From positions 124,001 through 188,000 of the forward strand of contig JAMCYM010000002.1 of the NCBI GenBank assembly GCA_023473665.1: DNA of 64,000 bases, read 5' to 3'. The notes under the pieces are model-generated. The model ran no database searches and was not told the origin of the DNA. It saw only the letters and a program-made list of their open reading frames with translations. Both the position numbers and the translations under genes were made by a program. The stretch is from Candidatus Marsarchaeota archaeon. GTDB taxonomy: Archaea > Micrarchaeota > Micrarchaeia > Micrarchaeales > Micrarchaeaceae. This document shows, piece by piece, positions 1-64,000 of this stretch. Numbering within the stretch: position 1 is the first letter of the stretch; each line of letters begins with the position of its first letter.

Positions 1-1
1 G

Positions 2-112
2 CTCAGGGTGCACAAGCGCCTCATACAGCTCTACGCGAACGACCAGGCGCTCAGGCAGGTGATGCGCATCCCCGTGCCCGATACGGTGCAGATAGAGATA
101 AGCCTGAGCTGA
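2..112 (+). CDS. rps10: 30S ribosomal protein uS10 (S10), C-terminal end only
   Basis: The 36 visible codons are the end of ribosomal protein S10, a 30S head protein. The tail contains [11 protein letters not shown] and ends [12 protein letters not shown], which matches the archaeal S10 ending (HKRLIDI...VPEDVYVEIEL). The start lies upstream of the window. In many archaea this gene follows the EF-1alpha gene, so EF-1alpha is the likely neighbour outside the window (inference). Identification rests on a short but characteristic segment. Confidence 0.85.
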
Positions 113-126
113 TAGCGCTTCTTGCC

Positions 127-160
127 ATCCTTTTTTCTTTTTATTTCCTATTTTCCTTTC
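127..160 (+). terminator. T-rich terminator after rps10
   Basis: Shortly after the rps10 stop there is a pyrimidine tract with runs of six and five T. No hairpin precedes it, as is usual for archaeal intrinsic and FttA-assisted termination sites. Confidence 0.5.
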
Positions 161-183
161 ATACAACTCTGCGACGCAAACTG

Positions 184-190
184 CTTTATA
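184..190 (+). promoter_or_regulatory. TATA box for the DUF59 gene
   Basis: TTTATA lies about 40 bases before the ATG at 228 and about 30 before the GTG at 219. A start of transcription about 26 bases downstream (near 213) would give a very short leader. Confidence 0.5.
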
Positions 191-227
191 CCTGAAGCTG
201 GAAGCTCTAACGCTTACGGTGTGCATT

Positions 228-518
228 ATGTCGACAATCAACGAGGTCGTAGAGGCGCTGAAGCAGTGCAAGGACCCGGAGCTTGATGCTAACATCGTAG
301 ACCTGGGCCTGATCTACGGCATAACGATGAAGGAGGGTGGCGTGAAGGTCACTATGACGATGACTTCGGCGATGTGCCCCGTAACGTCGCTCATACTCGC
401 TGATGCGCAGCTGAGGCTCGAGGCCGTTCCGGGCATAGGCAAGGTGGAGCTGGAGCTCGTCTGGGACCCGATGTGGAGCCCTGACATGATGAGCGACGAG
501 ATAAAGTACAGGAACTGA
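228..518 (+). CDS. MIP18/DUF59-family iron-sulfur assembly protein
   Basis: A 96-residue single-domain protein of the DUF59 (MIP18, SufT/PaaD-like) family, which helps place Fe-S clusters on target proteins in the cytoplasm. Visible hallmarks are KDPELDANIVDLGLIY near the N-terminus and the segment TSAMCPVT with the conserved cysteine, followed by a VPGI...VELVWDP ending. In-frame GTG at 219 would add three residues (MCI); the ATG at 228 fits homologous N-termini better. No Suf genes adjoin it, so its client is unknown. Family assignment is firm; exact role is inferred. Confidence 0.85.
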   Translation: MSTINEVVEALKQCKDPELDANIVDLGLIYGITMKEGGVKVTMTMTSAMCPVTSLILADAQLRLEAVPGIGKVELELVWDPMWSPDMMSDEIKYRN

Positions 519-526
519 AATGCCCC

Positions 527-1090
527 TCAGTAAATGACGTCCTCATCCGACCTTTTGTAAGAAGCAATATCCTTGCTGGAGAACCATACCCCTATCTCGC
601 GCTCGGCTGTGGGTGTCGAGTCAGATGCGTGTACTATGTTACGAAGCACCCTTTTCTTCGAATCTGAGAAGTCATACGAGTCTGTAGAATACATGCCCCG
701 TATGCTAGATGGGTCTGCCCTATTCGGAGCTGTTGCCCCTGCGATTTTTCTTACAGCTGCAATTGCATCATTACCCTCGACCACCATTGCTACCACAGGG
801 CCGCCTGTCAAGCTTTCCATAAGCCAGCCCCTTATACGCTCGCCGAGCTGGAGCGGCGTTTCATCCATCTTAAGGCCTTTCTCATCATAACCCTTCTTTG
901 TGTTCTTCCATGCATTAGTGTACCATTCCTTGTCAAGCGGGTAGTGCATGCCTGCGAGCTTCTTGTCTGGAAGCGTAAGCTTGAGTGCCACAACCTTGAG
1001 GCCTGCGTCCTCAAACCTTGAAATGACCTTGCCTATCAGCGCCCTTCTTACTCCATCCGGCTTGACAAGCACCAGAGTGCGTTCTATCAT
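527..1090 (-). CDS. ndk: nucleoside diphosphate kinase
   Basis: Transfers the gamma-phosphate from ATP to NDPs through a phosphohistidine and so balances NTP and dNTP pools. The N-terminus ERTLVLVKPDGVRR is classical, and the active-site motif NIVHASDS carries the catalytic histidine. At 187 residues it is longer than the usual 135-155. The extra length lies in the middle, around KEWYTNAWKNTKKGYDEK, a type of insertion seen in some archaeal and bacterial enzymes. It shares a roughly 70-bp divergent intergenic region with the MazG-like gene, another nucleotide-pool enzyme. Confidence 0.96.
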   Translation of the reverse strand: MIERTLVLVKPDGVRRALIGKVISRFEDAGLKVVALKLTLPDKKLAGMHYPLDKEWYTNAWKNTKKGYDEKGLKMDETPLQLGERIRGWLMESLTGGPVVAMVVEGNDAIAAVRKIAGATAPNRADPSSIRGMYSTDSYDFSDSKKRVLRNIVHASDSTPTAEREIGVWFSSKDIASYKRSDEDVIY

Positions 1091-1120
1091 ACAATCATCA
1101 TTATTCTTTCACCTGAAAAA

Positions 1121-1130
1121 CAATAAAAAG
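1121..1130. promoter_or_regulatory. symmetric TATA box shared by ndk and mazG-like gene
   Basis: CAATAAAAAG on the plus strand reads CTTTTTATTG on the minus strand. Its centre is about 36 bases from the ndk ATG and 38 from the MazG ATG. Initiation about 26 bases away in each direction would give leaders near 10-12 bases for both genes. No second TATA-like element is evident between them. Confidence 0.5.
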
Positions 1131-1163
1131 GATGGCGTATAATCCATCTGCGATGGTGAGACA

Positions 1164-1484
1164 ATGGATATAAATGACTATCAGGCGAAGGCCGCGATTA
1201 CTGCGCTGTACCCTAATGAGCTAAAGGGGGGCATCTTCTACCCATCATTGGGCTTGGCTGGAGAAGTTGGGGAGCTTCTGAACAAGATAAAGAAGATTGC
1301 CAGAGATAATGCAACACCTGATAAAGACGGCATCAAGGCAGAACTTGGAGACATCTTGTGGTATGTGGCACGCATAGCATCAGAAATGGACATTACGATG
1401 GATGAAATTGCAAACTACAACATAGAAAAACTTGCGAAACGAAAGGAGAACGGTACCATCCATGGGAATGGAGACTACCGATAG
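1164..1484 (+). CDS. MazG-like nucleotide pyrophosphohydrolase
   Basis: A 106-residue MazG/all-alpha NTP-PPase protein that hydrolyses (d)NTPs to monophosphate and pyrophosphate, usually as house-cleaning. The metal-binding signature is present: GLAGEVGELLNKIKK followed by KAELGDILWYVARIAS (ExxE then ExxD). GGTGA at 1154-1158 is a good ribosome binding site for the ATG. It is divergent from ndk and near dcd, so the first 2 kb is rich in nucleotide metabolism. Substrate cannot be read from sequence. Confidence 0.9.
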   Translation: MDINDYQAKAAITALYPNELKGGIFYPSLGLAGEVGELLNKIKKIARDNATPDKDGIKAELGDILWYVARIASEMDITMDEIANYNIEKLAKRKENGTIHGNGDYR

Positions 1485-1559
1485 ATGACAAGTAAGTTCT
1501 TATTGTATAGACATCTGTTGCCATCCAATTCTAATGGTGACATTTGCCAGGGCAATCGG

Positions 1560-2135
1560 CTATGATACGCTCTTCTGCTTCTTCTGCACCCTAAGCTCCA
1601 AAGCAATCTTTGTTACTTCTGGCTTGTCTATACCTAGATACTTGCCTCTGTAAGGTATTGTGGGCCGCGAAAGCTCTTCAAGCATGAGCGAACAGAACCT
1701 GATCCCAGGATTCAACGATACGGCCAAAGGACCCTGATTTGCAATCTCCAAGGTTATGTTACCATAAAATCCAGGATCGATTCTTGGGGCCATTTCGACT
1801 ATCAATCCGAGCCGGGCGAAGCTTGATCTTCCAGTAATCTGCCCTACCAAATCATTCGGTATCCCTACTTGCTCTGCTGTCATACCTAGTACAAGCGTAC
1901 CTGGATGAAAGGTGAATTTTTGAGCGTTTTCCCTCCTTACTTCCTTTACCGGAATATCAAGTTTGGGGATGGTAAGGTCTATTGAAGGGGTTTGGTCAAT
2001 CTCATAGACCTTGAAATAATTGCCTAAGGTAAGGTCTATGGAGCACGGCCCGACATTTTCTGGTACAAACGGCTCTATCTTAAGTTTCCCGCTATCAATG
2101 TAAGCCTTTATGTCTTCTTTGGCAAGTACAGCCAT
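1560..2135 (-). CDS. dcd: dCTP deaminase (Dcd/Dut family)
   Basis: Deaminates dCTP to dUTP for dTMP synthesis; some archaeal members also hydrolyse dUTP. The 191-residue protein carries the family core GRSSFARLGLIVEMAP and IDPGFYGNITLEIAN, the latter with the catalytic glutamate. I start it at ATG 2135 because GGTGAAAAC lies directly before it; an upstream in-frame ATG at 2162 would add nine residues without support. A TATA-like stretch at 2162-2176 gives a leader of about 7 bases. A divergent paralog lies at 47040-47576. Confidence 0.92.
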   Translation of the reverse strand: MAVLAKEDIKAYIDSGKLKIEPFVPENVGPCSIDLTLGNYFKVYEIDQTPSIDLTIPKLDIPVKEVRRENAQKFTFHPGTLVLGMTAEQVGIPNDLVGQITGRSSFARLGLIVEMAPRIDPGFYGNITLEIANQGPLAVSLNPGIRFCSLMLEELSRPTIPYRGKYLGIDKPEVTKIALELRVQKKQKSVS

Positions 2136-2161
2136 GTTTTCACCATTGCGATTCGGCTGCA

Positions 2162-2176
2162 TTTAATATATATAGA
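2162..2176 (-). promoter_or_regulatory. TATA box of dcd
   Basis: Minus-strand reading CTATATATATTAAAT is centred about 33 bases upstream of the dcd ATG. It could also serve infB in the plus direction, but that would leave a leader of about 110 bases, and I see no better infB promoter. Confidence 0.55.
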
Positions 2177-2304
2177 TTTGCTCGCCCTGTTTTGTTAATT
2201 ACAAGACTCGGTCACAGTGGGCAACAAGTAAATACCTTGCCAACAGAATGGTACTGCTTGCACATATGCATATTCGTTCTTTTTGTGCAGAGAGGGTGTC
2301 CAGT

Positions 2305-4077
2305 ATGATCCGCCAGCCAATCATAGTCGTGATGGGGCACGTCGACCACGGTAAAACTACTTTGCTCGACCGCATTCGCAACACCTCGATAGCTGCGAAG
2401 GAAGCTGGAGGCATTACCCAGCACATCGGCGCGAGCGAAGTGCCCCTTGAAGCGATAAAGAAAATCTGTGGCGTGATACCGAACGCCAACACAAATCTCA
2501 GGATTCCTGGCTTGCTCTTCATAGACACGCCAGGCCACGAGGCCTTCACCAACCTGAGGCGCAGGGGGAGCAGCGTCGCCGACATGGCGATACTGGTAGT
2601 CGACATAATGAAGGGCTTCGAGCCGCAGACAATAGAAGCCATAAAGATACTCAAGAGCTACAAGACGCCTTTCATAGTCGCAGCGAACAAGATCGACGTG
2701 ATAACCGGGTGGCGCGAATCCAAGAGCGCAAGCGTGGCAGAGGCATTGAAGGAACAGGATGCGCACGTCGCCGAAACGCTAAACGCCAAGGTGTACGAGC
2801 TCGTGGGCAGATTGAGCGAGCAGGGCTTCTCGAGCGACCTTTACAGCAACATAAAGAACTTCCAGAATGAAGTGGCGGTCGTGCCGATCAGCGCCAAGAC
2901 CGGCACCGGAATACCCGAGCTGCTCATGCTGGTGGCCGGGCTTGCGCAGCGCTACCTAGAACTTAAGCTCACTATAGAGGTGGACGGCCCAGGCAAGGGC
3001 AGCATATTGGAGAAGAAGGAGGAGCGCGGCATGGGCATGACGATAGACGTGATACTGTATGATGGCACGCTTCATGTCAACGACACGATAGCGTTCGCAT
3101 GCATCGACGGCACTGTCAAGACAACGAAGATAAAGGCGCTGCTCAAGCCGAAGCCTCTTCACGAAATGCGCGAGTCGGCCAGCGGCTTCAGCTACGTCGA
3201 ATCGGTAAGCGCTGCAGCAGGCGTAAAGATAAGCGCTCTGGGCCTCGAGGATGCGATTCCCGGCTCATCGGTCATACAGACAACGTCGCGCAACTACCTG
3301 GAAGAGATAAACTCGGAGCTCGGCGACGTATTCAAGACCGACAAGTTGGGCCTGATATTGAAATCCGATTCGATCGGAGGTATAGAAGGCCTTTCGAAGC
3401 TTCTCGAGTCAGAGGGAATAATGGTCAGCAAGAAGGGCATAGGCAGCGTCACGAAGCGCGACGTGATTGACGCTTTCTCAATGAACGGCAAGGATCCGCT
3501 GTATTCGGTCGTGCTGGCATTCAACGTCGGCATTGACCAGGATGCCGAGGAGGCCGCCTCGTCAAGCGGCGTAAAGATAATGCGAGGTTCCATAATCTAC
3601 AAGCTGGTCGACGACTACAAGGAGTTCGCCGAACAGAAGCGCGCCAACAGGGCAAAGCAGGTTGAGGAGCGCCTCTCGATGCCGGCGATGTTGCAGGTGG
3701 TGCCAGGCGCGTGCTTCAGGATATCGCACCCTGCGATATTCGGCGTAGACATAACGGAGGGGAGCATAAGGCCCGGCAACGTGATCATGAACGAGGCAGG
3801 CGACACGGTCGGCAGGCTCAAGGGCATACAGAACGAGAAGTCGCCGATGGCCGTCGCGAAGAAGGGCGATCGCGTGGCCGTCTCTATGGACGAGCCGACA
3901 TTCGGCCGCCAGGTTCGCGAGAACCAGGTGCTATACACGCGCGTCAGCGATGACGACGCGCGTATGCTGAAGGGAGAATTCTCGCCGCTGCTGGGCGATG
4001 TCGACCGGGAGCTGCTGCAGAAGATACTTGACATAAAGGCCAATGCGAAGCAGTCGAAGAAGCAGGGAGCCTCATAG
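2305..4077 (+). CDS. infB: translation initiation factor aIF5B (IF2 homolog)
   Basis: GTPase that promotes ribosomal subunit joining at translation initiation. The G1 motif GHVDHGKTT sits at residues 11-19, followed by switch I GGITQHIGA, G3 DTPGHEAF and G4 NKID, then the EF-Tu-like domain 2, domain 3 and the C-terminal barrel. At 590 residues it has the usual archaeal length and no intein. ATG 2305 is chosen because GAGGGTG precedes it by seven bases and homologs begin just before the P-loop. It is followed about 120 bp later by the SAM synthetase gene. Confidence 0.97.
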   Translation: MIRQPIIVVMGHVDHGKTTLLDRIRNTSIAAKEAGGITQHIGASEVPLEAIKKICGVIPNANTNLRIPGLLFIDTPGHEAFTNLRRRGSSVADMAILVVDIMKGFEPQTIEAIKILKSYKTPFIVAANKIDVITGWRESKSASVAEALKEQDAHVAETLNAKVYELVGRLSEQGFSSDLYSNIKNFQNEVAVVPISAKTGTGIPELLMLVAGLAQRYLELKLTIEVDGPGKGSILEKKEERGMGMTIDVILYDGTLHVNDTIAFACIDGTVKTTKIKALLKPKPLHEMRESASGFSYVESVSAAAGVKISALGLEDAIPGSSVIQTTSRNYLEEINSELGDVFKTDKLGLILKSDSIGGIEGLSKLLESEGIMVSKKGIGSVTKRDVIDAFSMNGKDPLYSVVLAFNVGIDQDAEEAASSSGVKIMRGSIIYKLVDDYKEFAEQKRANRAKQVEERLSMPAMLQVVPGACFRISHPAIFGVDITEGSIRPGNVIMNEAGDTVGRLKGIQNEKSPMAVAKKGDRVAVSMDEPTFGRQVRENQVLYTRVSDDDARMLKGEFSPLLGDVDRELLQKILDIKANAKQSKKQGAS

Positions 4078-4197
4078 ACATATGCCAAAACCTACAGGGA
4101 CAGATGTCAAAGTAGCAGAAGTTTTATCGGCATACATCTGTTTTGCGCTCATCCTTTTAAGCTGCAGCGCCAAGCTCCTCTCATCAAAAGCGATAAT

Positions 4198-5397
4198 ATG
4201 AAAAACATCAGGGTATCGAGAAATTCCTATGAAAGGCTCGAGGAGCAACCGGTAGAGTATGTTGAGAGGAAGGGCTTGGGGCACCCGGACAGCCTTATAG
4301 ACGGCATAGTCGAGAGGGCCAGCGTCGAGCTCTCTAACGCATACATGGACGCGGCAGGCATGATACTGCACCACAATGTGGACAAGGGCCTGATAATAGG
4401 CGGCAGCTCAGAGGCGCGCTACGGCTACGGTGCGATAACCCGGCCAATAGAGGTGATACTGACGGGCAGGGCGGTGCAGGAATACCAAGGCACGCGCATA
4501 CCTGTTGACGAAATAGCGGTTCATGCCGCATCATCCTACCTGAAGGAGCACACCCGCTTCCTCGACATGGAAAAGGAGGTAAGAATAGAGTCGAAGATCG
4601 TGAAGGGTTCTAACGACCTGATCGGCATATTCGGGAAGGGCACCGACATGCCGTTAGCAAACGACACCTCATTTGGCATAGGCTTCGCCCCGTTCACGAC
4701 AACCGAGCGCCTGGTTCTTGAGGCAGAGCGCATGCTCAACAGCAAGCAGTACAAGGAAGCAATGCCTGCCGTTGGCGAGGACATAAAGATCATGGGAGTG
4801 CGCGATGGCAGCACGATAATGCTGACCATCGCAGTGGCATTCGTTGCGCCCCTGATTGCAAGCGCCGACGATTACGCTTCGAAGAAGGAGCGCGTTGCGC
4901 AAGACGTGGCCGAATTCGCAAGGAAGCTTGTTGGCCGGGAAGTCGAAGTGGCAGTCAACGTGGGCGACCACAGCGATGACGGCTTTGTCTACCTGACGAA
5001 ATCAGGCCTAAGCTGCGAGTCTGGAGATGATGGCTCTGTGGGCAGGGGCAACAGGGTCAACGGGCTCATAACCCCGTTCAGGCACATGAGCCTGGAGGCC
5101 GCGGCCGGCAAGAACCCGGTCAGCCACGTCGGCAAGATATACAACGTGCTTGCCAATGAGATTGCGAACGACATAGTCAATGCATACCCCCAAGTGACCG
5201 AATGCGGCGTCTCTATGGTGTCGCAGATAGGCCGGCCTATAGATGATCCAAAGCACCTTGACATAAAGGTTAACACCGAAAGGCCGGAGCAGGCCGATGC
5301 GCTGGCCGGCAAGCTTTCAGACCTGGCCGAGCAGTCGCTTGCCAATATAGGCTTCCTCACGAAGGAGATACTCGCCGGCAAGCACTCAATGTTTTGA
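4198..5397 (+). CDS. mat: archaeal-type S-adenosylmethionine synthetase
   Basis: Makes S-adenosylmethionine from methionine and ATP. The 399-residue protein belongs to the archaeal MAT family (distinct from bacterial MetK): N-terminal ERKGLGHPDSLIDGI, the glycine-rich IIGGSSEARYGYG and GRGNRVNGLITPFRHMS. The ATG is preceded by a TTTTAAG-type TATA element near 4154-4160, giving a short leader. Its 3' end overlaps the convergent gene by 12 bp. SAM is also needed by KsgA and the radical SAM enzyme in this window. Confidence 0.96.
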   Translation: MKNIRVSRNSYERLEEQPVEYVERKGLGHPDSLIDGIVERASVELSNAYMDAAGMILHHNVDKGLIIGGSSEARYGYGAITRPIEVILTGRAVQEYQGTRIPVDEIAVHAASSYLKEHTRFLDMEKEVRIESKIVKGSNDLIGIFGKGTDMPLANDTSFGIGFAPFTTTERLVLEAERMLNSKQYKEAMPAVGEDIKIMGVRDGSTIMLTIAVAFVAPLIASADDYASKKERVAQDVAEFARKLVGREVEVAVNVGDHSDDGFVYLTKSGLSCESGDDGSVGRGNRVNGLITPFRHMSLEAAAGKNPVSHVGKIYNVLANEIANDIVNAYPQVTECGVSMVSQIGRPIDDPKHLDIKVNTERPEQADALAGKLSDLAEQSLANIGFLTKEILAGKHSMF

Positions 5398-6729
5398 GCG
5401 CCTGCGTCTAAACCTGCCAGCCACGAACGCCTTGAGCGCGCTGTCCAGTACGCTGTCATTAGGCTTGAGCTCGTACGATACCTGGACTATCGGCTTGTTA
5501 GCGTTGAGTATGCCCCTAAGGTTGGTTGGCGTTGCTGACACCACGGTGTCGCAATCAGCAAGGTTTATCGTGTTCTGGAGGTCGCTTATCTGCTTCTGCG
5601 AATAGCCCATGGCCGGCAGTTCGTCGTTCAGGCGCGGGTACCTGTCGAAAGTGTCCCTTATCGTTCCCTGGGCATACGGTTTCGCGCTCACGATCTCCTT
5701 GGCCCCGAACTGCTTCGCAGCTACCGTGCCGGCGCCGAACTTCATCTCGCCATGTGTTATGGTGGGACCGTCTTCTATTATGAGCACGCGCTTACCCTTT
5801 ATCATGTTCGCGTTGTCCACGCTTACCACAGAGTCCGCATATGTGATTTTCGCAGTCGGGTTTATCGAGCGCAGGTTCTTGACGAGCACGTCAAGCTCTT
5901 CTTTCGTCGCTGAGTTCACCTTGTTGATAAGAAGTATGTCGGCCATCTCAGCCACTTCAGTGCCCGGATAATACGACAGCTCATTTCCGGCCCGGAGCGG
6001 ATCTGCCACGGTAATGAGAAGGTCAGGCTTTATGAACGAGGCATCGTTGTTCCCACCGTCCCATATTATCACGTCTGCCTCTTTCTCTGCCGCCTCCAGT
6101 ATCTTCCCGTAATCAACACCGGAGTAAAGCACGAAGCCGTTCCTTATGTGCGGTTCATAGTCTTCGCGCTCCTCGATAGTGCATTTGTACTTATCAAGAT
6201 CCTTGAGCGTGCTGAACCTTTCGACAATCTGGTCCTTAAGCTCCCCGTAGGGCATGGGATGCCTTATGAGCACCACCTTGAGGCCCTTGTCGCGCAGGAA
6301 CTTCGCTATGTAGCGCGATGTCTGGCTCTTGCCGCTGCCTGTTCTTACCGCGCACACAGCTATGACGGGCTTGTTCGACTTTATGTATGCTTTCTCTGGA
6401 GCTATGAGCCAGAAGTCGGCACCATTCGCATTGACAAGGCTCGCCTTTGTCATCACGGCGCCGTACTGGAGGTCGCTGTACGCCTGCACGCATATGTCTG
6501 CCTTTAAGTTCCTTATCAGCTTCGCGAGCTCCGACTCGTCATAAATCTTTATGCCGTCTGGGTATAGCTTGCCGCTGAGCTCCTTTGGGTATACCCTGTT
6601 CGAAATGAATGGTATCTGCGCTGCGGTGAAGGCCACTACCTCATAAGCTTCGTTGTCCCTAAACAAGACGTTGTAGTCGTGAAAGTCCCTTCCGGCAGCC
6701 CCGATGATGATTACCTTCTTCCTGTCCAT
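5386..6729 (-). CDS. cyclic 2,3-diphosphoglycerate synthetase-like P-loop protein (COG2403-type)
   Basis: A 447-residue P-loop protein. The N-terminal domain has IIIGAAGRDFHDYN and EVVAFTAAQIP, the hallmark of the COG2403/cDPG synthetase family. The nucleotide-binding region AVRTGSGKSQTSR is at about 127-139, and DVIIWDGGNND looks like a Walker B-type segment. One family member makes cyclic 2,3-diphosphoglycerate; others are only called predicted GTPases. It is divergently paired with carbamate kinase. Start at ATG 6729 gives a leader of about 9 bases from the shared TATA box; the upstream in-frame extension overlaps the carbamate kinase promoter. Family is firm, reaction is not. Confidence 0.75.
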   Translation of the reverse strand: MDRKKVIIIGAAGRDFHDYNVLFRDNEAYEVVAFTAAQIPFISNRVYPKELSGKLYPDGIKIYDESELAKLIRNLKADICVQAYSDLQYGAVMTKASLVNANGADFWLIAPEKAYIKSNKPVIAVCAVRTGSGKSQTSRYIAKFLRDKGLKVVLIRHPMPYGELKDQIVERFSTLKDLDKYKCTIEEREDYEPHIRNGFVLYSGVDYGKILEAAEKEADVIIWDGGNNDASFIKPDLLITVADPLRAGNELSYYPGTEVAEMADILLINKVNSATKEELDVLVKNLRSINPTAKITYADSVVSVDNANMIKGKRVLIIEDGPTITHGEMKFGAGTVAAKQFGAKEIVSAKPYAQGTIRDTFDRYPRLNDELPAMGYSQKQISDLQNTINLADCDTVVSATPTNLRGILNANKPIVQVSYELKPNDSVLDSALKAFVAGRFRRRRSKH

Positions 6730-6759
6730 GCGATCACATGCGGTATTTACAAGCAAAGC

Positions 6760-6768
6760 GTATAAAGC
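6760..6768. promoter_or_regulatory. symmetric TATA box shared by COG2403 gene and carbamate kinase
   Basis: CGTATAAAGC on the plus strand reads GCTTTATACG on the minus strand. Its centre is about 24 bases from the GTG at 6788 and about 35 from the minus-strand ATG at 6729, fitting a leaderless transcript one way and a leader of about 9 bases the other way. Confidence 0.6.
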
Positions 6769-6787
6769 ATTCCTGGCAATCAATAGT

Positions 6788-7708
6788 GTGAAAACCGTAA
6801 TAGCGCTTGGCGGCAACGCTATATTGCGCGAAGGCGACAGGCCGACGTACGCAAATCAGTACGCCAGAATAAGGGCCACCGCTGCGCAGATCGCGAAGAT
6901 AGCCAAGCGCGGCGGCAAGCTGCTAATAACGCACGGCAACGGGCCGCAGGTCGGCGATGAGCTCCTGCGCAACTGGTACGCCAAGCAAAAGGTTCCCCCA
7001 TTCCCGCTCTATCTGCTCAACGCAGAGACGCAGGCGACTGTAGGGAGCATGATTGTCACTGCGCTGTCGAACGAATTCATAAGGCAGCGCATTCGAAGGC
7101 AAGTGGTTGCCGTGATTACGCATGTTGAGGTCGATGCCAACGATCCCGCATTCAAGCGGCCAGACAAGCCTGTCGGGCCATTTTATACGCACGCTGAGCT
7201 TGCCAAGGAACTGAAGCACGAGAAATTCAGTTACGTGCCAGAGAAGGGATTGTATAGGCGTGTTGAGCCGTCGCCAAGCCCAAAGGCTGTGCTTGAGATA
7301 GACGCGATCGGGGAGGTGTTTGAGAGTGGTGCAGTGGTCGTGGCAGGCGGAGGCGGCGGCGTGCCTGTCATCAGGCGCCATGGCGCATACGTAGGCACAA
7401 GCGCTGTGCTTGATAAGGACAGAACGACACAGCTGCTAGCAAACAAGCTTGGCGCAGACACGATGCTCATGCTCACCAATGTAGGCTATCTGTACAAAAA
7501 CTACCATGACAGGGGCTCAGCCATACGCTCGATAAGCGCCGAAAGGCTCAAGCGCATGCTGCCTAGCCTCGAAGCCGGCACGATAAGGCCGAAAGCCTCT
7601 GCATGCGTCAGCTTCATCGAGAACGGTGGCCGGAGGGCCTACATAGGCAACCTCTCGGGCCTCGATGCCATGCTTGACGGTACGGCCGGAACGACGATAA
7701 CCAAGTAA
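6788..7708 (+). CDS. arcC: carbamate kinase
   Basis: Interconverts carbamoyl phosphate + ADP and carbamate + ATP, either for ATP from carbamoyl phosphate breakdown or for carbamoyl phosphate supply. The 306-residue protein has TVIALGGNAIL at the N-terminus, LLITHGNGPQVGDEL and the glycine-rich VVAGGGGGVPVI, with the C-terminal KASACVSFIENGG. The start is GTG 6788: this gives the family length and lies 24 bases from the TATA centre, so the mRNA is probably leaderless. No arginine deiminase or carbamoyltransferase gene is in the window. Confidence 0.94.
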   Translation: MKTVIALGGNAILREGDRPTYANQYARIRATAAQIAKIAKRGGKLLITHGNGPQVGDELLRNWYAKQKVPPFPLYLLNAETQATVGSMIVTALSNEFIRQRIRRQVVAVITHVEVDANDPAFKRPDKPVGPFYTHAELAKELKHEKFSYVPEKGLYRRVEPSPSPKAVLEIDAIGEVFESGAVVVAGGGGGVPVIRRHGAYVGTSAVLDKDRTTQLLANKLGADTMLMLTNVGYLYKNYHDRGSAIRSISAERLKRMLPSLEAGTIRPKASACVSFIENGGRRAYIGNLSGLDAMLDGTAGTTITK

Positions 7709-7799
7709 GATTCTAGCCGTTCCGCTAATTGCCGATCGCACAACACCATTAAGAATATTGTCCATTTATTCTAATTGCGACCTTCGGCCCGGTGTACCT

Positions 7800-8108
7800 A
7801 TGTATTACAGTGAGCACAAGCGCGTCAAGCGCATAGAATCGCTGCTCTCCACTTTAGCATATGCGTCAGTAGGGTCCGATCTCTTCGTAGCCGCTGCGAC
7901 TTTTCTGGTGGTCAGGAAGATGCAGTATTCAACTACGCTCCTCGCTTTCAGCGATTACATCATACTGATAGAGACTGCGCTTGCAGGTGCGATCTTCGTA
8001 ACGATAGTCGCGCTTAAGTACTACCGCAGGCTTGCAGAAGGGCTCTCACTGTCGATGTTCAGGGCCAAGCACAGCATCAGGGCAACCAAGCCGATGCTTG
8101 CCAGATGA
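7800..8108 (+). CDS. small membrane protein, two predicted helices
   Basis: Unrecognised 102-residue protein. Two hydrophobic segments are visible, roughly STLAYASVGSDLFVAAATFLVV and YIILIETALAGAIFVTIVAL (described in part), flanked by basic residues (HKRVKRIE at the N-terminus, KYYRR after the second). I start it at ATG 7800 because GGTG at 7791-7794 precedes it; an in-frame TTG at 7758 would add 14 residues. It converges with the membrane-tethered regulator at 8123, 14 bases away. No function is proposed. Confidence 0.6.
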   Translation: MYYSEHKRVKRIESLLSTLAYASVGSDLFVAAATFLVVRKMQYSTTLLAFSDYIILIETALAGAIFVTIVALKYYRRLAEGLSLSMFRAKHSIRATKPMLAR

Positions 8109-8122
8109 ACCAGTCCGGCCAG

Positions 8123-8827
8123 TCACGAGTATATTCCAGTTACGCAGCTCTGCGGCTTCATGTAGCTGACGTTGAAGAACCTCATAGCATTGTCCGCCCA
8201 GCACTCGCCATTGGACGACTCGCTCTCGAGCTTGGCGATCTGCCCTGCAGTGAGCGTGTAAGAATAGCCCACTCCCGGCACGTCGACTTTGCCATTGGCC
8301 GAGCGATAAATTGTTCCGGTGCCTATGTCAAGCGTCGAGTTGCTGAAATTTACGTATGTAAGGTAACACGGTGAGCCTGAAGCTATGCCGTCGACTACTG
8401 TGCTTACATCACTGTAATTGGCCGTGCTGTAAAAGAACAGCGCCGGGCAGGCGAATGCACCTGGCGCAGTTCCACTAGGAACTCCTGAAACGGTATGCGC
8501 GTGCGCGGCAGCGTATGCCCCGTAATAAGCCATCGCGCCGCCTCCTATTACGGCAGCCACAACTGCTATTACTACGCCATATACCTGCCAATGCGGCATC
8601 GCTTTGGCTTCTCCGCGCGAATAGCTGTTACTGAGCTTGAAATACTTCATGCGCCTGAAATGGCTGTTGTCATCCTCTACAACCTTCCCCATGTGCTTGA
8701 GCTCTGCTATATGCTGGCTGACCGTGGCCTTGGACAGGCCAAGCTCTTCGCTGAGCTGCGTAACAGTTTTCCTACCTGAGCGCAGGCTCTCAATCAGCAT
8801 GGCCTTGGTCTCGAATGTCTTGCTCAT
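8123..8827 (-). CDS. membrane-tethered winged-helix (ArsR-like) regulator with extracytoplasmic domain
   Basis: A one-component sensor-like protein. Residues 1-65 form an ArsR-type winged helix, with KTVTQLSEELGLSKATVSQH as the recognition region. A hydrophobic segment at about 80-105 (VYGVVIAVVAAVIGGGAMAYY) is followed by an outward domain of about 130 residues with four cysteines (FACPALFF, GSPCYLTY, GECWADN, PQSCVTGIYS). Two starts are possible: ATG 8827, or GTG 8839, which sits about 25 bases from the TATA element (8859-8866) and could be leaderless. Ligand and target genes are unknown. Confidence 0.7.
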   Translation of the reverse strand: MSKTFETKAMLIESLRSGRKTVTQLSEELGLSKATVSQHIAELKHMGKVVEDDNSHFRRMKYFKLSNSYSRGEAKAMPHWQVYGVVIAVVAAVIGGGAMAYYGAYAAAHAHTVSGVPSGTAPGAFACPALFFYSTANYSDVSTVVDGIASGSPCYLTYVNFSNSTLDIGTGTIYRSANGKVDVPGVGYSYTLTAGQIAKLESESSNGECWADNAMRFFNVSYMKPQSCVTGIYS

Positions 8828-8858
8828 GCCCACACACACTAGACGTTCGTCGCGTTAT

Positions 8859-8866
8859 CTATAAAT
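8859..8866 (-). promoter_or_regulatory. TATA box of the membrane-tethered regulator
   Basis: Minus-strand TATTTATAGA lies about 25 bases upstream of the GTG at 8839. It is the only evident promoter element for the regulator gene. Confidence 0.5.
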
Positions 8867-8932
8867 AGCGCTAGCAGACGGTTAGGTTTATGTTCGGTTT
8901 TATCCTGCCTTGAAGCGGGCGCAGTCTTTCAG

Positions 8933-9637
8933 CTACTGTTTCACTTCGGCCACATTCACGCTAAGTTTGTCGGAAAAGAATGGCTGCCTCTTCAGTTCCG
9001 CAATTGCTTCATCTATCTCATCATGCATCGCTCCGCCGACCGAGACGAAGCGTATGTCGTTAAGCCCAAGCGCAGACACTGCGATATCTATGTCAGGCAG
9101 TACCTCATCGAACGAGAGCGCCTGTATAAAATAGGTATCATCCTCAAGCACCCCCAGCTGCCTAGACGCTTCAGCGTATGCAACTGCCTGCCTGCCAAGC
9201 ACTATGGCGAGCACATGCTTGCTCCCGGTATGGAGGTTCAACTTCGAGAGGTCTATGATGCTTGCATCTACGCTTACATCAAGGTCCTCATCAACTGCAA
9301 GATCCCTTATCGCGGACAGCTGCACGTCTGTGTTAGTGTTGTCCAAGTCGTCCGTGAGCATTCCTTCGAACTGCCTGACAAGCCTCTTGTAGTTTTCACT
9401 GCTTGGCTTCGTCTCTTTGGCCAGCGCGGCCTTTACGAACTTCATAGCTCCGCAGTCCGTGTGCGTGCGCACCACGACTTTGTCCACTGTCCTATCATTG
9501 ACAAGTCTCTTTATCGATTCTGCGACACCGCGCACATTCGCGCCCGCATTCCTCAGGAAAACGGTAGACTCGCCTGCTTCATTGTCCAGCTCCTCGTTGA
9601 GCCTCCTGTCCATGCACGACAATATTACTTTGCCCAT
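8933..9637 (-). CDS. beta-class carbonic anhydrase
   Basis: Zinc enzyme that hydrates CO2 to bicarbonate. The ligand motifs of the beta class are in place: SCMDRR near the N-terminus (Cys8, with the Asp10-Arg12 dyad) and HTDCGAMK (His59, Cys62), with RNAGANVR between them. The C-terminal half contains a longer acidic segment and the conserved-looking YFIQALSFDEVL and VSVGGAMHDEI. At 234 residues it is within family range. It follows tRNA-Thr on the same strand with a gap of 22 bases. Confidence 0.88.
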   Translation of the reverse strand: MGKVILSCMDRRLNEELDNEAGESTVFLRNAGANVRGVAESIKRLVNDRTVDKVVVRTHTDCGAMKFVKAALAKETKPSSENYKRLVRQFEGMLTDDLDNTNTDVQLSAIRDLAVDEDLDVSVDASIIDLSKLNLHTGSKHVLAIVLGRQAVAYAEASRQLGVLEDDTYFIQALSFDEVLPDIDIAVSALGLNDIRFVSVGGAMHDEIDEAIAELKRQPFFSDKLSVNVAEVKQ

Positions 9638-9659
9638 GCTACCCTCTCGTTGAATGTAA

Positions 9660-9766
9660 GCCTCAGGGGGGATTTGAACCCTCGACCTTCTGCTCTATGG
9701 TTCTTGATTAAACTTCTTCAAAGAAGTTTACCATGCAGACGCTCTGCCATGCTGAGCTACTGAGGC
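9660..9766 (-). tRNA. tRNA-Thr (anticodon GGT) with intron
   Basis: The minus-strand sequence folds as a tRNA: acceptor GCCTCAG/CTGAGGC is perfectly paired, D arm GCTC/GAGC, anticodon stem TCTGC/GCAGA and T loop TTCAAAT. Removing the 34-base intron leaves the loop ATGGTAA with anticodon GGT and a 73-base tRNA. U73 follows, as in archaeal tRNA-Thr. One mismatch, A50-C64, is seen in the T stem. A TATA element CTTTAAATATC near 9790-9800 fits initiation a few bases before the 5' end. Confidence 0.93.
9695..9728 (-). other. tRNA-Thr intron with bulge-helix-bulge splice sites
   Basis: The intron sits at the canonical position after nucleotide 37. The exon segment ATGG pairs with CCAT near the intron 3' end, giving the central 4-bp helix. 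It is flanked by 3-base bulges TAA (5' site) and AGA (3' site). The intron body forms a strong hairpin of AAACTTC with GAAGTTT. This is the substrate shape for the archaeal tRNA splicing endonuclease. Confidence 0.9.
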
Positions 9767-9810
9767 GCAGATAGAAGTTTTGCTGCAAGATATTTAAAGC
9801 GAACAGATTA

Positions 9811-11265
9811 TTATCGTGTTATGCTTCCAAATGTGACTGTCGGCATCACGCCGTTGGGTGGGTAGGCACGGGTACGAAGCCAATACATAGTTCCAGTCCC
9901 TCCATTGCCACCAATATATAGATTTCCATTTGTATTAGAATAATAGCCAGTGGAAGATGTTATAGTCACCAAATTATAATTTACATTTAATATAGATTCT
10001 CCGCTGCTAAGCATTTGAGAAGTTAATACATAATAGGTGTTTTCAGCATCATCGCCCGTATAATATAGTAAGTTTACATTGTTGTACACTTCCCACCCGT
10101 CCTGTAACGGGTAGAAGTAGAATAAGACACCGCCTCCACTATATGTTCCTAATTGAGAAAAACCAATCCAACCAACATTTGTAGGATAAATATAAGCTTC
10201 CGTTATTATAGGAGCAGAAAAAGAGTTAATACTCTCTACATAGCTCCTATCAATGGCTGTTCCTTGGCTTTCAAACTCAAATCCGTTATTAATAGCATAT
10301 CCAGTGCCTAATGACGTCCATTTGTTTGTATTCAAGTTTGTTCCAGCAAAGTTATCATAGAAGCTGAATACGCCCGCTCCGTTGTCGTATTCTGCGTATG
10401 GCGTTGTGAGCTCCGGCGCCTCGCCCGCATAAATACCGTCATACTGCACTGTGAAGGGCAGGAAGTACATGTCTATGGCTCTGCTTCCCTGCGACGGTAT
10501 TGCCACAGGCATCTGGATCCAGAAGATTGCGTTAGCTGATGATGTGCTGCACCCGCTCTCGCACCAGCTGTACAGTTCCTTGCTGCCGTAGTAGAAACGT
10601 ATGTTGCCAAGATCAGACCTCTCGTACTGCGAATAAGTCTGCGGATTGAAGGTTATCATCTGCTGGAAGTGTGCCGGTGCGGCGCCCGTTTGGCTGTTCG
10701 TGATTGTTATTGGCACGTACGCGCCGCCTGCACCGCTGCTTAAGGAGGTGTTTACGCCGCCTATCTTTGCGTTGGATGGCTGTATACGTATGTTGCCCGC
10801 AAACGCATAGTTGCTGTTGGCTGGGCACGACTCATTGACAATGGCTGCCGGAGATCCAGCGCAGTAATTTGCGTGGATGCTGAACGTTCCTGTATAGGCC
10901 GTGCTGGTGCTTAGGCTGAAGTTGAAGTTGGCAACGCAGTATACCGTCTGGCCTTGTTGGGCCTGGCTAGGCACGCAGTAGCCGGACTTGCTGTTGCCGC
11001 TGCCGATGAATGCGCTGAACGAGCTTACGTTCACTATGCCTGGCGTTGAGTCTACAGAAGCAACGAGCAGCGTCGAACCTGTTGAATTGGTCGAGAGCAC
11101 AGCATCTTCGCACGTGAACGTGTTGAAGTATGCGCACTGCGTAGGCAGTATGGTGCGCGGTACGTTCGATATGAAGACAAGGAGCGCCAGGACTATTGCT
11201 ATGATTAGGAGCACTAGCCCGTATACAGACATGAACTCTATGGCGCTCTGCTGCCTGTATTCCAT
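9811..11265 (-). CDS. pilin-like surface protein with DUF2341 (lectin-like) domain
   Basis: A 484-residue secreted protein. The N-terminus has a type III (pilin/archaellin-like) signal: short basic MEYRQQ, then SAIEFMSVYGLVLLIIAIVL, expected to be cut by a prepilin peptidase and polymerised or anchored by the hydrophobic helix. After a Ser/Thr- and sequon-rich region with several cysteines comes a DUF2341-like stretch (ISYERSDLGN-type: YSQYERSDLGNIRFYYG and GSRAIDMYFLPF), then a concanavalin-like C-terminal part. The last third (about 9811-10360) is strikingly AT-rich (one 60-base line is 30% GC) against about 58% for the start of the gene. It is separate from the pilus operon but of the same style. 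Confidence 0.72.
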   Translation of the reverse strand: MEYRQQSAIEFMSVYGLVLLIIAIVLALLVFISNVPRTILPTQCAYFNTFTCEDAVLSTNSTGSTLLVASVDSTPGIVNVSSFSAFIGSGNSKSGYCVPSQAQQGQTVYCVANFNFSLSTSTAYTGTFSIHANYCAGSPAAIVNESCPANSNYAFAGNIRIQPSNAKIGGVNTSLSSGAGGAYVPITITNSQTGAAPAHFQQMITFNPQTYSQYERSDLGNIRFYYGSKELYSWCESGCSTSSANAIFWIQMPVAIPSQGSRAIDMYFLPFTVQYDGIYAGEAPELTTPYAEYDNGAGVFSFYDNFAGTNLNTNKWTSLGTGYAINNGFEFESQGTAIDRSYVESINSFSAPIITEAYIYPTNVGWIGFSQLGTYSGGGVLFYFYPLQDGWEVYNNVNLLYYTGDDAENTYYVLTSQMLSSGESILNVNYNLVTITSSTGYYSNTNGNLYIGGNGGTGTMYWLRTRAYPPNGVMPTVTFGSITR

Positions 11266-11287
11266 AATCGCACTATGTGCTGCTCAT

Positions 11288-11297
11288 GTATAAAAAG
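11288..11297. promoter_or_regulatory. symmetric TATA box shared by pilin-like gene and ksgA
   Basis: GTATAAAAAG is centred about 27 bases from the minus-strand ATG at 11265 and about 26 bases from the plus-strand GTG at 11318. Both genes would be leaderless from this one element. Confidence 0.6.
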
Positions 11298-11317
11298 GAT
11301 GGCGTGGAAATCCACTA

Positions 11318-12133
11318 GTGCTGAGCATGGACAACGACTACAGGCAGGTGCTGAAGAACCTGAGGGCGCACAAGAGGCTGGGTCAGAATTTCCTTGTCAA
11401 TGCAGATATAGCGAAGGCCGAGGCCGAGTACGCGAGAAATCGTGTAGTCGTTGAGCTGGGTCCGGGCCTCGGCATACTGACAAGGGAGCTAAGCGCAGTT
11501 GCAAAACGTGTAATAGCTATCGAGAAGGACAAGCGCCTTTTCGATATGCTAAGCTATGACCTGCATGCCCGCAATGTCACTCTTGTAAATTCGGATTTCT
11601 TCGCAGCCGATGAGCGCACCTTCACTGGCGCTGAAATAATGGTATCTAACGTGCCCTACAACCTATCCAGCAAGGTGCTGATGTGGCTGGCAGGGCGCAG
11701 GCTCGAAGCCGTGCTATGCCTGCAGAAGGAGTTCGTCGAGCACATGCTTGCCAAGCCGGGCACGAGGAAGTACTCGAAGCTGAGCGTAGTGTCTTCGCTG
11801 CAGTTCAAGGTTTCGCAGATGATGAATGTCGGCAGGAACAACTTCTATCCAGTACCAAGGGTGGACTCAGCGCTAGTGCATCTTGGCGTGAAGAACGTGC
11901 ATATAGAGCCGCGGGCTTCCGCCATGCTTGCATTGCTCATGGAGCACAAGAAGAAGCTGGTTAGGAATGCGGTTATAGATTCGTCCAAGGAGCTCTATCT
12001 AAGCAAGGAAGAGGCCGCGCGCATAGCCGGCATGATGCGCAGCTCCAATGCAAGGGTCTTCAAGATGGGGCCAGAGGAGCTGCTCGCAGCTGCAACCGAG
12101 CTTGCCGATATGGTTCATCGGTCGAACGAATAA
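11318..12133 (+). CDS. ksgA: rRNA small subunit adenine dimethyltransferase KsgA/Dim1
   Basis: Dimethylates two adjacent adenosines in the 3'-terminal helix of 16S rRNA during subunit maturation. The N-terminal KRLGQNFLVN and the SAM-binding VVELGPGLGILTREL are clear, as is the catalytic motif NVPYNLSS. The 271-residue length is normal. Start is GTG 11318 (leaderless from the TATA at 11288) or ATG 11327. The 3' end overlaps the convergent hydrolase gene by 19 bp. Confidence 0.95.
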   Translation: MLSMDNDYRQVLKNLRAHKRLGQNFLVNADIAKAEAEYARNRVVVELGPGLGILTRELSAVAKRVIAIEKDKRLFDMLSYDLHARNVTLVNSDFFAADERTFTGAEIMVSNVPYNLSSKVLMWLAGRRLEAVLCLQKEFVEHMLAKPGTRKYSKLSVVSSLQFKVSQMMNVGRNNFYPVPRVDSALVHLGVKNVHIEPRASAMLALLMEHKKKLVRNAVIDSSKELYLSKEEAARIAGMMRSSNARVFKMGPEELLAAATELADMVHRSNE

Positions 12134-12783
12134 GTAGGCTCCTGAATCTCATGCAGCACCATTGCGCCCCTGACTGCATCCATGAACTTTTTTTCGGCTG
12201 CGGCCGACCTGTTTTTGCCGAGAAGGTTCTTGTAGTGCATCGGCACGCTGTGCTTTGCACCTATTGCGTTGGCGGCGCTTATTGCCTCGTCTACGTCCAT
12301 CGTGTACGTGCCGCCAATCGGAAGCAGCGCCACATCTATGTCATTAAGTTCCTTCATCTCATTTATGAAATCTGTGTCGCCGGCATGATATATGCGCATG
12401 CCGTTCGCGCTTACTACGTAGCCTACCCAGTTGTTTGACCTTGGATGGAACTGAAGCCTTTCCTGCCTTGTGTTGTAGGCAGGCACAGCTTCTACCTTTA
12501 CGCCGGCTATCTCGGCGCTGAAGCCAGGTTTGGCTATGGTAATGCCGGGAAAATCCTTCGCATCTATGCAGCCCTGCGCTGCGACAATGCGCGTTCCGCT
12601 GCCTTGTAACTTAGCTATGTCGTCCTTGCTGCAGTGGTCAAAATGCGCGTGCGTTATCAGTATTATATCAGCCTTATTGCTGACATCTGACACCCTGAAA
12701 GGGTCAACGAACACCCTTGTGCTGCCATCATTAAGAATGAAGCTTGCGTGCCCTATCCATTCTACCGTTTCATCTACGTTCAT
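12115..12783 (-). CDS. metallo-beta-lactamase-fold hydrolase (UPF0173-like)
   Basis: A 222-residue metal-dependent hydrolase of the UPF0173 type. It opens with WIGHASFILND and has the metal-binding motif ITHAHFDHCS. YHAGDTDFI supplies the bridging aspartate and SVPMHYKN the last histidine. Substrates of this family are poorly known. Its ATG is about 33 bases from the TATA box shared with the giant surface-protein gene. Confidence 0.85.
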   Translation of the reverse strand: MNVDETVEWIGHASFILNDGSTRVFVDPFRVSDVSNKADIILITHAHFDHCSKDDIAKLQGSGTRIVAAQGCIDAKDFPGITIAKPGFSAEIAGVKVEAVPAYNTRQERLQFHPRSNNWVGYVVSANGMRIYHAGDTDFINEMKELNDIDVALLPIGGTYTMDVDEAISAANAIGAKHSVPMHYKNLLGKNRSAAAEKKFMDAVRGAMVLHEIQEPTYSFDR

Positions 12784-12809
12784 GCCATCAGGCTATCATG
12801 TACGCCAGA

Positions 12810-12822
12810 CTATTAAATATTA
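12810..12822. promoter_or_regulatory. symmetric TATA box shared by hydrolase and giant surface protein
   Basis: CTATTAAATATTA reads TAATATTTAATAG on the other strand. The centre near 12816 is 33 bases from ATG 12783 (minus) and 32 from ATG 12848 (plus), leaving leaders of only about 5-8 bases. Confidence 0.55.
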
Positions 12823-12847
12823 TTGCACCCAACTATATACCGGTACG

Positions 12848-15800
12848 ATGAAATACTCGCCTCTCGTCGGGTTCCTGTTAGCATTCATATTTGTCGCCTT
12901 CCTCGCGCCTGCACATTCGGCAACCAGAACAGCGATTTCTAGCACTCTCCCAGCTCCTGTTTTCGCTACTTCTTCAAGTTGCCTTATAGGCGCACCGGCC
13001 GGCTATTGTGACTTCGCAGCGTGCCCTAACGGGTACACATGCAGCAACCCGACCAACCAGCGAATAACAAAAACAAGCAGCGGTACATGCGTGCTTGGGG
13101 GCAGCGGTTACACTATAGGGTCGTGCGTGCCCTCTACCCCTGTGTCTTCCACCACAACCACGACCATCGCGACAACCACGACAACCGCAATCCCCCCATC
13201 TCCAATAACTTCCACTACATCAACATCAACCTCCTCGACTTCCACCACATCTACAGTCTCACTTCCGCCAGGCGTAATCGTAATCACTACTCACTCCTTC
13301 GCAGACACACCATACCCAGATGCGCAGGGCGGCAGCCTGGTCGCATCAGCTTCGCCGCAGCAGCCTAACTCGGTCACCTCGCAGTCCCTGAAATACACTA
13401 ATGCCAGCGCCCAGTGGCTCATAACATGCCCTTCACAACCTAACCCATCAGACACCATGCTGTACTTCTCGTCTGAACCCGGTTCGTACATCGGCGGCGA
13501 CATATGCCTTGCGCAACCTACCACTCTCAGCACCACAGCCTCACTCACTACAACAATCTCGTGGTCGACAACACAGGTAGCCAGCGCCTCTACCACATTC
13601 TCGATCGAGAACCCCGGCATCGCATCTGTGCAGAACCTAGGCTACGAAGGCGCCACTAACACAACTTCCAACTACTTCATCACGCAGCAATCAGGTCAGT
13701 CGGAAGTGTACGAACCATTTACGCCTGCTGCGCTCCAGCCCAATTGCGAAGTGTCGCTGGCTGCAGGTGTTGCAAGCGACATAGCCAGCGCATGCGGCTG
13801 GGATCAGCCAGTTAGTGGCACTCTGTACTTCATGGGTCACACATACAATGCCGAGCTCTATACAAACTCCTCCAATCCCTCATTCTACTGGGCCGTGTTC
13901 GAGACAGGCCTTGTATACTACGGAGGTAGGGTGCCTTCGACGTCAGTAGGCTCGTCTCCTACGCCAACCAGCACGTCGATCTCTAACGGCTACGATACCA
14001 ACTCGTACATATTCAGCCAGGTGCCTTCAGGCAGCCAGGCCGGCATATGGACATGGAATTTCGAGTACGCCAACTTCAGCAAGATGGTGCCGTCACAGCT
14101 CACCCAGCCGACGCAAACGTTCCCAGGGCTTGTGTACGACGCGCCGGACGGCTGCTCCTACACTTACACGTTTTCAGAATCGGTCAACTTCCAAAGCATA
14201 CAGAATGCCAACATACCTATACCTTCCAGCGCACCCACAATACAGCAGAACTACATGGAGATGAGCAGCAGCCTCTATTATCCGGTTACTGAAATAACGT
14301 CTGATTTTTCAGGCATCTCTGGCAACCTGAGGCTGCGGTGCCTCTACAACGGCTACTGCCTTACATCTTCCGACCTTGTCAACGTAAATTACATATCATC
14401 GAACGGCACGCTCAACTACGGCGGCAAAACGTATGACGGGCCATACGGCACTGGTCTGTACGTTTACCAAGGCATAGGCCAGCTTGCAGGGGATTACGTC
14501 GTGGTCACGAACCCCAGCTTCAATACTTACCGTGCATATGCGGTGCCTGACACAATCGCAAGCACTGAGAACGTGTCATTCCTCCCTTACTTTCTATATA
14601 GCCTCTCCATGCCTGCGTCTGCCAGCGACGCAAGCGCAAGAGTCGAACCCCTCAACCTATCGTTCGACATCTATAGCCCTCGCAACTATCTGCATGGCAG
14701 CTCTCTGGATCCGTTCCAGTTTTATACCGGCTCCGGGTTCTTTGCAACGGTCAACGGCTCCCTTGCCGAATTTCCATCCAACTCCCTCTCGTCGCAGTCG
14801 GGATCTGCGTTCTCCAGCCCTACAATAAACTTCATATCCGGCCTTCCTGCGTCGCAGGGCAGTTCAGGCATATCAAACCTGCTCTCACAGACCGTACAAG
14901 CGGGCTCGGGCTCATACGGCATAGGCGAGATATCAAACCCGATATACATAGCATCGTCGCCCAACGACTACATCTACCTTCTTAACTACACCAGCACGTC
15001 GCAGTTCGGGTTCGGACCATCAACCACTACAAACCTGTTCAAGCTAAGGTACATACCTTATGGTTACTACAACCTGACATACACGCAGCCGAATTTCGTT
15101 GTCGGCCAATATGCGCCCAGCTCTAACGCATGGACGAGCGAATGGCAGAGCTACTGGAATGCCGTGCTGCCAGAACAAGCGTCCAACCTTTACGTAACGA
15201 ACGTCACGACGCTCACCGACACCACGAACAAGCTGTGCTTCTTCTCGCTCTGCATACCTGGCAGCATACAGCCAGGTGTGACGTTCGGTTCGCTCATACC
15301 GCTGGCGCTCACGTCGGACTATGCCGATGACGTGTTCTTGGTGGGCGCCAACCGCTACAATCTCGGCACCGAGTTCCAGCTTGCTGCAGTGTTCTCCAAT
15401 GGCACTACTGCAACAAACAACGTGAAGCCTGGCGCAATAGGCGGCTTCCAGCCTGCGGGCATGATAGCAGCGGATCCGGGCGGCCAGTTCATATACCTGG
15501 CGAATTACAGCTATGGATTCATACCGATCTTCGCGGCCAACACGCTGTCAGACGTGTCAAGCATACCTCTGAACTACTCGAACTCAACCTACAGCGCGCA
15601 ACTCAACATAACAAAGTACCTCGCCAATGGCGGCCCGTTCAACGATTCGCAGATAGCAAGCGCTTATGCCGGAATGCAGGCATCTAATGACATAATGCAG
15701 TACCACAGGCCTGTCGCGCTCTTCGCCAGTGGCGGGTTGCTCTACTTGGTCGACGACTGGGCCTTCATGGTCGACGGCCAGCAGTCAAGCGTGCTGATGC

Positions 15801-18379
15801 TGCGCGTCTTCCTTGACAATGGCACGGAAGTGCCAATACGCGGCACGCCCAATTATGACCTTTCGGTGCCTGCATCAACGCTCGACCTTTCGCAGGGCAA
15901 CTCTGGCAGCATATACAGTTATCCGCCATACGGATGGCCGCTTGCTGCAAACATCAGCATAGGTAATGGCGGTTATGTGACATACTGCATGGCAGGATGC
16001 ACGTTCACGCCTAGCAATCCGCCGCCAAACGACTTCAACGGCTACCTACCTATCGGCCCGATGATCAATGTGACCGGCGGAGTGGGCCCGATGAGCAGCA
16101 TCCAGTCTGGTTCCCCTGGCAAATACCTGGCGTTCTCATCATCATTCAATGGCACGGTGTACATGCTGACCCATGACATTCCGCACAACATTGTGAGCAG
16201 CTATAGATGCACAGGCGGAGAATACGGCACATGCACAAAAGTCAGTACTGACAAAGGCAAGATAAACCCTAACCCTTACACGCTGCTTGTAGGCTTCACG
16301 CCAAACATAGAGAACTACACGAAGCTCTCGAATGGTGCAAATGCGCCGTTCCAGTGCTACATCAACACTACGGCATATACCTCGCCCTGCGTAACCAACT
16401 ACAACATCTCGCAGCTCTGGCCGCCATTCTCCGAGATACCGAGCTCGTTCTCGTATGTTACAGGCGAGGGCGCCCCGCAGACGTTCTTCTCCGCAGGCAA
16501 CCTTTACGAGTCGCTGTATCCGACTGGCGTTGCGTCCAACAACGCATCAGAATCGAGTTACGCGAACAACATAACGAGCAACACGTCAGTGCAGAACACC
16601 GCAAACGAGATTGAGACAAATGCCCTCGCCAGCCTGGCCGGCGCCCCGGTGCCGTTCTCGCCATTCGTGCAAACTTCCACCTACATGCGCAGCGTGATAG
16701 ACGGCTACATGCTGCTGCCATACTACGTTTCCTATATACCAAGCGAGTCGTGGGACACTACATCTGCCTCTGGCAATTACACAGTCGATGGCGTTACCTA
16801 TAACTGCACAACTGGCGGCGGCCCCAACGGCTCATCATCATCTCCAACGGCTGGATATACAGCGCTGCAGATACCTGTTGAGAGCAACCAAGCGAACAGC
16901 ACCGTGGAGGGAGGCGCAACGTATGCGTATCTGCCTGCACTGACCCAGTATTACGATGCCAACGTATCTGACGCCAATCTCGCCATGCCCCCGCAGATAT
17001 ACTTCAGGATGTTCTCTGACAGGGTGTTCGGCGACATCTACGTGAACCAAAGTGTATCGCCGTCGCAGCAATACGCGCTCCAAGTGCCGCTTTTCATAAA
17101 TGGAACCAGGAGCTACAACTATTCGCTTGTAACGTTTACGCAAGACGCCGGCGGCAAGGACTATGCGGGCTATGCGATTGAGGAAGCGGTGCCGTTCAGT
17201 TCGCAGTATATTCAGACTGGAACTGCGACGGCACCACAAAATGACGCCGGCCTGAAGCTCTTTGCCGGAGCTTCTAGCATAGGCTCATCCAACACATCAG
17301 CGATAAACTACGTCTCGCTCTTCCAGACATATGCAAGACTGTCGCACACCTCGGACATAGTGTTGGGCCTGCAAGGCGATCAGGGTGTGCTCGGCTACAA
17401 CAGGCTGGTCTATACGTTCGTCGACAGGTTCAACAACACCATCTACATGCCGGTGGACGTAGACCTGACAAACCTGACCACCATATCGCTGAATATAAAC
17501 ACGCTAATAAACGCAACTAACGACAACGAAACCTTGGTGATGGTCAACGGCACCGCCGGCGACTACAGCGGCCTTTTCGGCACGAGCTACGCACCGCTGC
17601 CTAAGGGCTCTAGCATATACTTGTATTACGACACGAACCTGAACTTCTATCCGCCTGCAGGCCAGGAGTCATCGCTGACGCCGGGCACTCTGGCCTACGC
17701 CGAGTACCAGGACCTCTGTGCCTTCGATCCCGCAATGATATGCACGCTCGCGAATCCGGTCGACACCTCGCAGCAGCCCTATGCTGCAGAGTACGCCAGC
17801 CATGTGGACTTCGCGACGCAGTACAATTCCATAGTCGCATCTGGCGCTTCAGGTACGTGCTCGCTGCAGCCGAAGGGCCTCCTCAACATAAGCCGGAACT
17901 ACAACTGCAACATCTATGGCGCAGCTACCGACAACGGGCCTGCAGTGTACGACCCCAACACCGGTAGCTACGCATACTGCGTGCCTGATTTCGCCAATGG
18001 CACAGGCATGCTGACTACGCAGATAGGCCTGATACGCGAGGCAAGTACAAACGGCACAGGCTTCTTCAAGGACAACTCGATAAACACATGTGGCACAGGC
18101 ACATCAAAAGTAATAGCTAAGTATTTCGGGGCGCCGGCACCGCAGCCAATGACATATACGCAGCCTCCGATCGCGCAGTCTGCAAGCATACCTCCGGCCG
18201 ACAGCGAGCCATTCACAGAGCTCGGCTACACGTATGCGCCGAACGAGTCTATAGCATCGTTCCAGACGGGGAACTACGCGCTGAGCTTCAGCGCCATAGG
18301 CGTTGCGGCTCTCCTGTCGGGCATGGCAGCGCTGGTCGCGCTCCTGCTGAAGTCTGCGCGTTCGAAGCGCCATGAATAG
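12848..18379 (+). CDS. giant secreted, membrane-anchored surface protein (S-layer-like)
   Basis: An 1843-residue cell-surface protein. Residues 1-25 are a Sec signal peptide (hydrophobic core GFLLAFIFVAFLAPAHSA). Residues 45-93 hold six cysteines in a small knot-like region. Residues 97-139 are a Thr/Ser/Pro linker with runs of threonine. The long body is rich in Asn-x-Ser/Thr sequons, Tyr and Ser and contains propeller-like segments (GGQFIYLANYSYG). The C-terminus is a membrane helix followed by KSARSKRHE. ATG 12848 is chosen because it directly begins the signal peptide and fits the TATA box; the open frame extends further upstream by chance. This is probably the main envelope protein, by size and topology. 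Confidence 0.75.
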   Translation: MKYSPLVGFLLAFIFVAFLAPAHSATRTAISSTLPAPVFATSSSCLIGAPAGYCDFAACPNGYTCSNPTNQRITKTSSGTCVLGGSGYTIGSCVPSTPVSSTTTTTIATTTTTAIPPSPITSTTSTSTSSTSTTSTVSLPPGVIVITTHSFADTPYPDAQGGSLVASASPQQPNSVTSQSLKYTNASAQWLITCPSQPNPSDTMLYFSSEPGSYIGGDICLAQPTTLSTTASLTTTISWSTTQVASASTTFSIENPGIASVQNLGYEGATNTTSNYFITQQSGQSEVYEPFTPAALQPNCEVSLAAGVASDIASACGWDQPVSGTLYFMGHTYNAELYTNSSNPSFYWAVFETGLVYYGGRVPSTSVGSSPTPTSTSISNGYDTNSYIFSQVPSGSQAGIWTWNFEYANFSKMVPSQLTQPTQTFPGLVYDAPDGCSYTYTFSESVNFQSIQNANIPIPSSAPTIQQNYMEMSSSLYYPVTEITSDFSGISGNLRLRCLYNGYCLTSSDLVNVNYISSNGTLNYGGKTYDGPYGTGLYVYQGIGQLAGDYVVVTNPSFNTYRAYAVPDTIASTENVSFLPYFLYSLSMPASASDASARVEPLNLSFDIYSPRNYLHGSSLDPFQFYTGSGFFATVNGSLAEFPSNSLSSQSGSAFSSPTINFISGLPASQGSSGISNLLSQTVQAGSGSYGIGEISNPIYIASSPNDYIYLLNYTSTSQFGFGPSTTTNLFKLRYIPYGYYNLTYTQPNFVVGQYAPSSNAWTSEWQSYWNAVLPEQASNLYVTNVTTLTDTTNKLCFFSLCIPGSIQPGVTFGSLIPLALTSDYADDVFLVGANRYNLGTEFQLAAVFSNGTTATNNVKPGAIGGFQPAGMIAADPGGQFIYLANYSYGFIPIFAANTLSDVSSIPLNYSNSTYSAQLNITKYLANGGPFNDSQIASAYAGMQASNDIMQYHRPVALFASGGLLYLVDDWAFMVDGQQSSVLMLRVFLDNGTEVPIRGTPNYDLSVPASTLDLSQGNSGSIYSYPPYGWPLAANISIGNGGYVTYCMAGCTFTPSNPPPNDFNGYLPIGPMINVTGGVGPMSSIQSGSPGKYLAFSSSFNGTVYMLTHDIPHNIVSSYRCTGGEYGTCTKVSTDKGKINPNPYTLLVGFTPNIENYTKLSNGANAPFQCYINTTAYTSPCVTNYNISQLWPPFSEIPSSFSYVTGEGAPQTFFSAGNLYESLYPTGVASNNASESSYANNITSNTSVQNTANEIETNALASLAGAPVPFSPFVQTSTYMRSVIDGYMLLPYYVSYIPSESWDTTSASGNYTVDGVTYNCTTGGGPNGSSSSPTAGYTALQIPVESNQANSTVEGGATYAYLPALTQYYDANVSDANLAMPPQIYFRMFSDRVFGDIYVNQSVSPSQQYALQVPLFINGTRSYNYSLVTFTQDAGGKDYAGYAIEEAVPFSSQYIQTGTATAPQNDAGLKLFAGASSIGSSNTSAINYVSLFQTYARLSHTSDIVLGLQGDQGVLGYNRLVYTFVDRFNNTIYMPVDVDLTNLTTISLNINTLINATNDNETLVMVNGTAGDYSGLFGTSYAPLPKGSSIYLYYDTNLNFYPPAGQESSLTPGTLAYAEYQDLCAFDPAMICTLANPVDTSQQPYAAEYASHVDFATQYNSIVASGASGTCSLQPKGLLNISRNYNCNIYGAATDNGPAVYDPNTGSYAYCVPDFANGTGMLTTQIGLIREASTNGTGFFKDNSINTCGTGTSKVIAKYFGAPAPQPMTYTQPPIAQSASIPPADSEPFTELGYTYAPNESIASFQTGNYALSFSAIGVAALLSGMAALVALLLKSARSKRHE

Positions 18380-18380
18380 G

Positions 18381-18410
18381 TATTTATATGAGGGAAGCCG
18401 TTATAATTAA
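18381..18410 (+). promoter_or_regulatory. TATA elements before the coiled-coil membrane protein gene
   Basis: TATTTATATG at 18381-18390 and TTATAATTAA at 18401-18410 both lie in the 52-base gap. The second is about 27 bases from the ATG at 18432 and would give a leaderless mRNA. Confidence 0.45.
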
Positions 18411-18431
18411 TCGGATAGGGTTGGCGATTTT

Positions 18432-19631
18432 ATGCTTGGCCCGATTGCAGTGATGCTGAGCTTCAACGTGATACTGCCTCTCGTGCCAGTGATAATAATA
18501 GCCATACTGATAATCGCGGCCGCGGGCCTGACGCGGGGCGTCGACATGTTCGCGCTCTTTGGACTGGGAGCGCTCATAGGCCTTGGCGGAAGGGGCGGTG
18601 GCGGCGTAGGCAAGGGCGGCGTAGGCAAGGGCATAAGCGGAGTCAAGTACAGGGGCGACGTCATTGCGAGGGGCAAGGCAACCAAGAAGGCAGGAGCTTT
18701 GTCTAAGTACGCAAAGAGCCTCCAGAAGAAAGCGAAGGGAGCCGTTAAGACCAAGATTAAAAACAAAATTAGCGACATGCGTGGAGCAGCCGCTGCCGGA
18801 CGGAAGGCCCAGAGAAGTCTGTTGCAGCAGCACGGAATAAAATTGGCAGTGCCGCAGGCGAGTGCACCCTCCAAGACATCAGCCAGATGGACCACGCAAT
18901 CCGGCAGATTCACATTTAATCCTAATTCGAAAAACCCGTCTTCGGTTTACATCCCGCTAGCTGCAACGGCGCTTGCCATAGGCGCAGCGGCGAAAAGGCA
19001 CTCGCAAGTAAAGAAGGAGAAAGCGTCCATACTTAAGGGTGAGGACGAGCTGTTGCAGAAGGGCGGAGGTGGCGCAGATTATTTCCAGGCGAAAAAGCAG
19101 AAGACGCGTGAGGCCAAGTCAGCTTTCTATGAGCAGAAAAAGAAAGAGAGAGGAGAAGAGAAGGCACAGAACAGGGAGAAGAAAGCACAGGATGCTCAAG
19201 CATCCAAGCAGAAGATAAGGGAGCAGAAAGCCGATTTCAAGAAGATGTGGGGAAGCATGAATTCTGAGGAGCGCAAGAACTACGCCAAGGACGCCCGGAA
19301 AGCGTATTTCTGGGGCGGAGATCAGAAGTACATAAACTACAAGACCGGCAAGCCCGTAGAAGGCGTTTTCGAGAAAGGCGTCATAGCCAGCGGCGTGGCC
19401 CAGTGGGTCAGGGCAAGCAGGCAGAAAAGGGAGCCTACGAATCTTGCTGCGCCGTCAAGCGGCAACAAAAATGTAAGCGATAGCGAGCGTAAGGAGAAGG
19501 TCGATCAGCAGAAGCAGCAAGCAGAAGAGCAGAGTAGGAAAGAAGAGGAGAAAGCGCAGAAAGAAAAGGAAGAAAAGGCGCAGAAAGAGAAAGAGGAGCA
19601 GGAACGGAAAGAGAAGGAAGATAAAGGCTAG
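18432..19631 (+). CDS. membrane-anchored, highly charged coiled-coil protein
   Basis: Unrecognised 399-residue protein. Residues 8-50 are hydrophobic (one or two membrane helices around ILPLVPVIIIAILIIAAAGL), then a glycine loop GGRGGGGVGKGGVGKG, a Lys-rich region, and a long Lys/Glu/Gln-rich helical C-terminus ending in repeats of KEKEEKAQ. It lies 52 bp downstream of the giant surface-protein gene on the same strand, so a role in supporting the envelope from the inner side is possible (inference from position and topology only). Confidence 0.6.
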   Translation: MLGPIAVMLSFNVILPLVPVIIIAILIIAAAGLTRGVDMFALFGLGALIGLGGRGGGGVGKGGVGKGISGVKYRGDVIARGKATKKAGALSKYAKSLQKKAKGAVKTKIKNKISDMRGAAAAGRKAQRSLLQQHGIKLAVPQASAPSKTSARWTTQSGRFTFNPNSKNPSSVYIPLAATALAIGAAAKRHSQVKKEKASILKGEDELLQKGGGGADYFQAKKQKTREAKSAFYEQKKKERGEEKAQNREKKAQDAQASKQKIREQKADFKKMWGSMNSEERKNYAKDARKAYFWGGDQKYINYKTGKPVEGVFEKGVIASGVAQWVRASRQKREPTNLAAPSSGNKNVSDSERKEKVDQQKQQAEEQSRKEEEKAQKEKEEKAQKEKEEQERKEKEDKG

Positions 19632-19710
19632 GCATTTGCGAAATTAATGGCATGTGGCCGCAAGCTTGCCAATAATAGCTGGTTGTCCGCGATTGCAGTC
19701 TATTTTCTAA

Positions 19711-20427
19711 TCAGACAATCTTCTTCAGCACAGCGTCGGCCAGAGCCGCTCCCGCGGCCAGCTCCGGCATGACGAGCTTGTAGGTGCCCGCCCTGCTGAG
19801 CTTCGGCATGTTCTCCTGCGCCGCGAGCTTAGATATTATTCTTACGCCGCTGTTGGTCGCCTTTGCGGCTATGGAGATCAGCGTGTTCTCGAGATCCTTA
19901 TCGCTGCACGCCACAACGTACTTTGCGTTCGCAATGCCCGCGGCATCAAGCATCTCTGTGGAGTCTGGATTGCCTGCTATTGCAAGCACGCCCTCGCGGT
20001 TGAGCCTCGCTGCTGACTTCTGGTCCCTGGTGATGACTACGCACCTTGCTTCCGAGCCTTTGAACCTATCGACAAGCGTCTGCGCGAACGCATTGTATGG
20101 GGCTATTATGGTGTGGCCCCTAAGCGCCCTTATCCTTTTCAGCACCCTTCGCTCGTGCATGCCCGATCCGCGCAGTGCATCGTAGAAAACTGATGCGAGC
20201 AGCACAGTGATAAGTGCGAACACGAAGACATCGAGTAGGTTAGCGACAAGCACGAAGATGTTGCCTGCGCTCTGCTCCGGCAGCGTGTAGAAGACTATGC
20301 TTAGCGAGCCCAGCGTATTCCAAACAAGAGCGTCGGCGAAGCCTACGCCTCCGATGACGGTGAGCGCTACCGCCACTGCGAAGAACAACGCTGCGGAATA
20401 ACCTATTATCGCGATGCGCCTGTCCAT
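19711..20427 (-). CDS. RCK/TrkA-N-type channel-like membrane protein, subunit C
   Basis: A 238-residue protein with two hydrophobic helices (ALFFAVAVALTVIGGVG and VLVANLLDVFVFALITVLLASV) flanking a pore-like segment, then a TrkA-N Rossmann domain. Between the helices I see VWNTLGSLSIVFYTLP, not the potassium filter TVGYG. The dinucleotide loop reads APYNAFAQTL in place of GxGxxG, while the downstream acidic strand RCVVITRD and AGNPDSTEML follow the family. ATG 20427 overlaps the upstream stop region; a TTG at 20436 is the alternative. Third gene of a minus-strand operon. Confidence 0.65.
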   Translation of the reverse strand: MDRRIAIIGYSAALFFAVAVALTVIGGVGFADALVWNTLGSLSIVFYTLPEQSAGNIFVLVANLLDVFVFALITVLLASVFYDALRGSGMHERRVLKRIRALRGHTIIAPYNAFAQTLVDRFKGSEARCVVITRDQKSAARLNREGVLAIAGNPDSTEMLDAAGIANAKYVVACSDKDLENTLISIAAKATNSGVRIISKLAAQENMPKLSRAGTYKLVMPELAAGAALADAVLKKIV

Positions 20428-20428
20428 A

Positions 20429-21202
20429 TCACCCAACCTCTTTGGCTATCCTGCCGCCGATCTCCAGGCCGGTGAGCACCTCAGGCACGACGCATAGCGC
20501 CGCGCCGGCCCTGTGCATCTTGGAAACGCTCGATTCGTCCTTGGCCCTCGATACTATCTTCACGCGGTCATTGAGATGATGCGCCGCCACTATGCCAAGC
20601 AGGTTTTCGAAGTCGCTTTCGGTGCTGAAGACTGCAGCTTTGGCCTTGCCTATTGCGGCCTCCTTGAGCGTCGCCTCGTCGGTGAAATCGCCGCTGACCA
20701 CATTGTAGCCTCGTTCTATCACCATCTCGCTTATCGTGTTATCCTTCTCCACGACAACAAACGGCACTGAATGCTTTGCCAGCATCGCGCACAGCTCATC
20801 GGCCAATGCGTTGTAGCCGCATACCAGAGTGCCGCCCTTCATGCCCCTTACCCTGATTGATACGAGCCTGGCGCGTATATTAAGATTGGCCATGAGCTCT
20901 ATCACTCCTGCTATCACGAAGCCTATGACTGCTATCTTTATCACGCCGTCCGCTATCAGCAGCGGCAGCAGCAGGTAGAAATTGCTGCTGAACAGCCCAG
21001 CCGTCGCGAATATCGCGCTTGACGAATCTACTCCAACAGCATCGAACAGCGTGGTTTCGACGAAGTAGCCAGAAGGATATGCTCCCCCGGATATCTTGTC
21101 TACAACGATGGCTGTGGCAGCCGCTGCGCTGATCAGCACGAATATGAGAAGCGCAAGGTACACGACCGGCACGCCCTCCAGCCTGTTCCCTAGCTCAGCC
21201 AT
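20429..21202 (-). CDS. RCK/TrkA-N-type channel-like membrane protein, subunit B
   Basis: A 257-residue paralog of the downstream gene: first helix YLALLIFVLISAAAATAIVV, a loop ETTLFDAVGVDSSSAIFATAG, second helix region ending in IGFVIAGVIELM, then a TrkA-N domain (TLVCGYNALADEL, VVEKDN, VVSGDFTDEATL). The loop resembles a channel pore region in position but has no GYG. The nucleotide loop GYNALA parallels PYNAFA of the neighbour. It starts 9 bp after the soluble RCK gene ends. Confidence 0.65.
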   Translation of the reverse strand: MAELGNRLEGVPVVYLALLIFVLISAAAATAIVVDKISGGAYPSGYFVETTLFDAVGVDSSSAIFATAGLFSSNFYLLLPLLIADGVIKIAVIGFVIAGVIELMANLNIRARLVSIRVRGMKGGTLVCGYNALADELCAMLAKHSVPFVVVEKDNTISEMVIERGYNVVSGDFTDEATLKEAAIGKAKAAVFSTESDFENLLGIVAAHHLNDRVKIVSRAKDESSVSKMHRAGAALCVVPEVLTGLEIGGRIAKEVG

Positions 21203-21211
21203 TTTTCCGCC

Positions 21212-21700
21212 TTACTTTGTAATCTCGCCGAATATCTCCTCGCTGGCGCTCTTCTGCGGCGTGGCTATGTAGTCCGCTCCGGCCTCGAGCATCTTCTCCC
21301 GCACCATCGCGTCGTTGGCCCTCGTCGCTATGAATATGTTTTTGTTGAGGTCTCTTGCCGTCAGCACCGCGAAGAGGTTCTTCGCATCGTTGTCCATGAC
21401 TATGGCTATCGCTTTCGCTGTAGCTATCGAAGCCATGCGCAGCACGCGCGATGCGGTTGCGTCGCCTGCTATGACCCTGTAGTCGAGCTCGCGTATGTGC
21501 TCTACTACCTGCGGCATTATCTCGATTATCACGAATGGTATGCCGTGCTCCTCCAGCACTTCAACCACCTTCTGCCCAACCACTCCGAAGCCGCAGACTA
21601 TGACATGCCCTTCCAGTTTGTCCTGTGCCTGAGCCAAGAGAACACCGATACGGTCGTCAAGGAGTCTTGTATGATGCAATCTATAAATATTGCCCTGCAT
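21212..21700 (-). CDS. soluble TrkA-N/RCK domain protein
   Basis: NAD(H)-binding regulatory domain of potassium channels and transporters without a membrane part. The canonical Rossmann loop VIVCGFGVVGQKV is followed by IPFVIIEIMPQ and the acidic IAGDATASRVL. ATG 21700 gives 162 residues; a TTG at 21637 gives 142 residues beginning MAQAQDKLEGHVIVCG, which is where family members usually begin and suits the TATA element at 21681-21688. It heads the three-gene operon and probably gates the two membrane subunits. Confidence 0.75.
   Translation of the reverse strand: MQGNIYRLHHTRLLDDRIGVLLAQAQDKLEGHVIVCGFGVVGQKVVEVLEEHGIPFVIIEIMPQVVEHIRELDYRVIAGDATASRVLRMASIATAKAIAIVMDNDAKNLFAVLTARDLNKNIFIATRANDAMVREKMLEAGADYIATPQKSASEEIFGEITK
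21681..21688. promoter_or_regulatory. TATA box, possibly bidirectional
   Basis: CTATAAAT is about 32 bases upstream of GTG 21717 on the plus strand. On the minus strand it would start transcription near 21659, which fits the RCK gene only if that gene begins at TTG 21637. Confidence 0.45.
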
Positions 21701-21716
21701 GTATAGAGCCTGAGCC

Positions 21717-22115
21717 GTGGCGGTACAAATGGAAGATGCTGAGCTCGAAGCCTTGGTAAGGAATATAGTAAAGCTTTCTAAGGAGCTGAAGGACAAGTAT
21801 ACCAAAGCTGCATCTGCACCCGTGAACTATGCGTGCGTGTTCTCTCACAGCAAAGTGGAATACGATGGATTGATCGAGGCTGCAGGCAAAATCGGCAAGG
21901 TGATAGACAATACGTCGACGGGCCCAGTTTTCCTGATTAAGCCCATAGAAACAGTGGCCGGCAGGCTGAAGCTGCTCAAGATACGCATCCCGGATCCTAC
22001 GCGGCCTGAGAGGGGCGATGCGGATTTCTCCAACCGCCGCTCGATAGGCAGCTGGGAATTTAGCCCCACCCAGATTCGAACTGGGGTTTACAGGTCCAGA
22101 GCCTGCCGTCCTTGA
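21717..22115 (+). CDS. conserved-looking hypothetical protein, C-terminus probably truncated by tRNA-Gln
   Basis: Residues 1-104 read as a real protein (VNYACVFSHSKVEYDG, TSTGPVFLIKPIETVAG, LLKIRIPDPTRPERGDADF). The RIPDPTRPERGDADF element resembles archaeal uncharacterised proteins that, as I remember them, continue for several tens of residues. Here the frame instead runs about 30 unrelated residues, the last 18 of them antisense to tRNA-Gln (22062-22133). Start is GTG 21717 or ATG 21729. It is either a 3'-truncated gene or a shortened functional one. No function is assigned. Confidence 0.55.
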   Translation: MAVQMEDAELEALVRNIVKLSKELKDKYTKAASAPVNYACVFSHSKVEYDGLIEAAGKIGKVIDNTSTGPVFLIKPIETVAGRLKLLKIRIPDPTRPERGDADFSNRRSIGSWEFSPTQIRTGVYRSRACRP

Positions 22116-22133
22116 CCACTAGACGATGGGGCT
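22062..22133 (-). tRNA. tRNA-Gln (anticodon CTG)
   Basis: Minus-strand cloverleaf of 72 bases: acceptor AGCCCCA/TGGGGCT, anticodon stem GCAGG/CCTGT (one G-U) with loop CTCTGGA giving CTG, T arm CCCAG TTCGAAT CTGGG. No intron. The TATA element at 22160-22170 lies about 32 bases upstream and also serves the M50 protease gene. Confidence 0.94.
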
Positions 22134-22159
22134 GCCGCGTAGTATATTCTTCGATGCTC

Positions 22160-22170
22160 TTTTATATATG
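22160..22170. promoter_or_regulatory. symmetric TATA box shared by tRNA-Gln and M50 protease gene
   Basis: TTTTATATATG, centre near 22165, is 26 bases from the plus-strand ATG at 22191 (leaderless) and 32 bases from the tRNA-Gln 5' end at 22133 on the minus strand. Confidence 0.6.
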
Positions 22171-22190
22171 TTGCTGGCTGATTATCCCGT

Positions 22191-22886
22191 ATGCAGTTCA
22201 GGGAGAACATTTCATCGATGCGCGAAGTGCGCGAGATCGCCATAGCAGACGCTGTGCTCATACTCGCGTTCACGCTCACGCTGTCCGGCGGTGTTTTCCT
22301 TGCTTCAAGCTCTTCATTTTCGAAGGATTTCATATATCTGCTGCCTATCGTGGCTCTCGGCGTCACGCTCAGCTTCGTGCTGCACGAGCTCATGCATAAG
22401 TTCGTGGCGCAGCACTATGGCGCAATAGCAGGATTTCGCACCTCGCCCAACGGGCTTCTCATAACATTGCTGACCGGCATGTTCGGCTTCCTTCTGGGCA
22501 TCCCTGGCGCGACGGTGATATACGCCAGCAGCTTCACCCGCAAGGAAAATGGGATAGTGTCGCTGGCCGGACCCCTGACAAACTTTGTTGTGTTTATGGC
22601 CTTTCTTGTCGCAGGCCTCGCGCTCAACCCTGCGCCGGGCAGCTACCTTGCGAGCACAATAAGCTTCGTGCTCTTCATAAGCATACTTCTAGCATTCTTC
22701 AACATGCTGCCCATATTCCCGCTTGACGGCAGCAAGGTCCTGGCTTGGGACAGGCGTGTCTATCTAGTGACGATGGCCGTGATATTCGTGCTTATGATAG
22801 AGTTCACAGGCATACCCCTCTACGACATAGCGTTCATGGTGATAATCGCGCTATTCTTCTCGCTCTTCTACAGGCATGTCCTGTGA
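22191..22886 (+). CDS. site-2-protease-like membrane metalloprotease (M50 family)
   Basis: Intramembrane zinc protease, 231 residues. HELMH (His65, Glu66, His69) lies in a hydrophobic helix, and the second metal site motif FNMLPIFPLDGSK lies in a later helix. Four to six membrane helices are visible. Members of this minimal type lack PDZ domains and cut transmembrane substrates, often anti-sigma factors in bacteria; the archaeal substrate is unknown. The ATG is exactly where a leaderless transcript from the shared TATA box would begin. Confidence 0.87.
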   Translation: MQFRENISSMREVREIAIADAVLILAFTLTLSGGVFLASSSSFSKDFIYLLPIVALGVTLSFVLHELMHKFVAQHYGAIAGFRTSPNGLLITLLTGMFGFLLGIPGATVIYASSFTRKENGIVSLAGPLTNFVVFMAFLVAGLALNPAPGSYLASTISFVLFISILLAFFNMLPIFPLDGSKVLAWDRRVYLVTMAVIFVLMIEFTGIPLYDIAFMVIIALFFSLFYRHVL

Positions 22887-22903
22887 CTGAAGCGCTCTCT
22901 AAA

Positions 22904-22912
22904 GGTATTTAA
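22904..22912 (+). promoter_or_regulatory. TATA box of the pilus assembly operon
   Basis: GGTATTTAACC is about 62 bases before the ATG at 22971. The transcript would have a leader of about 35 bases with the ribosome binding site GGAAGGTAAG, which differs from the leaderless pattern of most neighbours. Confidence 0.5.
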
Positions 22913-22970
22913 CCCTTTATTCCCTTGTTAACTTAATCTTCACGCAAGTCTATACAGGAAGGTAAGTGCA

Positions 22971-24269
22971 ATGGCCAAAAACGCTCAAACCCCGGAAGCG
23001 AAGACCACCATCGACTCTATGGTAGAACTATTGAAGGCCAAAGGAAGAATGGACCTCAACAGCATATCGATGGCCCTTAGCCTTGCGCCCAGCGTGGTGG
23101 AAGGCTGGGCAAAGGTGCTTGAATCAGGAGGAATCATAAAGATAACCTATGAAGTTGGGCGCATGTACATCGAGCTGGCCGGCACTGCCCCTGGGCAATC
23201 CACAGCACGCACTTCTGAGTTCAACGCCAAGCTTGATACCCTCAAGAGTAATATCAACACCGAGAGCATCGGCCTTGAAGGTCTTTCGGAATATGTGCAG
23301 AATGTGAGTGCAAATGCCGCAAACGCCATTGGGACGCTCGGCAAGTCGGCGCCCGAGCTGGAGAAGGAGCTGTCCGAACTGAACAGGATCAGGTCGCAGA
23401 TAACAAACTATGGCGCAGAAATGGCAAATGCCGTGCGCTCTGTTGATGAATCGTATACCCAGATTAGCAAGAAGTTCGACGATTTCGTGCCGAAGTATAA
23501 CGATTTCATGTCAAAAATCGCTGCGCAGCCACAGCCAAGCGCGATAGGCGACGATATGCTGAAGCGCGCCAAGGACTCGCTCGCCGCGCTCGACCAGATA
23601 AGGAAAAGCAAGGATGCGATGATTGACGGAATGAAACGCGAGATGGACGGGCAGGTGAAGGGCGTGTACTCGGCGCTCGATGCTGCTAGCAGGCAGATAA
23701 ACGACACGATAAAGCAGTCAAAAGACAGCATAGAGCAAGGGCTCAGGCAGATCGAAGAGAATGCAAAAGCCAGCAGGGCGATGCTCAAGGAGGCGCAGAA
23801 TCTATCTGGAGAGGGCATGCAGCTGCTGAAGAAGCTCGAGCAGGACAGGACGCAGTTCAACGACAGGTATGCGAAGATATCGAAGGAAATGAAGGACACA
23901 TATTCGACGTTCCAGGAAAAGTATTCTGCGCTTTCCGGCAAGGTAGAGGAGATGGACTCCAAGTACAGCAACGCAGGCGAGCTCAGCAGTGCGCTTGCCG
24001 ACCTGAAAGCAAAGAGCGATCAGGCTAAGTCTGACATTGCGTCGCTCAAGGAGCAGCTTGCAACGCTTCAGCAGCAGGCTGCCGCACTTGGCACGCTCAA
24101 GGATACGCCGCTGGACAAGCGCGAATCCATACTTAGTGCATTGTCAAACAAGGAGGCAGACATAAAGCATAAGGTCGACGCTACGAGAAGCGCGGTCAAG
24201 GGCGCGGATCAAGAGCTTGGCAAGAAGGTTAAGGGCAAGAAGGGTGGCAAGAATGGCGGAGCAACCTGA
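22971..24269 (+). CDS. winged-helix plus long coiled-coil protein heading the pilus operon
   Basis: Unnamed 432-residue protein. Residues about 10-70 look like a winged helix (MVELLKAKGRMDLNSISMAL, VVEGWAKVLESGGII), with YEVGRMYIEL as the wing. Residues 90-405 are almost entirely coiled coil with long Lys/Glu/Gln/Ala heptads, and the tail is basic (KKVKGKKGGKNGG). It overlaps the ATPase gene by 17 bp, so the two are translationally coupled. It may be a cytoplasmic scaffold or a regulator of the secretion ATPase; both are inference. Confidence 0.6.
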   Translation: MAKNAQTPEAKTTIDSMVELLKAKGRMDLNSISMALSLAPSVVEGWAKVLESGGIIKITYEVGRMYIELAGTAPGQSTARTSEFNAKLDTLKSNINTESIGLEGLSEYVQNVSANAANAIGTLGKSAPELEKELSELNRIRSQITNYGAEMANAVRSVDESYTQISKKFDDFVPKYNDFMSKIAAQPQPSAIGDDMLKRAKDSLAALDQIRKSKDAMIDGMKREMDGQVKGVYSALDAASRQINDTIKQSKDSIEQGLRQIEENAKASRAMLKEAQNLSGEGMQLLKKLEQDRTQFNDRYAKISKEMKDTYSTFQEKYSALSGKVEEMDSKYSNAGELSSALADLKAKSDQAKSDIASLKEQLATLQQQAAALGTLKDTPLDKRESILSALSNKEADIKHKVDATRSAVKGADQELGKKVKGKKGGKNGGAT

Positions 24270-25767
24270 CCAGACAGCTGCAGATCCGGTGCTGGCCGAG
24301 TACGACCTGAATGCGCACGGAATGAACGTGCACGTCAGGATACACAGCCCACCTTTGGAATTCGTGCCGGTATACGATGTTACATTCACGGGCGTGAGCA
24401 ACGCGACGCGCCTGCTGCTGCTCTCGTTCAGGAGAGAGCTCGTCTCCATGGTGCCGATTGACCCGACCAGAATAGAGAACCAGAGCTATGTAGACACGCT
24501 CAATGGAAGGTACGTGCAGTCCAGCGGAGTTCTGATAGACAAGTACCTGCCCGGTACCTCTGCTGACACCAAAGCGCTGCTCACCGCATACATACTGAAC
24601 ATGATGCTGGGCTTGGGCGACCTGGAGGTGCCGTTGGCTGACGACAACCTCGAGGAAGTTGCAGTTAACGGCTCAAGCAGCCCCATATGGGTCTTCCACA
24701 AGGCCATCGGATGGTGCAAGACCAACATGAAGCCTTCAAGCGAGGACTTCATATACGACCAGGCCGAGCAGATCGGGCGCAGGATAGGCCGCGAGCTGAA
24801 CAACCTATCACCGCTCATGGACGCGGAGCTGGTCGACGGCTCGAGGGTCAACGCCACGCTTTTCCCGATATCGCAGTTCGGCAACACGATAACGATCAGG
24901 AAGTTCGCCAAGAACCCCTGGACGATGCCTGCCCTAATAAAGAACGGCACCATAAGCCTCGAAGAAGCGGCGCTCATGTGGCTGTGCATACAGAACGAGG
25001 TCAGCATGCTCATATCAGGCGGCACAGCGTCCGGCAAGACGAGCTTCCTCAACGCGGCTAGCATATTCTTCCCGCCATCGAGGAGAGTAGTTTCTGTAGA
25101 AGAAACGAGGGAGCTTACCCTCCCGGACTCGCTGCAGTGGGTGTCGATGTCTACGCGCCAGCCTAACCCCGAGGGCAAGGGCGAGGTAACGCTATACGAC
25201 CTTATGATAAATGCGTTGAGGCAGAGGCCCGACATAATGCTTGTAGGAGAGGTAAGAATAGCGAAGGACGCAGAGACGTTCTTCGAGGCCATCCACACAG
25301 GCCATGCCGTGTACGGCACTGTGCACGCCGACAATGCCGAAGATACAGTGGTAAGGATGATAAACCCGCCTATCAACACGCCAAAGGTGCAGATGAACTC
25401 GCTCGGCGCGATAGTGAGCCTGTTCAGGCACAGGGGCAAGGGGATAAGGCGCACCCTCGAGTTCGGCGAGATGCTGAGCTCAGGCGACATAAACGTGCTG
25501 TACAGGTGGAACATGCGCGACGACACTTTCCCGCGAATAGGGGATATGACAAGGCTGGCTGAGATACTCTCGCTCTACGGCGGGCTCTCTAAGCAGGACA
25601 TAGAGACAGAAATAAAGGAGCGCTCCATGATACTGGACTGGATGGTCAGAAACAACGTTATTGGCGTGAACGACTCAGGTTTCGTGATCGCCAACTACTA
25701 CAAGAACAAGAACAAGGTGATAGACGTGGCGAGGAGCAATGTTCCGTTCTCGAGGGACGTACTGTGA
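24253..25767 (+). CDS. type II/IV secretion ATPase, FlaI/TadA family
   Basis: Hexameric ATPase that drives assembly of type IV pili or archaella, 504 residues. Walker A GGTASGKT is at about 256-263, the Asp box follows (VVSVEETREL), Walker B is RPDIMLVGEVR and the His box is AVYGTVHADNAEDTV. ATG 24253 is chosen because GGGTGG precedes it; the open frame upstream lies inside the previous gene. It is followed by an unknown protein and two platform proteins, the usual minimal archaeal pilus set. Confidence 0.93.
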   Translation: MAEQPDQTAADPVLAEYDLNAHGMNVHVRIHSPPLEFVPVYDVTFTGVSNATRLLLLSFRRELVSMVPIDPTRIENQSYVDTLNGRYVQSSGVLIDKYLPGTSADTKALLTAYILNMMLGLGDLEVPLADDNLEEVAVNGSSSPIWVFHKAIGWCKTNMKPSSEDFIYDQAEQIGRRIGRELNNLSPLMDAELVDGSRVNATLFPISQFGNTITIRKFAKNPWTMPALIKNGTISLEEAALMWLCIQNEVSMLISGGTASGKTSFLNAASIFFPPSRRVVSVEETRELTLPDSLQWVSMSTRQPNPEGKGEVTLYDLMINALRQRPDIMLVGEVRIAKDAETFFEAIHTGHAVYGTVHADNAEDTVVRMINPPINTPKVQMNSLGAIVSLFRHRGKGIRRTLEFGEMLSSGDINVLYRWNMRDDTFPRIGDMTRLAEILSLYGGLSKQDIETEIKERSMILDWMVRNNVIGVNDSGFVIANYYKNKNKVIDVARSNVPFSRDVL

Positions 25768-25785
25768 GCTGGCAACGGTGCAACC

Positions 25786-26502
25786 ATGGCTGACTACGCG
25801 GCGAACAGCTACAGGTCGCTGGTCGAGCTGATAGGTTCGGTGGAAAACAGCTCGCAGAAAGAGGACGTCGATTTCGTTGATATGTCTGCTGGGCTGGGAC
25901 CAAAGGGGCGCGGCGAAGTCCAGGGCTCGTACGTTGACGCCATGGAGACGATAAGCAGGATCGAGTCGGAGCGCGGGTTTGAGCCTAGGCGCCGCGCGCA
26001 AGCAGCGCAGCCCCATCTCGCCATGTCAGGAGTGCAGCAGGCGGCTACATCGCAGGCCGTGCCTGCTCCTCAAGAGCAGGTCCAGAAACCAAAAACGCAG
26101 CCCCAGCCTGCCAAGCCGCAGGAGTTCGCCGAGCCTGCCATAAAGGCGCAGGCAGAGCAGGAAGCCAAGCAATTGACGTCTGAGCTGCACCTGCAGAAGG
26201 TCAAGATCAACATAAGGCGCATAAACCTGAAGGAGCTCGTGCTTCCCGGCCTGTCGATGGCCGACCAGATATCGGAGCTGGAGCGCATAATCGAAGGTAT
26301 ACGCGGAAACGCATTCGACCAGGAGCACATGGCCATAGTCGTTGAAGAGGTGTACGGCCTGCAGAAACATCTCGTCATGCAGGAAAAGGAGCAGAAGCGC
26401 AAGCACATAGAGCCAAGCGCGCTTGAGCAGTCGCTCATAGCGTTGCGCGAGCAGCGGCTCAACGATGCCATATTGGAACTGAAGCAGCGCGGTGTTGTGT
26501 GA
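25786..26502 (+). CDS. unknown protein of the pilus operon
   Basis: A 238-residue soluble protein with no domain I recognise. The N-terminal third is polar, the middle (about 80-125) is a Pro/Gln/Ala-rich linker (PQPAKPQEF), and the C-terminal half is helical and charged (LHLQKVKINIRRINLKEL, ELERIIEGIRGN, EQRLNDAILELKQRG). Its stop overlaps the next ATG (TGATG). Position between ATPase and platform genes suggests a cytoplasmic assembly factor (inference). Confidence 0.6.
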   Translation: MADYAANSYRSLVELIGSVENSSQKEDVDFVDMSAGLGPKGRGEVQGSYVDAMETISRIESERGFEPRRRAQAAQPHLAMSGVQQAATSQAVPAPQEQVQKPKTQPQPAKPQEFAEPAIKAQAEQEAKQLTSELHLQKVKINIRRINLKELVLPGLSMADQISELERIIEGIRGNAFDQEHMAIVVEEVYGLQKHLVMQEKEQKRKHIEPSALEQSLIALREQRLNDAILELKQRGVV

Positions 26503-27680
26503 TGTTCGGCAAGAAGCAGAGGATAGTTAACGTCGGCGGACAGCCCATCGCCCTCGAGCCTAAGCCCAGGAAGGGCATACTTGGCCTGTTTGGCAAAGGA
26601 AAGCATCGGCAACCTGCTGCTCCCGCGCCTGCAGCCCCCATCCAAACGCCGCAGCAGGCTCCAGCACAGCAACCGCAGCCTAAGTCTCAGACGTGGTACG
26701 ATTCAACGAAAATGCAGGTGCAATCGCCATCACAAACTTCAACTCCAGTAAATGTCCCGACGCCATCGCAGGTGCTCGCGCCGAAATCTGCAAGCCACGG
26801 CCTATTCGGGCGCGCCAAGCCAGGCGCCGCGCGCCAGGTCAGGCAGGGGAGGTGGCACACATACATAGAGAGCATAGGCTCCAAACAGACGGGCCTGGAG
26901 ATGGTGCTGAAGGAGCAGCACATCAACGAGAGCCTCTACTCGTTCGTGCAGCGCATGGTGTTCACCTCGATGATACTTGCTGCAGTAATAGCAATTACTG
27001 TCTTCGCGCTCTTCCTCCACATAGGCATCAGGGAGATAGCGGCAGCCATACTCGGCATAATGCTGGGAGTCGCGATATTCTACGGCTTCCTGCGCTCGTT
27101 CCTCAACTTCCCCAAGCGCAGGGCTGTGACTAGCGCGAAGCTCATAGAGCGCGACATACTGTTCTCTGCCAGGGACCTGATAATAGCGCTCCGCTCCGGC
27201 ATGCCCCTATTCAACGCCCTGATATCGGTGAGCACCGGCTACGGCGAGTCAAGCAAGGAGTTCTCCCGCATAGTGGAGCGCGTCCAGGTCGGCATGCCTC
27301 TCGAGCAGGCCATAGACGAGGCGCTGGCTGAAACCAAGAGCCCCTCGTTCAGGCGGATCATGCTGCAGGCTTCAGTAAGCATAAAAGCTGGCGCCGATGT
27401 AGTTGCAGCGCTGCAGAGCGTAATAGACCAGCTCTCGCAGGAGCGCGTCATAGAATTGCGCAGGTACGGCCAGCGGCTCAACGCAATAGCAATGTTCTAC
27501 ATGCTCTTCGGCATAATACTGCCCAGCATGGGAGTCGCTGTGCTCACAATACTCACGACGTTCATAGCTCTGTTCACTGTCACGCCCACGCTGCTGGAAG
27601 GCGCGCTTGTGGGCATAGCTTTCCTGCAGATAGTGTTCCTGCAGCTCATAAGGACATCAAGGCCGACATTCACAATGTGA
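26502..27680 (+). CDS. pilus platform membrane protein, TadC/FlaJ-like (1)
   Basis: A 392-residue T2SSF-domain protein. The first 110 residues are a polar Pro/Gln/Lys-rich cytoplasmic extension. Membrane helices follow (MILAAVIAITVFALFLHI, IAAAILGIMLGVAIFYGFL), then the cytoplasmic T2SSF loop (ALRSGMPLFNALISVSTGYG, VGMPLEQAIDEAL) and two C-terminal helices. It anchors the ATPase at the membrane. The N-terminal extension is unusual in length. Confidence 0.85.
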   Translation: MFGKKQRIVNVGGQPIALEPKPRKGILGLFGKGKHRQPAAPAPAAPIQTPQQAPAQQPQPKSQTWYDSTKMQVQSPSQTSTPVNVPTPSQVLAPKSASHGLFGRAKPGAARQVRQGRWHTYIESIGSKQTGLEMVLKEQHINESLYSFVQRMVFTSMILAAVIAITVFALFLHIGIREIAAAILGIMLGVAIFYGFLRSFLNFPKRRAVTSAKLIERDILFSARDLIIALRSGMPLFNALISVSTGYGESSKEFSRIVERVQVGMPLEQAIDEALAETKSPSFRRIMLQASVSIKAGADVVAALQSVIDQLSQERVIELRRYGQRLNAIAMFYMLFGIILPSMGVAVLTILTTFIALFTVTPTLLEGALVGIAFLQIVFLQLIRTSRPTFTM

Positions 27681-27684
27681 TACG

Positions 27685-28674
27685 ATGAAGATAAACTTCG
27701 AACGATTGGTTTCGCGAAATGTCGCGAGGTACCTCTCACGCCTGCTAGACCTGGCTGGCTCAAAGATGAGCGTTCAGCGCCTTCTCCGCATGGTAATACC
27801 AAGCTTCTTCGTGCTGTTCATCGGCGTATCGATATTCCTTTATGCGATACATATAGGCGTACTCGCCTCAGCGATCATCGGCCTGATAGCCGGCCTTTCC
27901 ATAATACTCGTCGTATACCTGATCCTGAACTACATGATAGACAAGAGGAAGTCCGCGGTCGAGCAAATCCTGCCGGATTACTTCCAGATCACATCCGCCA
28001 ATCTGCGCAGCGGAATAGCCCTCGACCGCTCCATGCTCCTCGCGGCAAGACCGGAGTTCACGTTCTTCTCGGAAGACGTGCTCGAGATGAACAGGAAGGT
28101 ATTCGGCGGCGAGACCTTCGAGGCCGCGCTCCAGGAACTGGGCAACAAGTACAGGTCGATAGCGCTGCAGCACGCGATAAAGATGATGATCGAGGCGCAG
28201 CGCTACGGCGGCGCTATGGCCGACCTGATGGACCAGCTCTCGAAGGACCTTCGCAACCAGCAGATAGTCCAGAAAGAGGTATCTGGGCAGCTCTTCATGT
28301 ACAGCATCTTCATAGCCTTCGCAGGGCTCATCGCAGCGCCAGTGCTCTACGGCCTGACGAGCCAGATGATTGTGGTGACGAACACCGTCTGGAAGGGCAT
28401 ACTCGCCTCTAACCCGGGCGGGCTTCCGACTACTGGCGTATCGTTCCTGAAGCCAAGCCCGCCCAAGATAAGCACATCATTCTACCGCGACTTCGCACTC
28501 GTCTCAATAGCACTGGTAACTGGCTTCGCTGCCCTGATCATGAGCACGATATCGTCAGGCTCCACCGTGCGGGGCATACGGCTCGTGCCCGCATTCATAC
28601 TAATTGGCCTGGCCATATACTTTGTGGTAGGGTCGTTTATCGGATCGCTCTTCAGCAGCATAGGCGGCGTGTAA
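27685..28674 (+). CDS. pilus platform membrane protein, TadC/FlaJ-like (2)
   Basis: A second T2SSF protein, 329 residues: two N-terminal helices, then LPDYFQITSANLRSGIALDRS and the GGETFEAALQELG region, and further helices to the C-terminus. It starts 4 bp after the first platform gene. Two platform proteins per ATPase is the Tad/Eap-like arrangement. It ends 7 bp from the convergent LamG operon. Confidence 0.85.
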   Translation: MKINFERLVSRNVARYLSRLLDLAGSKMSVQRLLRMVIPSFFVLFIGVSIFLYAIHIGVLASAIIGLIAGLSIILVVYLILNYMIDKRKSAVEQILPDYFQITSANLRSGIALDRSMLLAARPEFTFFSEDVLEMNRKVFGGETFEAALQELGNKYRSIALQHAIKMMIEAQRYGGAMADLMDQLSKDLRNQQIVQKEVSGQLFMYSIFIAFAGLIAAPVLYGLTSQMIVVTNTVWKGILASNPGGLPTTGVSFLKPSPPKISTSFYRDFALVSIALVTGFAALIMSTISSGSTVRGIRLVPAFILIGLAIYFVVGSFIGSLFSSIGGV

Positions 28675-28681
28675 AAAAGAC

Positions 28682-31600
28682 TCACGGCGGAGTATAGCTA
28701 GGTCCGCACTGCCCGTTCACCACCTGGCTGTTTGTGCATGCGGCGCCGTTGCCATAAAGATATCCTGTGTTTCCATGCACTATGTCAGACGTCTCGTTCA
28801 GCAGCCCGTTCATTCCAGCGCCGAGCGGCCAGTAATCAACCGGGGTTACACCTTGCACGCTGTTGTTGAGATACAGCTGCTGCACCTGCGCTGAACTAAG
28901 CGCCGAGCTGTAGAGCTGGACGTCTGCGACACTGCCGTTGAAGAAATATCCGTTCGTCTGGATTGCACCGATAAGCATCGAGCTGCCTGTTATCGCAGGC
29001 GTGGCTGTTGTGCTTACCTTCTGTACGCCGTCAACGTATACTATGAGGCTGCCGGCCGTGCCTCCTCCAAACGTAAGAGTCACGAAATGCCATCCCCCGC
29101 TCGTAATTCCACTGCCTAAGTTGGTCCCATAAAGCCCGCCGCCTATCGAGTTGCTTGTGCCTGTCTGGGCTGTTGTCACATAGCCGATATAAGCAGATTC
29201 CCCGCTAGATGGGGATCCGATGGCGAACGCACCGCCATAGTTGGACATAGATTGCGCATAGACCCAAGCAGATAAAGTAAAGGCGCCGCTACCAGAAATC
29301 GGATTTCCTGATGCGCCCACGTAGTCGCTCACCCCATTGAAGCTCATCGCGTCAGGCAGCGCAGCCCCAATCATGTCGAGCGCTGTGGTCTCGTTCATGA
29401 AGCCCCTGCCGGCATGCTCCAGCGGCAACGGATTTAGGTAGAGGTGCTGCAGGGTGGTGTTGCTGCACTGGTTCAGGCTACCGCAGTTCAGCACACCCTC
29501 GACAAGGTTTGCGGTGGGGCTGTTCGGCAGCGGGCTGTATATGACGTTGGTCGGGATGCCGTTGTTGCCCTTGCCAGAATAGTCATTGGCGTTGCCGCTT
29601 AGCGGCCACCATCCAACAAGCCCGGCGTTGCTTATGGGACCACCATTTATGCCGTCTTGGTAAAGCTGCGAAACCTGTGCGACACTTAAACCCGTGTTAT
29701 AGACTTGGACATCTGCCAAAGTGCCATTATAGGTGCGGCCAGCAGTATCGTTTCCCATAAGGAGGTTACCGGTTGGAGTGACCGGCAAAGATTCAGGTGG
29801 TGAGGTATAAGCTACATTACCATTGGCATACAATGTGTAAATCACATTGCTGGTGCCGCTTGCGGTGGAGACTAAAACTGTATTGTACAGTTTATTGGTG
29901 CTAAAGGGGTATAAGGTGCATATCCACCTAACACCTGACTCAAGTATTGCGAACTGCCCGGCCGGGCAGCCTGTGTTGGTGCCTCCGGTGTATATACCAT
30001 ATCCATTGGTACCTCCATTGCTGCCTAACAGCGCTATCACCTGCCCAGTGGTCTCGATGGGTGTTGAGAACCAAGCGGAGATGGTTGTACCTGTAACGCC
30101 GTTTGATGGCAAAGGTGTGCTGATGCTGCTCGCCCCATTGAACTGCGCTGCTTTGCTCGTCGGTATACCGGGCACGTGGCTTGAGAGCGAGTCGAATGTA
30201 TATCCGCCCGGGGCAGCATAAATAACATTTGTGGCTACTCCATTGTTGCTCTGCCCGCTGAAGTCTGTCGCGTTGCCGCCGAGAGGCCACCATCCTGTCA
30301 AAACCGAATTACTTGCAGGGGTGCCAGATATACCTTCATGGTAAAGCTGTGCTATCTGCGCAGGTTGCAGTGCTGCATTGTAGACCTGCACATCAGCTAT
30401 TGAACCATCCCAGAAACTGTTGCTACCCCGTGTGCCGTTGCCTATGTAAATTCCATTAAAACCCACAGATGCAGTAGAAACAGTATTGGAAAGAAACACT
30501 CCATCATCGTAGACTTTTGCGACGCTTCCATTGTAAGTCAATGTAACATACTGCCATGCATCCTTTGCGAACGGATTGCTGTTGAACGTCTGTATTCCAG
30601 AGCCTAGCCACACATTCAAACCATTATATCCTTGTCCTATATTTACTCCAAAAAACAACGTCTGACCGGATTGTTCATCAACAATCATTGGATAGGCGCC
30701 TGCACCTTGAAGCAGGAAGACCCAAGCCGAAATAGTGAATGGCGAATTGGCAGGTATATTGCTTGGTGCTTCAATGTAGCTGCTCGCGCCGTTGAACTGC
30801 GCCGCCTTTGTATTCAGCGTCGAGAAGGTGTAGAAGCCGTTGGACGATGAGCCGAAAAGATCATTCTGCGACCTCTGCAGGTACGAGGGCATGTAGGGCG
30901 ACGCATAGGCGTAGCCCGACTGCACCGCCTGCTGCAACGGTGTCGTGTTGAGGAGCGCGAGCCTCTGGCCTGCAAGCAGCAGGCTAAGCGAACCCTGCAG
31001 GTAGCTCATTATTGAAGAGTTCGCGTAGAGCAGATAGGGCACAAGCGGCGTGCTTGCGTTTATCGTGTCGGTCACGAGGCCAGCCATGCCGCAGACGTTC
31101 TGCCCTATATTTGTAGCGTTAGGTGTAGCAAGTATGAAGTTGTTGTTCTTATAGCCTGAAGCTATCGAGCTGCAGTTCGGCTTTCCTGGATAGTAGACCA
31201 CTGTCCCGTATGCAAACATGTACGGTGAGGTGCTGCCAGCCTTCGCATATATATTGCCTACAACAGTTGCGTTCGGGCTTGTGGTTCCAGGCACTAGCAT
31301 GCTGTAGCTGCCTTGTTCTGCAGCGAGCAGGTATTGTCCGAAACCCGTCGAGACATTGGCCTGTGCGTCGATAAAGTAGCTTGATACTGTATTGCTCTGG
31401 TTTATCGTAAGCAATGCGGTATATGACGCGCCTATAGTGAACGCGCCGCTCTGGAACACGCTCAGCGTGCCGTTCGTTATGCTTACCGAAGCGCCCTGAC
31501 CTGCCGCCTGCTTTACCAGCATTGCTATGTACTGGCTGAGCGTTGTTCCCTCGTAGCTAGAAAGGCTGTAGCTATTGTAAGAGCCAGTATTCATTACCGT

Positions 31601-31915
31601 TGCCAAGGCAGCTGCAGTGTTGTTGATGAACGAGTCCTTCCTTACAGAAGGCGTAGACTCGTAGTACGTAAGCCCGGCAAGCGCTCCGCTCAGCGAAGAG
31701 TGCAGGAAAGTTGCCAAGCTAGCGTTAACGTTCTGCACTATGCTGCTAGTACCTGTTGCGCTGCTTACCTGCGTTTCGAGATTGCTGTAGTTTATGTTCA
31801 GCACGACGTAGGTGACGAGCTCGCTCAGCATGAGCACGAATAGCACTATGGTGAAGAGCGTCAACAGTATGCCCTTCCTGCCGACGAACAACGAATGCCT
31901 GCGTTTCAGTGCCAT
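28682..31915 (-). CDS. large surface protein with three LamG-like domains
   Basis: A 1077-residue protein with a short basic N-terminus (MALKRRHSLFVGRKG) and a hydrophobic helix ILLTLFTIVLFVLMLSELVT, so membrane-inserted or pilin-like. After about 330 residues of Ser/Asn/Thr-rich extracellular sequence come three LamG (concanavalin-like) domains. Each opens with (A)QFNGASS or MSFNGVSD, contains TISAWV/F and WYVTL-type strands, and closes with IADVQVYN...QLYHEGI plus GWWPLGGNATDFSG-type tails (the third is DYWPLG). Such domains bind glycans or proteins. Last gene of a four-gene operon, overlapping its predecessor by 10 bp. Confidence 0.78.
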   Translation of the reverse strand: MALKRRHSLFVGRKGILLTLFTIVLFVLMLSELVTYVVLNINYSNLETQVSSATGTSSIVQNVNASLATFLHSSLSGALAGLTYYESTPSVRKDSFINNTAAALATVMNTGSYNSYSLSSYEGTTLSQYIAMLVKQAAGQGASVSITNGTLSVFQSGAFTIGASYTALLTINQSNTVSSYFIDAQANVSTGFGQYLLAAEQGSYSMLVPGTTSPNATVVGNIYAKAGSTSPYMFAYGTVVYYPGKPNCSSIASGYKNNNFILATPNATNIGQNVCGMAGLVTDTINASTPLVPYLLYANSSIMSYLQGSLSLLLAGQRLALLNTTPLQQAVQSGYAYASPYMPSYLQRSQNDLFGSSSNGFYTFSTLNTKAAQFNGASSYIEAPSNIPANSPFTISAWVFLLQGAGAYPMIVDEQSGQTLFFGVNIGQGYNGLNVWLGSGIQTFNSNPFAKDAWQYVTLTYNGSVAKVYDDGVFLSNTVSTASVGFNGIYIGNGTRGSNSFWDGSIADVQVYNAALQPAQIAQLYHEGISGTPASNSVLTGWWPLGGNATDFSGQSNNGVATNVIYAAPGGYTFDSLSSHVPGIPTSKAAQFNGASSISTPLPSNGVTGTTISAWFSTPIETTGQVIALLGSNGGTNGYGIYTGGTNTGCPAGQFAILESGVRWICTLYPFSTNKLYNTVLVSTASGTSNVIYTLYANGNVAYTSPPESLPVTPTGNLLMGNDTAGRTYNGTLADVQVYNTGLSVAQVSQLYQDGINGGPISNAGLVGWWPLSGNANDYSGKGNNGIPTNVIYSPLPNSPTANLVEGVLNCGSLNQCSNTTLQHLYLNPLPLEHAGRGFMNETTALDMIGAALPDAMSFNGVSDYVGASGNPISGSGAFTLSAWVYAQSMSNYGGAFAIGSPSSGESAYIGYVTTAQTGTSNSIGGGLYGTNLGSGITSGGWHFVTLTFGGGTAGSLIVYVDGVQKVSTTATPAITGSSMLIGAIQTNGYFFNGSVADVQLYSSALSSAQVQQLYLNNSVQGVTPVDYWPLGAGMNGLLNETSDIVHGNTGYLYGNGAACTNSQVVNGQCGPSYTPP

Positions 31916-33699
31916 ACAACAACACTCACATTGTAAAGCTTACTTGTGCCTCCAGCATTTAATAGCATGGGCGCCGATGCCTTGCTTACCGAATATGCGT
32001 TCTGGAGCCCGGGCGGCATAGGACCCTGTTGCGTGTATTGCACGGAAATTGAGGTGCCTTCATTGCCATTGCCACTGTAATCGTTCGCATTGCCGTCAAG
32101 CGGCCACCACCCGATCAGCTTCGCATTGCTTACCGGAATCGCAGCAATGCCTTGCTGGTAGAGCTGCGATATCTGCGTGGCTGACAGCGAGCTGTTGTAT
32201 ATCTGTACGTCAGCTATCTCGCCTGTGAACAATGAGTTTGCAGTTCCAGGAGCCCCACGGGCGCCTATTCTGAGTGCAAGGCCTGTGTTGCCAACCCCCC
32301 CAGTTGCAGGATACGGTGTTGCCTTGGCTGTATTGAGGTACGCTATTACTGCGCTGCCATTGTATGTCAGCGCAACCTGACTCCATTTGTCTGCCGGCAC
32401 GTACAGCGATGGGCATATCCATGTCCATCTTGGAGATGTGGTGTTCAGCGCCCAGCACAGCTGGCCTGTTGATGAAAGCGCCCATTCGTAAGAGTTTTCC
32501 TTGTTGAATATGATGCAGCCTTGCGACCCACAGCCCGATAAGCTGCTTGGATTGAGCCAGGCGTAGAACGTCAGCTGCGTCCCTACGCTAAGATCAGGAG
32601 TGTTGTTGACTTGAACGTAGCTGCTCGCGCCGTTGAACTGCGCGATGTCCATTGCGGGCGCATATTCGTTGTTTATGAAAATCGCCGAATCGCTGGTGTT
32701 GTAGAGGTTCTTGAAGAGCATGTCAGCAACTGCTGACTGGTTGTTCAGGTAAAGCTCAGAAAGCGCATGCAGCATGCTCTCGTTCGAAGTAAAGTTGTAG
32801 CCCCACAGCTGGGTCGTTCCGGTCTGGACGAACGTGGTGTAAGTTGTTTGGCCGTTAACAGTGCCTGCATAATCGTTAGCATTGCCGTCAAGCGGCCACC
32901 ACCCGAGCAGATCGTAGCTGTTGAGCGGGCTGCCATCAATGCCCTCGGCATACAGTGCGTTGGCCGCGTTGGCTCCTAATGCATATCCATACACCTGTAC
33001 ATCAGCTATACCTCCAGAGATAGGGTTGCAGCCGCTGCTTGATGTAGGATTCGTGCCGCTTATTGTCGTGCCGTTGTACAATATGCTCCCTGTGGCAGCC
33101 ATAGGGCTGCCTATCCTTTTGCCATTAAGATAGACTATAAGGTAGGTACCATTGTATGCTCCTATAAGCTGCTGCCATTGATTTGGTATAAGATGTGCGC
33201 CAGGAGAATTTTGGAAGTTGCTGCCTCCTGTGTTCTTTATACCCCACAATTCGGTCGGTGGGCTGGCCCCCGCCTCTAGGTAGAAATAGTAGCTGTCGCC
33301 GCATCCCTTGCTCCCTGAAAGTGCGTTCTCCCAATAGTTTCCAGACGCTCCCCATAGGCTGTTATTGGTTGGGTATACCCAGAATGACACAGTTATATTG
33401 TTGGTGTACTGCGGGGTTGTGACGGCCTTTATGTAGCCAGCAGGAGCCTGCAGGAAGTTTGCGTAACCGAAAGGCACGGCCGGACTGTATCCTGCCTGCA
33501 CCTCGGTAATGCTACCTCCCTGCGCCACCTGCCCGAAAGTGGTGCGCAGCATGCTCTGGAGAAGTCCCTGCGCAAGCGTCGACGGCGCCTGAAAGCTCTG
33601 CGGTGCGCTGAACTGCATGTAAAGCAGTATAGATACAGCTGCAGTTGCCACTATAAGCGAAAAAATAGCATCGACCGTGAATATGAAACCTTTCATCAT
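31906..33699 (-). CDS. pilin-like surface protein with two LamG-like domains
   Basis: A 597-residue protein with an N-terminal MMKGFIFTVDAIFSLIVATA, a pilin/pseudopilin-like start. Two LamG domains follow, marked by NITVSFWVYP and QLTFYAWLNP strands and by GWWPLDGNANDYAG and GWWPLDGNANDYSG tails. CGDSYYFYLEAGAS and SGCGSQGCIIFNK supply cysteines. Its ATG overlaps the upstream stop by 4 bp (ATGA). It should be exported and displayed by the pilus machinery encoded by the convergent operon (inference). Confidence 0.75.
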   Translation of the reverse strand: MMKGFIFTVDAIFSLIVATAAVSILLYMQFSAPQSFQAPSTLAQGLLQSMLRTTFGQVAQGGSITEVQAGYSPAVPFGYANFLQAPAGYIKAVTTPQYTNNITVSFWVYPTNNSLWGASGNYWENALSGSKGCGDSYYFYLEAGASPPTELWGIKNTGGSNFQNSPGAHLIPNQWQQLIGAYNGTYLIVYLNGKRIGSPMAATGSILYNGTTISGTNPTSSSGCNPISGGIADVQVYGYALGANAANALYAEGIDGSPLNSYDLLGWWPLDGNANDYAGTVNGQTTYTTFVQTGTTQLWGYNFTSNESMLHALSELYLNNQSAVADMLFKNLYNTSDSAIFINNEYAPAMDIAQFNGASSYVQVNNTPDLSVGTQLTFYAWLNPSSLSGCGSQGCIIFNKENSYEWALSSTGQLCWALNTTSPRWTWICPSLYVPADKWSQVALTYNGSAVIAYLNTAKATPYPATGGVGNTGLALRIGARGAPGTANSLFTGEIADVQIYNSSLSATQISQLYQQGIAAIPVSNAKLIGWWPLDGNANDYSGNGNEGTSISVQYTQQGPMPPGLQNAYSVSKASAPMLLNAGGTSKLYNVSVVVWH

Positions 33700-34244
33700 C
33701 CAACACCAAATGGCTGGCTTGTCCAGATATCTACCTGCACCGCAACAGGCACGCCTCCCAGGAATGCATGCCCTGTGCTCGTGTATGTCGTTAGTGCACC
33801 ATTAGTTTCTGGATTTTCGCCTATTGTTATGTTGAGGCTGCCGCCCCTTATGGTTATGAAATATTCGTAGCCTACGCCAAGCACCTGCTTGCTCTGCTGA
33901 TAGCCTGCAGGGGTGCTTGCCATTGCTGCCAGCGCGTACACCTTGGCAGGAGAGAGCACCGTGGAGCCAGAGCTGTTAGCCAGGCCAACTCCTATTCCCT
34001 GCCAGGTGCTCTCGTTGCTCGTGTTGATCTCTGAGTTCCAGTAGCTCGGCGAGCCTGGCGTGAGCAGCGTGCTCGCAAGGCTCTGCTGCTCTATCTGCAT
34101 TATCGTTGCGCCGTTGCCGTAAGAAAGCGAAAGCTGGCTGTTCACGTCATACCACGTATAGGTAAGAAGGGTCAGCGCCACGCTGAATATGACTATAGCG
34201 AAGATGACGTCGAAGCTCCAGAACTGCGCTTTCATGTTCATCAT
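33696..34244 (-). CDS. small pilin-like protein of the LamG operon
   Basis: A 182-residue protein starting MMNMKAQFWSFDVIFAIVIFSVALTLL, a pilin-like hydrophobic N-helix, followed by a small extracellular domain with several sequons (NTSNEST, NSSGST, NITIGE) and no LamG module. It is the only normal-sized pilin-like protein of the set and may be the backbone subunit (inference). One base separates it from the upstream gene. Confidence 0.7.
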   Translation of the reverse strand: MMNMKAQFWSFDVIFAIVIFSVALTLLTYTWYDVNSQLSLSYGNGATIMQIEQQSLASTLLTPGSPSYWNSEINTSNESTWQGIGVGLANSSGSTVLSPAKVYALAAMASTPAGYQQSKQVLGVGYEYFITIRGGSLNITIGENPETNGALTTYTSTGHAFLGGVPVAVQVDIWTSQPFGVG

Positions 34245-34245
34245 A

Positions 34246-36954
34246 TCAGCTCAGCGATACGTTTACCTTTGCGTAGAGCGGCAATCCCTGCGCGTAGAGC
34301 TGCTGCACCTGCTGCTGTGTAAGCGATGTGTTGTAAACCTGTATACCCGCAATCTTTCCATTGAAATAATACGGCGTTCCACCGCAACTGGTGTCCGAGC
34401 ATTTACCAATATCGGCCGGATCAGAGGCGGGAAGAGTTGTAGATAGCGATAAACCAGTTGCAACTGTCTGTGGTACGCCATCTATGTATGCAGTCACAGT
34501 GCCTGAGGTATATGTGTAACCAACTAAATACCATTTTTTCGGTGCCAGCGTCGATGTAGTACAATAGTTCGGTCCGTAGTTCGAGAAGCACACGACTCCG
34601 CCACTTCCAAGATGGAGTGACGACCATTCATTACTTATGGTGCTTCCGTAGGAATATATTATTTCAAAGGTCGATGGAACTGAAGGGGTTTCTACCCATG
34701 CAAAAACAGATCTTGCTGAGTTTCCGGTAGGCAAGTTGGTATCTCCAGTAGATATATACCCAGAGTTGCTGAGGTTTGCGACCGGAATATCCTGTAGCGA
34801 TGAAGAGACGGTCTGCATATTGCTATACGTGACACTGGTCGCAGTGCCACCGTTTGCATATATTGAATAATCATTGGCATTGCCGTCAAGCGGCCACCAT
34901 CCCACAAGCCCGGTATTGCTGAGCGGCATGGCAGTGATGCCTGCTGAATATTGCTGCGCTATCTGCTGGGCCGTGAGCGATGTGTTGTAGACCTGCACGT
35001 TCGATATTATGCCGTTCCAGTCATCGAAGCCGGCCAGGTTGCCTATCCTGAACAGCTTTGATGGGATATAATAGATCAGCTGGGAATCGGGCACGCTGCC
35101 GCTGAGCTTGCCGTTTATGAATATGCTCGCATTGGTGCCATTGTAAGTGCCAACCACATAGTACCATTTGCCGAGCTGCAACGGAGTGCTGTTGGTGCGA
35201 ACGGCTACTGTGCTGTTGTACGTGCCGAACGTCATCTCCCCTATGGAGTTGCCAGTCATTGAAAGGTAGTACGAGCCATCGCTAGCTGTCGCCTGCACTC
35301 CAGCCACGAACATCCATGGCGTGTCAGAATTGGCCTCGACCCAAGCACCCACAGTAAGGTGCGTTGGCTTGAGCACGGGGCTGCTGCTCACGTTTATGTA
35401 GCTCCCTAGCGTACCAGTATAGGTCCCAGCGCCCTGGCCGTTGAACTCCGCTGCCTGGAATGCGGATGTGTTCGCAAACGGCGCCCAAGACGGGCTCACG
35501 AACGTGCCATTATTTCCATTGCCGCTCATGTCGTGTGCCACGCTGCCATAGCCTTCGTCAAGCGGCCACCATCCAACAAGATGCGACTGCAGGCTGTTCG
35601 CCGAGCTGAAGGCGTTGATTGTCACGTTGGCCATGCCTATGGGCGAGTTAGACGTCACGAACACGGTTGCATTTCCAGCAGGGTCGGTAACAGATGATAA
35701 ATCTGATGTGTTGCTCGTAACGCTAAGAGAGCCAAAGCTCGGAGCAGCCCCAATCAGAGTGTTTGTGCTATCTGCTGCGCTGCCCGTGCTGGCATGCACA
35801 TTCACCTGTGCCACGTTGCTGTAATTCACGTAATTTGGCACGCCATTATTTCCATTGCCGCTGTAGTCGTTCGCGTTGCCGTCAAGAGGCCACCACCCCA
35901 CCAGTCCTGCATTGCTTATCGGCGTTCCGGATATGCCCTCCTGGTAAAGCTGCGAAACCTGCGCCTGCGAGAGTGCGGTACTGTAAATTTGTACGTTAGC
36001 GATAGATCCGTTGAAATATCTATCCCACCTGCCTATCCCATTCATGTCAGGAAGCCCTATACACCCTATATAATTTGCGCCACCTGGATAATCGACTCCA
36101 TTTATATATCCTGTGGGGTGACCATTGCTCAGTACAAGTGCGGTAAATATCCATCTACCTTTAAAGGACTGAGACACACCCCATGAATTTCCCGTCGATG
36201 TGTTTCTTAGTTCAAATCTAAGTGAGCCATCGTTATACTCAATGTCATCCCAACCACCGCCGTAAAGGCCTACAACACCTCCTTCGGATCCTGACGATAC
36301 CATTCCAGAATCATACGACCACGCTGCTAGGGTTACATTACACATGACATTGTTTGAAAATGGAGAAGGGGGGATCACTACGCTGCTCTGCCCATTGAAC
36401 TGCGCCGCTTTCGTTTCAGCTATGACTTCTGTGCTGAGCTGCCTGGCGTATGTTGCAGGATTCGGTGGCTGTGCGTCTATGTAAACCACTCCATTTTCGT
36501 TTGCCACCTTGAGCAATCCTGTATATGCCGGCACGCTGTAAACCGTTATGCCGTTGTACGCGCTTGAGATGGTGCCGTTTATCAGCAGGTTTCTTGCAGA
36601 GCTGTACGCTATGGCTGTGATCAACGTCTTGCCCACAGTCTCGTTCGCTATCACTGCTCCGTCAGATGTTATGAACAGGTTGTATGGCTGGAGCGAGCTT
36701 GCCACAGGCATGCTCAGCGTGGCGTTGTAGCCGCTCCCTGCCACGAGCGCCTGGTCTATGTAGCTGGATATGTCCTGCGCCACGAGCTGCATCGATGCGT
36801 ATTGCTGCGCATTGAGCGTCGTGGATCTCTGCAAGGCGACGAGCCCGAACAGCACAAGGAACAATACAAGCACGAACGAGTATACTATTATGAACTCGAA
36901 GGCGATCTGGCCCTTGCTCCGTCGCCCCCTGGCCTGCCCCAGCATCAAATCCAT
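34246..36954 (-). CDS. class III signal pilin-like protein with three LamG-like domains
   Basis: A 902-residue protein. The N-terminus RRSKGQIAFEFIIVYSFVLV is a textbook archaeal class III signal (basic stretch, QIAFEF, hydrophobic helix), expected to be cut by an FlaK/EppA-type peptidase. About 150 residues of spacer lead into three LamG domains with AQFNGQSS, AEFNGQGA-type openings and GWWPLDGNANDYSG tails. First gene of the operon. A TATA element (CTTTATTATG, 36976-36985) lies about 26 bases upstream of the ATG. Confidence 0.8.
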   Translation of the reverse strand: MDLMLGQARGRRSKGQIAFEFIIVYSFVLVLFLVLFGLVALQRSTTLNAQQYASMQLVAQDISSYIDQALVAGSGYNATLSMPVASSLQPYNLFITSDGAVIANETVGKTLITAIAYSSARNLLINGTISSAYNGITVYSVPAYTGLLKVANENGVVYIDAQPPNPATYARQLSTEVIAETKAAQFNGQSSVVIPPSPFSNNVMCNVTLAAWSYDSGMVSSGSEGGVVGLYGGGWDDIEYNDGSLRFELRNTSTGNSWGVSQSFKGRWIFTALVLSNGHPTGYINGVDYPGGANYIGCIGLPDMNGIGRWDRYFNGSIANVQIYSTALSQAQVSQLYQEGISGTPISNAGLVGWWPLDGNANDYSGNGNNGVPNYVNYSNVAQVNVHASTGSAADSTNTLIGAAPSFGSLSVTSNTSDLSSVTDPAGNATVFVTSNSPIGMANVTINAFSSANSLQSHLVGWWPLDEGYGSVAHDMSGNGNNGTFVSPSWAPFANTSAFQAAEFNGQGAGTYTGTLGSYINVSSSPVLKPTHLTVGAWVEANSDTPWMFVAGVQATASDGSYYLSMTGNSIGEMTFGTYNSTVAVRTNSTPLQLGKWYYVVGTYNGTNASIFINGKLSGSVPDSQLIYYIPSKLFRIGNLAGFDDWNGIISNVQVYNTSLTAQQIAQQYSAGITAMPLSNTGLVGWWPLDGNANDYSIYANGGTATSVTYSNMQTVSSSLQDIPVANLSNSGYISTGDTNLPTGNSARSVFAWVETPSVPSTFEIIYSYGSTISNEWSSLHLGSGGVVCFSNYGPNYCTTSTLAPKKWYLVGYTYTSGTVTAYIDGVPQTVATGLSLSTTLPASDPADIGKCSDTSCGGTPYYFNGKIAGIQVYNTSLTQQQVQQLYAQGLPLYAKVNVSLS

Positions 36955-37141
36955 TGTTATTAGATGAAAAGCATAATAAAGTTGTCGGGCTGCGTCTAAC
37001 TAAGTATCTTATGCATCTCCCCATGTCAGAAAATATAGGTTTCCAATGCACGCCAGAGCAATCCACTCCTACCTTCTAAAGTTGGATAGATCGTCCAGCA
37101 TGTTTCAATAAAAATTGACATTTCCGAAATAAAATAGAAAA

Positions 37142-37151
37142 CTATTTATAT
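37142..37151 (+). promoter_or_regulatory. TATA box of the HTH-grpE-dnaK-dnaJ operon
   Basis: CTATTTATATG is centred about 27 bases before ATG 37175, so the first mRNA is leaderless. The preceding 40 bases are A-rich (a possible BRE and regulator site); I see no clear palindrome. Confidence 0.55.
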
Positions 37152-37174
37152 GTTATGCTTGCTAAATATCCCGT

Positions 37175-37618
37175 ATGGCCATAAGGATAGTCATAAGGTC
37201 TGTCGAGAAGCCGACCATCAAGAAGCCAGAGGACCTGATAGACTGGTTCTGCGAGGTCTTCGGCATAGGCACCGAGAGCGGTGCGGCCGACGCCGAGGAG
37301 CGCATATTCAAGGCGTTTGCATATGCGGCGTTCGAGAACAAAGGTTTATCAAGCTCGGACCCCAGCTTAAGGCAGGGCCTTGCAAGGAGCACAGTTATAT
37401 ACCATCTCAACAGGCTCATCAGCATGGGTCTGATAACGAAGCAGGGCCGCAAGTACCACCTGCGCGCCAACGAGATGTCGAAGGTGATAGAGGAGCTGGA
37501 GTATGACATCAACAGGGAGATGATGCGAATGCTCGATGCTGCGCACGAGTTCGACAGGCTGATGCTGCGCCAGCGCAGGACGCGCAGTCCACGGGCCAAG
37601 ATAAGCAAGGAGAGGTGA
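37175..37618 (+). CDS. winged-helix regulator at the head of the heat-shock operon
   Basis: A 147-residue protein with a winged helix in the middle: KAFAYAAFENKGLSS, then ARSTVIYHLNRLISMGLITKQ as recognition helix and wing start, then GRKYHLRANE. The C-terminus is helical and basic, probably a dimerisation region. It is followed 5 bp later by grpE, then dnaK and dnaJ, so it is a strong candidate for the heat-shock regulator of this operon (inference from position). Confidence 0.75.
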   Translation: MAIRIVIRSVEKPTIKKPEDLIDWFCEVFGIGTESGAADAEERIFKAFAYAAFENKGLSSSDPSLRQGLARSTVIYHLNRLISMGLITKQGRKYHLRANEMSKVIEELEYDINREMMRMLDAAHEFDRLMLRQRRTRSPRAKISKER

Positions 37619-37623
37619 TTGTA

Positions 37624-38190
37624 TTGGCAGATAAAAAAGATAATGATGCAAATGGAGCCAAGAACGGACAGGAAGGAGGGAAGCCAAATACCAAAGAGCC
37701 AACTGTGACCAAGCAGGAGTACGACGAGCTCAAGGAGCGCATGCTGCGCATCGCGGCAGAGTTCGACAACTACAAGAAGCGCACAAAGGCCGACATAGAC
37801 AATGCCAAGGGCATCGGCAAGGCAGAGGTAATAAAGGGCATACTGCCAGTTCTTGACGAGTTCGAGCTCGCCATGATGGCAGTAAGCAATGCGGAGCCCA
37901 CGCTTGCGAAGGGCGTTGAGATGGTGTTCTCCAATCTTGTTGAGGCGCTGGCAAGGGAAGGGCTCAAGGCCATAGAAACAGACGGCATGTACGACCCGTA
38001 CAAGCACGAGATCGTGCTGGCCATGGAGAGCGACAAGAAGCCAGGCACCATATTGCAGGTGACCAAGAAGGGCTACACGGTGAACGGCATAATGATACGG
38101 CCGGCTTCGGTCATAATCGCGGTCGGCAGCGAGGCCAAGGAAGGCATCGAAGAGAAAGATGATATTAACAAAAACAACAAGGGCGAATAA
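37624..38190 (+). CDS. grpE: nucleotide exchange factor GrpE
   Basis: Releases ADP from DnaK. The 188-residue protein has an acidic/polar N-terminus, the long helix [22 protein letters not shown] and the beta-wing domain [25 protein letters not shown] and [11 protein letters not shown] start at TTG 37624 because GAGGTGAT (37612-37619) is placed correctly before it; GTG 37615 is the alternative and overlaps the regulator stop. Archaeal DnaK systems derive from bacteria (known). Confidence 0.94.
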
Positions 38191-38191
38191 A

Positions 38192-40054
38192 ATGAGCAAG
38201 ATAATTGGAGTGGATTTAGGCACATCTAATAGCGCAGCGGCAGTGCTTGAGGGCGGACGCCCGTCAATAATCCCGAGCGCGGAGGGAACGTCGCTCTACG
38301 GCAAGGCGTTTCCGAGCTACGTGGCATTCACGAAGGACGGCCAGCGCCTGATAGGCGAGCCGGCCAGGCGGCAGGCCGTGGCGAACCCTACCGGCACTGT
38401 AACTGCATTCAAGCGCAAGATGGGCACAGACTACGTGTACAGCATATACGGCAAGGACTACAAGCCGCAGGAACTGTCGGCAATGCTGCTGCAGAAGATC
38501 AAGAAAGATGCAGAGACATTCCTGGGTGAGGAGGTCAAGCAGGCGGTCATAACAGTGCCTGCTTACTTCAACGACAACCAGCGCCAGGCCACGAAAGATG
38601 CGGGCGCAATCGCGGGCCTAGAGGTCGTCAGGCTGGTCAACGAGCCTACCGCGGCATGCCTGGCGTACGGCCTCGACAAGTCCGACAAGGAGATGAAGAT
38701 ACTGGTGTACGACCTCGGCGGAGGCACGCTCGACGTCACCATCATGGAGTTCGGAAAGGGCGTGTTCGAGGTGAAGAGCACGAGCGGCGACACGCAACTA
38801 GGCGGCACTGACATGGATAATCTCATAGTAGAGTTTCTGGTGGGCGAGGTGAGCAAGCTTGGCGTTGACGTGAGGAAGGACCCGCAGGCCATGCAGAGGC
38901 TGCGCGAGGCAGGCGAGAAGGCGAAGATCGAGCTCTCAACGGTCATGTCAAGCGAGATAAACCTGCCGTTCATAGCGCAGAAATCAGGGCAGCCTGTGCA
39001 TTTCACTTATTCGCTCACAAGGGCGAAGCTCGAGAGCATAGTGCTGCCAATAGTAGAGCGCTCCGCCAAGCCGGTGATGCAGGCGCTCAAGGATGCGAAG
39101 ATGGAGCCCAACGGTCTGGACAAGACAATACTGATAGGCGGCCCGACGCGCATGCCGATAGTGCAGCGCTACATAGAGCAGCTGCTCGGCAAGAAGATAG
39201 AGCGCGGCGTAGACCCGATGGAAGCAGTGGCTCTCGGCGCTGCTGTACAGGCAGGGGTGCTGACAGGCGAGGTCAAGGACATACTGCTGCTTGACGTGAC
39301 GCCGCTCACCCTTGCGATCGAGACCCTTGGTGGCGTAGCCACGCCGATGATAGAGCGCAACACTACAATACCGATAAAGAAGACGCAGATATTCACCACA
39401 GCCGAAGACTTTCAGACCAGCGTGCCGATACACGTAACGCAGGGCGAGCGTACGCTCGCCAAGGACAACATAGACCTTGGCAGGTTCACACTGACAGATT
39501 TGCCGCCGGCGCGGAGGGGCACGCCGCAGATAGAGGTGACGTTCGACATAGACGCCAACGGCATACTCCACGTTACGGCCAAGGACAAGGGCACAGGCAA
39601 GAGCCAGAGCATGGACATAGTGGCGCCGCACAAGATGGACAAGAAGGACATAGAGGCCAAGATGGAGGACGCGAAGAAGTACGAAGAAGCAGACAAGAAG
39701 ATCCGCGAGCAGGTCGAGGCCAGAAACGACGCGGAGTCGCTCATATACACGGCAGAGCACACCCTTGACGAGTATAAGGACAAGGTGACCAAGGAAGACA
39801 AGGAACGCGTAGAGAAGGCGAAGGACGCGCTCGCTGCTGCTGCGAAGACCGACGACATAGAGGGCATAAGGTCGAAGATAGAGGAGCTGAAGCAGGTGCT
39901 GGGCGAGGTCGGCGGCAAGTTCTATAAGGGCCAGCCTGGCGAGGGCGCCGAGCAAGGCGCTCCCGGTCCTGGCTCGAGCCCAGACCCTGACGAAGGTGCG
40001 CCGGGGCCTGAGGACAGCAGCGCTACAGATGCCGATTTCAAGGTAGAGAAGTGA
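38192..40054 (+). CDS. dnaK: Hsp70 chaperone DnaK
   Basis: ATP-driven chaperone, 620 residues. [18 protein letters not shown] begins the ATPase domain; [17 protein letters not shown] and [14 protein letters not shown] are phosphate and adenosine motifs. The substrate-binding domain starts near [14 protein letters not shown]. The tail is Gly/Pro/Asp-rich and ends in VEK. AAGGGCGA precedes ATG 38192. A large open antisense frame here is a composition artefact. Confidence 0.98.
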
Positions 40055-40065
40055 GGTAAGCCCGC

Positions 40066-41211
40066 ATGGCAAAAGACTACTACGACATACTGGGCGTAAA
40101 GAAGAGCGCCTCCGCTGACGAGATAAAGGGCGCCTACCGCGCTCTGGCCATGAAGTACCATCCGGACAAGAACAAGGACCCTGGCGCAGAAGAGAAGTTC
40201 AAGGAGGTTAATGAAGCCTATGCCGTGCTGAGCGATCCGGAAAAGCGCAGGCAGTACGACGCATATGGCCCTGATGTGTTCAACCAGCGCTTCACCGAAG
40301 AAGACATTTTCCGCGGCTTCGACTTCGACCAGGTCTTCAGGAGCATGGGCTTCAATGTCGGAAATATGTCAGGCTTCGGCAACATAGACGACATGTTCAG
40401 TAGCTTATTCGGTATGCAGACGCGCCAAGGCCGCGCGAATGACATGGGCACAGACATATTGGCGCGCGTGAGCGCGAGCCTGCGCGATGCTGCGCACGGC
40501 ACCACAAAGCGCGTCTCTGTAAGGCACATCAAGGTGTGCCCGAGATGCGCTGGCACAGGCGCAGAGCCCGGTTCCAGCATAGTGAGGTGCGACAGGTGCG
40601 GAGGCACCGGCCAGCTGAAGGCCACAAGGCGCACGCCCTTCGGGATGATGCAGACGATAAGCGCCTGCCCCAAGTGCGGGGGTGCGGGCCGGGTGCCTGA
40701 GAAGGTGTGCAGGACGTGCTCAGGAACAGGCCGCGTGCAGGGCGAGGACAAGATAGATGTCACCATACCGAGAGGCATAAGCTCGGGCCAGAGGCTGCGC
40801 GTCAAGGGCATGGGCGACTACGGCTCAGACCGGCATGGCAACCTCTACATTGACGTTATCGTAGAAGACGATCCGAACCTCGAACGCGTCGGCGATGACC
40901 TCCACGCGCAGGTTGACGTACCATTCTACATCGCTATGCTGGGCGGCGAGGTGGAGGTGCCGACGATAGACGGCAGCGAGCCTCTGCGCATAGAGCCCGG
41001 GGCACAGAACGGCGATAAGATACCAATGAGAGGCAGGGGCATGCCGCATTTCGAGCGTCAGGGCAGCGGAGACGAGATCGTTGAGGTAAGCATAAGCGTG
41101 CCAAGAAAGCTGACGAAGGAGCAGCGCGACCTCATGGAGAAGTTCGCCAACGAGCAACCGGACGATGGCCAGCAAGGCCGCGGCAAGAAGAGGAAGTTCG
41201 GCATGTTCTGA
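40066..41211 (+). CDS. dnaJ: type I (class A) DnaJ co-chaperone
   Basis: Delivers clients to DnaK and triggers its ATPase. The 381-residue protein has a J domain with HPD at 32-34, a Gly/Phe-rich region ([15 protein letters not shown]), four zinc-finger repeats ([32 protein letters not shown]) and the C-terminal beta domains. GAGGT before the ATG serves as ribosome site, and only 11 bp separate it from dnaK. A short T-rich stretch near 41220 may terminate the operon. Confidence 0.97.
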
Positions 41212-41267
41212 GAGCGCTTCTTTTTGATTGGCAATGCAAACGTTTAATAATATTATCATGATTACCG

Positions 41268-41453
41268 GTGGGCCGTGATGTGCTTGATGATCTAGTCAGG
41301 AAAGCAAGACTCATAGGTGCTCCTGGGAAGTACAACTACATTCTAGTATCAAAGGCAGGTTTCAATAAAGAATGCAGGGATGCTGCAGCGAGTTATAGCA
41401 CAGTACTGCTAGACCTGAATGACATCAAAGAGCTGTTCGATGCTGCCGGATGA
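41268..41453 (+). pseudogene. C-terminal fragment of an archaeal ATPase (DUF234-type)
   Basis: Only 61 codons. The sequence DVLDDLVRKARLIGAPGKYNYILVSKAGFNKECRD, broken here into recognisable pieces VLDDLVRKARLI and YILVSKAGF, resembles the nuclease-like C-terminal end of archaeal AAA ATPases (DUF234 family), which normally follow about 350 residues of ATPase and wHTH domain. None of that is present upstream. I read it as a gene remnant. A small independent protein cannot be excluded. Confidence 0.5.
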
Positions 41454-41499
41454 ATGCCGCTCTGAGTCACAGCCATGTAGAAAACTACTCTTATCATCT

Positions 41500-43467
41500 T
41501 CACTTCAATCTTATCGAATCGAGGTTCATTGGCGCCCTGCTGTCCGCGTGCGCCACCCTTCCCAGCGTCCTTGCCAAGTCCTCGCACTTCTGCTCCTCCC
41601 CATGCATGGTAAATATGCTCTTTGGCCTGACGTTGAGCTTCTCCACGAAGCTTATGAGCTGGCGCCTGTCGCTGTGGCCCGAGAAGCCCTCGACAGTCTT
41701 GATCCCCATGTTCACCTTTACCGGCATGAGCTTGCCGTCCTCGTCAGGCAGTGGAACCTCGCTGGTGCCGTTCTGCAGGCGCCTGCCGAGCGAGTTGCTG
41801 CTGTTGTAGCCCACGAAGACAAGCGTGTTCTTCGGGTCTTCGGCCAGGCGCCTGAAATATTCCACGCTCGCGCCTCCGTTCATCATGCCCCCGCTCGCGA
41901 GTATTATCGCTGGCCCCTTCTCAAACACCTGCTCGCGCTCGCCCTTCACCACCTCGAACAGCTCGCTCTCGAATGGGCTCCTGTTGTTCAGTATGCGGCT
42001 CCTGAGCCCCTCCTTCAGGTACTCTGGATAGGCAGTGTGTATAGCGCTGGCATCGAGTATCATGCCGTCCAGATAGACCGGCACGTCGAGCTTGTATTGG
42101 CTGTTCTCTCCCATCATGTAGCTCTCCAGAACGAGCTGGAGCTCCTGGCTCCTGCCCACCGCGAATAGCGGTATTAGCACCTTGCCCCCGTTGCCTATGG
42201 TGCGCCCTATGGTCTCCATCAGCGCATTTTCCGCATCGTGCCTGTTCGGCGTTATGTCGTTCGGGCCACCGTACGTGCTCTCTATGAACAGCGCGTCCAT
42301 CCGCGGGAAGCGTGTGTTGGCAGGGTCAAATAATCGCGTGAAGCCGTACTTCATGTCGCCGGTGTGCACTATGTTGTACATGCCTTCTCCGACATGCAGG
42401 TGCACAAGCGCGCTGCCGAGTATGTGGCCCGCGTTGTGGTACGTGAGCTTCAGCTCGTCTGTTATGTTGGTCACCTCGCTGTAGTCGCGCGTGACCATGT
42501 GCATGAGCATCTTCCTCACGTCCTTTTCGTCGTAGAGCGGCGTACCCCCGCTCCTCTGCACGAGCTTTATGTAGTCGTTGAGCAGCAGCGCGGCGAGGTC
42601 TCGCGTGGGCGGCGTGCAGTAGACCGGGCCGTCGTAGCCGTACTTGAAAAGGTAGGGTATGAAGCCCATGTGGTCCATGTGGCCGTGCGTCAGCACCACC
42701 GCATCAAGCTCGTTTATCGAGAAGTTGGCGCTGTCTAAGTAAGGGAAGGCCTTGTTCGTCTCGCCGCCGGCATTTGCGTCGAGTCCCTTCACGCCCGGCT
42801 CCGGGCTTATGCCGCAGTCTATTATCACCTTCGAGTGCGGCGTTTCGAGTAGCAATGAGCTCCTGCCGACCTCGCGGAAGCCGCCGAGGGCCGTCGCCTT
42901 GAGCCACTCGCTCTTGAGTATAACCTTGTTGATGTTCTGCCCCACCCTATGCAAGAACTTCTTCCTGAAGTCGCTTTCGTTGTACAGGAGCTGGCGCACT
43001 CCGCGTATCGTGTCGCTGTTCATGGTGGGCGTGCGCAGAACCTTCGGCACCCAGCCTGTCTTTATCGCTATCTCTTTGAGGGTGCTGCCGCCCTTGCCTA
43101 TAACTAAGCCTGGCTTGAGCGCCTCTATCAGCACCTCGCTGAAATCTGCCACGAACCGTATGTTGCTAGTCACGGCTTCCTTCGGCACTATGGCGTTTAT
43201 GACCTCGAGCGCCTTCTCGGGCTCCATGAGCGCGGAGCTGTCGCTCCTCACGACGAGCTTCTTCTTTATGGCCCCGGCTATGCTCCTTATTACCGTCTCG
43301 TCGCTGTATACCGCTGCTATCTTCTTGACCGTGACGACTATGTCAGGGCCTTCGAAGTCCGCCTTGACGAAGCCTGCCTCCTTCGGAAGCAGCTCCTCGA
43401 TCTTGCCGAAGAGCTCCCCGTTGCGGAGCTTCGTCTGGTCTTCCTTGTCTTGTGGCTTGTCCTCCAA
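41500..43467 (-). CDS. fttA: KH/beta-CASP ribonuclease FttA (aCPSF1), transcription termination factor
   Basis: Archaeal CPSF73-like nuclease that cleaves nascent RNA and terminates transcription. It has 655 residues: two N-terminal KH-type domains (second with LVIGKGGSTL at about 121-130), the metallo-beta-lactamase core with LTHGHMDHMGF at about 259-269, HTGDMKYG, then beta-CASP (FIESTYGG, VLIPLFAVGRSQE, ASGGMMNGG, SGHSDRRQ). A minus-strand TATA-like element at about 43485-43495 fits a leaderless start at 43467. It is downstream of psmB on the same strand. Confidence 0.97.
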   Translation of the reverse strand: MEDKPQDKEDQTKLRNGELFGKIEELLPKEAGFVKADFEGPDIVVTVKKIAAVYSDETVIRSIAGAIKKKLVVRSDSSALMEPEKALEVINAIVPKEAVTSNIRFVADFSEVLIEALKPGLVIGKGGSTLKEIAIKTGWVPKVLRTPTMNSDTIRGVRQLLYNESDFRKKFLHRVGQNINKVILKSEWLKATALGGFREVGRSSLLLETPHSKVIIDCGISPEPGVKGLDANAGGETNKAFPYLDSANFSINELDAVVLTHGHMDHMGFIPYLFKYGYDGPVYCTPPTRDLAALLLNDYIKLVQRSGGTPLYDEKDVRKMLMHMVTRDYSEVTNITDELKLTYHNAGHILGSALVHLHVGEGMYNIVHTGDMKYGFTRLFDPANTRFPRMDALFIESTYGGPNDITPNRHDAENALMETIGRTIGNGGKVLIPLFAVGRSQELQLVLESYMMGENSQYKLDVPVYLDGMILDASAIHTAYPEYLKEGLRSRILNNRSPFESELFEVVKGEREQVFEKGPAIILASGGMMNGGASVEYFRRLAEDPKNTLVFVGYNSSNSLGRRLQNGTSEVPLPDEDGKLMPVKVNMGIKTVEGFSGHSDRRQLISFVEKLNVRPKSIFTMHGEEQKCEDLARTLGRVAHADSRAPMNLDSIRLK

Positions 43468-43559
43468 TGAATCACTGGCGTTTAAGCTATATGTAAAAAA
43501 TCCCTAGAGTGCTATGCCTGCGAAGTACGCAAAGTCAAGGTCGAAACATAAATGCGGCT

Positions 43560-44213
43560 CTACTTGGCCTGGCTGAGTATCTTGTCAAGGTCCTTGCCCG
43601 TGTATTCCTCGTAGCCCGCCTTGGTTATGGCGGCTATGGTTATGGTGTTGCCCGTTGCGGAGTCGCGCTTCATGGCGATGTTGAGGGCCCTATACGTGCC
43701 CCTTATTGCCTCCTTCGTCGTTATGCCCGGCTTGTACATGTCCTCCAGATAGCCGAGCGCCGTCAGCGAGCCGCTCCCTGTGCTTGTGAACTTGGTTTCC
43801 TCAGAGTAGCCTCCTGCCGCATCGAGATTGTAGAGCTGGCCACCCTCGCCGTCAACCCCTCCGACTATGAGCTGGACGTAGAAAGGCAGCATCTTGTTCT
43901 CCTGCAGTATGACAGAGAGCAGAGTCGCGGCGCTCCTCGGCGACAGCGGCCTGTTCTCATTCATCTTGTAGATCTCGTTCTGTATCTTAAGTATGCGTAT
44001 CAGCTCCTGCGCGTCACCCACCAGGCCTGCTATGGTCATGCCAAGATTGTCGTCTATCTTCCATACCTTCCTGGCCTCGGTGCTCGCTATGAACGTGTCC
44101 ATGGTTGCGCGCGAATCCGCGCCGATTACTACGCCGTCAGTACACACTATGCCAACGGTCGTCGTGCCCTTCATGTACCTCTTAACATCTCTCTCACTCA
44201 TATCCGTCGCCAT
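43560..44213 (-). CDS. psmB: proteasome beta subunit
   Basis: Proteolytic subunit of the 20S proteasome, 217 residues. A propeptide of 16 residues ends in MKG before the catalytic Thr17 (TTTVGIVCTDGVVIGAD), and SRATMD, GSGSLTALG and the conserved lysine region follow. Maturation by autocleavage before the Thr is expected. The alpha subunit gene is not in this window. The 150-bp upstream region (44214-44363) has two TATA-like elements (near 44300 and 44347) and a small GCCGG/CCGGC hairpin, but no gene that I can support. Confidence 0.97.
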   Translation of the reverse strand: MATDMSERDVKRYMKGTTTVGIVCTDGVVIGADSRATMDTFIASTEARKVWKIDDNLGMTIAGLVGDAQELIRILKIQNEIYKMNENRPLSPRSAATLLSVILQENKMLPFYVQLIVGGVDGEGGQLYNLDAAGGYSEETKFTSTGSGSLTALGYLEDMYKPGITTKEAIRGTYRALNIAMKRDSATGNTITIAAITKAGYEEYTGKDLDKILSQAK

Positions 44214-44363
44214 TTAAACCACTCGAACAGCTGAAGCATTACTGCACACGTGCAATGCAGCAACGTCGCCCTCCTTGCCGGGTAAATTTCCGGCTTGAAT
44301 AAAAATAAACCAACAAACCGCTAGCACTATTGCCATGCTTAAGTATAAAAGTCTTGCGCTCGC

Positions 44364-44609
44364 TCAGAGCTCGACCACGCTGCCGTTGCCGATGAACTGC
44401 CGTTTCGCGTCGCTGAGCTCGGCATAGCCGAAGGTCCTGTGCAGCTTGGTTATCCTGACCCTATAGCTGTTGCCTATGCGGGTCTTCGCGTTCTTTATGA
44501 AAATCACGAAGTCCCCTGCCTTGCCAATGCCTTCGCCGCGGGCACCCTTCGCGTCCACCTTCAGGTCGTATTCCATTCCTTCCGCTATATCCTCTGGCGT
44601 CACGCTCAT
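44364..44609 (-). CDS. TRAM-domain RNA-binding protein
   Basis: An 81-residue single TRAM domain (YDLKVDAKGARGEGIGKAGDF, then FIKNAKTRIGNSYRVRITKL). Stand-alone TRAM proteins bind RNA and act as cold-shock-like RNA chaperones in archaea. GGTGGAG stands before the ATG. Upstream, 44610-44780 holds a TATA-like element (CTTTAAATAG, about 44714-44722) and would produce an untranslated leader of about 85 bases, unlike the leaderless neighbours. Confidence 0.9.
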   Translation of the reverse strand: MSVTPEDIAEGMEYDLKVDAKGARGEGIGKAGDFVIFIKNAKTRIGNSYRVRITKLHRTFGYAELSDAKRQFIGNGSVVEL

Positions 44610-44780
44610 CTACTCCACCTTGTCGCCGGTTTCCCTAGGCCTTCAACAACCCTACTGGCCCTACTTTTCCTCTCCCAACCCTGGGCGCACCAGCTTCAAA
44701 TGTATTTTCTGCGCTGCCTATTTAAAGTTATTCTGCAGATTCGGCATCATTTGGCATTTGTCTAACAGGCCGGTGCGCTT

Positions 44781-45206
44781 TTAAGCGGTTCCCTTTTTTC
44801 TCCTGCCTTTCACTACAACTTTCGGCGTCCTCATCACGACGTAAAGCGCGGCAGCGCTAGCTGCCGCCAGCACTCCCATGACTATCAAAGAATCCGCCCT
44901 GTAGGAATAGATCCTGGCCAACTCTGTCGCCGCCCTCTCATGCGCCTCATCCAAGTAAAAGTACGCCGCGCTCGCGTTTGCCGCATATTCTGATTTAGCG
45001 TTCGCCAGCGCGCTGTACGCGCCGGTCAGGTTGGGATAGAATATTATGTATGAGCTCTGGTTCACCATGCCTATGTACTTGAGCGTGGCGTTGAAGCTGG
45101 AGCTGAAGTTCGCAGGCGCATTGCCGGGCAGCGTGAAGTTGTATGCAAAGGCGGCGCTGAAGAGGTATGCCGCAAATACAAGAGGGAGCAGCAAACGCCC
45201 TAGCAT
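44781..45206 (-). CDS. secreted or membrane-anchored hypothetical protein
   Basis: A 141-residue protein with a signal peptide (LLLPLVFAAYLFSAAFA), an outward region of about 80 residues rich in Asn/Ser/Tyr with sequons (NFTLPG, NATLKY, NQSSYI, NLTGAY), a C-terminal membrane helix (SLIVMGVLAAASAAALYVVM) and a basic tail (KGRRKKG). It starts 4 bp after the TFB stop and is probably co-transcribed with it. Function unknown. Confidence 0.65.
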   Translation of the reverse strand: MLGRLLLPLVFAAYLFSAAFAYNFTLPGNAPANFSSSFNATLKYIGMVNQSSYIIFYPNLTGAYSALANAKSEYAANASAAYFYLDEAHERAATELARIYSYRADSLIVMGVLAAASAAALYVVMRTPKVVVKGRRKKGTA

Positions 45207-45210
45207 GCAG

Positions 45211-46341
45211 TCACAGGTTCACGTCCAGATTGAGCTGCTCCTTCAGCTCCCTGTACCTGTTCCTTATCGTCACTTCAGTCACGCCTGCCACGTCAGCCAC
45301 CTCCTTCTGCGTGCGCCGCTCGCCCGCAAGCGCGCCTGCTATGTACACAGCAGCGGCGCTTACGCCTGTCGGGCTCCTGCCCGACACGAGCCCCTTGCGC
45401 ATCGCGTTCCTGAGCAGGCCGACGGCCTTCTCCTGCGCCTCGCCGCTCAGCTTAAGGGCGTTGACGTACCTTGGCACGTAGCTTACCGGATCGGTAAGCG
45501 GTATCTTCAGGCCGAGCTCGTGGGATATGGCCCTGTAGGCCCTGCCTATCTCCTTCTTCGGCAGCCCGGATATGTTCGCTATCTCGTCGAGCGTCCTTGG
45601 CATGCCGGCCTTCCTGCACGCAGCGTAGATTACCGCCTGCACCACGGTCTCGATCGGCCTGCCCCTTATAAGGTTGTTCTGCACGCATTTCCTGTAGAGC
45701 AAAGCGGCATTCTCCCTTATGTTCTCCGGCAGTCCGAGATAGCTGGAGACGCGGTTCAGCTCTGGCAATGCTATGAGATAGTTCCTCTCGCTCGAGCTCG
45801 CTATGCTCGCGCGCTTGTGCCACTTGCGCATCCTGTAGAGCTGCGCCTGCCTCTTTGACGGTATGCGCACGCCGCGTATGTCCTTGTTGTACAGGTCTAT
45901 CTCAGTCACAAGGCCTTTGTTAGGCCTCGTGTACTTCATCGGCGCGCCGGTGCGCGCCCTTGCATTGCGCTGGTCCGTGTCGAACGCCCTCCATTCCGGG
46001 CCGGTGTCAGTCACGTTCTCCTCTATTACAAGGCCACAGTTGTTACAGACTACCTCTCCGCGCTCGCTGTCGAATATAAGATCAGTGCTCCCGCAGCTCG
46101 GGCACACTTTAGGATTTGCGCTAGCCACATTCATGGCGTGCTGGGCCGCATGCTGCGCCTCGTCGTGCGTCAGCTCCAGCTCACCAGGCCTGGGCCTTGG
46201 CGCAGCGTCAGCTATGCTTATCTTGTTGTCCGTGAGTACTATGCGCCTCGGGGCTTCACTGCCGGTAGCAGGCTTCTCCTTGCCCTTCGCACTACGCGCG
46301 GCGGCCTTCCTGTGTACGTTTTGCTTCTTCTTCGTAGCCAT
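45211..46341 (-). CDS. tfb: transcription initiation factor TFB with long N-terminal extension
   Basis: Recruits RNA polymerase to TBP-bound promoters. Zinc ribbon CPSC (Cys80, Cys83) and CNNC (Cys99, Cys102), B-finger/reader region (GPEWRAFDTDQRNARARTG) and two cyclin repeats with an HTH near the end (TQKEVADVAGVTEVTIRNRY). At 376 residues it is about 70 longer than usual, the extra being a basic, Ala/Lys-rich N-terminus ahead of the ribbon. A TATA element (about 46391-46400, minus strand) gives a leader of about 30 bases. Confidence 0.95.
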   Translation of the reverse strand: MATKKKQNVHRKAAARSAKGKEKPATGSEAPRRIVLTDNKISIADAAPRPRPGELELTHDEAQHAAQHAMNVASANPKVCPSCGSTDLIFDSERGEVVCNNCGLVIEENVTDTGPEWRAFDTDQRNARARTGAPMKYTRPNKGLVTEIDLYNKDIRGVRIPSKRQAQLYRMRKWHKRASIASSSERNYLIALPELNRVSSYLGLPENIRENAALLYRKCVQNNLIRGRPIETVVQAVIYAACRKAGMPRTLDEIANISGLPKKEIGRAYRAISHELGLKIPLTDPVSYVPRYVNALKLSGEAQEKAVGLLRNAMRKGLVSGRSPTGVSAAAVYIAGALAGERRTQKEVADVAGVTEVTIRNRYRELKEQLNLDVNL

Positions 46342-46437
46342 GGTATCGCTCTATACCCATCGCTAATTCGCTTCACGCGGATAAGCAATAGGTTTATATT
46401 CCTTTCTAAAAACAGGCAGTAGATTAGTGCAGGAAAA

Positions 46438-46448
46438 GATATTTAAAG
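46438..46448 (+). promoter_or_regulatory. TATA box upstream of an unresolved transcript
   Basis: GATATTTAAAG would start transcription near 46469, well ahead of the PRC-barrel gene, which has its own TATA-like element at 46690-46698. Confidence 0.45.
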
Positions 46449-46491
46449 CTTGCGGTAGGGGAAATTTGAAAATTGTCGCTGATCCCATGCA

Positions 46492-46728
46492 ATGTTTCTC
46501 GGTTTTGTGGGCGTATGCGCAGTCATTGCAGTTTACATCGGTACGCACGGATTGGTTGCAAGTGCTAAATCAAGAATCGAACGATTAGGCCAATGGGCAA
46601 AGCAGGAAAAGCGCGCGTTGCCCCCATTAAAGATTACCGGAAGCGCCAACGTCGTGGAGAAGATTCCAGGCATGCCCCAAAGGCGCACATTTTTAAAGTT
46701 TGATTTGCAAAGGCAACCAGGTGATCAA
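46492..46728 (+). other. open stretch in frame with the PRC-barrel gene; small gene or N-terminal extension
   Basis: This region has a promoter of its own and is open in the PRC-barrel frame. It would encode a hydrophobic segment (FLGFVGVCAVIAVYIG) and then a basic segment from TTG 46552: AKSRIERLGQWAKQEKRA, PPLKITGSANVVEKI, PQRRTFLKF. The spacing of basic residues faintly recalls ribosomal protein eL39 (RLAKAxKQNRRxP...KRRHWRR), but no stop separates it from the PRC barrel. I cannot decide between a small gene, a fusion and non-coding RNA. Confidence 0.3.
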
Positions 46729-47016
46729 ATGAAGGTTTCAGACATCTACAGCATGGACATATATAGCGACAACGGCCAGTACCTGGGCGAGGTGCGCGAC
46801 GCTATAATCGATCTTGAGAAGGGCGAGGTCAGCAGGCTCCTGATGGAGGAGTGGAAGAACGCCAGCGAGGACGAGACCCGGAAGGTACTCCAGCAGAAGA
46901 GCATACTGTTCAAGAACATAAAGAACATAGGCGACGTGGTGCTCGTGTCTGCCGCAGGCCCGACGGCGAAAGCGCAAAGTTCGAGCGTCGAGGTATCCGA
47001 CCTAGCAAGCAGGTAG
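46729..47016 (+). CDS. PRC-barrel domain protein
   Basis: A 95-residue single PRC barrel: MKVSDIYSMDIYSDNGQYLG is the typical archaeal start, followed by EVRDAIIDLEKGEVSRLL and IKNIGDVVLVSA. AGGTGATC lies just before ATG 46729 and a TATA-like TTTTTAAAG is about 35 bases upstream, both supporting this start over the longer frame. PRC barrels in archaea are linked to RNA metabolism and cell division (CdpB family); the role of this one is not evident. Confidence 0.82.
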   Translation: MKVSDIYSMDIYSDNGQYLGEVRDAIIDLEKGEVSRLLMEEWKNASEDETRKVLQQKSILFKNIKNIGDVVLVSAAGPTAKAQSSSVEVSDLASR

Positions 47017-47039
47017 CCAAATAACTTTTTTCTTTTGCC

Positions 47040-47576
47040 CTACTTCAGCACCTGCGGCAGCTTTATGCCGCGCTGCCCGGAATAAAAGCCGGAATACCTA
47101 CTGCCGGTCTTGCTGTCGAGCTTCTCGAATATTATGTGCGCGAACCTCTGCTTCGGCCTCAGCAGTATCGAGTAGGGCGCGTTGTTCACTACCTCTAGCG
47201 TTATTGTGCCCCTGAAGCCCGCATCTATTATGGTCGGAGGCATGGACAGCCCGTGCCTGGCCCATGTGCTCCTGAGCTCCACGAAGCCCGCTATGTCGTC
47301 AGGCATCTCCAGGTATTCGTGGGTCGAAAGCAGAACCTGCTCGTGTGGGCCTATAACAATACCGTCCTTGCCCTTCTCTATCCTGTACGCCATGGCTATA
47401 TGCTCTTCGTTTGCAGGATCGAGGACGAAACCCTCATTGCCGGGCTGGTGCCTCGCCACCTCGCTCGTTATGCGGCAGTCGATGCCGTTCTCGCGCACTA
47501 TCTCCCTCGCGAACGGTTTTATCACGAGCCTCTTCGTGCGCAGCATGTTCAGTATGTCCACGTCAGACAGTATCAT
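47040..47576 (-). CDS. dCTP deaminase/dUTPase-like protein, divergent paralog
   Basis: A second Dcd/Dut-fold protein of 178 residues: IKPFAREIVRENGIDCRIT, FVELRSTWARHGLSMPPTI and IDAGFRGTITLEVVNN keep the trimer and catalytic glutamate pattern, but RSTWAR replaces the RSSFAR of the first copy. ATG 47576 is chosen (GGGGGT before it, about 33 bases from the TATA centre). It may be a dUTPase or a bifunctional enzyme (inference). Confidence 0.8.
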   Translation of the reverse strand: MILSDVDILNMLRTKRLVIKPFAREIVRENGIDCRITSEVARHQPGNEGFVLDPANEEHIAMAYRIEKGKDGIVIGPHEQVLLSTHEYLEMPDDIAGFVELRSTWARHGLSMPPTIIDAGFRGTITLEVVNNAPYSILLRPKQRFAHIIFEKLDSKTGSRYSGFYSGQRGIKLPQVLK

Positions 47577-47604
47577 GCAACCCCCAGGTATCTTATTCTG
47601 CAAG

Positions 47605-47614
47605 CTATAAAAGG
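47605..47614. promoter_or_regulatory. symmetric TATA box shared by dcd paralog and tRNA-Glu
   Basis: CTATAAAAGG (minus: CCTTTTATAG), centre near 47609. It is 30 bases from the tRNA-Glu 5' end (47639) and 33 from the minus-strand ATG (47576). Confidence 0.6.
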
Positions 47615-47638
47615 ATTGAGCTGCAATAGGAACGCAGC

Positions 47639-47713
47639 GCTCCCTTCGTCCAGCCCGGCCAAGGACACGAGGCTTTCAACCTCGGAACTCGGGTTCAAAT
47701 CCCGAAGGGAGCA
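47639..47713 (+). tRNA. tRNA-Glu (anticodon TTC)
   Basis: Cloverleaf with acceptor GCTCCCT/AGGGAGC, D arm GTCC/GGAC, anticodon stem CGAGG/CCTCG with loop CTTTCAA (TTC) and T arm TCGGG TTCAAAT CCCGA, then A73. No intron. The AbiE locus starts about 110 bases downstream, but I find no duplicate of the tRNA 3' end that would mark an integration. Confidence 0.95.
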
Positions 47714-47790
47714 TGGCATTAACTAGAGTGCTGCTTCTCGAAGAGCGCATGACTCTAAGTCCTGTAGCCCTCGCTATCTATTGCAAAAGT

Positions 47791-47814
47791 ATTTATATAT
47801 TAACATTTAGTTAA
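47791..47814 (+). promoter_or_regulatory. TATA box and palindromic operator of abiE locus 1
   Basis: ATTTATATAT (47791-47800) is centred 26 bases before the ATG at 47821. It runs straight into the inverted repeat TTAAC-ATTTA-GTTAA (47800-47814), which lies between TATA and transcription start. AbiEi antitoxins are known to repress their own promoters through inverted repeats. Confidence 0.65.
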
Positions 47815-47820
47815 TTTACG

Positions 47821-48537
47821 ATGAAATTAACAAACAGGCTCAGGCAGTATATAAATAATGCTAAGTTGACCGACTTCCGCCATCTGGCGAGCCTTTCGCT
47901 TACGTCAGAGAATTCATTGCGGGTTACCCTTAGCCGGCTGGCTGCCAGTGGCGAAATCTACAATCCGATAAGAGGTGTCTACATCTCAAAGGGCGCCGAT
48001 ATGTTCTGGGTCGCGTGCCGGCTCTATCCGGGGTATATCTCGCTTTCGACTGCGCTTTACATCCACCACTTAACCGAAGAATTCCCATTCACGATTTTTG
48101 TTGCTTCAGAAGTAAGAAAATCAGTTGAAATGGGTAACATCGAATTCGCATACTTCAAGGCCAAAGATTACCTTGGTGTCGAGAAGGGCGCGTATGATGT
48201 CGCCTCTGTAGAAAAAACAGTCTGCGATTCCCTGCGGCATGGCGCATTAGTGAATTTTCAAACACTCGCAAAGGCACTTTATTTCGCCGATATTAAAGCA
48301 GACGTGGTACTCGATCTGTCAGAGAACGAGGATTCTGCATTCTTCCAGAGGCTTGGGTACTTGCTCTCCATACTCCCAAGGTTAGACAAAGAGAAAAGAA
48401 AATTGCTCATGGAGTGCAAGAAAAGGGTGAAGGCGAATGCCTATTTGTGCGGAAGAAGCAAAGGAGTTTATATACCAAAATGGAAAATAATCGATAATAT
48501 AGGAAAAGAGGTGCTTTTGTCATGGTGGCTGCAATAA
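47821..48537 (+). CDS. abiEi: AbiEi-family antitoxin/regulator (locus 1)
   Basis: A 238-residue protein with an N-terminal winged helix (LRQYINNAKLTDFRHL, ENSLRVTLSRLAASGEI, YNPIRGVYI) and the AbiEi C-terminal domain (YISLSTALYIHHL, FTIFVASEVRKS, VASVEKTVCDSLRH). Type IV antitoxin that represses the operon and counters the AbiEii nucleotidyltransferase. It is probably leaderless and AT-richer than the housekeeping genes. It overlaps the toxin gene by 16 bp. Confidence 0.82.
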   Translation: MKLTNRLRQYINNAKLTDFRHLASLSLTSENSLRVTLSRLAASGEIYNPIRGVYISKGADMFWVACRLYPGYISLSTALYIHHLTEEFPFTIFVASEVRKSVEMGNIEFAYFKAKDYLGVEKGAYDVASVEKTVCDSLRHGALVNFQTLAKALYFADIKADVVLDLSENEDSAFFQRLGYLLSILPRLDKEKRKLLMECKKRVKANAYLCGRSKGVYIPKWKIIDNIGKEVLLSWWLQ

Positions 48538-49205
48538 GCTTCAAAATCGACGAGCTACGAGAGTACGCTGTTGCGGCAGGGCTCAGCCTTAATTTTGTCG
48601 TTAAGGAAGCCTTCATGTTTGAGTTGATGGACTTAATGGCAGGAGCAGGATTTGTCCTGAAAGGCGGTACTGCGATAAACAAGGGGTTCCTGCAGGGCCA
48701 TCAGCGATTCTCCGAGGATTTGGACTATGATACCGATCATACAGCAGAGCAAGTGCGACGGATTATAGCTTCACTCGGTTGGGATATAAAAAAGGAGTTT
48801 TACACGAAAAGTTCGATAGGCTTTATGATGCACTACCGTTATGAAGGCATAAACGACGTTGTAAGAATTGATGTGTCGTTCGGCATAAAGGGTGCCGCAG
48901 AAAGAATTAGACTGGCATCTGACTTCGTCCCAGCATCAAAAATAGTAGAAACCTACGTCTTCAAGGAGCTTAATCGGCAGAAAGAGGCAGCCTTTGAGGC
49001 GAGGCTAGAGTGGAAGGACCTTTACGATCTCTACTGGCTGCATTCGCTCTACCCATCGAAGTTTAGCATAACTGACAGAAGCGGTTTTGTGCGCGCGCTT
49101 TCTACAATCAAGGTTCCTAAAACGGCAAACGCTTACATACCGGTACAAAAAAGGCCGAACTGGAATGCAGTCATAGAAGAGCTGAAATTTGCTGCCAGCA
49201 GGTAA
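48522..49205 (+). CDS. abiEii: AbiEii-family nucleotidyltransferase toxin (locus 1)
   Basis: A 227-residue DNA polymerase beta-superfamily protein. The motifs are intact: FVLKGGTAINKGF and RFSEDLDYDT (catalytic acids), VRIDVSFG, and the family-specific EWKDLYDLYWLH. Related toxins modify tRNA ends. GAGGTG stands eight bases before ATG 48522. Complete module with the preceding antitoxin. Confidence 0.85.
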   Translation: MVAAISFKIDELREYAVAAGLSLNFVVKEAFMFELMDLMAGAGFVLKGGTAINKGFLQGHQRFSEDLDYDTDHTAEQVRRIIASLGWDIKKEFYTKSSIGFMMHYRYEGINDVVRIDVSFGIKGAAERIRLASDFVPASKIVETYVFKELNRQKEAAFEARLEWKDLYDLYWLHSLYPSKFSITDRSGFVRALSTIKVPKTANAYIPVQKRPNWNAVIEELKFAASR

Positions 49206-49253
49206 CTGCCCGCAAAATCCTGTTTATCAGATGCAGCGTAAAACTCCCGCAAT

Positions 49254-50168
49254 TTATAGGGGAGCAGTATCGCTAATTTTTTCCGCCGTGCCTATTGCAA
49301 AGATGCGGGGTGCTGCCTCTCTGGTGATAAGCACTGTATCGTTTTCTGCCACGCTTATGCCCTTCTCAAGCCTCAATGTGATTGTGTTGCTATTGGCTTC
49401 CTCTACGGTTGCGTTCGAGTAAGCGAAGCCCGCAGCTATGGAATACGTCTTGCCCACGGCTATGCTCTCATTAGCTATGCTGCTGGTCCTGATCCTAAGC
49501 CCGAGCCTCTTTGTCTGGATTGTCTGCGTGCTGGAAAGTATGTCTCCCTTCTCCAGCTCATTCTCGTCTATGCCCTTCAGGGCAAGCCCCACTCTTGTCC
49601 CTTTCTCTGCAGCGGGTATGTCCTCATCTTGGCTTTGTATAGATCTCACTGCCACCATCTTGCCCGAGCCGTGGTACAAGGTGTCGTGCACTCTTACAGT
49701 GCCACTTGTAACTATGCCTAGCGCGACTGTGCCGACGCCTTTCACGTTGAAGGCCTTGTCGATGTCGATTCTTGCTGCGCTCGTAGGACTATTGTCAGGC
49801 TGATAAGCGAGCAATGCATCAAGTATCGAGTCCCTGCTTACCACCGTGGCTTCTAGGCTGAGGCCTTCGAGTAGGCTGCTTATATCATTGTCATCGGTGA
49901 GCAGCACCCGCTTATGCAGCAGCGAGCACGCAACGAGCACCTCCCCAAGCAGCTTGTCTACCGAAGCCGTGCTCACTACCACCTGACCTGCGAGCAGGAG
50001 CGACTCGGGCAGGGCGTAGAATTTCTCCTCGATTGAAGTCGGCATGAGCGCCACTACCGTGTCATTGCCGATTTTCCGGTTGTAGAAAGTTATGCTGTTT
50101 TCTGAGCCCCGCTTGCCTATGTGCTCCGCAAGCGCGCTGTCGAACGGCACAGCAACTATTGTGTTCAT
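49254..50168 (-). CDS. EF-Tu/SelB-like protein with a degenerate GTPase domain
   Basis: A 304-residue protein. The C-terminal half reads as EF-Tu domains 2 and 3 (IDKAFNVKGVGTVALGIVTSG, VRVHDTLYH, VGLALKGIDENELEKGDIL), close to SelB/aIF2-gamma-type factors. The N-terminal half has the size of a small G domain but none of GxxxxGK, DxxG or NKxD. It is a pseudo-GTPase relative of elongation factors. Function unknown. It lies 47 bp downstream of the parvulin gene. Confidence 0.72.
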   Translation of the reverse strand: MNTIVAVPFDSALAEHIGKRGSENSITFYNRKIGNDTVVALMPTSIEEKFYALPESLLLAGQVVVSTASVDKLLGEVLVACSLLHKRVLLTDDNDISSLLEGLSLEATVVSRDSILDALLAYQPDNSPTSAARIDIDKAFNVKGVGTVALGIVTSGTVRVHDTLYHGSGKMVAVRSIQSQDEDIPAAEKGTRVGLALKGIDENELEKGDILSSTQTIQTKRLGLRIRTSSIANESIAVGKTYSIAAGFAYSNATVEEANSNTITLRLEKGISVAENDTVLITREAAPRIFAIGTAEKISDTAPL

Positions 50169-50215
50169 GAATAACTACCTCAAGTTTTCAGGGCTCATCT
50201 AGATATGCCTGTGCA

Positions 50216-50491
50216 TCAGTCCAGGCGCTTTATTATATGGTAGCCGAACTGCGTCTTGACTATGCCTGACACCCGGCCCTTCTCCAAGGCGAATGCGGCA
50301 TTCTCGAACTCCTTCACCATAACGCCCCTTCCGAAAGAGCCCAGGTCGCCGCCGCGCTTCCTGCTGCCGTCCATCGAGTACTGCTCAGCGAGCTTCGCGA
50401 AGCTCTCGCCCTTGTTCAGCTTATCGAGCACCTCCTGCGCCGTCGAGAATTTCTCTACAAGTATGTGTGCACACCTTATCCTGTCTGCCAT
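50216..50491 (-). CDS. parvulin-type peptidyl-prolyl isomerase
   Basis: A 91-residue stand-alone parvulin that speeds cis/trans proline isomerisation in the cytoplasm (no signal peptide). RCAHILVEK begins the fold; [21 protein letters not shown] and [14 protein letters not shown] are diagnostic. GGTGGTGA precedes the ATG and a minus-strand TATA (GCTTTATAGA, about 50523-50531) lies upstream. In the 170-bp gap before the radical SAM gene I see promoters only. Confidence 0.93.
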
Positions 50492-50661
50492 GCATTCACC
50501 ACCGCTCCAATTGTAAGCTAATCTATAAAGCGTTGCCCTGCGCTATGAAAATACGTAAAATTCTGCTGACGAAAGGCATATATACCTTTAAAGCGTTCAA
50601 AGAAGTTACTGGGGCAAGACATCCTGTCTATGCCCTATGACACAAAAGCACAGGTGCTGCA

Positions 50662-52350
50662 TTGGCGAAATATGTGCTGGTTTCGGACTCGAGCCTCGAG
50701 GCTAACTACAGAAAAGTGCCGCTGCTCGAATTTCTGCCGAGCGCACCGTCTGATTCTGTGCCGAGTCCAATTTACCACTTCTTGAAAGGGCCTTCGTATC
50801 CGCCTCTCCCCAACGGAGAGGCGAGCGTCGCGCCATACTCGGTCAGGAAGATCGAGGCCGCTCTCCTCACGCGCAACAGGCGAGAGGACGTGGTTGTGGC
50901 GCATCATGACCACATCGCGGATTTCATAAAGGACGATACGGAGATAATAGCAGTTTCAACCATGGACCCGCTCGGCCTCGGACCGCTCACCATGTCGTAT
51001 TACATGCTCATGGGCGACAAGAGTGGCGCCTGGGTCAAGCGCGAATGGCTCACCCTCATAGCACAACTCAATGCGCTCAGGAAGAGCAAGAAGGCGAAGC
51101 TGCTTGTCGGGGGGCCTGGGGTATGGGAGTTCACCATCATGCCAGAAGAACTCGACCATGAGGGCATAGACTATGCATTCCAGGGGGAGGCCGATGACGT
51201 CGTCTGCGACCTCTTCGAGCAGCTTGCCACCGGCTCTATAGACCATGCCAAATTTTACGAGGGCTATGCGACTGTGGACGACAACTTCCACAGGACATAT
51301 GTCGACCACAGCAAGTTCATCTCAAGGAGCCGCTCCATCGGCACGTCTTCGCCGCTAGAGAAGGTGCCGCTCATAGTGAGGCCCGCGGTAAAGGGCATGG
51401 TCGAGATAATGCGCGGGTGCGGTATAGGGTGCGACTTCTGTGAGGTCACGCTGAGGCCGCTGCGCTACTATTCAACAGAGAGCATAGTTAAGGAGATACA
51501 GGTCAATGTCAACCAGGGCCATTTCGACAACGCATGGCTGCATACTGATGAAATATTCGGTTTCAGGCACACGCGTCCAACATTCGAGCCGAACGAGGAG
51601 GCGCTCACCGAGCTGTTCACGAGCGTGATGTCCGTGCCAGGGATCAGGAGGGCTAATCCTACGCACGGCCGCATATCGCCGGCAACAGCATACCCTGAGC
51701 TGATAAAGAAGCTGGGCGAAATAATGCATGGCGGCCCGAACAATTGGATAGGCGTGCAGGTCGGAGTGGAAACGGGCAGCGACAGCCTGGCGAAGAGGCA
51801 CATGCCCAACAAGACGCTGCCGCTGCACGTTGGTCCTGACGGTAGCTGGGCAAGGATAGTTCTCGAAGGCACAGCGAACATGACGAAGTACTGGTGGCGC
51901 CCCGCCATAACGGTGCAGACTGGCCAGCGCGATGAGACCGATGACGACAACTGGGATACCGTATCGCTCATAAACCGGATGAGCGGCTCTCACGTGGATG
52001 GGCGGCCGTTGGAATTCACGGTCACGCCCATGCAGAACGTGCCGCTAGGGCTTATAAAGAGTGGCGGCTTCTCGATGAATATGCTGACCGAAGCGCAGCT
52101 CGCTGTGTACTACGCGAGCTACAGGCACCTATACAAGATGGCAGTGAGGGACGCAAGGAAGACAGGTGTCGGCAACCCGCTCGTCAGGCTCGGGATCGCA
52201 AGCATACTGCCATTCGGCGGATGGGCGCTTATGAAGTTCATAGAGCGCCTGGTCAAGAAGAAGGGTCTAGACATAGAAAAGGTAAAGCGCTACGGGATGG
52301 ACGGCATACCCAGCAAGGCCGAGGCCAAGGAAATACTTGCGAAGGCCTGA
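50662..52350 (+). CDS. radical SAM protein with N-terminal B12-binding-like domain
   Basis: A 562-residue radical SAM enzyme. The N-terminal 240 residues have the layout of a cobalamin-binding/DUF512-like domain (IAVSTMDPLGLGP, LLVGGPGVWEF, YAFQGEADDV). The cluster motif CGIGCDFC (Cys253, Cys257, Cys260) follows, then a TIM-barrel body (GVQVGVETGSDS). The start is TTG 50662: AGGTG at 50652-50656 is well placed and no ATG in frame is near. TATA elements at about 50578-50595. Substrate unknown. Confidence 0.8.
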   Translation: MAKYVLVSDSSLEANYRKVPLLEFLPSAPSDSVPSPIYHFLKGPSYPPLPNGEASVAPYSVRKIEAALLTRNRREDVVVAHHDHIADFIKDDTEIIAVSTMDPLGLGPLTMSYYMLMGDKSGAWVKREWLTLIAQLNALRKSKKAKLLVGGPGVWEFTIMPEELDHEGIDYAFQGEADDVVCDLFEQLATGSIDHAKFYEGYATVDDNFHRTYVDHSKFISRSRSIGTSSPLEKVPLIVRPAVKGMVEIMRGCGIGCDFCEVTLRPLRYYSTESIVKEIQVNVNQGHFDNAWLHTDEIFGFRHTRPTFEPNEEALTELFTSVMSVPGIRRANPTHGRISPATAYPELIKKLGEIMHGGPNNWIGVQVGVETGSDSLAKRHMPNKTLPLHVGPDGSWARIVLEGTANMTKYWWRPAITVQTGQRDETDDDNWDTVSLINRMSGSHVDGRPLEFTVTPMQNVPLGLIKSGGFSMNMLTEAQLAVYYASYRHLYKMAVRDARKTGVGNPLVRLGIASILPFGGWALMKFIERLVKKKGLDIEKVKRYGMDGIPSKAEAKEILAKA

Positions 52351-52361
52351 TGACACGCTGC

Positions 52362-53654
52362 TTAGAGGCTCCGCGATTCCTGGCCCTGCCCCCAATGCCT
52401 GTTGTGCCCCCTGCTCCTGTTGAAGCCCTGGTGCCCGCCGTATCTTTGCCTGCCTCTGTCGAAGCCTCCAGAAGGCCTGCGCTCGCGCCCGCTGTAGAAA
52501 CCTGGCCTAGCGTGCCTTATCACCGGTATGTGCTCATACGCCTTGGTGTCGAGGAATATCTTCTCTAGCTTTATGTTTGCGTCGTATTCTATCTCCTTCA
52601 CAAGGCCCAGCTGGTCCCTTGACACTATGGTGAAGGCCCTCCCGTTCTTGCCCATCCTTGCCGATCTGCCCACCCTGTGCACGTACACGTAGGGGCTGTC
52701 TGGTACGTCGAAGTTTATGACATCGGTTATGTCCTTTATGTCGAGGCCCCTCGATGCCACGTTCGTAGCTATGAGGAACCTGCCGCTCTGCTTGAACCTG
52801 CTGAGGGCATGCTCCCTGCTTGCCTGCGTCAGGCCTCCGTGCATGAGCACGGCGTCGAAGCCCTGCTTTCTCAGAAAGTCGTGCACCAAGTCGGCCTCGC
52901 GCTGCGTCTGAAGGAATATTATCGCCTTTGCTGGCTTGTACGACTCTATGTAAGCTAGCAGCATGTGGAACTTCATCACGCCGTACGCCACGCTGTACAT
53001 ATGCTTTATCGTCTTCACCGTTATATCCTCTTCTTCCCCGACAGATATGTAACGCGCATCGTGCATGTGCCTCTTTGATATATCTATTATCTTGTTGGGC
53101 ATGGTGGCAGAGCAGAGCATCGACTGCTTGGCGTCAGGCGTGCGCGCCAGTATGTACTCAACGTCGTCTATGAACCCCATGTCCAGCATTATGTCCGCCT
53201 CGTCGAGCACAAGGAACTTGACTGCGTCGAAGTTCAATGCCCCCCTGTCCATAAGGTCGATCACGCGTCCCGGCGTGCCTACGACTATATCAGCGCCCCT
53301 ATCGAGCCTTTCCATCTGTACGTTTATCGATGCGCCTCCGTAAACCGTCACTACGTTCAGCGAGCGCCCCGCCATCTTTACCGCGGTCTCGGCTGTCTGC
53401 AGCGCCAGCTCCCTGGTTGGCGCAAGTATTAGCACATGTGCCTTGCCGCGCTCTGGCGTACCTGTAAGGTTCTGCAGTATCGGCAGCAGGAACGCGAGGG
53501 TTTTGCCAGTGCCCGTCTTGGCGCGTACTATCACATCCTTGCCGCTCAGCAATGGCGGTATGGCTTCCCTCTGCACGTCTGTCGGTTCAGTTATGTTAAG
53601 GCGCTTCAGCGCATCCGCTAGTTCTTGCTTTACTCCAAGCTCTTCGAAATTCAA
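52362..53654 (-). CDS. DEAD-box RNA helicase with RG-rich tail
   Basis: ATP-dependent RNA helicase. Q-motif region NFEELGV...ITEPTDVQREAIP, motif I AKTGTGKT, PTRELALQ, TPGRVIDL, DEAD within LVLDEADIMLD, SAT, and motifs IV-VI (IIFLQTQREAD, ATNVASRGLDIKD, HRVGRSARMG). The C-terminal tail of about 60 residues is Arg/Gly-rich, for RNA contact. I prefer TTG 53654 (GGTG five bases before it) over TTG 53672, which would add six residues. Likely an RNA chaperone. Confidence 0.95.
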   Translation of the reverse strand: MNFEELGVKQELADALKRLNITEPTDVQREAIPPLLSGKDVIVRAKTGTGKTLAFLLPILQNLTGTPERGKAHVLILAPTRELALQTAETAVKMAGRSLNVVTVYGGASINVQMERLDRGADIVVGTPGRVIDLMDRGALNFDAVKFLVLDEADIMLDMGFIDDVEYILARTPDAKQSMLCSATMPNKIIDISKRHMHDARYISVGEEEDITVKTIKHMYSVAYGVMKFHMLLAYIESYKPAKAIIFLQTQREADLVHDFLRKQGFDAVLMHGGLTQASREHALSRFKQSGRFLIATNVASRGLDIKDITDVINFDVPDSPYVYVHRVGRSARMGKNGRAFTIVSRDQLGLVKEIEYDANIKLEKIFLDTKAYEHIPVIRHARPGFYSGRERRPSGGFDRGRQRYGGHQGFNRSRGHNRHWGQGQESRSL

Positions 53655-53818
53655 GTGAACACCATTCTGCAAGGATTAGCTGTGACTTAATCTTGCTGGT
53701 CTGAAGTACTAAGGCACGTCACATATATAAGCGTTGTTGTATGCCTGTCGCAGTGCAAGCAAGGCCTGCAGCATTTATCTACTGCGTATTACCCTTACAC
53801 TTGTCATCAAAATGGCAC

Positions 53819-54249
53819 ATGGAGTTATTTGAATGTACAAAGTCTGGGATTACGGGAAAGATAAGAGATTATCAGGTCTATATCACCGGATCACGATACA
53901 AGCCTCCGAGCGCAGTCGAAGTGCAATCTTATTTGCTTGAGTTATTTAGGTGGTACAAAAGAGAAAAGAACTCATTGAATCCAATCGAACTAGCGGCTCT
54001 TCTCCATGTAAGGTTTGAGGCTATTCATCCGTTTGGCGATGGGAACGGCAGAATTGGAAGGCTAATTATGAATTTTGTGTTGCACAGTAATGGCTACCCT
54101 ATGCTAAACATACCATATTCTAGTCGGCGGAGTTATTATAACGCGTTAGAAAGAGCAGAGATAAAAAAAATGACTCTATTTTCGTATTGTGGTTCTTCAG
54201 AAAATATCTAAAAGAATACAAAATGTATTTGAGCCAACGTGATAAGTAG
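53819..54249 (+). pseudogene. Fic-domain protein, truncated and frameshifted
   Basis: The AMPylation motif HPFGDGNGRIGRL is intact, preceded by KIRDYQVYITGSRYKPP and LNPIELAALLHVRFEAI as in full Fic proteins. The N-terminal inhibitory/dimer region of about 100 residues is absent. The reading frame breaks near 54160: after NALERA, the -1 frame continues sensibly as DKKNDSIFVLWFFRKYLKEY to a stop at 54249, while the original frame ends at 54211 in unrelated residues. A duplicated GA dinucleotide (GAGAT for GAT) explains it. The region is AT-rich (one line 37% GC). Confidence 0.75.
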
Positions 54250-54298
54250 CCAATCGCGCCTCGTGCGATTGCATCATCTATTTTGTATGGCAGCATAA

Positions 54299-55318
54299 TT
54301 ATTGCGTATCTTTCCTGCTCTGTTTTTCATACACCACAGTTGCGGCATCGATCACTAGCCTTGAGTATTTCGCAATACCTGCAGCATCGAAACCGTGGAA
54401 GTCGCCCTTCAGCTTGAAACCGGAAGCCTGCTGGTGGCCATTGCCACCCAACGCACGGGAAAGCACCGAAGAGTCGATACCGGCATCGCTCCTGACGTGC
54501 GCAACGCCGTCCTTTGTCGTGACGTACACCATTATGTCTGAACCAGTCAGCTCCTTTATCAGAGCGCACGCTTTGTTGCTTTGCAGATTTTCTGAGAAAG
54601 CAATGCCTATCGTGTGCCTGCCGATTTTGTACTGATGTACGCTGCGCCTTATGCCATCGATGTTCTCCGACTCTGACTTCTTGTATTCTGCGTAAAGCCC
54701 ATCGATCGTGGACCCGGTTATCTTTCCTTCAGCAACCACCTCTACGAGCTCGCGCCGCATCGCATTCGTCTTTTTGTCGTCGAAATCGAGGAGCGCTATT
54801 ATCTCGGATATGTGCGTCAGCGCTTCGTCGGTTGCCCGGTCGTCAGCTTTGAGGTTGAAATCTGTGATATGCGCCAGCTCGGCAATCACCCTGCATGTCT
54901 CGTCGCCATTGCATAGATTTTCGTGCACCAGTTCAGCCCCGCACTTTGGATTCTCGCCGCATATAAGTAGGTCTGTGTAGCTCTTGATGGCCTCAACCAC
55001 CTGGCTGAGCCATGGGTGATGGTCAATCCAAATGACTGTGTTGTCGCGCGACCTCAAGCTATCCAGAAGGCCCGGCAGGTTAGGCAGGTAGTCGGCCGAC
55101 GTGTTAAGGTCAGTTATTATCACAGTGCCATTGCTAAAGCCGTCAAGCTTCCTCATCACAGAGGAAAACTCGTTCCAGTTCGGATTGGTGAATACCATGT
55201 AAGCGATGCGCTTGTCGTACCTGCGCAGGAGCTCAGCTGCGCATGCTATGCCATCGAAGTCGCGCCTGTGGCTTACCACTGCAATACGTCCGTTAACTAG
55301 CCGTTCGGCATCAGCCAT
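54299..55318 (-). CDS. DHH-family phosphoesterase
   Basis: A 339-residue manganese phosphoesterase (RecJ/NrnA-like). SHRRDFDGIACAAEL is the first metal motif, VIITDLNTSADY the second, WIDHHPW the DHH signature, and ALGGNGHQQASGFKL the DHHA1 GGGH-like motif. Such archaeal proteins degrade short oligonucleotides or act as RecJ-type exonucleases; which one is not decidable. ATG 55318 is preferred over an in-frame TTG at 55333. Confidence 0.87.
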   Translation of the reverse strand: MADAERLVNGRIAVVSHRRDFDGIACAAELLRRYDKRIAYMVFTNPNWNEFSSVMRKLDGFSNGTVIITDLNTSADYLPNLPGLLDSLRSRDNTVIWIDHHPWLSQVVEAIKSYTDLLICGENPKCGAELVHENLCNGDETCRVIAELAHITDFNLKADDRATDEALTHISEIIALLDFDDKKTNAMRRELVEVVAEGKITGSTIDGLYAEYKKSESENIDGIRRSVHQYKIGRHTIGIAFSENLQSNKACALIKELTGSDIMVYVTTKDGVAHVRSDAGIDSSVLSRALGGNGHQQASGFKLKGDFHGFDAAGIAKYSRLVIDAATVVYEKQSRKDTQ

Positions 55319-55432
55319 CGCACCACAATGCAATTGCCGCGCTACAGTTTAAAGACGTTTGTATGCACGTCAAATCCCGCCTGCAGAAGGGATAAATATG
55401 TTTGATTTCAAGCCTTACTGCGGTGCTGCGGG

Positions 55433-56707
55433 ATGGACAGGGAAGAGATCCTGAAGAAGATATCAGATGCGAGCCACAGCGCGCCCGAGCTGAAGCGCTC
55501 CACCATAGTGTACCAGCACATGCACGATCCTGCGCTGCTGCGCTACTACTACAAGGTTAAGACGCTGCCACTTGTGGAGCGCCTAGACCTGTCCGGGTCT
55601 TCGCCGACCGATATATTCGTGGGCAGGTTCGGCTATCCGAAGGTGTTCATAGGTCCTATGGTGCCTCCGGAGTTCGGCGACACCAGCATACTCAGCACCC
55701 CTGAGCGCTGGCGCTACAAGTCTATAGATGAAATAGTGGACATGCGCTACAGGCTCGTAAGGGGGATGTATGAGACTAATGTTCATAGCATTGAGAAGGG
55801 CAGGATCGAGGAGCAGGTCAGGGATCTCGCGCTGGCAGAGCGCCCTGCCGATTCTGAAATAGAGTTCGCGAAGAAGCCGTTCGTCAAGGTTGAGTTTCGC
55901 GATGAGGTGCAGCCCTTCGGCCCAAGCGCGCAGCTCAAGAGCTTCGAAGTCCACAACGTGCATGCCGACAGGAAAATGGAAAGCAGGTACTCCGACACCG
56001 ATGCCACTGCCACCACTGCGATACTGGAGCTCTACGAGCGCGGAGTGCCCGTGTCGCAGATACAGAAAGGCCTTTCTGCCGGCCTCTTCGGCGTGCAGAA
56101 GAATCGGCGCTTCGTGCCTACCAGGTGGAGCATTACCGCGGTAGACGACACGCTCGGCAAGAATAAGCGCGAACACATCAAGGAATACGACAGCGTCGAC
56201 GCCATATACGCTTTCTACCATGTCTCACTTGACAACCGCTGGCTCATATTCTTCATGCCGGGCAACTGGCAATACGAGTCAATAGAAGCCTGGTGGCCAA
56301 AGACTGTGTGGAACGCCAACGGGATTGACATCTCGATATACGGCTCCTACGAGGGCTATAAGGGCAGGAGTGCCTATGCAGAGATTGGCGGCTGTTACTA
56401 CGCAGCAAGGCTCGCAGTGACCGAGCGCCTGGAGCTGATGAAAAGGCAGGCAATGGTGCTCATATTGCGCGAGGTCCACGACGGCTACATAATGCCTGTC
56501 GGCGTATGGAACGTGAGGGAGCACGTGCGCGAGACCCTCGAGATCGAGCCTGCTGTGATGCACACGCGCGAGGAGATGTTCGCTTACATACGTTCCAAGC
56601 TTTCCATACCAGTGAAGAGCTGGATAGCGAACAGCGTGCTCCTGGACAAGATAACAAGGCAGAGGAGCATGAATGAGTATATAGCTGCAGGTAGCCAAGC
56701 GCCTTAA
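55433..56707 (+). CDS. nreA: NreA-family DNA repair protein
   Basis: A 424-residue archaeal Nre family protein, linked to repair of DNA cross-link damage with PCNA. Diagnostic segments are DIFVGRFGYPKVFIGPMVPP, ATTAILELYERGVPVSQIQ, RRFVPTRWSITAVDD and WWPKTVWNANGIDISIYGSYEGYKG (given here in parts). The protein ends SMNEYIAAGSQAP without the C-terminal PIP-box (QxxLxxF) and starts without an obvious zinc ribbon. A TATA element (GGATAAATATG, about 55388) lies about 40 bases upstream. Confidence 0.9.
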   Translation: MDREEILKKISDASHSAPELKRSTIVYQHMHDPALLRYYYKVKTLPLVERLDLSGSSPTDIFVGRFGYPKVFIGPMVPPEFGDTSILSTPERWRYKSIDEIVDMRYRLVRGMYETNVHSIEKGRIEEQVRDLALAERPADSEIEFAKKPFVKVEFRDEVQPFGPSAQLKSFEVHNVHADRKMESRYSDTDATATTAILELYERGVPVSQIQKGLSAGLFGVQKNRRFVPTRWSITAVDDTLGKNKREHIKEYDSVDAIYAFYHVSLDNRWLIFFMPGNWQYESIEAWWPKTVWNANGIDISIYGSYEGYKGRSAYAEIGGCYYAARLAVTERLELMKRQAMVLILREVHDGYIMPVGVWNVREHVRETLEIEPAVMHTREEMFAYIRSKLSIPVKSWIANSVLLDKITRQRSMNEYIAAGSQAP

Positions 56708-56720
56708 GGATGCTGCTAAG

Positions 56721-56777
56721 GTTTTTATATCTATCATCACTTGTATATAACAATATAGTTATATTGGCGTGATGATA
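56721..56777 (+). promoter_or_regulatory. TATA box and nested palindromic operator of abiE locus 2
   Basis: GTTTTTATATC (56721-56731) is followed by two nested inverted repeats. The outer pair is TATCATCAC (56732-56740) with GTGATGATA (56769-56777), nine perfect pairs. The inner pair is ATATAAC (56745-56751) with GTTATAT (56758-56764), seven perfect pairs around six bases. They cover the expected transcription start (about 56752) and run to the ATG at 56779. Confidence 0.75.
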
Positions 56778-56778
56778 A

Positions 56779-57360
56779 ATGAAGGAGCTCTCGGTGTACA
56801 AGATAAGAGATATGGTGCTGAGCTCTGGCAGAAGCGTATTCTCACCTCAGCAGCTTTCCAACCTTATAAACAGACCAAAACCAGTCTCGACTGTTTATAT
56901 GAGTAGGCTGGTTGCAAAGGGCCTCGCCTCAAAGGTGCTTCGCGGCAGGATAGCATTTGGCAATGACGATTTTGTGATTGCAACGCAGCTTGTCGAGCCC
57001 TCCTACATCTCGTTCGATTCTGCACTTCTTTTCCACGGCATCATAAAACAGGTACCTCGCAATGTCGAATGCGCAACAAGCAGGAACTCCATTACCTACA
57101 AGGAGCTTGGCATAGAATACCACAAGATACCGGAGCGACTGTTCTTCGGCTATGAGCGTCACAGGCGGGGAACTAGCTATGCCTTCGTCGCAACCGCAGA
57201 GAAGGCACTGGTTGATGGCTTATATCTGAACAGATACGACGAGACGCGTTTTGAGGAGCTGGCTGATGGACTGAACTTCGCGGGCATTGCGCGCATGCTG
57301 AAAAGATTTACTGGTAAGGGTTCGGTAAGGATGAAACGGGCGATCAAATCATTGGCATAG
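56779..57360 (+). CDS. AbiEi-like antitoxin/regulator (locus 2)
   Basis: A 193-residue protein with an N-terminal winged helix (SVFSPQQLSNLINRPKPVST, YMSRLVAKGLASKVLRGRI) and an AbiEi-like C-terminal domain (PSYISFDSALLFHGI, FVATAEKALVDGLYLNRY). Probable autorepressor acting on the nested palindromes directly upstream. It differs strongly from the locus 1 antitoxin. It lies between nreA and the DNA-transfer operon. Confidence 0.78.
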   Translation: MKELSVYKIRDMVLSSGRSVFSPQQLSNLINRPKPVSTVYMSRLVAKGLASKVLRGRIAFGNDDFVIATQLVEPSYISFDSALLFHGIIKQVPRNVECATSRNSITYKELGIEYHKIPERLFFGYERHRRGTSYAFVATAEKALVDGLYLNRYDETRFEELADGLNFAGIARMLKRFTGKGSVRMKRAIKSLA

Positions 57361-57374
57361 ACGAGCTCACGGAA

Positions 57375-58097
57375 TTGGCGCACCTCAATAACATGAGGCC
57401 ATGGCAGCAGGAGAAGCACTATGTGCAGGCGCTTACACTAAATGCGCTCTCGGAACTACCACTGGCGTTTAAGGGTGACACATACCTCTGGTTCTTTCAT
57501 GGTCTTAGGCGGTTCTCGGAAGACCTAGACTTCACGGCCACTGGCGCGCTAAATGAGAGCATTCCTGAGTCGACATCCCGGTCCCTCTCTTTTTTTGGCG
57601 TAGAAAACGATATAAAAATGGTTTCAGGAGACAATAAAACGCTTTCGTTTAGGATAGCGGCGCGCGGCCCTCTGAACACCGGGCCAAATGACCTGTGCTT
57701 CGTATACGTCGAAATAAGCAGGCGCGAAGCGCTCATCGAAAAGGGCATTCCATTAAAGCTTGACTACCCTGCCTACCAGTTGCCTGTAAGGCGCCTTATC
57801 GGAATGAGCCTGGACGAAGTTGCTGCAGAGAAGGTGCGTGCCATCCTATCAAGGAATAAGGCCCGCGATATCTACGATCTTCACTACCTTGTGAAGGAAA
57901 AGGGAGTACGGTTCAGCAAGCATATGGTCGATTCAAAGTTGAAATACTACAAGAAGAGTTTTTCCAGTGCATTGTTCTTGGGGGCTGTCGAGGCCAAGCG
58001 CCAGGCATATACGAAGGAACTTAAGGGCATAGTTTTTGATGAGTTGCCTAATTTTGATGCTGTAAAGGAGGCATTGGAGAACTGGACTGCCAAGTGA
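57375..58097 (+). CDS. AbiEii-like nucleotidyltransferase (locus 2), altered glycine motif and unclear start
   Basis: Homolog of AbiEii toxins: RPWQQEKHYVQALTLNAL, RFSEDLDFT (catalytic acids kept), VYVEISRREAL and the terminal NKARDIYDLHYLV are all present. The usual GG(S/T) of the nucleotide loop reads GDT (FKGDTYLWFF). The only in-frame conventional start is TTG 57375, which removes the first helix; the frame is open back to 57318 and homologous-looking sequence (GIDELTELAHL) begins near ATT 57351. The toxin may be weakened or may use a rare start codon. Confidence 0.72.
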   Translation: MAHLNNMRPWQQEKHYVQALTLNALSELPLAFKGDTYLWFFHGLRRFSEDLDFTATGALNESIPESTSRSLSFFGVENDIKMVSGDNKTLSFRIAARGPLNTGPNDLCFVYVEISRREALIEKGIPLKLDYPAYQLPVRRLIGMSLDEVAAEKVRAILSRNKARDIYDLHYLVKEKGVRFSKHMVDSKLKYYKKSFSSALFLGAVEAKRQAYTKELKGIVFDELPNFDAVKEALENWTAK

Positions 58098-58146
58098 TGC
58101 AACGTGTAAACCTATCAAGCGATATGAAGGGTATCGCGGCTTTTGG

Positions 58147-60462
58147 TCAATCCAAGCTGTCTGGTGTCAGCTCATCGATCTCCCTGCCGAGTTTTAGTGA
58201 GATGATTGGTTTTGCCTTTACCATCCGTGCTGCAATTGTCCGTCCTTTCTCATCAAGGACTTCGAAAACGTATGGCCTGTCTTCAATGAGCTGAAGGCGG
58301 AACTGGTTCAGCCTGTTGGCGGCGCCGAGCTCGAATGTTCCTACCGTTTCGTCGATAAATCTTACGACCAGTGTGCTCGGCTGATGCCTGAGGGTCTCGC
58401 ATTCTGGCCGCTTTTCGATTAATATGTCTGCGGCTACGCTCTGGGGGACCGCTATGCCTATCGAGGCCATGTAATCATTTATGCTGTTGCCAGCGACGGG
58501 CCTTTTTTCCCCGTAGAACCCGGTCCTTATGAATATCGTGTCTGCTGCAAGCTTGTCCTCGCCTCTCCTGACCACGAAGCTGAACGCGCCAGTCCTGGAA
58601 TCAAGATGCTTCAATTTGGCTACGGCTTCATCGTCTGCCACATAACTGAACACAAGGTCGCGCGCCGCGGCAGGTGCCACGTCTGCCGTCTGTTTCAGAT
58701 ACAGCTTCGTCTGGCAAAGCCTTCTTATGCCTCCGTCTATGTCGGTCGCGTTGTGGGTCAGCAGCATAAGCCCTATTCCGCGTTTCCTGAAGTCCTGGAG
58801 CCTGTATTTTATGTCCTCTACTGCGGCAGAAGCCTCGTCACCAAAGACGAGCTGCGCCTCTTCTACGCATATCAGCATGCGGAGCTTGTCGTCGCCGTTT
58901 GAGTCAAGCAGCGATGCGATGGCGTACGCCTGGTTTAAGATCAACGCATAAAAATAAGCCATCGTCTTTACGCTGGCACGCGAGAGGTCGAACACCACCC
59001 CCCTGTCGAGGAGTTCCTCTATCCTTATCCCGTCCATTACCGAATACTCTGGCATGCGCAGTATCGCCGCAAGATGCTCCAGCGACGATTTTATGTTCTC
59101 TCCGTGCTTGGTATACTTCACGCCTGTGCTGGTTTTCCTGCCGTGCAGCCGTATTATCGCCTCTTGGATCTCTTCATATACCTGCGCGGGCTCAGGCGTC
59201 CTATTGCTTATGGCGTAAGCTCTGCCGAAGGCGTTCACAAGGCATTTCTCTAAAGGCCTTTTGTAAGGGCCCGCGTCTGACGCTGCCGCGAGGATCATGG
59301 CCAGGTCGCTCGTGAACCTGCCAATATCTATGCCTTCGGGGCACCTGAACGGGTTAAATGGCACAGTGCCGTCGCACAATCTTATCAGATGCATGCCATG
59401 CGCAAGCGCGAAGTCATCCCATTCATCTGTAGGGGATATCACGATTATGCGCGTATGTGCGTTGCCATGGAGCTGGTCGATGATGTGCATCGCAACGCGT
59501 GTTTTGCCAGAGCCAGGAAGGCCGCTTATTATGGTGCCGAGGTTAAGTGTCGGGCTTTCGACAAGAGCCTTCACCCCAGAATCGTGGACTGCATTGGCCA
59601 TGACTGTACCGAAACCCAAGTCTCCATGCGTTTCTGAATGCGCCGTGTGCAGCACGTATCTTATCGCGTGGCTCCCATAGAAGTTCAGGAAGCGCTTCAC
59701 ATACCCAGAGCCAAAAGGCAGGCTACGGCGCCTAGCGGCAAACGCTATAAGCTCCTCCATGTTCGTGAATGCCCTTTTATCTGAGTCAAGGGCCAGAAAC
59801 TTCGAGCCTATGTATTCAATGACGGATTGCGGCGCGTCTACTGCCGCAACAAACATCTTGTACAGCATGCCGTTCGATAGTATAGATTCGTCAACAGATT
59901 CGATGAGCTCCTTCAGCATGGTTGTTTCGTCAGAGTTGCCGAACAACTCCCTCTGAGAGGATAGGCTGCCTCTTTCCCGCGAGGAAAATGTGGCAGAGCT
60001 TTCCCTTACCGCAGTTCTGCTGAGCACGGCTTCAATGTAAGATTTTTCGTGGTTCGCTTCCTCGTGCGTTTCCGGTATGAACACCAGGCATATGGAGCCC
60101 GACCTCGCACCAAAATCGAAGATATCCTGCAGCTGCCACGAATCGTGCTCCAACATCTTCCTGTAGCAGGACAACAGCTCGACCTTGAGTTTTACGTGAT
60201 TGTCATGTTCTGGCGCAGCCGAGAAGGCAAGCCCAGGCAATGAGCTCTCTATGGCGTCGATTACGATTCCCGCATCTCCTCCGACAATGTGCAATGACGT
60301 CTTCAGTTCCTCAAGATTGTATTCTAGCGCAAAACCTCTGCCCCCTATTCTTTCTAATATCGGTTCCCGTGGAAATTCTTTGTCTGGCACGGCAATATTG
60401 AGAAAACGTGGCGTGTCCTCACCCAAATAATGCCAGCCCGAACGCCACTGCCAAGTTGGCAA
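58147..60462 (-). CDS. VirB4/HerA-family conjugation-type ATPase
   Basis: A 771-residue AAA+ (FtsK/HerA superfamily) ATPase. Residues 1-290 are a non-conserved N-terminal domain as in VirB4 proteins. Walker A is SGLPGSGKTRVA (Gly314-Thr321), Walker B is LRMLICVEEAQLVFGDE, then LQDFRKRGIGLMLLTHNATD (sensor region) follows. The C-terminal 130 residues form an extra beta-rich domain. It is the last gene of the operon, starting inside the small membrane gene (TTG 60462; TTG 60426 is the alternative). Two transcription units converge here with a 49-bp gap. Role in DNA or protein transfer is inferred. Confidence 0.78.
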   Translation of the reverse strand: MPTWQWRSGWHYLGEDTPRFLNIAVPDKEFPREPILERIGGRGFALEYNLEELKTSLHIVGGDAGIVIDAIESSLPGLAFSAAPEHDNHVKLKVELLSCYRKMLEHDSWQLQDIFDFGARSGSICLVFIPETHEEANHEKSYIEAVLSRTAVRESSATFSSRERGSLSSQRELFGNSDETTMLKELIESVDESILSNGMLYKMFVAAVDAPQSVIEYIGSKFLALDSDKRAFTNMEELIAFAARRRSLPFGSGYVKRFLNFYGSHAIRYVLHTAHSETHGDLGFGTVMANAVHDSGVKALVESPTLNLGTIISGLPGSGKTRVAMHIIDQLHGNAHTRIIVISPTDEWDDFALAHGMHLIRLCDGTVPFNPFRCPEGIDIGRFTSDLAMILAAASDAGPYKRPLEKCLVNAFGRAYAISNRTPEPAQVYEEIQEAIIRLHGRKTSTGVKYTKHGENIKSSLEHLAAILRMPEYSVMDGIRIEELLDRGVVFDLSRASVKTMAYFYALILNQAYAIASLLDSNGDDKLRMLICVEEAQLVFGDEASAAVEDIKYRLQDFRKRGIGLMLLTHNATDIDGGIRRLCQTKLYLKQTADVAPAAARDLVFSYVADDEAVAKLKHLDSRTGAFSFVVRRGEDKLAADTIFIRTGFYGEKRPVAGNSINDYMASIGIAVPQSVAADILIEKRPECETLRHQPSTLVVRFIDETVGTFELGAANRLNQFRLQLIEDRPYVFEVLDEKGRTIAARMVKAKPIISLKLGREIDELTPDSLD

Positions 60463-60706
60463 GCACGAGTATGCCGCGCCCGCCGCGCAAGTCTCTGCGC
60501 AGAGGGCCGAAAGCTGCTACAGCCAGCGCGGCCGCCAAGTCCGCGCCCAGCACATATGGCAACGGAACCCTTGAGCTTAAATATGGCCAAGCCAATTCGA
60601 GAATGGCCAACTCTATTATCAGCATGGCCCCGAGAACCGCCAGGCTCGAGAAGAGAAGGTTAAGCCTCCTGTTTTTTGCATAAAGAATTTTCACGTTATC
60701 CAGCAT
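60419..60706 (-). CDS. small membrane protein, VirB3-like by position
   Basis: A 95-residue protein with three hydrophobic segments (LLFSSLAVLGAMLIIELAIL, VLGADLAAALAVAAFG, GILVLANLAVAFGLALFG) and basic loops (KNRR, LRRDLRGGRG). ATG 60706 is preferred because GGTG precedes it; a GTG at 60715 is possible. It overlaps the ATPase start by up to 44 bp. No sequence similarity to VirB3 is claimed; the comparison rests on size, topology and gene order. Confidence 0.65.
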   Translation of the reverse strand: MLDNVKILYAKNRRLNLLFSSLAVLGAMLIIELAILELAWPYLSSRVPLPYVLGADLAAALAVAAFGPLRRDLRGGRGILVLANLAVAFGLALFG

Positions 60707-60890
60707 GGAGAACACCTATGTAAACGAAAAGCGACATAGCCGCGACGATATAGCCTGCAATCAGCACCTCTCGGCTGAGTTTTGCCACTTCGTTGCTTTT
60801 GACTGCGGCCATGGCTGCCGTAGCGCCGGCTATGAAGATCGAGCTTACCGCAATGCCTGCCCTGGCAATGAAATATGCGCCTAGCAGCAT
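60696..60890 (-). CDS. 64-residue two-helix membrane protein, VirB2/CedA1-like candidate pilin
   Basis: A very small protein with two helices: GAYFIARAGIAVSSIFIAGA and VLIAGYIVAAMSLFVYIGVL, joined by a short charged loop (AAVKSNEVAKLSRE). Size and two-helix hairpin match conjugative pilins (VirB2) and crenarchaeal CedA1/TedC-type subunits. It overlaps both neighbours by about 10 bases. Function by analogy only. Confidence 0.6.
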   Translation of the reverse strand: MLLGAYFIARAGIAVSSIFIAGATAAMAAVKSNEVAKLSREVLIAGYIVAAMSLFVYIGVLHAG

Positions 60891-61615
60891 ACTACCACCT
60901 CAATCGCGCCGCTTGCAATGCCAAATTCGAGAAGTGCGCGCTGCCGATCGTATCTCCATGCCTCGTCAAGGAGCAGTCGCTTAGCCTTTGCAGAGGGCAC
61001 GGCCACTAGCGCTCCTTTTCTGTGCATAGCTCCGCAAAGCGCCTTGGAAGTCATGCGGTTGTAAGGCACCATATTATTATTGGCTAAAAGCCCTGATACC
61101 GATGCACCGAGTGAAGCATTGCCCTCGTGCATTGCCTTGTCGTACATGCACCTTGCGGCCTCGGCTTCGTATGGGAAGTCTTGCTTCCACAGCAGTGCGC
61201 CTCTATAATGCAGCCTGCCGCTATCTGAGAGCTTTGTGAGCGCCAGCATAAGCTCGTCCTTGAACAGCATGTTACCGGTATCGAGCTTGAACCTGCTCTC
61301 CAGTGCACCGAGCACATCGTCTATCCTCAAAGGGATACCCTTCGCGGCAAGATGCGTTGCGCTCCATGCCATGCGCTCGTCGAGCACAGCAATTAGCGCG
61401 CTTTCTTCGATGCGCTTGGTCGAATTGTGCTGCGCATGCATGACGATCCGCAGGCCGCCCATCATCGCGTCAAAGCCAGCTGCTCCGACAATCAGGAAAT
61501 ATGCGCCTGCCCCAAGCGCAATGTAGCCTGCGCTGCTGTGTAGGCCGAACATCAGCACCACGGCAAGCACGGTTGAGGCCAGGCCTATCGCAATGTTGTC
61601 ATAGCAATCAAGCAC
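60881..61615 (-). CDS. membrane protein of the DNA-transfer operon, unknown
   Basis: A 244-residue protein with two N-terminal membrane helices (NIAIGLASTVLAVVLMFGL, YIALGAGAYFLIVGAAGF) and a soluble helical domain of about 190 residues (RIEESALIAVLDERMAW, LRIDDVLGALESRFKL, RMTSKALCGAMHRKGAL) that has wHTH-like features. GTG 61615 overlaps the upstream stop by 8 bp, with GGTG before it. No family recognised. Confidence 0.6.
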   Translation of the reverse strand: MLDCYDNIAIGLASTVLAVVLMFGLHSSAGYIALGAGAYFLIVGAAGFDAMMGGLRIVMHAQHNSTKRIEESALIAVLDERMAWSATHLAAKGIPLRIDDVLGALESRFKLDTGNMLFKDELMLALTKLSDSGRLHYRGALLWKQDFPYEAEAARCMYDKAMHEGNASLGASVSGLLANNNMVPYNRMTSKALCGAMHRKGALVAVPSAKAKRLLLDEAWRYDRQRALLEFGIASGAIEVVVCC

Positions 61616-62249
61616 GCTTTACACCATTCTCCCTGTTCCTTATCCTTTCTGCGAGCTCGCCGCTCAGCCCGAGCTCTACAAGCGCGTCGTCGAGGCTGCC
61701 TGAATAAGAGCTCTTTACGACGCGGTCGAAGAACTCTGCATAAGCGCCCAAATCGAGGAGTGCAGACTCATTTCTTGCACGCAGCTCCAGAATTGCATGA
61801 GCGAGCGCTGCGTTGGAGCTGCTCAACGCGCTGATCCTATTGGCGAGCGTGTCTGCATCTGCCCCCGCCAAATGCACTTTGTCTGCTGCATGCTGCATCT
61901 GGTGCAGCATGTCAATCACCACCTCATATGCGGAATCGAACCTCACTTCATAGGCTCCTTTTGCATATGCCAGAAGCGACAGCAGCATGGCAAGGCTTCC
62001 GGCTCTCTGTGATAAGCTCGGGGAATCGAAGTAGTATAAGACCGATGCGCTGCCCCTCGCGAACTCGAGGAGCGTGCCAGGGCTGCCTGTTACCGCATAC
62101 TTGAGCACGCTCCCGCTGGAGACGCGCTGCAGCGAACCTATGCCCTCAAGCCGGTTCGCAAGCTCGCTCATGCCGACATTCAGCTTTGCGCCTATCGTTA
62201 TCGCGGCCCAGAGCTGTTTCGTTCTCTTGCTATCTGTCGTTTGCACCAC
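61608..62249 (-). CDS. soluble helical protein of the DNA-transfer operon, unknown
   Basis: A 213-residue protein, mostly helical and without clear membrane spans except a mildly hydrophobic SLAMLLSLLAYAKGA. It starts at GTG 62249, 20 bases inside the end of the upstream ATPase gene, so translation is coupled. I do not recognise a domain. Confidence 0.55.
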   Translation of the reverse strand: MVQTTDSKRTKQLWAAITIGAKLNVGMSELANRLEGIGSLQRVSSGSVLKYAVTGSPGTLLEFARGSASVLYYFDSPSLSQRAGSLAMLLSLLAYAKGAYEVRFDSAYEVVIDMLHQMQHAADKVHLAGADADTLANRISALSSSNAALAHAILELRARNESALLDLGAYAEFFDRVVKSSYSGSLDDALVELGLSGELAERIRNRENGVKRA

Positions 62250-63387
62250 TCTCTATCAATGCGGACGCCGAGGCCTCGCATGCCAAGGCTATGCTCATGT
62301 CATCGACGCCTGTCTCGCGCAGGAACCAGACAATCTCCGCCCTGCTGAAGCCGGCCTTTGCCATCGTGCCTGTCAGCTCCACGAGATGCAGGGTGCCCCT
62401 GCTGCTGCTTATGGCTTCGCGCAGCCTCGCCTTGGCCGCAGCGCCAGCATCAAGCATTTTCAATAGGCCGTCAAGCCTCTGGTTCGATATGCCTATGCTC
62501 ATGTTATCGCCTATTATCGAATACTCGCGGAGCTCGAAGCCGTCTACCCTATCGACTGTGAACTCTTCGGCGTGGCCGCCCATCGTCGCCATCGACATTA
62601 TGCAGCTCCCTACACCAAGGCGCTCCAGTGCCTCGGTCCCGCTATTCAGCCCGGCTGCGCCTAGCTCAGCTGCGCTGCCGGAGCCGGTAAGCCTGAATAC
62701 GAATCGGCATGCAGCATTTGCAAGTATCGATGCGTCCATATCGCCAGTAAGCTGCGTCGCGATCGCTACTGCGAAGCCGTATTTTCTGCCCTCCCTAAAG
62801 AGCTGCGAAAGCTCGCCGACGCGACCTGCAAGCTTCCATGCCTCGTCGATGACTACCATTATGTCAGTCTTCCTGCCGAGTGCTGTGCCCACCATGGCCC
62901 TCACCAGCTCATGCAACGCCTGCGCCGCGGCCGCCCTGCGTTCCGGCTCGCCTTTTATCCCTGCAAGGCAGACGTTCACCACGGCATGCCTGCAGTTCCT
63001 GGTCACCAAGCTGCGGAGCATTGCCTGCAATGGGCTTTTCCCTGTGGTTTGCACGCCGTCCGCTATCACTTTGCCCCCGAGCGCTTCGGTAAGCTCGGCG
63101 TACTCGCCGTTCCAGTCGATGAGCAGCACGGCATTGCGCTGCACAAGCGCGAATCTTGCAATAAGGCTCTTAAGCAAGTATGTCTTGCCGGTGCCGGTAG
63201 CGCCCACAATTGCGATGTGCGGGTTAACAAGCTCATCGAGGGAGAGGAAGACGGGCAGGCGATATATCCTTGTTCTACCTATGTACAGCTGCGTGCCGTA
63301 GCTTGCAGCATCTGGCACGGGCTCGGACATCGACGGCATAGTGAACAGCCCTGCGACCCTGGCAGTCGAAGTAATGCCGCCGTTCAT
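62230..63387 (-). CDS. HerA/VirD4-like ATPase
   Basis: A 385-residue ATPase of the HerA/FtsK superfamily. IAIVGATGTGKTYLLKSLIARF (Walker A at 62-69), LLIDWNGEYAEL (HerA-type), DIMVVIDEAWKLAGR (Walker B), and FREGRKYGFAVAIATQL follow the HerA order. The short N-terminal barrel (LYIGRTRIYRLPVFL) is also HerA-like. It may be the coupling protein or a second motor of the transfer apparatus. Its ATG overlaps the preceding gene by 4 bp (ATGA). Confidence 0.8.
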   Translation of the reverse strand: MNGGITSTARVAGLFTMPSMSEPVPDAASYGTQLYIGRTRIYRLPVFLSLDELVNPHIAIVGATGTGKTYLLKSLIARFALVQRNAVLLIDWNGEYAELTEALGGKVIADGVQTTGKSPLQAMLRSLVTRNCRHAVVNVCLAGIKGEPERRAAAAQALHELVRAMVGTALGRKTDIMVVIDEAWKLAGRVGELSQLFREGRKYGFAVAIATQLTGDMDASILANAACRFVFRLTGSGSAAELGAAGLNSGTEALERLGVGSCIMSMATMGGHAEEFTVDRVDGFELREYSIIGDNMSIGISNQRLDGLLKMLDAGAAAKARLREAISSSRGTLHLVELTGTMAKAGFSRAEIVWFLRETGVDDMSIALACEASASALIESGANDR

Positions 63388-64000
63388 GAATCCACCACAG
63401 CATCAAACCTGAGCAGCCTGATCAGCTCATTGCCTGTCACCACGCTGCATTCCACTCCCAACGCGCCGAGCTCAGCGGCCAATGCCCTTATCTGGGCCCT
63501 GGCAGAGTCTTCGGCAGCGCGCTTGGTCGGCATCGCTGCGCTTGTCGCAACATATGCGCTGAGCCTGAGCGGCAGGCCTGCGCCTATTGCCTCGAGCTCA
63601 TGCTCTATCATGGATATCTCGTTCTTCAGCCTTCGCGTCTTGACGAGCCCCATGCCCGAGTTCCGCTCAGTGACCTTAGAAAGCTCTATCTCGCGCATGC
63701 GCCTCCGCGTCTCCATCTTTTCCACAAATCCCTTCGGGTCGAACTTCTCCACCTGCACAACGAACCTGAATGGCGCTCCTGTGCGCGCCACTATCGCCTC
63801 AAGCCTTTCGCGGCCCAGCTCCGCCTCAGGCGCTCCGATTACTTTTGCTGCGCCCGTCGCGCTATAGCCGCTATCTATGATTGCCGTGGCGGACTCCCTG
63901 TCGCCGGAAAGCTCGAACTCGCCCAGCAGCTGTATCATGTTGGTGCGCTTTATGACAAGGCTTTCGATGACAGGCCAAAGCTTGAGCACGAGCAGCGATG
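63384..64000 (-). CDS. conjugation-ATPase-like N-terminal-domain protein, partial at window edge
   Basis: At least 201 residues are visible and the frame stays open to the end of the window, so the true start probably lies outside. The segment FRFVVQVEKFDPKGFVEK, a long charged coiled coil (METRRRMREIELSKV, RRLKNEISMIEHELEAIG) and LRLSAYVATSA resemble the N-terminal domains of VirB4/TraC-like ATPases, here without the motor domain, which is in the next gene. It could be the detached N-terminal half of the HerA ATPase. Confidence 0.55.
   Translation of the reverse strand, partial: SLLVLKLWPVIESLVIKRTNMIQLLGEFELSGDRESATAIIDSGYSATGAAKVIGAPEAELGRERLEAIVARTGAPFRFVVQVEKFDPKGFVEKMETRRRMREIELSKVTERNSGMGLVKTRRLKNEISMIEHELEAIGAGLPLRLSAYVATSAAMPTKRAAEDSARAQIRALAAELGALGVECSVVTGNELIRLLRFDAVVDS

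Follow-up and report, generated by a model that had tools for sequence, protein, structure and literature searches.

The two-TadC type IV pili of methanogens and Thermococcus are accompanied by large DUF2341 adhesins, which have been proposed to sit at the pilus tip (PMC4858521). In Candidatus Mancarchaeum acidiphilum Mia14, Golyshina et al. (2017; PMC5498576) reported two type IV pilus loci together with an expanded complement of LamG proteins; some of the LamG genes were linked to the pilus loci, and a role in host interaction was proposed. Filaments have been described for two further associations. Krause et al. (PMC8975820) ascribed the contact filaments in their co-culture of Ca. Micrarchaeum harzensis to the host and not to the micrarchaeon, an attribution that counts against a simple picture of micrarchaeal attachment pili. 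The DPANN symbiont ARM-1 was observed to bear thin filaments, possibly pili (PMC11329633). How DPANN archaea recognize and hold on to their partners is an open question, for which we describe here a specific, order-wide candidate encoded at a single locus.

The locus lies in a window of 64,000 nucleotides (positions 124,001 to 188,000 of contig JAMCYM010000002.1, assembly GCA_023473665.1) from a genome of the phylum Ca. Micrarchaeota, assembled to 779 kb in three contigs and 96% complete. Positions 22971-36954 of the window contain nine genes, five on the plus strand converging on four on the minus strand (Table 1). The labels pilA to pilD are our own and are ordered from TadC2 outward, pilD being the first gene of its operon. 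A sequence-only reading had described the arrangement as an ATPase, two TadC platforms and two accessory proteins that meet a four-gene operon across a 7-bp gap. All of these open reading frames were recovered, with T2SSE and T2SSF matches for the ATPase and the platforms, and the gap between TadC2 and pilA was located at 28675-28681. In relatives the gap ranges from an overlap up to about 2.9 kb; because its size varies in this way, the 7-bp distance is not special. Promoter and terminator scans remained at chance level.

Table 1. The nine genes of the block, their positions in the window and the evidence for each product.
Gene	Product	Position	Strand	Evidence
coil	Cytosolic coiled-coil protein, 432 aa; opens the machinery operon	22971..24269	+	ORF
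ATPase	Assembly ATPase, FlaI/CpaF/TadA (VirB11-like) superfamily	24259..25767	+	T2SSE 7e-32 (Pfam)
acc2	Protein of 238 aa	25786..26502	+	ORF
TadC1	Membrane platform	26499..27680	+	T2SSF 4e-16 (Pfam)
TadC2	Membrane platform	27685..28674	+	T2SSF 5e-13 (Pfam)
pilA	Prepilin-like protein, 1077 aa	28682..31915	-	N-terminus ...GRKG^ILLTLFTIVLF; LamG_3 3e-52 (Pfam)
pilB	Prepilin-like protein, 597 aa	31906..33699	-	MKG^FIFTVDAIFSL; LamG_3 1e-37 (Pfam)
pilC	Pilin without LamG, 182 aa	33696..34244	-	MKA^QFWSFDVIFAIVIF; alignment of 21 to 27 orthologues
pilD	Prepilin-like protein, 902 aa	34246..36954	-	RRSKG^QIAFEFIIVYS; LamG_3 4e-51 (Pfam)

Sequence searches of the PDB matched the ATPase to the archaeal type II secretion ATPase 2oap (1e-61), to FlaI (4ii7; 5e-52) and likewise to CpaF structures. 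At 233 bits against an NCBIfam cut-off of 550 it does not qualify as a FlaI equivalog, and an archaellum was rejected on the same score. Its mechanical open reading frame begins at 24217; the start at 24259 is provisional. Both accessory genes are kept at the same position in the 40 relatives examined: coil, whose Pfam matches are to non-specific coiled-coil families and all lie below cut-off, and acc2, for which no family match was obtained in Pfam or NCBIfam. TadC2 has a mean column identity of 61% across 24 genomes and was detected in 92 of the 96 good genomes sampled from the phylum; its scores drop outside the order. Its relatives among named genomes are nearly all Candidatus Micrarchaeota MAGs, and the few labelled Marsarchaeota belong to the same set. 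A further ATPase of the genome (C3:84958) has no recognised TadC adjoining it and was set aside as a pilus system.

Conservation of the block was examined in 40 relatives and then in 80 named contigs, two sets that share genomes and are not additive. Of the 53 contigs of relatives that extend 9 kb or more past TadC2, 40 carry pilA-B-C-D in the same order and convergent on TadC2, seven carry part of the set and six carry none of it. The co-occurrence of the two operons, left by the sequence-only reading to be checked in related genomes, is thus borne out, and since the same genes, order and convergence are shared by 40 of the 53, the linkage is not a matter of chance. There are departures from the pattern: in several contigs the operons are separate or the pilin operon is absent. 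In some genomes (e.g. G009, G020 and G057) the pilin operon that stands away from the machinery is intact. A close homologue of the ATPase was found in about 87 of 99 relatives, and the pilC model matches 86 of the 96 good genomes of the class, with relatives in most genomes of the class outside the order as well. Within the order, ATPase and pilC occur together in 67 genomes, the ATPase only in 12, pilC only in one and neither in three (p=0.018 in a Fisher test that takes no account of phylogeny or incomplete assemblies). In G047, an assembly of 4 contigs and 88% completeness, the ATPase, TadC2 and pilC are missing, as is every LamG. Collectively, these genomic data support the view that the LamG-bearing prepilins and a machine of the type IV pilus family have been kept as a single unit throughout the order.

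All four pilin families are predicted to be prepilins with class III signals. Each has its own cleavage site, conserved across relatives: [KR][GASL]^Q-I-A-L-[ED]-[FY] in 70/73 pilD, [KR][AGL]^Q-F-W-S-F-D in 73/82 pilC, K[GA]^F-I-F-T-x-D in 69/78 pilB and [KR][GA]^(I/V/Q)-L-x-T-L in 77/81 pilA sequences, counts in which some genomes enter twice through two overlapping sequence sets. In shorter form the motifs read [KR][GAS]^QIALEF, K[AG]^QFWSFD, KG^FIFTLDA and [KR]G^ILLTL, respectively, and the misses that were inspected mostly reflect wrong ORF starts. As a caveat, the -1 residue is leucine in a minority (18/70 pilD and 10/73 pilC), which is atypical of class III signals. The genome contains one prepilin peptidase gene above cut-off (Peptidase_A24, PF01478; C2:302099). 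The conserved predicted sites, along with this gene, argue at the level of sequence for prepilin processing over ordinary signal anchors and agree with the four pilin-type N-termini noticed originally.

The three largest proteins, of 597 to 1077 residues, had been credited with seven or eight LamG domains; we found exactly eight LamG_3 domains in the operon (Pfam), three in pilA (residues 376-521, 598-749 and 861-1012), two in pilB (88-243 and 357-511), none in pilC and three in pilD (188-334, 517-665 and 730-884). Their assignment to the LamG_3/ConA-like group follows from scores above the Pfam gathering threshold and from a jelly-roll fold. In pilD the domains come after a pilin domain at residues 16-187, and in pilB they are flanked by conserved elements on both sides, an N-terminal helix and the C-terminal strand VSVVVW. 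No Pfam match was obtained for pilC, and a PDB sequence search with pilB matched nothing. In the AlphaFold2 model of pilC (pLDDT 89), residues 6-60 form one helix, and a small four-stranded alpha/beta domain comes after it. Foldseek returned no PDB match to it at E <= 0.001, only weak matches to ribosomal proteins, and the long helix and sheet of the model are what suggest a pilin fold. In the pilD model (pLDDT 74), a helix spanning residues 14-72 runs from the predicted cleavage site into a beta domain that extends to ~187, after which the jelly rolls follow.

The best Foldseek matches of the pilD jelly rolls were laminin LG, neurexin LNS and pentraxin PTX3 domains, with further matches to sialidase lectin domains and to a Bacteroides protein of putative carbohydrate-binding function. 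Sugar-binding and protein-binding members both occur among these matches. Since LamG folds bind proteins and other ligands as well, the fold does not imply that the ligand is a glycan. A glycan target would be available, given that the pili of the host C. divulgatum are N-glycosylated (PMC12448462). Adhesion is the most economical reading of these domains, and glycan binding and attachment to a host may be the form that it takes. The same machine might instead serve self-recognition, its LamG pilins binding their own species or surface for aggregation or biofilm formation, an account that overlaps with partner binding and differs in the target. The UV pili of Sulfolobus recognise glycans of their own species (PMC12448462), and nothing in the sequence points to a host over self; cultivated Micrarchaeota are, however, described as host-associated (PMC5498576, PMC8975820), and although self-binding is still compatible with that lifestyle, we give this target only a modest chance.

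Several loci outside the order provide a view of how the giant pilins arose. In G103, where the pilins converge on the same machinery as in this genome, pilD has 186, pilC 213 and pilB 172 residues, and pilA has 690 residues with one LamG; the 186-residue pilD aligns with the pilD profile over its first ~156 positions, ahead of the first LamG. Short forms recur in G127 (pilD 142, pilC 170 and pilB 202 residues) and in G099 (pilC 169 and pilB 187 residues, with a weak pilD match). Because the sister-family versions are mostly short and LamG-free, the giants appear to be ordinary minor pilins of ~180 residues to which LamG domains were added later. Grafting of LamG onto three of the four ancestral minor pilins would be the simplest history, the alternative being the reverse, in which the sister families lost their LamG domains. 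The pilB of G113 is 554 residues long yet without LamG; enlargements of other kinds must therefore have happened too. Within the order, the signal helices are the best conserved part of these pilins and the LamG domains the most variable (mean pairwise identities of 39-49% and 21-25%, respectively). Of the original description, a pilus system with giant LamG pilin-like proteins, the pilus system is retained as a conserved type IV pilus unit, whereas the giants are recast as short pilins carrying LamG. Read in this manner, the locus documents the turning of ordinary minor pilins into giant display proteins by domain grafting. An apparent pilA-pilB fusion of 1220 residues in G011 was an artefact of a masked N run.

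The ninth LamG of the genome lies outside the block, in a lone gene of 292 aa with the N-terminus MKA^QSAMEYLMTYGWAIL, a PilA-type signal. Lone LamG ORFs of ~300 aa that are readable in relatives all begin with a PilA-type signal, QSAMEYLMTYGWA signals were present in all lone LamG proteins examined, and the best ~150 matches listed in relatives span the protein from the cleavage site to its end. G011, apparently Mia14, has nine lone LamG pilin genes arranged in tandem within 16 kb, four of them in 1974-bp units that are 99.4-100% identical, and carries the block of five plus four genes at about 146-159 kb. In DPANN genomes, LamG proteins that have been tallied under 'secreted adhesins' may be pilins instead. 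Elsewhere the genome encodes short stand-alone PilA-type pilins, which are the likelier major subunits. With these available, and with each giant deriving from one gene of the four-pilin set, the giants were set aside as bulk filament subunits; they are more likely minor or tip pilins.

The bindosome of Sulfolobus is formed by proteins that bind sugars and carry class III signals. The LamG prepilins, after insertion and processing in the manner of pilins, might similarly be retained in the membrane or S-layer as anchored adhesins, in a coat that the ATPase and TadC proteins would only arrange: the block contains no major pilin gene, its large prepilins are multi-domain display proteins, and the bindosome ATPase BasE (NCBIfam) is among the matches of the ATPase, far below cut-off. 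We consider such a coat unlikely, as every intact block retains pilC, a plain short pilin, the sister-family versions are mostly of pilin size and the genome has the stand-alone PilA-type pilins.

The reading that we favour, and hold to be probable, is a type IV pilus with LamG adhesin domains displayed on its minor-pilin complex, which probably sits at the tip; these domains would bind partner cells. The ATPase, the two TadC platforms and the two cytosolic helpers would assemble prepilins after their cleavage by the one prepilin peptidase detected in the genome. The minor-pilin set would comprise the plain pilC, and pilA, pilB and pilD with one to four LamG domains each. This set probably makes up a complex that primes assembly or sits at the tip, on a shaft probably built from the stand-alone PilA-type pilins (162-170 aa), some with one LamG. 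The LamG heads would be adhesins for a ligand on the partner-cell surface, plausibly a glycan, and a filament of this kind could play a role in symbiosis. Taken together, these features make the block a good candidate for a device for holding on to other cells. A more specific version, a dedicated host-recognition pilus with LamG heads grafted onto an ancestral four-pilin tip complex and a partner range set by a variable, tandem-amplified coat of LamG-bearing PilA-type pilins on the shaft, is put forward tentatively, as possible but doubtful.

Type II secretion systems contain four minor pseudopilins, GspH-I-J-K, one of which is large and lacks the usual acidic residue, and which carry insertions in the pilin core. 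The pilA-pilD set appears analogous in its four members, its large acidic-less member and its core insertions. pilA, which has no acidic residue at +5/+6, may by this analogy with GspK be the outermost pilin; unlike pilA, GspK is not known to carry LamG. The resemblance to GspHIJK would also suit a pseudopilus or uptake machine, in which the four pilins act as a short piston for secretion or DNA import and LamG binds the substrate, and DNA import has been proposed for undinarchaeal pili (PMC7414124). This function seems highly improbable for a conserved block in which Pfam reveals no channel and no nuclease or uptake partner, and the variability of LamG, highest of all parts, and the tandem multiplication of lone LamG pilins fit surface recognition better.

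Two known families were compared through their adhesive parts. TafC, a fimbrial family (NCBIfam NF052521, 373 positions) of which we found no description in the open-licence literature, has a LamG-like C-terminal part that aligns with the LamG domains of the block; this part alone aligns, at 19-72 bits where the family cut-off is 410, and membership was rejected. No DUF2341 domain was detected at E 0.1 (Pfam) in the four pilin-like proteins, which excludes them from the DUF2341 PilY-like tip adhesins.

In the Mia14 report (PMC5498576) we found described neither LamG proteins as prepilins nor a fixed four-pilin set, and neither order-wide conservation nor LamG-free relatives of the set; within a search of open-licence papers, these elements appear new with respect to that report. 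The candidate has defined adhesin heads and apparently occurs in the co-cultured strain Mia14, and is therefore open to testing by exposing host cells to recombinant LamG heads. With its ATPase, TadC platforms and predicted prepilins, and with the peptidase of the genome, the block can be placed among the archaeal type IV pili. It shares one VirB11-type ATPase, two TadC proteins and several putative minor pilins with the two-TadC pili of Methanococci, Methanothermobacteria and Thermococci surveyed by Makarova et al. (2016; PMC4858521), and differs from these DUF2341 systems in carrying the adhesin domains on the minor pilins themselves and in encoding them in a convergent operon.

Nine LamG pilin genes form an array in the relative G011, which appears to be Mia14, a co-cultured strain of Ca. 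Mancarchaeum acidiphilum. Four of the nine lie in 1974-bp units that share 99.4-100% identity and represent a recent tandem amplification. The relative G047 is fairly complete (88%, four contigs) and lacks the ATPase, the platform TadC2, the LamG-free pilin pilC and LamG altogether; this natural loss makes a comparison of its lifestyle with that of its relatives worthwhile.

Features in the window, in the rest of its genome (own genome) and in G011
Feature	Location	Strand	Description
LamG pilin gene array	G011, L244:1304-17269		nine genes within 16 kb
1949-aa protein	window 12530-18379	+	hydrophobic segment at C-terminal end; start codon uncertain
399-aa protein	window 18432-19631	+	lysine/glutamate-rich; directly follows 1949-aa protein gene
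Three ORFs	window 19711-21805	-	two adjoining: membrane segments, then Rossmann-like region; third: Rossmann-like
703-aa protein	own genome C2:195943-198054		PilA-type signal QSALEYLVTYGWA
1889-aa protein	own genome C2:229552-235221		PilA-type signal QSAVEYLVTYGWA
Third VirB11-like ATPase	own genome C3:84958-86274		
Second pilus locus	own genome C3:280301-286481		ATPase, two short hydrophobic ORFs, small pilin-like ORFs

In the window, the 1949-aa protein is probably a giant surface protein; a Pfam search returned no matches for it or its 399-aa neighbour. Judged by eye only, the three Rossmann-like ORFs resemble potassium channel or transport proteins of the TrkA-N type.

Elsewhere in the genome, LamG was not detected in the 703-aa or 1889-aa protein carrying the PilA-type (predicted prepilin cleavage) signal. 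The third VirB11-like ATPase probably does not belong to a pilus system: no TadC was recognised among its neighbours, and the adjoining genes resemble, by eye, SRP receptor and prefoldin. The second pilus locus encodes small pilin-like ORFs of 107-125 aa and one of 432 aa, and its two short hydrophobic ORFs look TadB/TadC-like.
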